From NCBI GenBank assembly GCA_030426125.1, contig JAUHZB010000008.1, forward strand, positions 1 through 35,728: a stretch of DNA of 35,728 bases, read 5' to 3'. Below, piece after piece: positions 1-35,728 of the stretch. The notes under the pieces are model-generated. The model saw only the letters and a program-made list of their open reading frames with translations, was not told the origin of the DNA and did no database searches. The stretch's first letter is position 1. The number at the start of each line of letters is the position of its first letter. The stretch comes from a bacterium. Lineage in GTDB: Bacteria; Patescibacteriota; Saccharimonadia; Saccharimonadales; AWTP1-31. The position numbers were made by a program, and so were the translations under genes.

Positions 1-1
1 A

Positions 2-265
2 AAAAAACTAGATAATACCCAGATAAAAAGCCTCCTAGATAGCAGTATCGCCAGTCTGGAGAAATCTAATTTCCAGATCCAAGACGTCGAGGATCGCTTA
101 AACCAACTACTTATAGATCTAGATAGTAAACCAGGAATATTGTTCAGCATCATTCGAATCGCTCTAAGCGGAGCGCCAGCCTCTCCAGGACTATTCGACA
201 CCTTACATGTGCTAGGTAAAGAGACCTCACTAAAGCGACTTAAAAAGGCTAGCTCGATACTTTAA
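2..265 (+). CDS. gltX: Glutamyl-tRNA synthetase, C-terminal fragment (5' end outside window)
   Basis: Frame 2 reads ...LFSIIRIALSGAPASPGLFDTLHVLGKETSLKRLKKASSIL*, matching the anticodon-binding C-terminus of GltX (RxALxG..xSPxLFxxxxVLGKE). Confidence 0.8.
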   Translation, partial: KKLDNTQIKSLLDSSIASLEKSNFQIQDVEDRLNQLLIDLDSKPGILFSIIRIALSGAPASPGLFDTLHVLGKETSLKRLKKASSIL

Positions 266-302
266 CTAGAGAAAAGCTTGACCGTTTGCTACAATAGCTG
301 TC

Positions 303-1580
303 ATGAATAATGATATAAAAAATAAAAACAATATAAGTAAATCCACCAAGCCAGATCCTGGCCTGCAACCACCCTCAACCAACAACCCCAAGATAGATCT
401 AAGCAGTCATCCCGATGCTGTGGCTGCTGGACTTGGAACAACACCATCGTATGGTGCAAAACCAGCTTCTAACTCAGAAGCACCTGGTCAACTCGGTAAC
501 TCAACGCCAAAAGCCAAGAAACCACGTCGTAGCCCCAAACAGTGGTTTAAAGATTTGTCCAAAAAACAAAAGATCGCCGTTATTGTAGCCATTGTACTAG
601 TTTTATCTGGAGCAAGCGCTTCGGCATACTTTCTAACCAGATCAGAACCACCGGCTGAGCCACAAGCCGTCCAGCCAGAACCAGAAAAACCGACTACTGT
701 TCCTAGCAAGCTAACAGGTGTAGAAGTGAAGCCAGCCCAGAACAAGCGCTCTATTACCGCTGTAATGATAGAAAACAGCCTAGAAGCTCGCCCACAATCT
801 GGTCTAGGCAGTGCTGGCGTAGTATTTGAAGCAATAGCTGAAGGTGGAATAACTCGGTTCCTAGCCCTATATCAAACCGAAAAGCCAAGCAATATTGGAC
901 CTGTAAGAAGTGTTCGACCTTACTACATAGACTGGCTACAAGGTTTTGATGCAGCAGTTGCCCATGCCGGTGGAAGCGCTGAAGGTCTAGCTAAGATTAG
1001 GAACGAATCAGTAAAAGATCTAGATCAGTTTGCCAACCCGCTAGCCTACCGAAGAGAATCTAGTCGGATATCTCCACACAACCTATACACCTCCACAGCT
1101 GCCCTAGATCAGCTCAAAAAACAAAAGAAATTTACATCGGTAGAGTTTACTAGCATAAAAAGAAAAGAAGAGTCCCCAAGCAACAAACCAAAGGCTAAGT
1201 CTATAGACTTTAACATTTCTAGCTTCAACTACAATCCACACTATGACTACCATAAGAAAACCAACAGCTACAGGCGCAGTCTAGCAGGGAAGCCACACAC
1301 AGACTTAAACACCAAAAAACAAATATCTGCCAAGGTAGTTGTTGCCATGGTTATGAACTACGGAATAGCTCCTAATGGCGTGAACAGCTCCTACAACAGT
1401 GTAGGTAGCGGGAAAGTATATATCTTCCAAGACGGCAAAGTCACCCAAGGTATATGGAAGAAGACTGCCTCAAAGAAGCAAATTGTCTTTAAAGATAAAG
1501 ATAACAAGACTATTGAGCTTAATCCTGGTAATACCTGGATAAGCGCTGTTAACTCTGCTGGAGCAGTAACCTTTAAGTAA
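303..1580 (+). CDS. DUF3048 domain-containing (YerB-like) membrane-anchored protein
   Basis: Single N-terminal TM segment, then AVMIENSLEARPQSGLGSAGVVFEAIAEGGITRFLALYQ...GPVRSVRPYYIDW, typical of DUF3048. Confidence 0.85.
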   Translation: MNNDIKNKNNISKSTKPDPGLQPPSTNNPKIDLSSHPDAVAAGLGTTPSYGAKPASNSEAPGQLGNSTPKAKKPRRSPKQWFKDLSKKQKIAVIVAIVLVLSGASASAYFLTRSEPPAEPQAVQPEPEKPTTVPSKLTGVEVKPAQNKRSITAVMIENSLEARPQSGLGSAGVVFEAIAEGGITRFLALYQTEKPSNIGPVRSVRPYYIDWLQGFDAAVAHAGGSAEGLAKIRNESVKDLDQFANPLAYRRESSRISPHNLYTSTAALDQLKKQKKFTSVEFTSIKRKEESPSNKPKAKSIDFNISSFNYNPHYDYHKKTNSYRRSLAGKPHTDLNTKKQISAKVVVAMVMNYGIAPNGVNSSYNSVGSGKVYIFQDGKVTQGIWKKTASKKQIVFKDKDNKTIELNPGNTWISAVNSAGAVTFK

Positions 1581-2263
1581 TGAGTGAGCAACCACCGCGT
1601 CCAAGCATAGATCCGGAGTTAGTAGCCAAATTAAAGAGCCAAGCCGAGAGCTATATACCTGAGGTCAGACAATTACTGCCTCAACTACCGGAAGATCTTA
1701 GAGTAAGTATAAATAATAAGGTGTTAATAAAGTCCACCGGTACTGGGGGCTATCCAGTAGCCGAAGATGAGATTGCAGTTGCTTTTGATCCTGACTTTGA
1801 TGGAGATAAAGAACAGCAGCAAGTAAACTTCAGGGGTTCAGTTTTTCATGAAGCATATCACGTAGCTCAGGGATTTGTTGGCGAAGATAGTAGATTCAAA
1901 GGTTCACCGTTCATTGAGAACGCTATATTAGAAGGCGCTGCCACAAAGTTTGAGATGATACGGGCTGGCACCAAACCGGGCTGGTCTGAATATCCAGAAG
2001 ATGAAATTGATGAATGGTTTAATGAAGTGCTCGGCATGGAATATACACCAGATGGGGAGACTTGGGGTCGTATCAAATTCTACGATCCGGAGACTAAACG
2101 GCGCTGGGTCCTATACCGAGTCGGTTGCTACGTAATAGATAATGCTCTGACCAATAGCGATCTGGAAATCGAAGATCTAGTAAATATGGAGCCTAAGGAA
2201 ATACTTAAATTGAGTAAACTCACAGGCCAATCCAAGGGCAGTGAGCAACAACCAGCTACCTGA
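1580..2263 (+). CDS. Putative zinc metallopeptidase-like protein (HExxH)
   Basis: FHEAYHVAQGF contains HExxH, with a downstream ENAILEGAA acidic motif; overlaps the end of the preceding gene. Confidence 0.5.
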   Translation: MSEQPPRPSIDPELVAKLKSQAESYIPEVRQLLPQLPEDLRVSINNKVLIKSTGTGGYPVAEDEIAVAFDPDFDGDKEQQQVNFRGSVFHEAYHVAQGFVGEDSRFKGSPFIENAILEGAATKFEMIRAGTKPGWSEYPEDEIDEWFNEVLGMEYTPDGETWGRIKFYDPETKRRWVLYRVGCYVIDNALTNSDLEIEDLVNMEPKEILKLSKLTGQSKGSEQQPAT

Positions 2264-2867
2264 TAGGATGCTGGTATTTATCTGCTAATTTCTTAACGTC
2301 CGGAATACCAAATTCTTTAGCCCAGTCTTTGAATTTCTTAGCTTGCAAAGGTAAATCAGCTTCTAGGATCTTTAAGAAGAAGTCATAGGAGTTAAACACA
2401 GGATGCTTGGAATGATAACGATCGCCGTAGCAAAGTAATCTTCCTTCAATACTATCAGGAATGTAGTCTTTATTCGGCAAAGGGAAGGGACGACTAGCTA
2501 TTTCTTCCTTGCTAAGACCCATTAAGACGTGGTCCTGAACTAGCCGGCAGATCCGACTATCTATACCCTCATCAGCTAATATCTTTGAACCAAGAATAGC
2601 ATGCTGTACATACATCCGGTCATTACTGACTTTGGCCTCTTCATCGAAGAATAGGTAGGTGCCGATATCATGAAGTAGGCAAGAGGCCCGAAGAAGGTCT
2701 TTGTCTACCTTAGAGCTATCTTTCATTTGATCAACGCACCACAAGGCTATTTCACAGACTATTTGGCAGTGGCCATAGACAAGGTTATATACTTTGTCAT
2801 TGGGGGCATATTTTCGGTGTAGCTTTTCGATTTCATCTATTGAGGGAAGCTTGCTGTTTGGTTTCAT
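2256..2867 (-). CDS. HD domain phosphohydrolase
   Basis: VYGHCQIVCEIALWCVDQ...LLRASCLLHDIGTYLF...VQHAILGSKIL...VQDHVLMG: HD-domain H...HD...H...D pattern. Confidence 0.8.
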   Translation of the reverse strand: MKPNSKLPSIDEIEKLHRKYAPNDKVYNLVYGHCQIVCEIALWCVDQMKDSSKVDKDLLRASCLLHDIGTYLFFDEEAKVSNDRMYVQHAILGSKILADEGIDSRICRLVQDHVLMGLSKEEIASRPFPLPNKDYIPDSIEGRLLCYGDRYHSKHPVFNSYDFFLKILEADLPLQAKKFKDWAKEFGIPDVKKLADKYQHPIR

Positions 2868-2912
2868 CTTATTATTCTATCATCACTACACTTCAATATA
2901 TTCACTCTTAGT

Positions 2913-3377
2913 CTAATATTGTGAATGGCCAACAATAAAGCTAGCACAGGCATAAGGTCTTCGATCTCGTGTTCGAACAAAAAGAGTAGCCTCCGCTGCA
3001 TTGTTTACTAGTTCGTAAAAACCAAATCCGTTAACATCGCCTTCAGTTAGACGAGATATTACATCTGGCCTAACGTACATTTCATTCGAATTATTCATCT
3101 TAAACGCAGCAACAAACTCTTGCTCCAAAGCAGTTTCCTCTTCTGTAGGATCATCGACATCCATGATTACATAAGAACCAAATTCTTGCGGTACTAGTTT
3201 TAGAATGCCGGCAAGGGCTAGAGTTGATGATTCGCCCTGATAGTCTACTGATTGGGCTTCTTCAGGGATACTGTAACTTGGATCTACTACTACAATACGA
3301 TCACCATGCCCAGTTTCTTCAAGGGCTTTTAGTAACTCTCCGTTTATTCCGCGGCCAATTCCTCTTAATGGTGGCAT
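2913..3377 (-). CDS. RbsD/FucU family sugar mutarotase-like protein
   Basis: N-terminus LLKALEETGHGDRIVVVDPSYSIP matches the RbsD/FucU signature (LxxLxxxGHGDxIVxxDxxxP); SD AAGGAGA upstream on the minus strand. Confidence 0.75.
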   Translation of the reverse strand: MPPLRGIGRGINGELLKALEETGHGDRIVVVDPSYSIPEEAQSVDYQGESSTLALAGILKLVPQEFGSYVIMDVDDPTEEETALEQEFVAAFKMNNSNEMYVRPDVISRLTEGDVNGFGFYELVNNAAEATLFVRTRDRRPYACASFIVGHSQY

Positions 3378-3531
3378 AACATCTCCTTATAGTTATAGAG
3401 TTATAATAATATCAAAGAAGAGAATAGTCAAATTTATACACTGAGTTTAGGATACATGGTAGCAGTTGGTGATCCTACTGCATGAGAATTGGAACGAAAT
3501 GAAGCAAGAGATAATAAGATGGGGCGAGATG

Positions 3532-3888
3532 CTAGGAACTGGTCAAAAAGCCAGTCAAGCTTTTTCCTGAGGGAGAACTACTAAAAACAGGCTGTGTTGA
3601 TACTACGCTTTGTGCGCCTTTAGCTGCTTGAATCGCTTTTGCAGACTTAACTGATTCAACTGACAATGCGACTTGAGATGTTTCTTTGGTGAAGCCAACC
3701 GCATCTCCACTTTCATCGTAGATAACACCTGATTTAAACCAACCAATATGTGTACCACTCCAGCCATAAATTAAACCGTTTTGAATGTATGCAACAGCGT
3801 CGCCATCCCATGTGTAAATCGTTTCCTTATCATCAGCAATATATGCCTGTGCGTCGCCGTTTGAATCATAGAGTGATATTTCCGCCAT
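3532..3888 (-). CDS. 4-fold beta-flower domain protein
   Basis: Four successive about 15-aa units: SLYDSNGDAQAYI / TIYTWDGDAVAYI / LIYGWSGTHIGWF / VIYDESGDAVGFT. Confidence 0.65.
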   Translation of the reverse strand: MAEISLYDSNGDAQAYIADDKETIYTWDGDAVAYIQNGLIYGWSGTHIGWFKSGVIYDESGDAVGFTKETSQVALSVESVKSAKAIQAAKGAQSVVSTQPVFSSSPSGKSLTGFLTSS

Positions 3889-3912
3889 AATTACAAGTAT
3901 ATCAAACTAAAG

Positions 3913-6900
3913 TTAGTTATCTTCTTTGTTTTCATCTGGGTCAAACGGCCGCTTAACTCCTATAACCTCAGCACCGTCAATTTTTGAGTAAGCTTGAGTT
4001 ATTTTTTGCAAAAATGCTTTCCATTGTTCGTCAGTCATATTTTGATCGTCATAAACGAGCAAGATAGCTTTCTTGGCACCAAATTTTTGTATGTAGCCCT
4101 TTAAGCTTTTATATGACTCTTTTTGATCAATGTTCCCAGAGAGATCATCATGTCCAGATCTTTTAAGTTCAACAACTACAGGGCCATAAAATCCGTAATA
4201 AACAGCGTAGTCAGGTTTTGTATCGTCCAAAGCCTCCGGCTCTCTAATAACCACAACGTCCTCTGGTCTAAAACCTGCACCATAACGAAATAGAGAGTTC
4301 TCCAGCAAAACTGCGATAGTTTTCTGCATTTTTTTCTCTTTTATAATCTTATGTCCTTCACCAATTAGTTTTGGTATGAAAATTTTTTCAATAACTTGCC
4401 TGAGGTGGTAATGGAGTTCGTAATCTGAATTGATATCAAGATAATCCTTCTTACTGAGATTGTTATAGGTGTTTATCGCTTCTGAAAACGAAGGTTTTGA
4501 TAGCTTCTCTATATAGTATTTCTTTAATTCGTTAATGTGGTGTGTGTACATTGAGGTGTTATCTGAATTAGACACCAATTTCTCAAGTTCGTTGACTGGA
4601 TCAAAGCTACCATAGACAACTAGGTTCTTATAGTATTGATCAACTGCCTTCCAAAGATACATTGCATAGTTATTCCATTTGATGCCTCTTCCTATTAACT
4701 CAAAAGAAAAATCCAACAAATCGTCAAATTTGTCCTTGTATGAAAGGTCATCCAGCTCCATTAATGGTTTCAGTAGCTTGCCATCGTGCAGTTCGCTTTC
4801 AATTGAGCTAACTCTGTGAACGCCCAATTCTTCAACAAACTCAACAGCAGAAGATTTCAAGTAGTCAAACAAGAAATCTATGGCATCTCTATTCTTAAAC
4901 TTGCTTACTAGCAGTGAATTAGCTTCGATTGCCAAGTTGTGCCACTCGTGATCTGGGTCTTTGTGCTTTCCGAATACGCGCAGAAGATTATCCTCATCTG
5001 GCATAAGATTGTTTGATACTTTTAACGCCCTCACTCTATCCCATTGATGCACAGATTTGCTTTCACTCAAGACTTTTAGGGTTTCAGCTGCTTCTTGGAT
5101 ATCGTACTTCTCGGCAAAATCTATGAGATTGCCTGGCATAAATTTCGCATTGTCATTGCTCAAGTCATCATAAAAACCACTTATTAATTTCTTCTCTTCG
5201 TCATCTAAATCTGATATTAATTTTTGGATAGCTAGGGTGTCTTCTGTATATGCGTAGGGAATTAACGAAATAATCTTTTTTCGATAGTTTGTTATTTCAT
5301 CAATGCCAGCAACAACGGCAAATTTTACTACAAGTGCAAAGATAGGTGTAAGGCTCGTAATGCTATAACGCATACCAGTTCCATTTTCACGATATTCTTT
5401 TATATCAACTTTAGTTATTGCTGGATCAAATGGGTCTAGTACTTTTTGTTTTAGTAATTCCCAAATTTCATCTAGTTGAGATTTAGAAAGCTCGAAATTA
5501 TCACTGCTACTGTCTCTGTAATTTCTTTCGATTTCTTCAACAGCTTTTATTAATGCGGGGAATGATCCCTCAGTAGCCTGCCTAATGTTGTTCATAAGCT
5601 CTTCTTCGGGTTTCCCTCTTTTTGTAGCCTCTTCTCTCTGTTGCTTAATTTGCTTGTCATGCTCGTCAAACAATTTTGGAAGTTTCTCTCTTCCGATTTT
5701 TTCTATTTGCTTTTTCTTCGGATTATCGGAGTAAATTGCACCAGTAATAATTCTAAAGAACAACCATTTTTTATCTTCAAACATATTGATGAGATCGATA
5801 ATTAAATCGATATCCTCGGGCTTTATAGTCATGGCGAGTATTGAATGTAAATTAAAAACTAAACGAAGCTCATCTGACTTAAGTGAAACCTCTAATAGAG
5901 ATCTGGAGTAGTCTTTATCATTCTCATAAACAGTCTTAACAGCTTCATCAATAAAGTCGGAGCGTCCTGCGTAATAGCCGCTGTCAAGTGAGTAAGCTGC
6001 CAATATGAGGTCTTTCAAGAGCTGTAGCAGATCTTTATTAAAATTATTCTTAAGCGAATCTAAGAATCCGTTTCTAGACTTTTCAAAACTCGACCTCCGA
6101 TAGTCAATGAACCTTTTAAGGGAGTTTGGGTTATCAATCAGCCCTTTTATGAATAGCTTGATGGATTCTGGATCATCAATTTTTTCAACCGCAATTCTTG
6201 AATATGAATCATGCTCAGTACTCAAGCCATCAAGAAAGATTGCTATTGAATCAGGGTGGTTTGGGTCGGTTTCAAATGCTATTCGCTGCACACCGTCTTG
6301 CACTAACTGATCACTCGAATCTATTTCTTTCAGTTGAGCAAGTAAATTGGAGTCTTTCATCTGCCCTAAAGTATCTATTGCAGCCCGGACCAACCTTGCA
6401 TCATTGTGATTCTTTGAAATGATTATCATTAAATTGGTGAATTCATTTTTTTTGGTCGATGTTAATTTATCTAGCTCAATGCAGTACTTGATAATACGAA
6501 GTCTTATGATTGTCATGAGCACTTCGGTATCATCGTTAAGATCAGAACTTTGCACTTCATCTAACAACTTTTTAACTTGTACAGTACTTGCATAAGATGC
6601 AGTATTAAATGCTATTTCGTCACTAATGTTCACTTGCTTAGATAAATAATAATCAACGACAGTATCAAAAACTTCAGACTTAGTTGACTGATCGATTCCT
6701 GCTGAGGTTAGACCAGTCAAGATTTTATGCCAAGCTTCGTTTTTTGTATTTCCAGATTTTACCTTATCCAAATGGATAAATTCTTTTAACAAGTCAGGAT
6801 TCTCGTCCAAAATAAATGATAGCGTGTTGTACCAAGAAGGTAGCATTTCTCTTAAGTTTGGCTCAAATGCTAAATCGTAAACATTTTGACTAATGTAAGG

Positions 6901-7920
6901 AAGTCTCGATATAGCCTTTGCAGACAAATACTCCTGTAATTCGCTGTTAGTGAAGCTTATCTTGCCATCTGTTTTAATTAGTAAACTTCGCTCATAAATG
7001 TCTTCTAGTGTGGTTTGTTGGAGTAGAATTTGCTTAACATCAGACTCACTTTTATCAATAAAGGTAATCATCTCGTCTTCACTGATACTGTTTGTCTGGG
7101 CTATCTCCATTGTTAGTGCCAAGTTTTCAAGAAAACGCTCTTTAAGCATTGCTATTTGGCGGCTAGATTTGTCTTGATTTTCAATTTCTAGAGAGCTGTT
7201 TACAAAATTATCGAAGATCGTTGATCTATTGATGTGGTTGATTATCGTGGAGTCTTTCTCGATTTCACTGGCAAGCATCTCAAGGTAGCGGGGATTTTGA
7301 ATGATGGTCTGATTGTTTTCTTCCTTCCTAAAGCTGTTTATCACAGTCTCTACTTGAGGCTTAGTTAAGCCGATGTCAACTAGAAAACCTTTAGCATCAG
7401 ACCTGCTCAGAGGCTCTATTAAAATATAGTTTGAGTCTTTGATTGATCTGAACTTTGCTTCAAATTTCTCAAAAAAGTGGATTCTACAAGAAACAACAAC
7501 CTTCAGTGCGTTCGAATAATCCATTAAGTCCTTTATTTCATCAATTACATGAGAGAGCTCATGAGTTGGAACTTCATCAAGACCATCAAGTAAGGCTAAA
7601 TTTAAATTATCAATTTGTGTTTTTGAATTTATGTAATCTTTTAGTGGTTGACCTTCACGCTTATTCTTTAGCTCAATTCGTTGTACTTTTATGCTAGCAC
7701 TAGCACACATTCTCTCAAGTTCTTTTAAAAGACGTGTTTTTCCATGCCCAGGTTCAGCTACAACAAAAGTGTTTTTGTAACTAAGTATGTTGCCGAGTTG
7801 AATCGACTTGCTTTCACTTATTATTCTTAGGTAGCCACCGTATTCACGATATTGTCTTAGCAATTCCTCGAAATCATTTTCAAGAACTAGATTGGGCTGT
7901 ATGTAGTTAGTCTCTGCCAC
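3913..7920 (-). CDS. STAND/NACHT-like NTPase with helical repeat region and C-terminal PD-(D/E)XK-like nuclease domain
   Basis: Walker A AEPGHGKTRLL, Walker B LNLALLDGLDEV, NACHT-like VVVSCRIHFF near the N-terminus; long alpha-helical middle; C-terminal KPDYAVYYGFYGPVVVELKRS (D...ExK). GTG start at 7920. Confidence 0.75.
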   Translation of the reverse strand: MAETNYIQPNLVLENDFEELLRQYREYGGYLRIISESKSIQLGNILSYKNTFVVAEPGHGKTRLLKELERMCASASIKVQRIELKNKREGQPLKDYINSKTQIDNLNLALLDGLDEVPTHELSHVIDEIKDLMDYSNALKVVVSCRIHFFEKFEAKFRSIKDSNYILIEPLSRSDAKGFLVDIGLTKPQVETVINSFRKEENNQTIIQNPRYLEMLASEIEKDSTIINHINRSTIFDNFVNSSLEIENQDKSSRQIAMLKERFLENLALTMEIAQTNSISEDEMITFIDKSESDVKQILLQQTTLEDIYERSLLIKTDGKISFTNSELQEYLSAKAISRLPYISQNVYDLAFEPNLREMLPSWYNTLSFILDENPDLLKEFIHLDKVKSGNTKNEAWHKILTGLTSAGIDQSTKSEVFDTVVDYYLSKQVNISDEIAFNTASYASTVQVKKLLDEVQSSDLNDDTEVLMTIIRLRIIKYCIELDKLTSTKKNEFTNLMIIISKNHNDARLVRAAIDTLGQMKDSNLLAQLKEIDSSDQLVQDGVQRIAFETDPNHPDSIAIFLDGLSTEHDSYSRIAVEKIDDPESIKLFIKGLIDNPNSLKRFIDYRRSSFEKSRNGFLDSLKNNFNKDLLQLLKDLILAAYSLDSGYYAGRSDFIDEAVKTVYENDKDYSRSLLEVSLKSDELRLVFNLHSILAMTIKPEDIDLIIDLINMFEDKKWLFFRIITGAIYSDNPKKKQIEKIGREKLPKLFDEHDKQIKQQREEATKRGKPEEELMNNIRQATEGSFPALIKAVEEIERNYRDSSSDNFELSKSQLDEIWELLKQKVLDPFDPAITKVDIKEYRENGTGMRYSITSLTPIFALVVKFAVVAGIDEITNYRKKIISLIPYAYTEDTLAIQKLISDLDDEEKKLISGFYDDLSNDNAKFMPGNLIDFAEKYDIQEAAETLKVLSESKSVHQWDRVRALKVSNNLMPDEDNLLRVFGKHKDPDHEWHNLAIEANSLLVSKFKNRDAIDFLFDYLKSSAVEFVEELGVHRVSSIESELHDGKLLKPLMELDDLSYKDKFDDLLDFSFELIGRGIKWNNYAMYLWKAVDQYYKNLVVYGSFDPVNELEKLVSNSDNTSMYTHHINELKKYYIEKLSKPSFSEAINTYNNLSKKDYLDINSDYELHYHLRQVIEKIFIPKLIGEGHKIIKEKKMQKTIAVLLENSLFRYGAGFRPEDVVVIREPEALDDTKPDYAVYYGFYGPVVVELKRSGHDDLSGNIDQKESYKSLKGYIQKFGAKKAILLVYDDQNMTDEQWKAFLQKITQAYSKIDGAEVIGVKRPFDPDENKEDN

Positions 7921-7946
7921 ACTTAATATTATATCTTTTTTTGGCC

Positions 7947-8051
7947 TTATTTCTCGAGTATTTTTTTAACCTCCTCTTTCTTAATTCTAGATTCTATTGA
8001 AGCTAATGTTTCAAAGTATTTTACTAATGATTTAAGTTCTTCCTTTGACAT
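7947..8051 (-). CDS. Small 34-aa helical ORF immediately upstream of the NTPase gene
   Basis: MSKEELKSLVKYFETLASIESRIKKEEVKKILEK*; not in the supplied track (below its size cut-off); ends 26 nt before the GTG of the NTPase. Confidence 0.3.
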   Translation of the reverse strand: MSKEELKSLVKYFETLASIESRIKKEEVKKILEK

Positions 8052-8056
8052 GGTTT

Positions 8057-8310
8057 TTAGAGAACGAGTCCTGAAACGTAATATTTAGGAGGCTTATCTC
8101 CAAATTTATTTTCTGCTACTGATCCTGCCTTAAATATAAGCATCAACCCTATCACAAAGTTTATGTATGGGATAAAAGCTAGCGTAGTCCACCAACCACT
8201 CATATCCATATCATGAAAGCGTTTAACTGTGCAGATGCCTTAGTAAATAAACCACAACAACATAAAAGGGATCAAGACAAACGGATTTGGTGAGCCTAAG
8301 GGAATCAAGG
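8057..8310 (-). pseudogene. DUF805-like membrane protein remnant with internal stop
   Basis: Minus strand reads LGSPNPFVLIPFMLLWFIY*GICTVKRFHDMDMSGWWTTLAFIPYINFVIGLMLIFKAGSVAENKFGDKPPKYYVSGLVL*; RxHDxxxSGWW is typical of DUF805; in-frame TAA, no start found. Confidence 0.55.
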
Positions 8311-8416
8311 TTGAACACCTTAACAGACGAGATTAACAACTTAGACCAAAGACTTGAGAGGCTAGGTATCGTAGAGAATGGTGATAGTTTTATATATTTG
8401 GATGATGGGGCAAATC

Positions 8417-8902
8417 ATGTTTAGGATTAATCTAGCCAAGAAGAGATATGGCACAGATCTACTTTTATCTGAATTGTTTAATGAGCAAACTTTCTACACA
8501 GCGTTTGTAAAAGACATAAAAGATGCAGCTCAAACTATAACAATCGAAAGTCCCTACTTAACAGAAAGGAGAGCTTTACAGTTTTCTAAAATATTTAAGA
8601 AACTCCATAAACGAGGTGTTCATATTCGTATAAATACCCGTGAGCCCAGGCATCACGACAAATTTCTTGAGATTCAAGCTTGGAAAGCGATTAAAGTACT
8701 GCGTAAATCTAAAGTTAAAGTTTACTTATGTAATGACATGAGACACCGCAAACTAGCGATTATAGATAATAAAATATTGTGGGACGGCAGCCTTAATATT
8801 ATGTCACAGTCCAATAGTAAGGAAATCATGAGGCGCTGCCACTCAGCTACGTTGTGCAAACAAATGATAACCTTCACCAAAGTAAATAATAGGTTTTGGT
8901 GA
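8417..8902 (+). CDS. Phospholipase D-like protein, single HKD motif
   Basis: HRKLAIIDNKILWDGSLNIMSQSNSKEIMRR matches HxK(x)4D with the downstream GSxN motif. Internal ATG at 8417 preferred over the track start 8378. Confidence 0.65.
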   Translation: MFRINLAKKRYGTDLLLSELFNEQTFYTAFVKDIKDAAQTITIESPYLTERRALQFSKIFKKLHKRGVHIRINTREPRHHDKFLEIQAWKAIKVLRKSKVKVYLCNDMRHRKLAIIDNKILWDGSLNIMSQSNSKEIMRRCHSATLCKQMITFTKVNNRFW

Positions 8903-8918
8903 TATACTAGGCAATATT

Positions 8919-9122
8919 ATGAGTGATCAAGAATTTAATGAGAAAGACATTGGGGTAGTTATTCGCTATCTTGAAATTCATAACCCAGAAAACGCTGACA
9001 GAGATTATGCAATACAATTACTCGAATCGATGCAAGGTCTAGCTCACGATATCTCGAAATCTGAAGAAATAAATTCTGATTTAATTCAAAAAGCACTCAA
9101 TAATCTAAAACATGATATATAG
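8919..9122 (+). CDS. Small hypothetical protein (67 aa)
   Basis: ORF with TATACT 10 nt upstream of the ATG; stop abuts the convergent XRE gene. Confidence 0.45.
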   Translation: MSDQEFNEKDIGVVIRYLEIHNPENADRDYAIQLLESMQGLAHDISKSEEINSDLIQKALNNLKHDI

Positions 9123-9332
9123 CTAAAATGGCAATATATCTGATGACTTAACGTGTAAACACTTTGCCAGACTTTCAAGTGTGGTTAAGGTTGGCATAAC
9201 CTCACCTCTTTCTATTTTTGCATAGTGGTTGGTGCTGACCCCTGCTTTACTAGCAACTTCTACTTGCGTTAAATGCTTAGCTAATCTAGCTCGTCTGATA
9301 TTTCTTGAAACCGTTATAATTAATTCTGCCAT
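9123..9332 (-). CDS. XRE-family HTH transcriptional regulator
   Basis: RNIRRARLAKHLTQVEVASKAGVSTNHYAKIERGEVMPTLTTLESLAKCLHV: canonical Cro/CI HTH. Confidence 0.9.
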   Translation of the reverse strand: MAELIITVSRNIRRARLAKHLTQVEVASKAGVSTNHYAKIERGEVMPTLTTLESLAKCLHVKSSDILPF

Positions 9333-9457
9333 CAGCGTATATGATAGCAGATTTTAATTGTAATTTAATCTACAATCCATTCTATTACGCTTACCAGTAG
9401 TTACATGCTTACTTTCAAAATGCCTATGTAGTCCTCTTTTAAAATAAGTATTATGTA

Positions 9458-9483
9458 ATATACTTGTAATATTACAAGTATAT
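9458..9483. promoter_or_regulatory. 26-bp perfect palindrome, candidate operator
   Basis: ATATACTTGTAAT|ATTACAAGTATAT between the XRE gene and the pilin-like gene; contains a TATACT -10-like hexamer. Confidence 0.6.
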
Positions 9484-9515
9484 ATGCTACCTTTCAAGTA
9501 CAGGAGGAGGAAGGT

Positions 9516-9860
9516 ATGGGTAAACTAAATAAACTCACTTTAGCGAGTACATTGCTAGCTTTTGGGTGCCTGATAGCCTTTCCCGACAGTGCTTTTGCAC
9601 AAGGCTCGGGTGACGTTGGACAAGTAGAAAACTTTATTAGGAACGTTATCCAAGCCATAGCAGGATTAGCCGGTCTCATTGCGACCGGCTTTTTTGTTGT
9701 CGGGGGGTTTGGCTATATAACCAGTTCGGGTAATCCTGAAGTATTAGACCGTAGTAAGAGAACTTTGTTCTACTCTGGTTTAGGGCTAGCAATAACCGTA
9801 GGAGCGTTTGTACTGAGTAGTATCGTTGGCGGTATTGCTTCAAGCGCCTTTGGAGGGTAA
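9516..9860 (+). CDS. VirB2/TrbC-like pilin protein
   Basis: Signal peptide ending DSAFAQ, then two TM helices (AIAGLAGLIATGFFVVGGFGYITSSGNPEVLDRSKRTLFYSGLGLAITVGAFVLSSIVGGI); strong SD aggaggagg. Confidence 0.7.
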   Translation: MGKLNKLTLASTLLAFGCLIAFPDSAFAQGSGDVGQVENFIRNVIQAIAGLAGLIATGFFVVGGFGYITSSGNPEVLDRSKRTLFYSGLGLAITVGAFVLSSIVGGIASSAFGG

Positions 9861-9868
9861 CACCAAAG

Positions 9869-10420
9869 ATGCAAGAGATTGTCACTCAACTACACGGGGT
9901 GGCAACTCTCGCGGTCGTCAATACCGACATTCAAAACTATCTGCGACCGATAATGCTATCTCTTATTGGTTTAGCTGGAGTAGTCTCAGCGTTCTTTATA
10001 ATCCTCGGTGGTATTGGCTACTCAACCAGTGCTGGAAAACCAGAAAAACTGGAGCATTCTAAGAAAGTTCTTAAGAATGCCCTTATTGGTTTGGTTATAG
10101 TCATTGCAGCAGGAACGCTCACAGCAATCCTCAGTAATGCGTACTCCAGTGGTGGCAATGCCAGTCTAGAAAATGCACCAGTGCTGACACCAATTAACAC
10201 CGATACTGGCGGTGGTGGCATTACTGAACTCCTGATCAATGCCATTATTGGTTTGTTTAAGCATATTATTGAAACCGCAGCTCAGCCATTTATTAGCGCC
10301 CTCGATTTCTTTACGCGTAGTACACCACTGATGGCAGATAACCCCAGTGTCTTTAAATTGTGGCTGACTGTCCACTCAACAACAAGACGATGCTCGATTA
10401 GTGAATATTATCTTAGCTAA
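9869..10420 (+). pseudogene. Pilin-like/VirB6-like membrane protein, truncated by a deletion junction near 10367-10376
   Basis: Two-TM pilin-like segment (GGIGYSTSAGKPEKLEHSKKVLKNALIGLVIVIAAGTLTAIL), then ITELLINAIIGLFKHIIETAAQPFISALDFFTRSTPLMADNPSVFKLWLTV; the tail HSTTRRCSISEYYLS reads out of frame through the next coding remnant. Confidence 0.55.
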
Positions 10421-10766
10421 TGTGGGGACAGTAGTTGCGTTTCGATCCGGTAGCCCCGTTGATGAAAAGCTCATATTACCCTTGTTTAGCCCCTACGTGA
10501 GTGAAGGCGAAATTGCTAATCTTCCAGCATATAACTACTACATCCGCATTGCAGCAATTGAGGCTCAAGAACCTATGTCGGGGCAAACTGTGGTATTGGA
10601 TGAAGCAACGCATAACTATACAGATAGAGTAATAGAAAGCTCGAGGCATATGTATGGAAAAACAAGTGTCCAACGCTCTCCTGCAAAAAACAAAGCAGCT
10701 GCTAAAAAAATAAATAGTAGTCATGGAAAGAAAAACTTGGTATTGCCAAATAAAAAACTTATATAG
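10368..10766 (+). pseudogene. C-terminal remnant of a VirD4/TraG-like (type IV coupling-type) ATPase
   Basis: Frame reads LSTQQQDDARLVNIILANVGTVVAFRSGSPVDEKLILPLFSPYVSEGEIANLPAYNYYIRIAAIEAQEPMSGQTVVL; resembles the C-terminus of TraG/VirD4-type proteins. In-frame TGA at 10365-10367 just upstream, no N-terminal portion. Confidence 0.5.
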
Positions 10767-10784
10767 ACGTCCAAACTGTACTCT

Positions 10785-11360
10785 CTAATCCGGAGAGCTT
10801 AGTAAGAAATTTTTTTCCTGATCTGCTAGCTTTAGTGTCAACTTGCCAATAAATATAATCGCAATAACGTTTATTACGACACTAATATATATGGCTGTGT
10901 TAATTCGTGAGGCGCTAAAATATGCTCCACTTCCCGCAATAGTTGTCACGAAGGGAGCAAGAAATGAACCACCGCAAGCAATACAGTGTGACCCTACTAG
11001 CGCACCGACACTACCGAAAGTACTTGCCTTTACTCCTTTAGCCTGCTGCTTTCTCTTTATTGCAAGTCCCATGAGCATTAGATTAATTGCTGTGACAAAA
11101 GAAAATAGAAATATTGATAAGACTCTAGGGTCAGTAACATTGCTAATAATAGTCGTGAACGAATTAATCATAAAAGAAATTTTTTCGAAAAAATTAAGAT
11201 TAGGATTAGTAAAGATAACCCCAAATAGATCAAGACTGGTGAGGTATACAAACAGCCACAACATAGAAAACCAAAGTATTATAAAGCGCCAGGGTCTTTT
11301 TCTTATTAGCAAGCTGATAAACCAAACATTTATTCTTAATGTGTCTTTTCGGTTAGCCAC
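10785..11360 (-). CDS. Hypothetical polytopic membrane protein with GSHCIACGGSFLAPF motif
   Basis: Several TM helices and a conserved-looking CxxC; start overlaps the end of the cytochrome b5-like gene. Confidence 0.6.
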   Translation of the reverse strand: MANRKDTLRINVWFISLLIRKRPWRFIILWFSMLWLFVYLTSLDLFGVIFTNPNLNFFEKISFMINSFTTIISNVTDPRVLSIFLFSFVTAINLMLMGLAIKRKQQAKGVKASTFGSVGALVGSHCIACGGSFLAPFVTTIAGSGAYFSASRINTAIYISVVINVIAIIFIGKLTLKLADQEKNFLLSSPD

Positions 11361-11799
11361 TTATTTCCCCAATTCTTAGTTCCTCCAATAGTTGACGTGC
11401 CTCTGGAGAGTGGAATTCACTAGGAAATTCAGGATTTTCTTCCCTTAGCTTATCGGCATACTCTTTAGGTGCACCTTGGTTTTTGAAGGCCTCGGTTGCG
11501 TCAACACCACAGGCTTGTAATATTAAGTCCCCACCTGGGTGTCGGTTTATAAATTCTGTTAAATCATATACATAATCATCAATTACTGTCCAACAATCTT
11601 CCTTGGATTTATGCTGGGCAACCTCACTAAGTGTATAGGTGCTAGTTTCTGGAGGTGCTTCTACTTGAGGTTTGCTATCGTCTACTTCAGCTGTATCGGG
11701 ACTGTCTATAATAGTCACGGAGCTTCGGTTTATTAGTACTCCAGCAATAGCAACAAAAATAAAGGGAAGAGCCAATAGTGCAAATACTGTCTTTTTCAT
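11353..11799 (-). CDS. Cytochrome b5-like heme/steroid-binding protein, membrane-anchored
   Basis: YTLSEVAQHKSKEDCWTVIDDYVYDLTEFINRHPGGDLILQACGVDATEAF with the HPGG heme-ligand motif; N-terminal TM/signal. Confidence 0.9.
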   Translation of the reverse strand: MKKTVFALLALPFIFVAIAGVLINRSSVTIIDSPDTAEVDDSKPQVEAPPETSTYTLSEVAQHKSKEDCWTVIDDYVYDLTEFINRHPGGDLILQACGVDATEAFKNQGAPKEYADKLREENPEFPSEFHSPEARQLLEELRIGEISG

Positions 11800-11802
11800 A
11801 AA

Positions 11803-13884
11803 TTAAATATCAACCCTCCTCAGTAGTTGCGCATTGAAGGCAACAATAATTGTAGATAGTGACATCAACGCAGCACCTACAGCAGGTGACAGTACGAAGC
11901 CGATTGATGCGAATGCACCGGCTGCCATTGGTACAGCGATTAAATTATAGCCTGTTGCCCAGACTAAGTTTTGAACCATCTTTGCGTACGTTTTTCTGGA
12001 AAGAGTGACTATCTTAGAAACGCCCCGTGGATCACTGCTGGCGAGGACTATCCCGGCTGATTCAATAGCTACATCTGTTCCAGCTCCTATCGCAATACCA
12101 ATATCTGCTTGAGTGAGAGCTGGGGCATCATTTACCCCATCACCAACCATTGCGACTTTCGACCCATCCTTTTGGAGTTTTAATACAACTTCAGACTTGT
12201 TTTGAGGTAAAACTTCAGCGTAGTATTCGTCTATACCTAGTTCTTTAGCGACCCATTTTGCTACTCCATCTGAATCACCAGTCAACAGTGCGACACGTTT
12301 GTCACTAGCTTGCAGTTTCGCTACTGCCTCAAATGACTCTGCTCGTATGACGTCGGTTATTAAAAATGCGGCTTTCACTTCTGAATTATCAAATAAGTAA
12401 ACTATAGTTTGCCCATTACTGTCTGCATCTTGGCTTGCTCTATTGAATTTGTCACTTAAGGTAATCGAGTGTTCTTGAAGCAACCTAGGTCCGCCAACAA
12501 AGTACTCTTTGGTATTAAACTCAGCTTTTGCTCCCCGGCCTTCTAGAGCACTAAACTTGCTAATTTTTGGTAAAGACAACTTCTTTTTTTCAGCAGCGTC
12601 AACAATAGCTCTAGCTATAGGATGCTCCGAATCGTGTTCAATAGAGGCAGCCAGTTTTAGATATTTTGAAACGTCATCTGAAATTATATTCACTACGCCT
12701 TGTTCACCTTTAGTGAGTGTTCCAGTTTTATCGAAAAGCACTACATCAATCTTTCTTGCTGCTTCCAAAGCCATTCTTTGTCGGATAAGTAACCCAGACT
12801 TTGCAGCTTTAGTGGTAGATATGGCAGTTACTAATGGTATAGCAAGGCCTAGGGCATGGGGACAAGCGATAATTAGAACAGCAACCACCCGCTCTAATAT
12901 ATAGTTAGCACTCTGATCACTAAACACACCCCAACCTATTGCTGTTATAAGCGCCGCTAGAACTGCAAAGTAGAATAGATATTTAGCTGCAGTATCAGCG
13001 AGCAGCTGAGTTCTTGATTTACTGGCCTGAGCATCGGCAACTAATTTCATTATTCCTGAAAGGGCACTATCTTCACCTATTTTGGTGACTTTAACCTCCA
13101 AAGAGCCACTTCCGTTAATCGTGCCGCCGATTACAAGAGCACCCTTGGTCTTGTCGACCGCTTTTGATTCACCAGTTAACATCGACTCATTTACCTTAGT
13201 AGTTCCTTTAACAACTTCACCATCAGCCGGAACATTTGTTCCTGGTCGAATAAGCACCATATCACCAATTTTGAGTTCACTCACTGCGACGGTTTTAATT
13301 TTTCCATTAATTAACAGTTCTGCTTCATCAGGTAGTAATTTGGCTAACTCTTTAAGCGCGCCCTGGGCATTGCTAATTGAAGCCATTTCCAGCCAGTGTC
13401 CTAGTAACATAATTGTAATTAAGGTGGCTAGCTCCCACCAAAAACCCATACCATCTACCAATCCAAGGGTTATCATCGAACTGTAGACAAATGCTACACT
13501 AATAGCTAGGGATATAAGCGTCATCATGCCTGGCTGGCGGTTAGCTATTTCAGCCTTACCACCCCGTAGGAATACTAAGCCTCCGTAAAAGAAAATGATC
13601 ACACCTAAGATTGCTGATATATATTGACTGCCGGTGAAACTAATGGAGGTAAAGTTTAGTAGATCTTGAATTGTTGGTGAAAAATACAGTACTGGTAATG
13701 TCAGTGCCAAAGATAGCCAAAACTTGTTTCTAAACATATTAATACTATGGCCAGCGTGTTTATCATGATCGTGACTATCGTTTGCATCTATGGTCTTTTT
13801 TTCTAAAGCCATATGACATTCGGGGCATGTGCCACGCTCATCTTTCTGAACCTCTGGGTGCATCGGGCAAACATACTTGATCAT
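11803..13884 (-). CDS. copB: Copper/silver-translocating P1B-type ATPase, CopB-like (CPH motif)
   Basis: N-terminal YVCPMHPEVQKDERGTCPECHMAL heavy-metal-binding domain; IIACPHALGLAIP (CPH); DKTGTLTKG; GDGVNDAPAL. Confidence 0.95.
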   Translation of the reverse strand: MIKYVCPMHPEVQKDERGTCPECHMALEKKTIDANDSHDHDKHAGHSINMFRNKFWLSLALTLPVLYFSPTIQDLLNFTSISFTGSQYISAILGVIIFFYGGLVFLRGGKAEIANRQPGMMTLISLAISVAFVYSSMITLGLVDGMGFWWELATLITIMLLGHWLEMASISNAQGALKELAKLLPDEAELLINGKIKTVAVSELKIGDMVLIRPGTNVPADGEVVKGTTKVNESMLTGESKAVDKTKGALVIGGTINGSGSLEVKVTKIGEDSALSGIMKLVADAQASKSRTQLLADTAAKYLFYFAVLAALITAIGWGVFSDQSANYILERVVAVLIIACPHALGLAIPLVTAISTTKAAKSGLLIRQRMALEAARKIDVVLFDKTGTLTKGEQGVVNIISDDVSKYLKLAASIEHDSEHPIARAIVDAAEKKKLSLPKISKFSALEGRGAKAEFNTKEYFVGGPRLLQEHSITLSDKFNRASQDADSNGQTIVYLFDNSEVKAAFLITDVIRAESFEAVAKLQASDKRVALLTGDSDGVAKWVAKELGIDEYYAEVLPQNKSEVVLKLQKDGSKVAMVGDGVNDAPALTQADIGIAIGAGTDVAIESAGIVLASSDPRGVSKIVTLSRKTYAKMVQNLVWATGYNLIAVPMAAGAFASIGFVLSPAVGAALMSLSTIIVAFNAQLLRRVDI

Positions 13885-14759
13885 CGAATTTTACTCCAGT
13901 TCTTTGCACTATCGGTTGTTTTATAAATCTCCAAAGACTTATTTATGAGGTACATTACATCAGCGTCTTGTGGATCATGGACTAAATACATAACTAAATC
14001 ACCGCTATAGGAATCAATATTGTCCCATGTTTTTCCTCCATCTACAGTCATCATCAGACCAGAATCTACCGTATTGACTACTAGGTTTTCACTATTACTT
14101 GGATTTACTGAAACTGTAGTGATTGTGCCAGCTAAATTTAAGCCAGACCAAGTGTTACCCTTATCGCTGCTTATCTGTAAACCTTCAGAAGTACCAGCAT
14201 ACAGAACGTTACTATTATCAGAACTTGTAGCGAGCGTATAGATATTGCTAGGAGCTGTCTGTATAATTTGCCAGTCTTTTCCTTCGTTTGTGCTTCGCTG
14301 TAGCTGTCCTTGATAGGTTCCATAAACGATATTTGGATCTACCCAACTCACAGCCATTGCGTGAAAGTCTACAGGACCATCAGCGCCAGCAGAAATCTTT
14401 TCCCAAGTTTTACCACCATCTGTGGATCTTTGGAAACCGATATTGCCACCTCTACTAGAATGACCACTACTATAAAATATGCTAGTTTCTGTCGGGTGAG
14501 CAGAAAATCCCATGTAGTCATCTTGATCATCACTAACTTGTACTAACTCATTATCATCTATCATAGCTAACAAGCCTCTATGTGTTGCAATATAGACTTT
14601 AGACGGATTTTCTCTATCTACTGCTAAACCGTGGGCATCTTGTAGTCTGGATATCGTTTCGTTTTTGTCAGACTGCTCCTCGCTGTTGTTCGGCTTCAAG
14701 GTAATTAGTAAGGCAAGTGCCAGAACAAATACTGTAGCTCCAATAATTATTTTCTTCAC
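13881..14759 (-). CDS. BNR/Asp-box repeat exo-sialidase-like (F510_1955-type) secreted protein
   Basis: Repeated S/T-x-D-x-G-x-T-W motifs: STDGGKTWEK, STNEGKDWQI, SSDKGNTWSG, TVDGGKTWDN. Confidence 0.75.
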   Translation of the reverse strand: MKKIIIGATVFVLALALLITLKPNNSEEQSDKNETISRLQDAHGLAVDRENPSKVYIATHRGLLAMIDDNELVQVSDDQDDYMGFSAHPTETSIFYSSGHSSRGGNIGFQRSTDGGKTWEKISAGADGPVDFHAMAVSWVDPNIVYGTYQGQLQRSTNEGKDWQIIQTAPSNIYTLATSSDNSNVLYAGTSEGLQISSDKGNTWSGLNLAGTITTVSVNPSNSENLVVNTVDSGLMMTVDGGKTWDNIDSYSGDLVMYLVHDPQDADVMYLINKSLEIYKTTDSAKNWSKIR

Positions 14760-14956
14760 GGTCGCTCCTTTTGGTGATGATCGAGGCTGTTGACTTCTTC
14801 TCTAGATTGTCTTGACTCGATAGAATATTTTATTATCTCAAGATTGCAACTTTTATTCTCCTTGCACCATTTCTCGCATTTTATAGCTATCGTCTCACTA
14901 CGGTAATGTAGCCCACATTCATTGCATCGATATAACTTTTTTTGATTTTCTTTCAT
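14756..14956 (-). CDS. Small zinc-ribbon-like protein
   Basis: YRCNECGLHYRSETIAIKCEKWCKENKSC; SD GGAGGG upstream favours the ATG at 14956 over the track start 14974. Confidence 0.6.
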   Translation of the reverse strand: MKENQKKLYRCNECGLHYRSETIAIKCEKWCKENKSCNLEIIKYSIESRQSREEVNSLDHHQKERP

Positions 14957-14961
14957 ATCGC

Positions 14962-15765
14962 CTACCCTCCACAAGTTGATTTTTGAAGTGGTACTAAATT
15001 ATTTAAGCGATCTTTAATCTGCTCATCGGAAGGTTGGTCTTTCTGGGCAAAGATTACTATGTTGCCAATTAGGTTATTTATCCGAGTGAGTTCGTTTTCG
15101 TCTAGATCAGATTCGGCTGTTTCTTCTTTTACGGTTGAGCCACCCCCATGTGCGTAGGCCTTTTTAAAGAATAGGTCGCTAATAGTAGAGCCTGTTTCAT
15201 CGTTTGTGGATAAATTACTTTTCTTGCCAAAGAATTCTTCCATATTTTGGTTTAGAAAATCATTCCAGTCTTTTTGCTCGTAACTGTCGGCATCACCAAT
15301 ATATACATAGTAGTTTGTGTCTTCTGAAACCTCTGGCAGTAACTGCCCGTGCGTTTTCACTGTACCCATCCTCATCATTCCATGATCAAAACGTCGCCCC
15401 AGGATATTATCCTGTCCACCTATAAAATTCCAACCATAGTATTTCAAGAACTCACCACCAGTAAGCCCTTTCCAGTGGACGTGGGTCATCTGGTCCACGC
15501 CATCATGGAAGTCTACAGGTTCTTCTGGCAATTCAACACTGCAAGAGTCGGCATTATAATTCTCTTGGAACTCTGACTTTGTGAAATCCACAGCCTGACC
15601 ATCTACAACTATCTGTGTTCGTATATGATAATGCTCAAAGGCAGGTTGTCTAATATTTTCTGGGCTAGACGCATATAGGTAGCTATAGCCAGCGCCAAGA
15701 ACAAGTAATGATACTCCTACAATGCTTAGGCCAAAAAATAGTAATCGTCTAGAACTTAGCTTCAT
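14962..15765 (-). CDS. Hypothetical membrane-anchored His-containing extracytoplasmic protein
   Basis: N-terminal TM, then EHYHIRTQIVVDGQ...QMTHVHWKGLTGGEFLKYYGW; 4-nt overlap with the upstream DUF5676 gene. Confidence 0.65.
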   Translation of the reverse strand: MKLSSRRLLFFGLSIVGVSLLVLGAGYSYLYASSPENIRQPAFEHYHIRTQIVVDGQAVDFTKSEFQENYNADSCSVELPEEPVDFHDGVDQMTHVHWKGLTGGEFLKYYGWNFIGGQDNILGRRFDHGMMRMGTVKTHGQLLPEVSEDTNYYVYIGDADSYEQKDWNDFLNQNMEEFFGKKSNLSTNDETGSTISDLFFKKAYAHGGGSTVKEETAESDLDENELTRINNLIGNIVIFAQKDQPSDEQIKDRLNNLVPLQKSTCGG

Positions 15766-16031
15766 GAATACCGCCTAGTGCTAGAGTTATTCTCAAGTAA
15801 CCAACCGAAAATGTAACCAATAAGAGCAAAAAAGGCTGAGATTGTAATTCCACCAAGAATAAAACTCTCCCAGGTTATAGCATAACTCTCAACATTCATG
15901 CCATGCATCCACCACTCAGTTATTGTCCGTGACATATCTGGGAATAGAGCCACGAATATTGAACAAGTCACCCAGATAAACGCCGTGGTTTTTGCTGATA
16001 CCATTGCTAGATTATGTTTTGATATTTTCAT
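15762..16031 (-). CDS. DUF5676-like membrane protein
   Basis: Two TM helices, FPDMSRTITEWWMHGMNVESYAITWESFILGGITISAFFALIGYIFGWL; operon with csoR. Confidence 0.6.
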   Translation of the reverse strand: MKISKHNLAMVSAKTTAFIWVTCSIFVALFPDMSRTITEWWMHGMNVESYAITWESFILGGITISAFFALIGYIFGWLLENNSSTRRYS

Positions 16032-16040
16032 AGATCCCCC

Positions 16041-16319
16041 TTATTTGTTATTCGATAGATTATATAAATCTAGTAGCTCAGTGATTAGTTCTTCTTGAGC
16101 CTTATCGTTACTGGATTCAAAGCCATCTTTAACATGTGTTCGAATATGGTTTTCTAAAATTAGTTTATTTAATGATCCGAGTGATTTTTGAATAGCTAGA
16201 CTTTGAGTTAAAATATCCATGCAATATTTTTCTTCATCAATGGCTTTTACTAGCCCCTTGAACTGGCCTTCAATTATCTTAGATCTGTGGGTTGCTCGTT
16301 TTTTAATATCTTTAATCAT
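16041..16319 (-). CDS. csoR: CsoR/RcnR (DUF156) family metal-sensing repressor
   Basis: IKKRATHRSKIIEGQFKGLVKAIDEEKYCMDILTQSLAIQKSLGSLNKLILENHIRTHV; metal-ligand pattern Cys...His...His. ATG at 16319 used, not the extended ORF start at 16373. Confidence 0.85.
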   Translation of the reverse strand: MIKDIKKRATHRSKIIEGQFKGLVKAIDEEKYCMDILTQSLAIQKSLGSLNKLILENHIRTHVKDGFESSNDKAQEELITELLDLYNLSNNK

Positions 16320-16320
16320 A

Positions 16321-16350
16321 TTGCCATTGTATACCCCATGGGGGTATAAT
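16321..16350 (+). promoter_or_regulatory. Putative sigma70-type promoter TTGCCA-18 bp-TATAAT overlapping the CsoR operator
   Basis: TTGCCA at 16321-16326, TATAAT at 16345-16350. Confidence 0.6.
16330..16348. promoter_or_regulatory. CsoR operator: TATACCCC-ATG-GGGGTATA
   Basis: Perfect 8+3+8 GC-tract inverted repeat, typical of CsoR-family operators, 11 bp from the csoR start codon. Confidence 0.8.
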
Positions 16351-16427
16351 GCAAATACTCGTATTGTACCCATATGCTGGGTTTGGAAGATAGTAAATAA
16401 ATGAATATGGGGTAAAGTATAAGTGTA

Positions 16428-16805
16428 ATGAAAAAATTAATCCAAATAGTTAGCACTACTACGTCTGCGGTATTTATACTATTTGGATTAATTTTAGTAA
16501 ACCACGTTTCAGCGATGCCGAGTGATGTCCACGATCCGAATATGAAGGTGCACTCAGCAAGAGCAAACGGTGAAAGCAAATGTGTATCACAGTGCACTAA
16601 CTCTGCACCAGGCAAGAAACAGGATGAACTTAACCTAGAACAAGACAATGAAGATGACGATCACCCGATAACTCCCTACTACGCTGCATACCTAACACCA
16701 TCTTATGACTACAGCAGTAGACTAGCCTCTATTAAAAGCAAGCAATCACTTAGACCACCTCCAAAGGTACCAATATATATCTCACTCGGTGTATTCAGAG
16801 TTTAG
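16428..16805 (+). CDS. Small predicted secreted protein with CxxxC and acidic segment
   Basis: N-terminal signal/TM, KCVSQCTNSAPGKK..., EQDNEDDDHPITPYY; divergent from csoR. Confidence 0.55.
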   Translation: MKKLIQIVSTTTSAVFILFGLILVNHVSAMPSDVHDPNMKVHSARANGESKCVSQCTNSAPGKKQDELNLEQDNEDDDHPITPYYAAYLTPSYDYSSRLASIKSKQSLRPPPKVPIYISLGVFRV

Positions 16806-16856
16806 GATAGTACTCGCTCAAACGCAGTATAAATTATTCTAATCGGAGACAACATA

Positions 16857-17549
16857 GTGAAACAATCAAAAAGCAATTCTAAATCATTCCTTTCCGTCGC
16901 AGTAATTGCGGTGGTCGGAGTATTCGGTATCGGAGCTTATTTAGTTATAAGCAACTCGCAGGAAGTATCCGCTCCCCAGTCATCACAAACAACAAATATA
17001 AGTCCTGACGCAAACGCTGAAACTGTGGGAGCTGACCTCAACTCTGAAACTTACAAAATGTACGCTGAGCTAACTGGTGAGAGCTATGATCGAACATTTA
17101 TTGCCAATATGATCGAACATCATAAGGGTGCTGTAGATATGGCTGAGGTAGCAAAAACAAATGCTTCAAGACAAGAAATCAAAGATATGGCAGACGATAT
17201 CATTAATGCTCAAACAACTGAGATTAGTAACATGGAAAAGTGGCAGAAAGATTGGGGTTATCCTGCTAGTAGCGGCGAAGCCATGATGGATCACAGCGCC
17301 ATGGGCATGATGGTTGAAATGGACACTATGACAGAGAGCTTACGGAACCTAAAAGGTGATGCGTTCGATGAAATGTTCGTGGAGCAGATGATACTTCATC
17401 ACCAGTCAGCACTAGATATGGCCACACCTGGGCAGTCAAATGCATTACACCAAGAAGTAAAACAATTAACTTTAGCAATAGTAAATGCTCAGTCAAAAGA
17501 AATAGCTCAAATGAAACAATGGCAGGAAGCCTGGGGTTTTAACTCATAG
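16857..17549 (+). CDS. DUF305 domain protein (two internal repeats)
   Basis: FIANMIEHHKGAVDMAEVAK... and FVEQMILHHQSALDMATPGQ..., each ending QW/KWQxxWG; GTG start. Confidence 0.9.
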   Translation: MKQSKSNSKSFLSVAVIAVVGVFGIGAYLVISNSQEVSAPQSSQTTNISPDANAETVGADLNSETYKMYAELTGESYDRTFIANMIEHHKGAVDMAEVAKTNASRQEIKDMADDIINAQTTEISNMEKWQKDWGYPASSGEAMMDHSAMGMMVEMDTMTESLRNLKGDAFDEMFVEQMILHHQSALDMATPGQSNALHQEVKQLTLAIVNAQSKEIAQMKQWQEAWGFNS

Positions 17550-17571
17550 AAAGACGAAGGGAGAATATTGA

Positions 17572-17727
17572 ATGAGTAATAAGCTATCTATTGGCATAAT
17601 TTCGGTATTGTTAATTGACGGGATGGGTTTTGTTATATTAGCAAAGGAACCACCAGCTGAACGCCCAGGTGTAGAGCAATTAAACATAAAGAATAGGTGG
17701 AAAAAACTTCAGATCGTTTCCTTATAA
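17572..17727 (+). pseudogene. Short ORF, probable truncated membrane-anchored protein
   Basis: MSNKLSIGIISVLLIDGMGFVILAKEPPAERPGVEQLNIKNRWKKLQIVSL*: TM anchor plus short tail with no domain. Confidence 0.35.
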
Positions 17728-17812
17728 AAACAAACCACAAATTTGAAATATATAATTGTATAAAACGACGAATATTGGCTACGTATGTATCTTGGGACGT
17801 ATAAAAATATCA

Positions 17813-18568
17813 CTAAAGTAAACTTAGCCAGTAGTCAGACCAGCGGTAAAATAACAGCATGATGATGAGAGCGTAAGTAGACGCAATAAGTTCATACTTG
17901 TAGCTAATAAATTTATTAAGACCCTTACCGAAATTTAAGTACTTATTCTCAACACAGAATGCAACCGTCAGCCAGAACATTGCAAATGTGACTAGCCAAA
18001 CGAGCATACAATAAAGGCAAAGCTTTCCGATATCAAATACACCTTGGTAGAAAAGCCAAGTACAAAACCCAGCACCAAACGAAATTCCGCCGAACAGAGT
18101 TCTCCACCATGCTTTCGTGAGCCTACGAGCGCCGGCGCCAATAGTCATAGCAGCTGTAAACACAGCCGTAAAACCAAAAATACCGATAAAGGAGTTAGGA
18201 AATCCAAATGCACTAGCTTGAGGGCTTGCAATGACTGGCGAGCAGGCCACGACCGGACTAAGGCTACAGCTTGCAACATACGACGGCTCTAAAAGTATCT
18301 CTATTTTTTCAATCGACAATATCAATGCTGCACTTATTCCAATAGCAGCTAATACAGCGAGCCATCGAGCAAGTACCACATCTGACTTTGATTTGTCGTC
18401 CCGATGCACTATGACCGTTAAGATTATTAGTCCAATTACTGCTAGATAAACATACTGCACTTTACCACGGAGTAGAAAGATCGATACAAACATATACAAA
18501 ATAGGTAAGATCCAGAAATATTGCTTTAATTTTGTTCGTAGAGAATAAACTACTTTTTTTAGTCCCAT
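17813..18568 (-). CDS. Vitamin K epoxide reductase (VKOR) family protein
   Basis: CSLSPVVACSPVIASPQASAFGFPNSFIGIFGF and LCLYCMLVW (CxxC) in a multi-TM protein. Confidence 0.9.
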   Translation of the reverse strand: MGLKKVVYSLRTKLKQYFWILPILYMFVSIFLLRGKVQYVYLAVIGLIILTVIVHRDDKSKSDVVLARWLAVLAAIGISAALILSIEKIEILLEPSYVASCSLSPVVACSPVIASPQASAFGFPNSFIGIFGFTAVFTAAMTIGAGARRLTKAWWRTLFGGISFGAGFCTWLFYQGVFDIGKLCLYCMLVWLVTFAMFWLTVAFCVENKYLNFGKGLNKFISYKYELIASTYALIIMLLFYRWSDYWLSLL

Positions 18569-19597
18569 TTATGGCATCTTTTCAATTGCAAGCTTATCAT
18601 GACCTTGATTACCCGTTTCAAGTATTCGGCGGACATCTTGACCTGCAACGTTAAGATTATTGGCTCCCAATACTACACTCACTGAAATCTCCTCGTTATC
18701 TGTACCTGCTTGACGAATAGTAGCACCTAGAAAACACTTTCCTGCTTCATCGGTATTGCCAACCTTAATACCAACAATGTCATCCTGATTAATAAAAGAA
18801 TTGTAGTTATAAATTGTGCCGGTTATCGGTATAGTAGCTTGTTTTTGAAGTACAATCTGTCGCAGTACAGGATTTTTCAGATATAAATAACCTAGTCGTG
18901 CCATCTCTGTCGGTGTGCTAACAGTATCAGGTGAAAAGCCGCTAGCATCAGCGACTGTAGTTTTACTAAAACCAAGCTCTTCAAGCATATGATTTGCTTT
19001 AATAGTATAGGCATCGATGGATCCAAATGCCCATATAGCTAGACTATCAGCAATATTATTGGACGAAGGCAGCATAATTGCCTGCAAAGCCTGATACTGA
19101 CTTATCTCTTGACCTAAAGCGATGGGCACAACTGTACCACTTTTGCGTACGTAATCCTCATATATTGCGATGTCTTTTTCTGTAATCTTGAAAAGAGGCC
19201 CTTGGTCACCTTTGGCTAATGGCATCTCTCGCATAATTGTTAGTGCTGTTATAACTTTTGCAAGACTTGCAATCGGTACAGGTTCAACACTAGAACCTTC
19301 AATTGAAGTAGCAACCAATGAATCTTTGGGCACGGCATAAGCTGCATTACCATAACTCGGCCATGAGATAGGGCTATCCAGCACAACTTGCTCTTTGGCT
19401 TCTACTTTAGTAGGCGTCACAGATCGAAATTCTTGTGCTGCTGGAACTGGAACCGGAGCTGATTCTTTATTTGGTAAGATCTGTGTAACAAATAATCCAA
19501 GCACTAAAAGCATTGTGCCTGAACTAGCTAAAGCAGTTTTGCTCCAACGCTTACTTCTTTGCTTCTTCCCATATACATAATAATAATGCTTTGCCAT
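18569..19597 (-). CDS. D-alanyl-D-alanine carboxypeptidase (peptidase S11)
   Basis: SLAK (SxxK), SSN (SxN), GIKVGNTDEAG (KTG-like); TM anchor. Stop abuts the VKOR start. Confidence 0.85.
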   Translation of the reverse strand: MAKHYYYVYGKKQRSKRWSKTALASSGTMLLVLGLFVTQILPNKESAPVPVPAAQEFRSVTPTKVEAKEQVVLDSPISWPSYGNAAYAVPKDSLVATSIEGSSVEPVPIASLAKVITALTIMREMPLAKGDQGPLFKITEKDIAIYEDYVRKSGTVVPIALGQEISQYQALQAIMLPSSNNIADSLAIWAFGSIDAYTIKANHMLEELGFSKTTVADASGFSPDTVSTPTEMARLGYLYLKNPVLRQIVLQKQATIPITGTIYNYNSFINQDDIVGIKVGNTDEAGKCFLGATIRQAGTDNEEISVSVVLGANNLNVAGQDVRRILETGNQGHDKLAIEKMP

Positions 19598-19782
19598 AAA
19601 ACATTCATTATATTGTACTGACGATAGAAATCAACTAAAGATTAGTTCATATATGCCCGTGCACATACTAGATGTTAGCTTTATTTTCGAGTACACTAGT
19701 ACTTAATGGAAAGTTCTGCCCTCACAACAAATGCAACCATCGCACGACTACCCGTTCAGGCTGATATCAGAAAAGGTAGAGT

Positions 19783-20106
19783 ATGAGATGGGTCAAGATT
19801 TCACTTCTAGTGATGCTGTTCGGAGGAGTCCTCACAACATGCTCTCTTATAGGTTTTACAAGTCATCAAAGTAATCAGATCGGTACAGAGTGCGGTACGA
19901 ATTGTAGCCCGCACGCTCAAGGTAGCGCACAATCTCAATCAGAAAGAAATAACGAAGATGACATAGATCCAGTACCGCCCTCCTCCTCGCCTTGGCCGCT
20001 TCAAACAATGGCTCTTTCAGCGCTCTATCTCATACCTGTGGGTATGTTCTTGCGCTGGTACCCAAGAGATCGTTCGATGTTGCTGACGACACACCTTCTT
20101 TTTTGA
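19783..20106 (+). CDS. Small predicted secreted/membrane protein with CxxxC and acidic segment
   Basis: GTECGTNCSPHAQGSAQSQSERNNEDDIDPVPPSSSPWP; resembles ORF 16428..16805. Confidence 0.5.
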   Translation: MRWVKISLLVMLFGGVLTTCSLIGFTSHQSNQIGTECGTNCSPHAQGSAQSQSERNNEDDIDPVPPSSSPWPLQTMALSALYLIPVGMFLRWYPRDRSMLLTTHLLF

Positions 20107-20152
20107 TTTTCTATAGTTTCACCTATGGTCATTAAACAATTAAGGAGAAATT

Positions 20153-20911
20153 ATGGATAAACGTTTTTTTATTATACTAATAGTGATTATGGTAGGCTTT
20201 TTTAGCTTATTTATAATCAGTAAAGATAAAACTGATGATAGTACAACGGCAGCTACATCAGGCTCGAGCCACTACTATGGCAAAGAAGATAGTCCAGTTA
20301 CAATAACTGAGTTTGTAGATTTTCAATGTGAAGCTTGTTACGCATACTATCCGTATGTAAAACAAGTCAAGGAACAATATAAAGATCAGGTTAGATTCCA
20401 AGTTAGACACTTTCCAATATCTTCAGGGCACCAATTTGCAATGCAGGCGGCTCGCACTGCAGAAGCTGCGGGAAAACAGGGAAAATTTTGGGAGATGCAT
20501 GACAAGATATTTGAAGGCCAAAAGACCTGGGAAAGGTCTCAAGATCCAACGAGTATCTTTGACGGCTATGCACAGGAGATTGGACTTGATATGACACAAT
20601 TTAAGTCCGACTTTGCCAGCGAAGAGGTGAATGCAACAATAAACAAAGACTTACAAGACGTAAAAGAACTTGGTGGCACGGGAACACCGACCTTTGCAAT
20701 TAATGGCAAAAAGATTGAGAATCCTGGAGCGACAGTAGAAGAATTGTCAAAGATGATTGAAGATGCCCTTAAGGCAGAAGGAATTACCCCTAATCCAGCG
20801 CCGGCTCAGCCAGCAACAAACTCACAAACAGCGCCACCCACAGGTACTAGTGGCTTAGCCCCTGGTGAATCTCAAGAAGATCATGATAGAGAATCCCAGC
20901 AAAGTCAGTAA
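20153..20911 (+). CDS. DsbA/BdbD-like thioredoxin-fold disulfide oxidoreductase
   Basis: VTITEFVDFQCEACYAYYPYVKQ (CxxC) ... GGTGTPTFAINGKKI (cis-Pro); N-terminal TM; SD aaggag. Confidence 0.9.
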   Translation: MDKRFFIILIVIMVGFFSLFIISKDKTDDSTTAATSGSSHYYGKEDSPVTITEFVDFQCEACYAYYPYVKQVKEQYKDQVRFQVRHFPISSGHQFAMQAARTAEAAGKQGKFWEMHDKIFEGQKTWERSQDPTSIFDGYAQEIGLDMTQFKSDFASEEVNATINKDLQDVKELGGTGTPTFAINGKKIENPGATVEELSKMIEDALKAEGITPNPAPAQPATNSQTAPPTGTSGLAPGESQEDHDRESQQSQ

Positions 20912-20941
20912 AAACTTAAGTTGTATAAAAGGTGTGGTAAA

Positions 20942-22060
20942 ATGAGTTTGTTAATGCAAAAACAAAAATACAAAAATTTCAGGTCTCGCTTAAGTATTGC
21001 GCTAACAGTAGCGTTATTTGGGTTTACTTTGGTCAGTAGTCCTATTGTGTTGGCAGACCGATTTGACGAAAAGATTAATGATCTTCGGCAACAGAATAGT
21101 CAAAATCAACAGGCAGATAGTCTGCTTGAATATGAGGAACAAGATATTCAGGCAGTTATCGACCGACTTCAAGGTGATATTACAGCTGCTGAAAGACAAA
21201 TAGCTATCACCAGTACTAAACGGACTGAAACTAAAACTAAGATTAAGACCGCCGAGGATGAACTCGTTCAACAAAAAGCTCTAATGGGTAAAAATATCCG
21301 AGCTATGTATGTTGAAGGAGATATATCGACAGTTGAGATGTTAGCATCAAGTAAAAATCTGAGTGATTTCATCGACAAAGAGCAGTATCGTAATAGTTTA
21401 CAAGATAAAATTACGGATACACTGAAGGAGATAACTGCATTAAAAGAGCAACTAGAGTCTGAAAAGAAAACCCTAGACAAATTGATCACTGATCAGCAAA
21501 ATATCCAAAAACAACTCGATGGTCAGCGTTCAGAACAGAAACGCCTACTTAACTTAAACCAGGATCAACAGGCCAGTTACGAACAAACTATTGTTGCCAA
21601 CAACAGCAAAATAGCTGAGCTTCGTCGGCAACAAATTAGTGAGAATGCTCGTTTCACAAGCGGAACTAAAACTAACGTTCCAGATTCAACAGGATACCCC
21701 TGGTCAAATGCGCCATTTCCAAATAGTATTTCCGATTCTTGGGGTATGTACCAGCGGCAATGTGTTAGCTATACCGCTTGGAAGGTCTGGAAGAGTGGCC
21801 GTCACATGCCATATTGGGGTGGACGAGGTAACGCTAAACAATGGGACGATAACGCTCGTGCTGCAGGTATACCAGTTGACAACAAACCAAAAGTTGGTGA
21901 TGTGGCAGTAAGTAACAGTGGATACTACGGACATACTATGTACGTCGAAGCTGTATACGACGATGGCACAATTTATATTAGTCAATACAATGCTAGTTGG
22001 GATGGTAGATATTCAGAGGCAAGAATTCCAATAGGTAATTTAGTGTTTATTCATTTTTAG
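20942..22060 (+). CDS. Coiled-coil plus CHAP domain peptidoglycan hydrolase (PcsB-like architecture)
   Basis: Long coiled coil, then NSISDSWGMYQRQCVSYTAWKVW...GHTMYVEAVYDDGTIYISQYN (CHAP). Start at 20942 preferred. Confidence 0.85.
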   Translation: MSLLMQKQKYKNFRSRLSIALTVALFGFTLVSSPIVLADRFDEKINDLRQQNSQNQQADSLLEYEEQDIQAVIDRLQGDITAAERQIAITSTKRTETKTKIKTAEDELVQQKALMGKNIRAMYVEGDISTVEMLASSKNLSDFIDKEQYRNSLQDKITDTLKEITALKEQLESEKKTLDKLITDQQNIQKQLDGQRSEQKRLLNLNQDQQASYEQTIVANNSKIAELRRQQISENARFTSGTKTNVPDSTGYPWSNAPFPNSISDSWGMYQRQCVSYTAWKVWKSGRHMPYWGGRGNAKQWDDNARAAGIPVDNKPKVGDVAVSNSGYYGHTMYVEAVYDDGTIYISQYNASWDGRYSEARIPIGNLVFIHF

Positions 22061-22107
22061 GTAACTTAAGCTAGGACAGTAATGATCAATAAACAGAGGC
22101 TAATATA

Positions 22108-22998
22108 GTGTCACATCAGCAATCGGAGGGGGCCAAAGATAGCGGTCTCAAGATTGGTATATTTTTAAACGGTGCGTATGCAATCGTTGGATTTGTGCTT
22201 GGCATAATTACCGGTTCCCTCGCACTTATAGCAGATGCAACTCATAATTTAACTGATAATTTTACACTAGGTGTTTCATTTGCTGCCAACCGGATTGCCC
22301 GTCGTGATGCTAATGATAGCAAATCCTTCGGTTATGGACGAGCTACAATTCTAGCGGCACTGCTTAACGCCAGTTTCATGATTGCTATAGCAATTTTTGT
22401 TGCTTATGAAGCGGTTGATCGATTGCGCAATCCGGTATCTATAGAAGGTGGGGTTGTTGCCGCTGTGGCTTTCATTGGTATCATTGTAAATTCATTTATC
22501 GCCTACAAGCTATCGAGAAACCGAAACGATCTGAATATGCGTAGTGCCTTCGTTGATCAAGCATTCGATGCCATTTCGTCACTGGGCACAATGATTGCCG
22601 GATTAATAATGCTATTCACTGATATTCAATACATCGACACTATTGTCGCCCTTTTAATTGTAGGATTACTCCTGTACAACACGGTAAAGATACTTGGAGA
22701 AGCTGTTCATATATTATTTGAAGGGACGCCTAAAGATACGGACGTCGCCACTATTATTCAGACTATATCAAATATGCCGAATATCAAGGATGTTGATGAT
22801 ATGCATATCTGGGCTATACGTTCTGGCTATAACGCCCTAAGTTGCCATATAGTCATCGACGAAAAGGACCTACAAGACAGCCGAAAGATTGTAGAGAGGA
22901 TAAAATCTACCCTTCAATCAAGTTATAATATTCAACATTCTACGATTGAAGTCGAACCAGAAAGCAGCCGTAAGTACACAACCCACGAACATCATTAA
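22108..22998 (+). CDS. Cation diffusion facilitator (CzcD-type) metal exporter
   Basis: SLALIADATHNLTDNFTLGVSF and six-TM pattern; C-terminal cytoplasmic domain DDMHIWAIRSGYNALSCHIVI; GTG start. Confidence 0.9.
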   Translation: MSHQQSEGAKDSGLKIGIFLNGAYAIVGFVLGIITGSLALIADATHNLTDNFTLGVSFAANRIARRDANDSKSFGYGRATILAALLNASFMIAIAIFVAYEAVDRLRNPVSIEGGVVAAVAFIGIIVNSFIAYKLSRNRNDLNMRSAFVDQAFDAISSLGTMIAGLIMLFTDIQYIDTIVALLIVGLLLYNTVKILGEAVHILFEGTPKDTDVATIIQTISNMPNIKDVDDMHIWAIRSGYNALSCHIVIDEKDLQDSRKIVERIKSTLQSSYNIQHSTIEVEPESSRKYTTHEHH

Positions 22999-23063
22999 TC
23001 GGCAGGCCAAAAAACAATATACTAACACGAATGCGTTCTTTGGTAGTAGCTTTTCAGCTGTAT

Positions 23064-24389
23064 TTATCCTTTTTGTTTACTACGTAGGTAAAACCGTTCA
23101 AAACCAAGTATTGCTACTAACCCTACAATTGCGGAGTAGATAATGAATGGGTCGCTGCTGGCCTTCATGATCAGAAAAGCGCCTAGTACAATAACGTCCA
23201 ATACAATTGCTGTAATGATAATATAACGATTAGCTTTCACTTTATCCTTTAGCTTATGGATTAGTCCCCAGTGCACCATAATATCCATAATAAGGTAAAA
23301 TATAGCACCAAGTGATGCAATACGACTAAGGTCAAAAAAGATTGTTAAAAAGATAGCTATTGTGAGGGTATAGATAAGTGTATGAGTTTGAATATCTCCT
23401 GGTAGATGAAAATGACGATGTGGTACGAGTTTCATTTCTGTTAACATTGCAAGCATCCTTGAAACTGCAAACGAGCTGGCTATGACACTGGATATTGTAG
23501 CTACGACTGCTAACATAACTGTGAACCACAAACCAAAGTTTCCAAATGCTGGGCGAGCAGCTTCGGCAAGGGCAAAGTTTTTGGACTGGATAATTTCAGG
23601 TAGTGGCAAGTTACCAGCAACCGCTAATGCTACTAGGAAGTAAACCACTACGCAAATGGCGAGAGAGAATATAATCGCTCTACCAACATTCTTATGTGGT
23701 TGTTTGATTTCTGACCCACTATTGGTGATAGTAGTGAACCCTTTATATGCCAGTATCGCCAAGGCCACTGCAGCCACAGTACCAGTTAAGCCATACTCCA
23801 CTCCTCCAGTATCTGCCGAAAAGCTCTCCAGAGAAAACCCAGACAACCATAACCCTGCCAGCGCAAAAACCGCAATACCACCAATTTTAAAGACTGAGAA
23901 CAATAAAGAAACTTTACTTACTGCTTTGTTGCCTAAGATGTTAATAATAAAGGCAAAAATTAACAATCCAACCCCCAAAAGAGATACCAACCAACCAGAT
24001 TTAGCGGCATCGAATAACTGCAGCACATATGTTCCGAAAGTTCTAGCCACAAGACTTTCATTAATTACCATTGAGAAATACATGAGTAATGCTCCTACGG
24101 CAGTTATGGCGCCCATCCCGTAAGCTTCTTTTAGGAACATAGCGATACCGCCAGCGCTTGGGAAGGTATTAGATAGCCGAACATAAGAATAGGCGCTAAA
24201 TGCGGTCACAATTGCACCAACAATGAATATTAAGGGGAATAGCGGTCCAGCTAATTCAGCGATCTGGCCAGTTAGGGCAAATATACCAGCTCCAATAATA
24301 ACGGCCGTACCCATTGAAATAGCACCAGCTAGAGATAAACTGTTCTTTTTATACCGGGCTGATTTATTAATGCTTGATTTAGTCGCCAT
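23064..24389 (-). CDS. APC-superfamily amino acid permease
   Basis: SLAGAISMGTAVIIGAGIFALTGQIAELAGPLFPLIFIVGAIV and about 12 TM helices. Confidence 0.9.
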   Translation of the reverse strand: MATKSSINKSARYKKNSLSLAGAISMGTAVIIGAGIFALTGQIAELAGPLFPLIFIVGAIVTAFSAYSYVRLSNTFPSAGGIAMFLKEAYGMGAITAVGALLMYFSMVINESLVARTFGTYVLQLFDAAKSGWLVSLLGVGLLIFAFIINILGNKAVSKVSLLFSVFKIGGIAVFALAGLWLSGFSLESFSADTGGVEYGLTGTVAAVALAILAYKGFTTITNSGSEIKQPHKNVGRAIIFSLAICVVVYFLVALAVAGNLPLPEIIQSKNFALAEAARPAFGNFGLWFTVMLAVVATISSVIASSFAVSRMLAMLTEMKLVPHRHFHLPGDIQTHTLIYTLTIAIFLTIFFDLSRIASLGAIFYLIMDIMVHWGLIHKLKDKVKANRYIIITAIVLDVIVLGAFLIMKASSDPFIIYSAIVGLVAILGFERFYLRSKQKG

Positions 24390-24460
24390 AAGATTGTGTT
24401 TATCATTATCTTTGTACTTTTATTATATACAAAAACTATACTTAAACCATTCCACTCTTA

Positions 24461-24841
24461 TTAAGCTACGAGTTGTAGGATCCCAATAACTATTGAGACT
24501 ACGAGCGCAAACAGTGTAATGTAAATTGCATGGCGTGCTTGCCGTTTGGCGCTCTCTGCATTTTTTCTTGATTCAACAAGTTCCACATATTCAAGATAGC
24601 GGAAATAGGCATCTGTTAGCATAAAGTAATTGCCCGTATAGTCCTTGCTAAACCCTACATTAGCCCTATTTGAGTCTACAAAAACCTGATTAAAGGTTCT
24701 ATCAATGCTAGCAATGAGAGATTGATTATTTATATCAAGCCCCTTTGATTTTAATTTATCAATGACTGCTTGATAAGAAATTCCGTTTTCAAGATTGTCG
24801 TATGCTAACTTATGTATCAATAAAATGTAGTCAATATTCAT
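24461..24841 (-). CDS. Hypothetical protein with C-terminal TM helix
   Basis: ISYQAVIDKLKSKGLDINNQSLIASIDRTFNQVF; C-terminal HAIYITLFALVVSIVIGILQLVA; directly downstream of the Fic gene. Confidence 0.6.
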   Translation of the reverse strand: MNIDYILLIHKLAYDNLENGISYQAVIDKLKSKGLDINNQSLIASIDRTFNQVFVDSNRANVGFSKDYTGNYFMLTDAYFRYLEYVELVESRKNAESAKRQARHAIYITLFALVVSIVIGILQLVA

Positions 24842-24855
24842 CGCATATTACTCGA

Positions 24856-25950
24856 CTAAATTCGAGCTAGTAAATTAAGAATGCCAGGGTTTGCGTACAC
24901 TTTCTTCTGCCTGGGTAGAGTATCAATGCACTGTATTATATTCTTTTTTTCTAATGTATCTAAGTAGCGCCGCACCGTATTCGCAGGTATGTCGAGCCGT
25001 TTTGACACGAGACTGACAGTTAGATAAGGCTGAACAAAACAATATTCTAGAACCCGGAGCAACCCAAGATGAGCTACCTCATCTTGAATTTGTGTACGAT
25101 ACTTTTTGTACAGAGCATCAATGTCTCTTGCAACTCTAAGTGATAAGATTGCTTGAGTTTCTATACCTTTTAGGTAGTACATAATCCACTGATACCAGTC
25201 CTGTTTTGTATCAACTTTATGGAGAGCATTTATATACGATTGCTTACTTTTGTCGAAATAACCGCTAGGATATAACATCGGAGCGCGCAGTTGTTTAGTT
25301 TTCAGTAAATAGAGCGTTATGAGTAACCTTCCTGTTCTGCCGTTACCATCATTAAAAGGGTGAATAGCTTCAAATCTATGGTGAATTACAGCACTCTTTA
25401 TTAGATGAGGCAATATCGTATCATTTGTCCCAATAAACTTTTCTAATTCATCCATGAGTTGCGGAACATGTATTGCATCAGGCGGTATGTAGCGTGCATC
25501 ACCTCGCCCAGTACCATCTTTGCCAATCCACACTTCACCTACTCTATATGCACCGGGAGTTTTAGACTGTCCTCTAACACCACTCATTAAAGTCTTATGG
25601 ACTTGCCGCACTATTAATTGATTTAAGGGACGTCTTTCTATAGAACCTGCACCTTTCTCAAGGGCAATCTGGTAGTTCACTATTTCGGCTACATCATCAA
25701 CTTTTTCTGGATCTGTGACCAATTCTGATCTATAGACATCTTCCATAGATGCTTGTGTGCCCTCAAGACGAGAGCTTGACTCGGCTTCTTTACCGAGAAG
25801 TGGCCTCATAAGAAGATTAGGGTTATGTAGTAAAGAAACTGCCTCGTTCAAACCGCTCAGTGCTCCTTGAGCGTTTGCTAATTGTATGGCAAGATCTTTA
25901 GTCCATATTTCACTTAAATCTGGTGGAAAATTATGTTCTAGTAAACTCAT
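24856..25950 (-). CDS. Fic family protein with N-terminal inhibitory motif and C-terminal winged helix
   Basis: HHRFEAIHPFNDGNGRTGRLL (HPFx[D/E]GNGRxxR), upstream SSRLEGT; SD GGGAGG before the ATG at 25950. Confidence 0.95.
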   Translation of the reverse strand: MSLLEHNFPPDLSEIWTKDLAIQLANAQGALSGLNEAVSLLHNPNLLMRPLLGKEAESSSRLEGTQASMEDVYRSELVTDPEKVDDVAEIVNYQIALEKGAGSIERRPLNQLIVRQVHKTLMSGVRGQSKTPGAYRVGEVWIGKDGTGRGDARYIPPDAIHVPQLMDELEKFIGTNDTILPHLIKSAVIHHRFEAIHPFNDGNGRTGRLLITLYLLKTKQLRAPMLYPSGYFDKSKQSYINALHKVDTKQDWYQWIMYYLKGIETQAILSLRVARDIDALYKKYRTQIQDEVAHLGLLRVLEYCFVQPYLTVSLVSKRLDIPANTVRRYLDTLEKKNIIQCIDTLPRQKKVYANPGILNLLARI

Positions 25951-25993
25951 AATCCTCCCAATAATAGCAAAAATTGGTAAGTTAGTCAACACA

Positions 25994-26013
25994 CCGTACC
26001 ACAGCTGGTGCGG
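25994..26013. repeat. Inverted repeat CCGTACCA-cagc-TGGTGCGG
   Basis: 8-bp arms with one T-G position, 4-nt loop, upstream of the 26181 ORF. Confidence 0.5.
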
Positions 26014-26093
26014 TCATTATTGTGGTGGAGGAATAAATTATACAAACGGCTCTACTTTCCGTAGGTCTCGAATTATACATACCGAACAAACCC

Positions 26094-26122
26094 GTCAAGG
26101 TAGTACGAGTCTCCACCTTGAC
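26094..26122. repeat. Inverted repeat GTCAAGGT-N13-ACCTTGAC
   Basis: Perfect 8-bp arms at 26094-26101 and 26115-26122. Confidence 0.55.
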
Positions 26123-26180
26123 AGCTTTGCCCTGCGGCCTTGTTGAGTAACCTCCGTTACAAAAAGTAAAGGAGGAAGAA

Positions 26181-26450
26181 ATGCCAGAAGCAAACAAATA
26201 TAACGGGTGGAGTAATCGTGAGACGTGGGTTGTCAACCTATGGCTAACCAACGATCAGGCAAGTTACTATCTAATGCTTGAAGCGCTTAAGCACTCAGAC
26301 AGTGACTATACCTGTGCTGAATGGCTACAAGAACGGTTGCGTGATCAGCTGGATGAAGAAGCTGGTACTGCGAGCATGTGGTCAGACTTACTCAGCACCG
26401 CATTCTACCGCGTTGACTGGGTCGAGGTTATCGAGTGTAACCGCGAGTAG
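26181..26450 (+). CDS. Small mobile-element protein, DUF7249-like
   Basis: KYNGWSNRETWVVNLWLTNDQASYYLMLEAL; this motif is familiar from plasmid/phage small proteins; strong SD aaaggagg. Confidence 0.6.
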   Translation: MPEANKYNGWSNRETWVVNLWLTNDQASYYLMLEALKHSDSDYTCAEWLQERLRDQLDEEAGTASMWSDLLSTAFYRVDWVEVIECNRE

Positions 26451-26486
26451 TCTCTGGTCCTGAGTAGGACACTAAACTGCTTTCAA

Positions 26487-27218
26487 CTACATATCGAGAG
26501 AGCTCTGGGCAACAATATTTATATCAGACACATCGATATACTCATCGTCCATTTTCTTTTCAATATACCTATTCAGCGAGGCTACTGTTGTGCTACTCGA
26601 AACCAATATGATTACATTTGGGTATGAATAACCCTCTAGCCATCCCTCATCTTCATAATGTTTAAAATATAGATCGATCCGCTTTTTAATAATGAAATTC
26701 ATAGTATGTTCACTAAAGATATCAATTATGTACGCTTCTGGCTGTGTACTGTCAGGATTAATTCTCTGTAGATAGAGATCGGGTAGTGATTCTGGGAAGT
26801 AGTCATAACCAGCTAACTCAGTTTTAGTAAATATGTTGAAAGTATTAGGATATGCTTTTGTTATATCCAAATACATACGCATAATGTTGAGGTTATGATT
26901 AATAAAAGCTTGGCCTAAACTTCTGTCCTTATACCTCGTATGCAATACCTGTTTATTAATGTCTGGCTCTTCTCTGAGCCGCTTTATGGCTTGCGGGGTT
27001 AAATGATAGCTGGCTGGCTTTCTATCTATCTTATAGGTCTTACTGTAGCGTCTCGTGACGTAACCGTTCTTCATCAAAATATTTAACGTATTCTGAATAG
27101 TCCACTTTAGCACCCCTCTATATTCTGCTAGTAGACTTGGCGTAACAAATCGAAATAGGTAGATAATTTTCAGTAATTGTAGTTGTTTAGCGTTTAGTTT
27201 CGGTTCAGGCTTTTTCAT
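26487..27218 (-). CDS. Replication-relaxation family protein (winged helix)
   Basis: LNAKQLQLLKIIYLFRFVTPSLLAEYRGVLKWTIQNTLNILMKNGYVTRR...KPASYHLTPQAIKRL, then a nuclease-like fold region PDLYLQRI. Confidence 0.65.
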   Translation of the reverse strand: MKKPEPKLNAKQLQLLKIIYLFRFVTPSLLAEYRGVLKWTIQNTLNILMKNGYVTRRYSKTYKIDRKPASYHLTPQAIKRLREEPDINKQVLHTRYKDRSLGQAFINHNLNIMRMYLDITKAYPNTFNIFTKTELAGYDYFPESLPDLYLQRINPDSTQPEAYIIDIFSEHTMNFIIKKRIDLYFKHYEDEGWLEGYSYPNVIILVSSSTTVASLNRYIEKKMDDEYIDVSDINIVAQSSLDM

Positions 27219-27272
27219 AACTTATCATTCACATATAGACTTTCTGCCCCACCGCTGGTTTTATTTTATCTC

Positions 27273-27289
27273 TATATACATAGTATATA
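27273..27289. promoter_or_regulatory. Inverted repeat TATATAC-ata-GTATATA in divergent intergenic region
   Basis: Perfect 7+3+7 palindrome between the divergent relaxation-like gene and the recombinase operon. Confidence 0.4.
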
Positions 27290-27383
27290 AGAAGGAGAAT
27301 ATATATTAGCGTATATATCTGTTAATAACTATATATTAATTAGTTTTCCATGACTAATATAATAATACAACAAGATTGTCTTG

Positions 27384-27427
27384 AACTATTCATTCAAGCA
27401 TAGTAAACTATTCATATAGGAATAGTT
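27384..27427. promoter_or_regulatory. Iterated AACTATTC sites upstream of the recombinase operon
   Basis: AACTATTCAT at 27384-27393 and 27406-27415 (22-bp spacing), inverted GAATAGTT at 27420-27427. Confidence 0.45.
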
Positions 27428-27440
27428 ATATGAGGGCATT

Positions 27441-27581
27441 ATGGCTAGAACAAAGGGAACAAAAAATAAACCACCAATCCCACCAAAAGAGGTGTTAATC
27501 CCCGAGGATGAAAAGTTAGCAATACTAGCAGACCTGTTGTTAGAGCTGGTAGCAGAGGAGATGAAATGTCAGACTCCTTGA
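27441..27581 (+). CDS. Small 46-aa basic N-terminus protein overlapping the recombinase start
   Basis: MARTKGTKNKPPIPPKEVLIPEDEKLAILADLLLELVAEEMKCQTP*; overlaps the recombinase ATG (27566) by 16 nt. Confidence 0.6.
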   Translation: MARTKGTKNKPPIPPKEVLIPEDEKLAILADLLLELVAEEMKCQTP

Positions 27582-29350
27582 CAGCTAAGAATGCAGTTGC
27601 TGCTATCCGTGTCTCGACTACCAAACAAGGTACTAATGGTGACTCACCAGAAGCTCAAAAAGAGCAAATAGAACGCTTTGCTGAAACTAAAGGTATAGTC
27701 ATCAAGAAGTATTTCGTATTCTTAGAGTCTGCCAGCAAAGCCCAACAACCAATGCAAGAAGCAATTGATTACTGTAAAGTTCCGAAGAATAAAGTCGAAC
27801 TTTTTATTATCAAGTCTATTGATAGATTTACCCGTGGCGGTTCCTTGTCCTACGATCTACTTAAGAATCAGCTAGACGCCTGCCAGGTCAGCCTAGTTGA
27901 TATATATGGTGTCATTAGCGCTACTCAGGTTAATACTATGGAGCACCTAGGCTTAGAGTATAGGTGGAGTATTTACTCCCCTAGTAAAAAGTCTGAAATC
28001 TTAGAGGCCGAACGATCAAAAGATGAGCTAAGGGATATTATGAGCCGTATGATTGGCGCAGAAGTGCGTTACACCCGTATGGGTTACTGGATGCGACGTC
28101 CGCCCTATGGCTACACGAGTGAAAAAATTGATACCCAAAACGGTAAGCGAACAATTCTACGTCCACATCCTGAGGAATCAAAATACATTATTAAAATGTT
28201 TGAGCTTAGAGCTACTGGGAGATATACCGATAGAGAGATAGTCGAGAAGATTAATGCTATGGGTTATAGTTCACGAATTAAATATGTTTATACTAAGCCT
28301 AATAAGACCAAGCCAATGAAACAACGTGGCGGAACGTTGATGAACGACCGTCAGCTATGGCGCCTAATGCGCAATCCAATCTATGCAGGCGTTAATGTAG
28401 AAAAGTGGACAGATAACGAACCCGTGAAGTGCATGTTTGAAGGCTTGGTTTCTATTGATTTATTCAATAGAGCCAACAAAGGTAAACGAACGATTGTTGA
28501 ACATGCTAATAGCCGGATATCTATCTATGACAAGCAACCGCCTGAGCACTTAACAAATAAGGGCAAGCGTAGTGCAGATTTCCCATACAAGAAATTTGTT
28601 ATGTGCCCACAGTGTAATAAGCCATTGCTTGGTAGCGCATCAAGAGGTAAAAGTGGAAAGTACTATCCTGCCTATCATTGTAATAAGCGTGGTCATAACT
28701 TCAGAGTTAGTAAACAAGACTTAGAGACCAGAGTTAATGAGTTTATTGGAGATCTTCAAATATCCCCTGAAAAATTAGATACGTTATTTAAGGCCATAGA
28801 TGCCTCATGGGAGAAAATGAACGCTGAGTACCAAGTTAGTTTAAATAGCTTTGATGAGCGTATTCAAGCGCTTGAGAATGAAGCTACGATAACGGTCGGT
28901 AAACTAAAGGTGCTCAGTAGTGATACTGCAATTAAATACATGGAGGAGGATCTCTTGAAGATAGAGAAAGAGATTAATAACTTAAAGCAACAAAAGGAAG
29001 CTATGAAGAACAAGAAACCGCTTGATATTGGCAAAGCTAAAGCTCGGATCAAATACTTCGTCGAACACCTTGATGAATTACTCAAAAAACAGATTGACCC
29101 TATCAAAAAAGCTCAGTTTTTTGGAGTAATATTCAACCAAGTCCCAACCTACGAGGATATAAAAAGTCGAACACAAAAAACACCCCAATTTTCAGGGGTG
29201 AATTCGTTATTTACTCTCGCAAATGTAAATAATTCTCTTTTGGTGACCCCGGCGGGATTCGAACCCGCGATCTTCTGGATGAGAACCAGATATCCTGAAC
29301 CGCTAGACGACGGGGCCACAGCAATGGAATATTATACCCTATATCTATAA
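27566..29350 (+). CDS. Large serine recombinase (site-specific integrase); 3' end runs antisense into tRNA-Glu
   Basis: N-terminal AAIRVSTTKQGTNGDSPEAQKEQIERFA, catalytic domain ..SIDRFTRGG, recombinase domain, zinc ribbon CPQCNKPLLG...YHC, coiled coil; C-terminal VTPAGFEPAIFWMRTRYPEPLDDGAT is antisense tRNA translation. Confidence 0.92.
   Translation: MSDSLTAKNAVAAIRVSTTKQGTNGDSPEAQKEQIERFAETKGIVIKKYFVFLESASKAQQPMQEAIDYCKVPKNKVELFIIKSIDRFTRGGSLSYDLLKNQLDACQVSLVDIYGVISATQVNTMEHLGLEYRWSIYSPSKKSEILEAERSKDELRDIMSRMIGAEVRYTRMGYWMRRPPYGYTSEKIDTQNGKRTILRPHPEESKYIIKMFELRATGRYTDREIVEKINAMGYSSRIKYVYTKPNKTKPMKQRGGTLMNDRQLWRLMRNPIYAGVNVEKWTDNEPVKCMFEGLVSIDLFNRANKGKRTIVEHANSRISIYDKQPPEHLTNKGKRSADFPYKKFVMCPQCNKPLLGSASRGKSGKYYPAYHCNKRGHNFRVSKQDLETRVNEFIGDLQISPEKLDTLFKAIDASWEKMNAEYQVSLNSFDERIQALENEATITVGKLKVLSSDTAIKYMEEDLLKIEKEINNLKQQKEAMKNKKPLDIGKAKARIKYFVEHLDELLKKQIDPIKKAQFFGVIFNQVPTYEDIKSRTQKTPQFSGVNSLFTLANVNNSLLVTPAGFEPAIFWMRTRYPEPLDDGATAMEYYTLYL
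29174..29200 (-). terminator. Rho-independent terminator for tRNA-Glu, embedded in the recombinase 3' coding region
   Basis: Minus strand CACCCC-tgaaaatt-GGGGTG followed by TTTTTTG. Confidence 0.75.
29241..29317 (-). tRNA. tRNA-Glu (anticodon CTC), CCA encoded
   Basis: Minus strand GGCCCCGTCGTCTAGCGGTTCAGGATATCTGGTTCTCATCCAGAAGATCGCGGGTTCGAATCCCGCCGGGGTCACCA; acceptor, anticodon (TCTGG TTCTCAT CCAGA) and T arms pair. Confidence 0.95.
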
Positions 29351-29422
29351 ATATCTGGTAGTTTAGTTATATCGTTTATGGTAACATTACAGTAGTAAAA
29401 GCATAATAATCGCAGGGACTTA

Positions 29423-30718
29423 ATGATCGTTTGGATAATTATTATTGGTGGACTAATAAGTATCTCGCTAGCTACTTACTTAAAATTCCAAGCAGCTAAG
29501 AAAACTGAACTGTCTCCAGCAGAAGAAGCAACTAGCGGTCAAAAATCTAGCTCATCTACAGTCCTAGAAGCCGTTTCTGACGGAGTAGTAATCCTAGACA
29601 ACAAGGGTGTCATAAAGATGATCAACCCAGCTGCCTGCGCCTTGTCTGGCTGGCAGCAAAAGGATGCTATTGGCATCGATCATCGCTCTGTATTTAAACT
29701 AAGTAACGAAAAGGGTAAACCTTACGAAGACAGTGACAACCCGCTAAGTCGAACACTAGCTGACGGTAAAACCCATCGGGACAGCAATGCCATCCTAACT
29801 GAAAACGGTAGTAACAAAAGCATCGTACTAAGTATGAGTGTATCGCCGCTATTCGATAGTGAGCAAGAAATTAATGGAGCAATTGGCATACTTCGGGATA
29901 TTAGCCAAGAAAAACAAGCTGAAAAACAAAGAGCCGAGTTTATTAGTACCGCCTCTCACGAGATGCGAACACCAGTAGCCTCGATCGAAGGTTACCTGGC
30001 ATTAGCTATGAACCCAAAAGTTAGCAGTATTGATGACAAAGCCAGGAGCTATCTTGTAAAAGCCCACGCTGCCACCCAGCACCTCGGCAGCCTATTCCAA
30101 GACCTACTAACCAGTGCCAAAGTAGAAGATGGGCGTTTAACTAATCATCCGAGTGTAGTAGAAATGAGCAGCTTTTTAACCAGCCTAACAGAAGATCTGA
30201 AATTCGTGGTCAAGAAAAACATAGCCGTCGAATTTGTGGTTGGTAATAATGGGGCACTAATTAAACCACAGGAAGACACTGGCAGTATTCGTGTTGTTCA
30301 GCCAATCTACAACATCTATGCTGACCCAGAGCGAATCAGGGAAGTCGTCACCAATCTTTTCGACAATGCAGTGAAGTACACTGAATCCGGTAAGATTACT
30401 ATCGGACTAACAGGCGATAACGATATAGTACAGCTATATATTAAAGACACTGGTAAAGGCATCCCTAGTAATGACATCCCACACCTGTTCCAAAAGTTTT
30501 ACCGAGTCGATAGTAGTGACACCCGAACCGAAAGTGGTACTGGACTTGGCTTGTTCATTACCCGAAAGATTATTGAAATGTACCGCGGTCGTATCTGGGT
30601 AGAAAGCAAAGTAGGCCAGGGTAGTACCTTCTACATTAATATCCCAAGACTCAACAACCAGCAAGCCGCAGAACTATCTGGAAATTCGACAACTAAAACC
30701 GTAAAACCAACCACATAG
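29423..30718 (+). CDS. PAS domain sensor histidine kinase
   Basis: PAS VLEAVSDGVVILDNKGVIKMINPAA; H-box STASHEMRTPVASIEGYL; NLFDNAVKYTESG; GTGLGLFITRKIIEMY. Confidence 0.95.
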   Translation: MIVWIIIIGGLISISLATYLKFQAAKKTELSPAEEATSGQKSSSSTVLEAVSDGVVILDNKGVIKMINPAACALSGWQQKDAIGIDHRSVFKLSNEKGKPYEDSDNPLSRTLADGKTHRDSNAILTENGSNKSIVLSMSVSPLFDSEQEINGAIGILRDISQEKQAEKQRAEFISTASHEMRTPVASIEGYLALAMNPKVSSIDDKARSYLVKAHAATQHLGSLFQDLLTSAKVEDGRLTNHPSVVEMSSFLTSLTEDLKFVVKKNIAVEFVVGNNGALIKPQEDTGSIRVVQPIYNIYADPERIREVVTNLFDNAVKYTESGKITIGLTGDNDIVQLYIKDTGKGIPSNDIPHLFQKFYRVDSSDTRTESGTGLGLFITRKIIEMYRGRIWVESKVGQGSTFYINIPRLNNQQAAELSGNSTTKTVKPTT

Positions 30719-30799
30719 TAATCTTGGCTGGAATATTCATTAATAGATCAAACATGATACAATATTAAAAACATTAAGCATAAGAGGAACTACAGAACA

Positions 30800-32089
30800 A
30801 TGGCCAAAATCATGCTAGTCGAAGACGACAATAACCTAAGAGAAATTTATGGGGCAAGACTGCTTGCTGAAGGTTATGAGATTGTCTCCGCTAAAGACGG
30901 CGAAGAAGCCTTAGCCATGGCAGTAAAAGAAAAGCCAGATCTAATTATTAGCGACATTATGATGCCTAAAATCAGTGGCTTTGACATGCTAGATATCCTT
31001 AGAACTACTGCAGAAACAAAAAATACTAAAGTCATTATGATGACCGCCTTAAGTCAGTCTGAAGATAAAGACCGAGCCGGTAAACTAGGAGCCGACAGAT
31101 ACCTTGTAAAATCTCAGGTAACCCTAGAAGACGTGGCTAAAGCAGCCCAAGAAGTGCTAGCCGGCACACCAGCCAGCCCAGCACCTGCAGCGCCAGCTGA
31201 TCCAGCTGCTGCACCAACTCCAACGCCTGCCGCTGAACCAGCAACGACTCCAGCACCTGCAGCACCAGCCACTCCAACTCCGACAGCAACACCAGAGCCA
31301 GCAACTAGTGATTCAGTTACTCCTGCAACACCTGCTGCTACTCCAGCCACACCGGCACCCACGCCAGCTGAGCCAGCTGCAACACCTGCTACACCGGCAC
31401 CAACTCCAACCGAACCAACAACGCCAGCACCAGCTCCAACGCCTGCCGCTGAACCAGCAGCGCCAGCCACTCCAACTCCGACAGCAACACCAGAGCCAGC
31501 AACAAGTGATTCAGCTACACCTACTACAGCACCCACACCGACTGAGCCAGCTGCAGCAACCCCAGCTCCAGCCACTCCGGCACCCACACCAGCTGAGCCA
31601 GCTGCAACACCTGCTACACCGGCACCCACACCAACTGAGCCAACAACGCCAGCACCAGCTCCAACGCCTGCCTCAGAACCAGCAGCGACTCCAGCACCTG
31701 CAGCGCCAGCAAACGAATCCTCAACTGAGAATAAAAAAGTACTAGAAGATGCTATGGCTAAATTATCTAGTAATACTACTGCACCCGAACCTAAATCTGA
31801 AGAAGGCAAATCTAGTACCATTCGACCCGGAGAACATCCACCAACTTCAGTGCATACTAAAGTCATTAAGCCAATTAACGACTTATCTAAACAAGAAGAC
31901 AACCTCCAAAAACTAATTGCTGAAGAAGAAAGTAAAGAGCAAGAACAAGCCGCAAATGCCCCAGCCAGTCCAGTGATTAGCGATATTACCGCCGCACCTG
32001 AAAAGCCAGCAGAGACCCAGACACCACAACCGACAACAACAGAACAAGACAGCAATCCTACACCACCAGCAGCAGCGCCACAAGCTTAG
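30800..32089 (+). CDS. Response regulator receiver domain with long Pro/Ala/Thr-rich low-complexity tail
   Basis: MAKIMLVEDDNNLREIYGARL...DLIISDIMMPKISGFDML...KVIMMTALSQ...DRYLVKSQ, then a PAT-rich segment of roughly 190 aa. Confidence 0.92.
   Translation: MAKIMLVEDDNNLREIYGARLLAEGYEIVSAKDGEEALAMAVKEKPDLIISDIMMPKISGFDMLDILRTTAETKNTKVIMMTALSQSEDKDRAGKLGADRYLVKSQVTLEDVAKAAQEVLAGTPASPAPAAPADPAAAPTPTPAAEPATTPAPAAPATPTPTATPEPATSDSVTPATPAATPATPAPTPAEPAATPATPAPTPTEPTTPAPAPTPAAEPAAPATPTPTATPEPATSDSATPTTAPTPTEPAAATPAPATPAPTPAEPAATPATPAPTPTEPTTPAPAPTPASEPAATPAPAAPANESSTENKKVLEDAMAKLSSNTTAPEPKSEEGKSSTIRPGEHPPTSVHTKVIKPINDLSKQEDNLQKLIAEEESKEQEQAANAPASPVISDITAAPEKPAETQTPQPTTTEQDSNPTPPAAAPQA
31160..31705 (+). 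repeat. Imperfect tandem/interspersed repeats encoding P/A/T/E-rich tail
   Basis: GCCACTCCAACTCCGACAGCAACACCAGAGCCAGCAAC.AGTGATTCAG at 31268 and 31466; ACGCCAGCACCAGCTCCAACGCCTGCC recurs about 225 bp apart. Confidence 0.8.
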
Positions 32090-32115
32090 TTTGTTTTAGG
32101 TTATAATATTGGTTA

Positions 32116-32787
32116 ATGCGCATAAATAAATATATTGCTTTGTCTACTAAACTATCTAGGCGTAAGGCCGATCAAGCAGTAGCTGAAAAGCGAGTAAAAG
32201 TGAATGGTCAAGCTGCTTCAACCGGGCAAGAAGTAACAGACCAGGACAGCGTTACGCTAAACGGTCATAAAATATCCCCAGTCAAACAGCTAGTCACTAT
32301 TAAACTAAATAAACCTGTCGGTTACGTAGTTAGCCGCAACGGACAGGGAAGCCAAACCATCTATGATTTACTACCACGCCAATTTCATAAATTAAACCCA
32401 ATCGGTCGACTAGATAAAGATTCCTCCGGCTTGCTACTTCTAACTAACGATGGTGATTTAATTCAAGAGTTAACTCACCCGACTAAACAAAAGCAGAAGA
32501 TTTACTCGGTTGAACTAAATAAACCACTCAGGAGAACGGACAGACAAGCTATCGAACAGGGAGTTATACTGGAAGACGGCATTAGCAAGCTTCAGTTAAA
32601 TGAACTAAATAATATGAATGGCAGCACTAAAGGCCAAACCTGGCAGGTTAGCATGCATGAGGGACGCAATCGTCAGATACGGCGGACTTTTGAAAAACAA
32701 GGCTACCGGGTGACCAAGCTACACCGCCAACAAATGGGAAAGTATAAGCTAGCAAATATCAAAAGCGGACAATGGGAATATGTCTAG
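32116..32787 (+). CDS. RsuA/RluB-family pseudouridine synthase
   Basis: S4 domain MRINKYIALSTKLSRRKADQAVAEKRVKVNG; NPIGRLDKDSSGLLLLTNDGDL; HEGRNRQIRRTFE. Confidence 0.93.
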   Translation: MRINKYIALSTKLSRRKADQAVAEKRVKVNGQAASTGQEVTDQDSVTLNGHKISPVKQLVTIKLNKPVGYVVSRNGQGSQTIYDLLPRQFHKLNPIGRLDKDSSGLLLLTNDGDLIQELTHPTKQKQKIYSVELNKPLRRTDRQAIEQGVILEDGISKLQLNELNNMNGSTKGQTWQVSMHEGRNRQIRRTFEKQGYRVTKLHRQQMGKYKLANIKSGQWEYV

Positions 32788-32849
32788 CAATATAATTCAA
32801 ATCGATTACTGACTAGCTAACAGATAGAAAATATGGTAAAATATCTTTA

Positions 32850-34283
32850 ATGAGTAAACACAAACTACCAATAGTGGCTATAGTTGGACGCGCCAATGTC
32901 GGCAAGTCTACTTTGTTTAATAATGTCCTTAGACGCCGTGAAACAATAGTCGCCAAAGAAGCTGGGACTACTAGAGATAGTATTATGGCTAAAGCATCTG
33001 TATATATCGACGGTGGTGAGGACAATGAGTCGGCTACTAGTATCAGTCGAACAGACAGAACTAAAAGTCAAGAAAAAATTAGACAAGACTTTTGGCTGGT
33101 AGACACCGCTGGCGTAAAAGACCCTGAAGACGACTTTGAGTTAACTATTCAGGATCAAGTAGTCCAAGCCTCAGATAGCGCCGATATTATCTGGGTGGTA
33201 ATTGATGCCACCATTATGATCACTGAGGAAGACCGCCGAGTGGCTAAAACTGCTCTAAAGAGCAAAAAGCCAGTAGTGCTAGTAGTCAACAAAATGGACA
33301 AAGCTAGCAAAAAGGGAGTCGATGACTTTAAACGCCTTGGCATTAAGAACATTATCCTGATATCTGCAGCTCAAAACCTTGGTATAGACGATCTTCTGGA
33401 AGACTTAGTAGAACAGGTGCCAAGAGCCCGCCTGAACGAGGCCCCAGACAAACTCAAGCTTGCCATATTAGGTAGACCGAATGTAGGTAAGTCACATTTA
33501 TTTAATAGTCTAGCCAAAAAACAGCAGGCAATAGTTGCCGACAGAGCTGGAACCACGAGGGATATAAACCGAGCTACCATTAAATACCAAGGGCGTGAAA
33601 TTGAGCTACTCGACACCGCTGGTATCCGCAAAAGTGGAAAAATTGAAGTCGGAATAGAGAAGTTTAGTGTTCTTAGATCACTTAGCGCTATAGAGCAGTC
33701 AGATATCTGTCTACTAGTTATGGATGTCAACGAGCTAAACACCGGTTTAGATCAAAAAATCGCTGGGATGATCAAAGAAGCTGGCAAAGGACTAATTATT
33801 GTTATTAGTAAGTGGGATAGTATAGATGATGAAAAAACTGCCTATACTCGCGATCAGTTAGCTGGCCAAATCCGCTACAGTTTTGACTTTGTGCCGTGGG
33901 CACCGTTGGTTATCACCAGCTCGGTAACTGGACAGAATGTAACCAAGATTTTTGAATTAACTCTTCAAATAGATGAGAGGCGGAATAAGAGCTATAAAAC
34001 TAGCGAACTAAACCGCTGGCTACGTAAAACTGTTAGTTTACATCCACCAGCTGGACTAAAGAACCGATCACCGAAGCTCAACTACATAATTCACGAAGAC
34101 GACAACCCCAACCCCAGCTTTAAGGTGTTTGGTTCGCACACTAAATACTTACACTGGAGCTACAAGCGCTTTATGGATCGAAAGTTTAGAGAAGACTACG
34201 ACCTCGATGGTACTCCTATTAAATTTTGGTTTATAGAGAAGGCTGACCGTCATAAGCATGGTGTTAAACCATCAGATCAATAA
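32850..34283 (+). CDS. der: Ribosome-associated GTPase Der (EngA)
   Basis: Two GTPase domains: [12 protein letters not shown] and [16 protein letters not shown] motifs; NKMD; C-terminal KH-like domain. Confidence 0.95.
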
Positions 34284-34332
34284 TAGCTAAGAATTAGTTT
34301 ATTCTTTACTATTTTACTGGCATACTAAGGTC

Positions 34333-34977
34333 ATGGGACTATTCACCAAGAAACTAAACAATACCGCCTCACACACACCGCTGTATACTCTAGATAACCA
34401 TAAAAGCTGGTTAATCGTTGGTCTAGGTAATCCCGGTGAGAAATACCTTAAAACTCGACATAATGCTGGTTTTTTGGCGCTGGATAATTTCGTGAACCAA
34501 TCCAGCGATATGCAGTCATGGGTCAATAAGAAGGACTTAAAAAGCCTGATGACCACCTTTAACCTAGAAGATAATAAGATAATAGCTATCAAGCCAACCA
34601 CTTTCATGAACGACAGTGGTCAAGCCGTGGCAGCAGTACGGAACTTCTTTAAATACAGCAACTCCCAAATTATCGTAATCCACGATGAATTAGATATAGA
34701 TTTTGGAACCATCAAAACTACTAATGATGGCGGTGCAGCTGGCCATAATGGCCTTAAATCACTAATATCACACCTAGGATCAGATTTTAATAGGATTCGA
34801 ATTGGCATTAATAACCAACAACGAGTCAAAAACAAAGAAAAAGACTTTGTCTTAATAGACTTCAACAAAGCCGAAACAGAGAACTTCCCAGAGTTGTTTA
34901 GAGAAGTAAACTCCATTCTAACTGAAACTATTTTTCAAAATAAACTAAACAGTGAAACTAGAAAGTTCATATTTTAA
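34333..34977 (+). CDS. pth: Peptidyl-tRNA hydrolase
   Basis: LIVGLGNPGEKYLKTRHNAGFLALD; KPTTFMNDSGQAV; VIHDELDIDFGTIK...GGAAGHNGLKSLISHLG. Confidence 0.96.
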   Translation: MGLFTKKLNNTASHTPLYTLDNHKSWLIVGLGNPGEKYLKTRHNAGFLALDNFVNQSSDMQSWVNKKDLKSLMTTFNLEDNKIIAIKPTTFMNDSGQAVAAVRNFFKYSNSQIIVIHDELDIDFGTIKTTNDGGAAGHNGLKSLISHLGSDFNRIRIGINNQQRVKNKEKDFVLIDFNKAETENFPELFREVNSILTETIFQNKLNSETRKFIF

Positions 34978-35011
34978 ATATAACTTTAAAGGGGATATCA
35001 ATTATATAACA

Positions 35012-35419
35012 ATGAAAAGACTAGAAACTTTTGAAATTGACAGCAAGAAACGACAAGTTCGATTCATAGATTCAAACACCGTCAAACGGGGTGTTCATTG
35101 CGATGTGTACGAATTCGTGGGTGATTCCAGCTGCGATTTGGCAATCGTTGAGGTTCAACCAGGTCAAACCACACCACTTCAACTCATAGTTCAAGGTGAT
35201 AAAACCATAGAAGGCTACGTGGAAGGAAGCGGTGAACTCTCTATAATAGCTAAATCTGGAGACATAAAAATACTAGAGTTTAATAAGCACCAAACAGGAA
35301 ATGTTGTTCTGGGCGTCGGTGACACTATGCAGTGGCAAGCGTCAGAAAACCAAAAGCTGGTCTTTTACGAGGTTTGTTATCCCAGCTACCAAGAAGGACG
35401 CTTCCAAAACCTCTCCTAA
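35012..35419 (+). CDS. Hypothetical cupin-like protein
   Basis: Beta-rich DLAIVEVQPGQTTPLQLIVQGDKTIEGYVEGSGELSIIAKSGD; internal ATG at 35012 preferred over the track start that overlaps pth. Confidence 0.55.
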   Translation: MKRLETFEIDSKKRQVRFIDSNTVKRGVHCDVYEFVGDSSCDLAIVEVQPGQTTPLQLIVQGDKTIEGYVEGSGELSIIAKSGDIKILEFNKHQTGNVVLGVGDTMQWQASENQKLVFYEVCYPSYQEGRFQNLS

Positions 35420-35438
35420 AAACGTCTGTAAATAAAGA

Positions 35439-35713
35439 GAGCCTCTAGAGGGGGTGGGCACCGCTAGAGGCTCATAACACCCTTCAACCCACCCGGATAA
35501 AGCATCAGAACCTACATAATACCGGCCTGTGCCGCCTCGTACCAAAAGGTACGTGATCATCGTGAGACTTATCTTGAAATCGGGACCTATATGTACTCCT
35601 AGGAGACTATAGGTATTAGTTAAAGGGATTAGTCTGTTTTAGAGCGTTGTACGAAAATTATCGTACAGCCAGTAAGTGGAGGGTAACAACTTAATAACTA
35701 AGCGCTCTAAAAC
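35439..35713. ncRNA. Candidate structured non-coding RNA of unknown class (may continue past window end)
   Basis: Consecutive perfect stems: GAGCCTCTAG/CTAGAGGCTC with loop GGGTGGG complementary to downstream CCCACCC; CGGC-CTGT-GCCG; CGTACC-AAAA-GGTACG; CCTATA/TATAGG; TGTTTTAGAGCG/CGCTCTAAAACA enclosing TGTACGA/TCGTACA. No convincing ORF on either strand. Confidence 0.5.
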
Positions 35714-35728
35714 AATCTAACAATTGTT

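Follow-up and report, generated by a model that had tools for sequence, protein, structure and literature searches.

Among the Avs (AVAST) STAND NTPases, a large STAND sensor is coupled to an effector, sometimes a nuclease, and this effector is N-terminal. Bacterial NACHT proteins have also been described with the effector at their N-terminus, and in bNACHT25 and bNACHT32, bacterial NLR-related proteins of clade 6, the NACHT module is joined to a PD-(D/E)XK DNase, with DNA being degraded on infection (PMC12169576). Two collections of proteins recorded in NCBIfam under the same description, 'NACHT domain-containing antiphage protein', tell a different story: EruA (NF058535, 1318 positions, cut-off 1000 bits; the name is also borne by an unrelated regulator of E. 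coli) and HyoA (NF058534, 1430 positions, cut-off 1200 bits). We took as reference a true EruA (L038, 1033 bits) and two true HyoA proteins (L042 and L044, 1224 and 1400 bits), all of which pass the NCBI cut-offs. In the three of them the Walker A motif lies within the first 75 residues or so of the called frame, and a D...ExK signature is found near the C-terminus. Because EruA and HyoA place the NACHT module first and the nuclease last, the rule of an N-terminal effector (PMC12169576) already has named exceptions.

The DNA analysed here, a stretch of 35,728 nucleotides that we name the window, comes from a genome of 902,582 bases, presumably that of a CPR bacterium in view of the first-pass annotation and of this small size, and codes for a protein that belongs with these exceptions. 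The window protein is 1335 residues long, begins with a GTG codon and is read in an unbroken frame; its features are collected in Table 1. We understand it, with a probability of roughly three in four, as a one-gene immune sensor resembling the NLR proteins, carried as cargo by an integrated mobile element and equipped with a predicted nuclease as effector.

Table 1. Features of the window discussed in the text (nucleotide positions in the window; residues refer to the window protein).
Feature	Position	Strand	Residues	Remarks
Insert holding the NACHT-nuclease gene, 27.66 kb	1581..29240			Bounds: stop of the DUF3048 gene, 3' end of tRNA-Glu
NACHT - helical solenoid - predicted PD-(D/E)XK protein	3913..7920	(-)	1335 aa	Complete gene
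Short leader	7801..7920	(-)	1-40	YIxPN-like motif, conserved; effector domain absent
NACHT NTPase core	7375..7800	(-)	~41-182	
Helical domain after the NTPase	7186..7374	(-)	~183-245	AlphaFold secondary structure; boundaries approximate
Winged-helix-like region	6895..7185	(-)	~246-342	Ends with NSELQEYLSAK, a NACHT-type 'xxQEYLAA' motif
Helical solenoid, candidate sensor	4453..6894	(-)	~343-1156	Model to residue 725; weak HEAT_2
Predicted C-terminal PD-(D/E)XK-type nuclease	3916..4452	(-)	1157-1335	
SoFic-type Fic protein, second candidate defence gene of the insert	24856..25992	(-)		PADLOC SoFic, E 1e-102
Large serine recombinase	27566..29350	(+)		Frame runs into tRNA-Glu and ends past it

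A NACHT switch at the N-terminus

The first-pass annotation of this DNA had read a STAND-type NTPase from a Walker A motif, AEPGHGKT, placed at about 7735-7758, and a Walker B motif, LALLDGLDE, near the N-terminus. The position given for the former is exact (residues 55-62), while the latter is found at residues 108-116 (7573-7599). Both motifs, with D112, D115 and E116 of the acidic DxxDE Walker B, are invariant in five homologues from several phyla, as is the sensor-type SCR triplet (144-146), which argues that these motifs are not there by chance. To this are added a QEYL-type motif and the helical and winged-helix domains that follow the NTPase, so that the signature of a NACHT-type STAND NTPase extends over residues ~41-342. 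Residues 1-725 were modelled with AlphaFold (pLDDT 78), and with Foldseek this model retrieved, as its top matches, NLRP3, NLRP9, NLRP7, NLRC4 and NOD2, with E values from 2.6e-9 to about 1e-5. Sequence profiles are less eloquent: Pfam and PADLOC have little to say of the window protein taken alone, members of the family match the Pfam NACHT model only under its cut-off (E 5.8e-5 at best), and within PADLOC no model covers the window protein and no Avs model matches it. Supported by its predicted structure and by the match of an NCBIfam antiphage NACHT model described below, the STAND assignment holds, and the N-terminal part may be taken as a NACHT/STAND NTPase.

Only some 40 residues precede this domain. 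They begin with a YIxPN-like motif (residues 6-10) that aligns with the starts of the homologues, and upstream of the GTG codon the open frame continues for just 15 codons; no effector has therefore been overlooked at the N-terminus. A 34-codon open reading frame, MSKEELKSLVKYFETLASIESRIKKEEVKKILEK, lies directly upstream on the same strand (7947-8051(-)).

Downstream of the switch, the long helical middle that the first reading had proposed is helical as far as it was modelled, the AlphaFold model being all-helical from residue 343 to its end at residue 725. It is weakly reminiscent of HEAT repeats (Pfam HEAT_2 at residues 504-542, E 0.0036), and this solenoid is our candidate for the sensor of the protein.

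A predicted nuclease at the sensor end

The motif KPDYAVYY...VVVELKRS, in which a PD-(D/E)XK nuclease had initially been seen, occupies residues 1235-1255, inside IREPEALDDTKPDYAVYYGFYGPVVVELKRS (4156-4248). It belongs to a C-terminal domain of 179 residues whose putative active site would be made of E1227, D1237, E1251 and K1253, the last two forming the E-x-K pair. These four residues are kept in all seven aligned sequences, a set in which a different NACHT partner is represented, and invariance of the D, E and K across such a set shows that the motif is not fortuitous. The predicted order of secondary structure elements, a-b-b-b-a-b-a-b, contains the a-b-b-b-a-b core of the superfamily, with the D and the ExK on the expected strands, in a model with a pLDDT of 63 overall and of 73-89 across most of the core. 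Family members match PDDEXK_3 of Pfam (E 0.0011) and the restriction-endonuclease domain of SfsA (E 0.0027). Comparison with solved structures is less telling: EcoT38I is the best Foldseek match of the C-terminal model (E 0.012), with EcoO109I, a CdiA-CT nuclease and MUS81-EME1 also at the top (E 0.01-0.05 for all of them). Such weak E values mean that the structural match by itself is no proof of a nuclease. What upholds the first-pass reading, and supports a predicted PD-(D/E)XK-type nuclease, is the conservation of residues taken together with the order of the predicted strands and the matches to profiles.

PD-(D/E)XK folds can be inactive, and this, with the weak structural match, is what would speak for a quite different protein, namely a STAND regulator or toxin-like component of housekeeping or of stress responses, where a degenerate PD-(D/E)XK domain would bind nucleic acid and leave it uncut. 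Invariance of the catalytic D, E and K in seven proteins that use two different NACHT partners is hard to reconcile with a degenerate domain, and we consider this explanation distinctly improbable; the distribution of the family, to which we now turn, bears on it as well.

A mobile insert at a tRNA gene

Homology with a genome of the same genus (G001) stops at position 1580 of the window and restarts at 29241; in that place G001 carries some 1 kb of different DNA. The GC content of the NACHT-nuclease gene is 36.3%, against about 43% for its flanks. The large serine recombinase that runs into the tRNA is likely to be the integrase of the insert. A duplicated attachment core was looked for, and none was found; large serine recombinases use very short attachment cores. 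In another genome (G003) a recombinase 62% identical sits at the same tRNA and is accompanied by different cargo. More generally, the tRNA-Glu site behaves as a hot spot in the family genomes examined, the cargo between the DUF3048 gene and a histidine kinase (window 1580-29241) being variable.

A survey for defence-island neighbours, as suggested by the first-pass annotation for homologues, points to a defence-type setting: the SoFic-type gene shares the insert at tRNA-Glu, and the Arcobacter plasmid copy described below sits among the PADLOC candidates PDC-S06 and PDC-M60A. Toxin-antitoxin-like genes, read as such from sequence, adjoin three other copies (L006, L007 and L021). Yet a place in the insert is not in itself a proof of defence, because metabolic and metal-handling cargo is found there too. 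T4SS pilins and a replication-relaxation-like protein are likewise encoded in it.

Several other genes of the window deserve a mention. The NACHT gene is succeeded, after 24 bases and in the same orientation, by a gene for a 4-fold beta-flower protein (3532-3888(-), PF21784, E 2.7e-28), and then by RbsD/FucU-like and HD-domain genes, in an arrangement that is not common to homologous loci. The gene at 8378-8902(+) codes for a single PLD-like domain similar to the C-terminal portion of MkoC (PADLOC E 5.7e-12) and to DpdK; G003 and G004 have relatives of it, 42% and 63% identical, close to that same conserved DUF3048 gene. A response-regulator protein contains proline/alanine/threonine-rich repeats in its tail (31167-31712). 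We also asked whether the NACHT gene has a conserved operon partner and discarded the idea, as the neighbours vary across L002, L006, L007, L021 and the window, and absence of a common partner gene fits a single-gene system.

Distribution and exchange of modules

Full-length homologues, 22-30% identical to the window protein, are found in several phyla, a count that rests on the titles of metagenome-assembled genomes and on one plasmid record. The first relative that was found, on an Arcobacter plasmid, is full-length and 26% identical overall. An alignment-based scan gave a full-length copy with 30% identity in a Pseudomonadota assembly (L007), a relative in a Campylobacterales assembly (L006) and another, incomplete at a contig end, in a Clostridiales assembly (L005), and whole-genome searches added L021 (G966), a hybrid (L022, G937), a remnant (L023, G956) and L010 (G453). 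By contrast with this wide reach, the gene is present in a single one of the 198 nearest genomes, that of the window itself, and absent from the other 197; phylum-wide, 2 of 287 genomes have the family, the window's own counted. This patchy spread fits horizontal transfer, and is no pattern for a housekeeping function. Single-protein scans of genome contigs and viral contigs, and searches in phage and viral collections, returned no relatives, and searches of PDB sequences yielded nothing of use.

The hybrid L022 (6081-9818(-), 1245 aa) is particularly instructive. Its nuclease is 46-48% identical to those of the L006, Arcobacter and L021 copies, and its N-terminal NACHT is EruA-like (E 1.2e-27), the tree also grouping it alongside EruA and HyoA. 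As the same nuclease is there joined to a different NACHT, it must be seen as a separable module. At a site syntenic with that of L022, L023 (6036-6569(+)) keeps a nuclease remnant only, both loci being flanked by the core genes coaBC and uppS (names read from sequence): this locus is one that has been gained and lost.

L010 (8647-11637(-)), from the phylum of the window genome, illustrates another extreme. It is reduced to the solenoid, without Walker motifs and without nuclease, and adjoins a serine recombinase and a terminase-small-subunit-like gene. Four bases past it is a gene for a protein of 268 residues with hydrophobic C-terminal stretches (7836-8642(-)), and the pair may represent a possible exchange of effector. 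Lacking NTPase and nuclease alike, L010 shows that the solenoid can be maintained where the mechanism proposed below is absent, which lends something to the housekeeping or stress interpretation discussed above.

The company kept by these genes also raises the question of their target. The NACHT-nuclease might mainly act on plasmids or on rival integrative elements, guarding the element that carries it rather than shielding the cell from phages: the insert around the window gene bears a recombinase and occupies a tRNA hot spot, a plasmid carries one of the homologues, and L010 has the mobile neighbours just mentioned. However, phage defence genes ride the same elements, so that location does not discriminate, and EruA and HyoA, the nearest relatives to have received names, bear an antiphage label. 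We therefore regard conflict between elements as the main function to be unlikely, if worth keeping in mind, and an immune sensor directed at phages as the better account.

Finally, of two near-identical Arcobacter copies, that of DSM 115972 is intact and that of AZ-2023 (L003 2995-7040) is broken into two open reading frames. This split copy and the L023 remnant tell us that loss occurs in the family, and could invite the view that the window gene is itself a decaying or non-functional passenger of its island. Its intact frame of 1335 codons, with all switch and nuclease residues kept at ~30% identity to its kin, makes this scarcely credible.

A proposed mechanism

Taking the immune sensor as a working model, we may sketch how it would operate. 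At rest, the NACHT switch would be bound to ADP and the C-terminal nuclease kept inactive. The solenoid, some 800 residues long, would sense a sign of a phage or of another invading element, upon which ADP would be exchanged for ATP and the protein would, we infer, oligomerise. The C-terminal PD-(D/E)XK domains, thus brought together, would cut what is presumably DNA, and the outcome might be either clearance of the invader through destruction of its DNA or abortive infection through death of the infected cell. Protection against phages, by analogy with the function after which EruA and HyoA are described, is the most likely role of the window protein.

Comparison with known systems

EruA is among the closest of the described systems. 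Like the window protein, it begins with a NACHT domain that no effector precedes, has ~1.3-1.4 thousand residues and finishes with a D...ExK nuclease-like end, and both its NACHT domain and its C-terminus are homologous to those of the window protein. HyoA has the same domain order and size. In profile comparisons with hhalign, the N-terminal profile of the family aligned with EruA/HyoA over residues 37-361 with a probability of 96.5%, and the C-terminal profile did so at 95.5% (E 1.4e-8), the catalytic positions falling in register; as controls for the latter, 40 shuffled versions, a reversed one and eight pieces taken from the solenoid never exceeded 1.7%. The nuclease of the Arcobacter member also matches HyoA at 1306-1383 (E 7e-6). 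Homologous NACHT and nuclease domains are thus found at the two ends of a single protein of ~1.3-1.45 thousand residues, as in EruA and HyoA. The window protein nevertheless differs from both. The EruA model matches it over residues 38-260 only (E 1.5e-12), with 46.5 bits where the cut-off is 1000; the HyoA model, with its cut-off of 1200 bits, gives no match at E 0.01; and in the NACHT tree the window family makes a clade of its own (100/99), apart from EruA and HyoA and from four ordinary NACHT proteins.

The first-pass annotation had stressed that the order of sensor and effector was reversed with respect to Avs proteins. The reversal is real, against Avs and bNACHT proteins alike, but it is not new, and the idea that it might be unique to the window protein was rejected, since bona fide EruA and HyoA share it. 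Set against the way in which bacterial NACHT proteins have been described (PMC12169576), the layout is unusual, but it extends beyond the window protein. We therefore view the latter's family as new and distinct, though of a kind already known among antiphage NACHT-nucleases, its part in defence being likely by analogy. It adds a previously unnamed family to a small set of NACHT antiphage proteins with a C-terminal nuclease, with members spread over several phyla and one of them in a genome of ~0.9 Mb, and the L022 hybrid shows that the nuclease was exchanged between different NACHT switches.

In bNACHT25 and bNACHT32 a NACHT switch is similarly joined to a PD-(D/E)XK nuclease, and Avs proteins similarly combine a large STAND sensor with an effector. 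The difference is one of geometry: their effector is N-terminal, with the sensor of bNACHT25 and bNACHT32 at the C-terminus, whereas the Walker A motif of the window protein is already reached at residue 55 of a conserved start and its nuclease is C-terminal. This raises the question of how a switch of the NLR type controls an effector placed at the sensor end, when the textbook arrangement has it at the N-terminus. A tentative and rather doubtful generalization would unite the window family, EruA, HyoA and the L022 hybrid in one superclass, where the solenoid itself frees or assembles a nuclease located at the sensor end, where NACHT, solenoid and nuclease are exchanged as modules, and where solenoid-only types such as L010 act with a separate membrane effector. 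If it were true, the geometry of activation in this superclass would be unlike that of the inflammasome-like Avs and bNACHT proteins.
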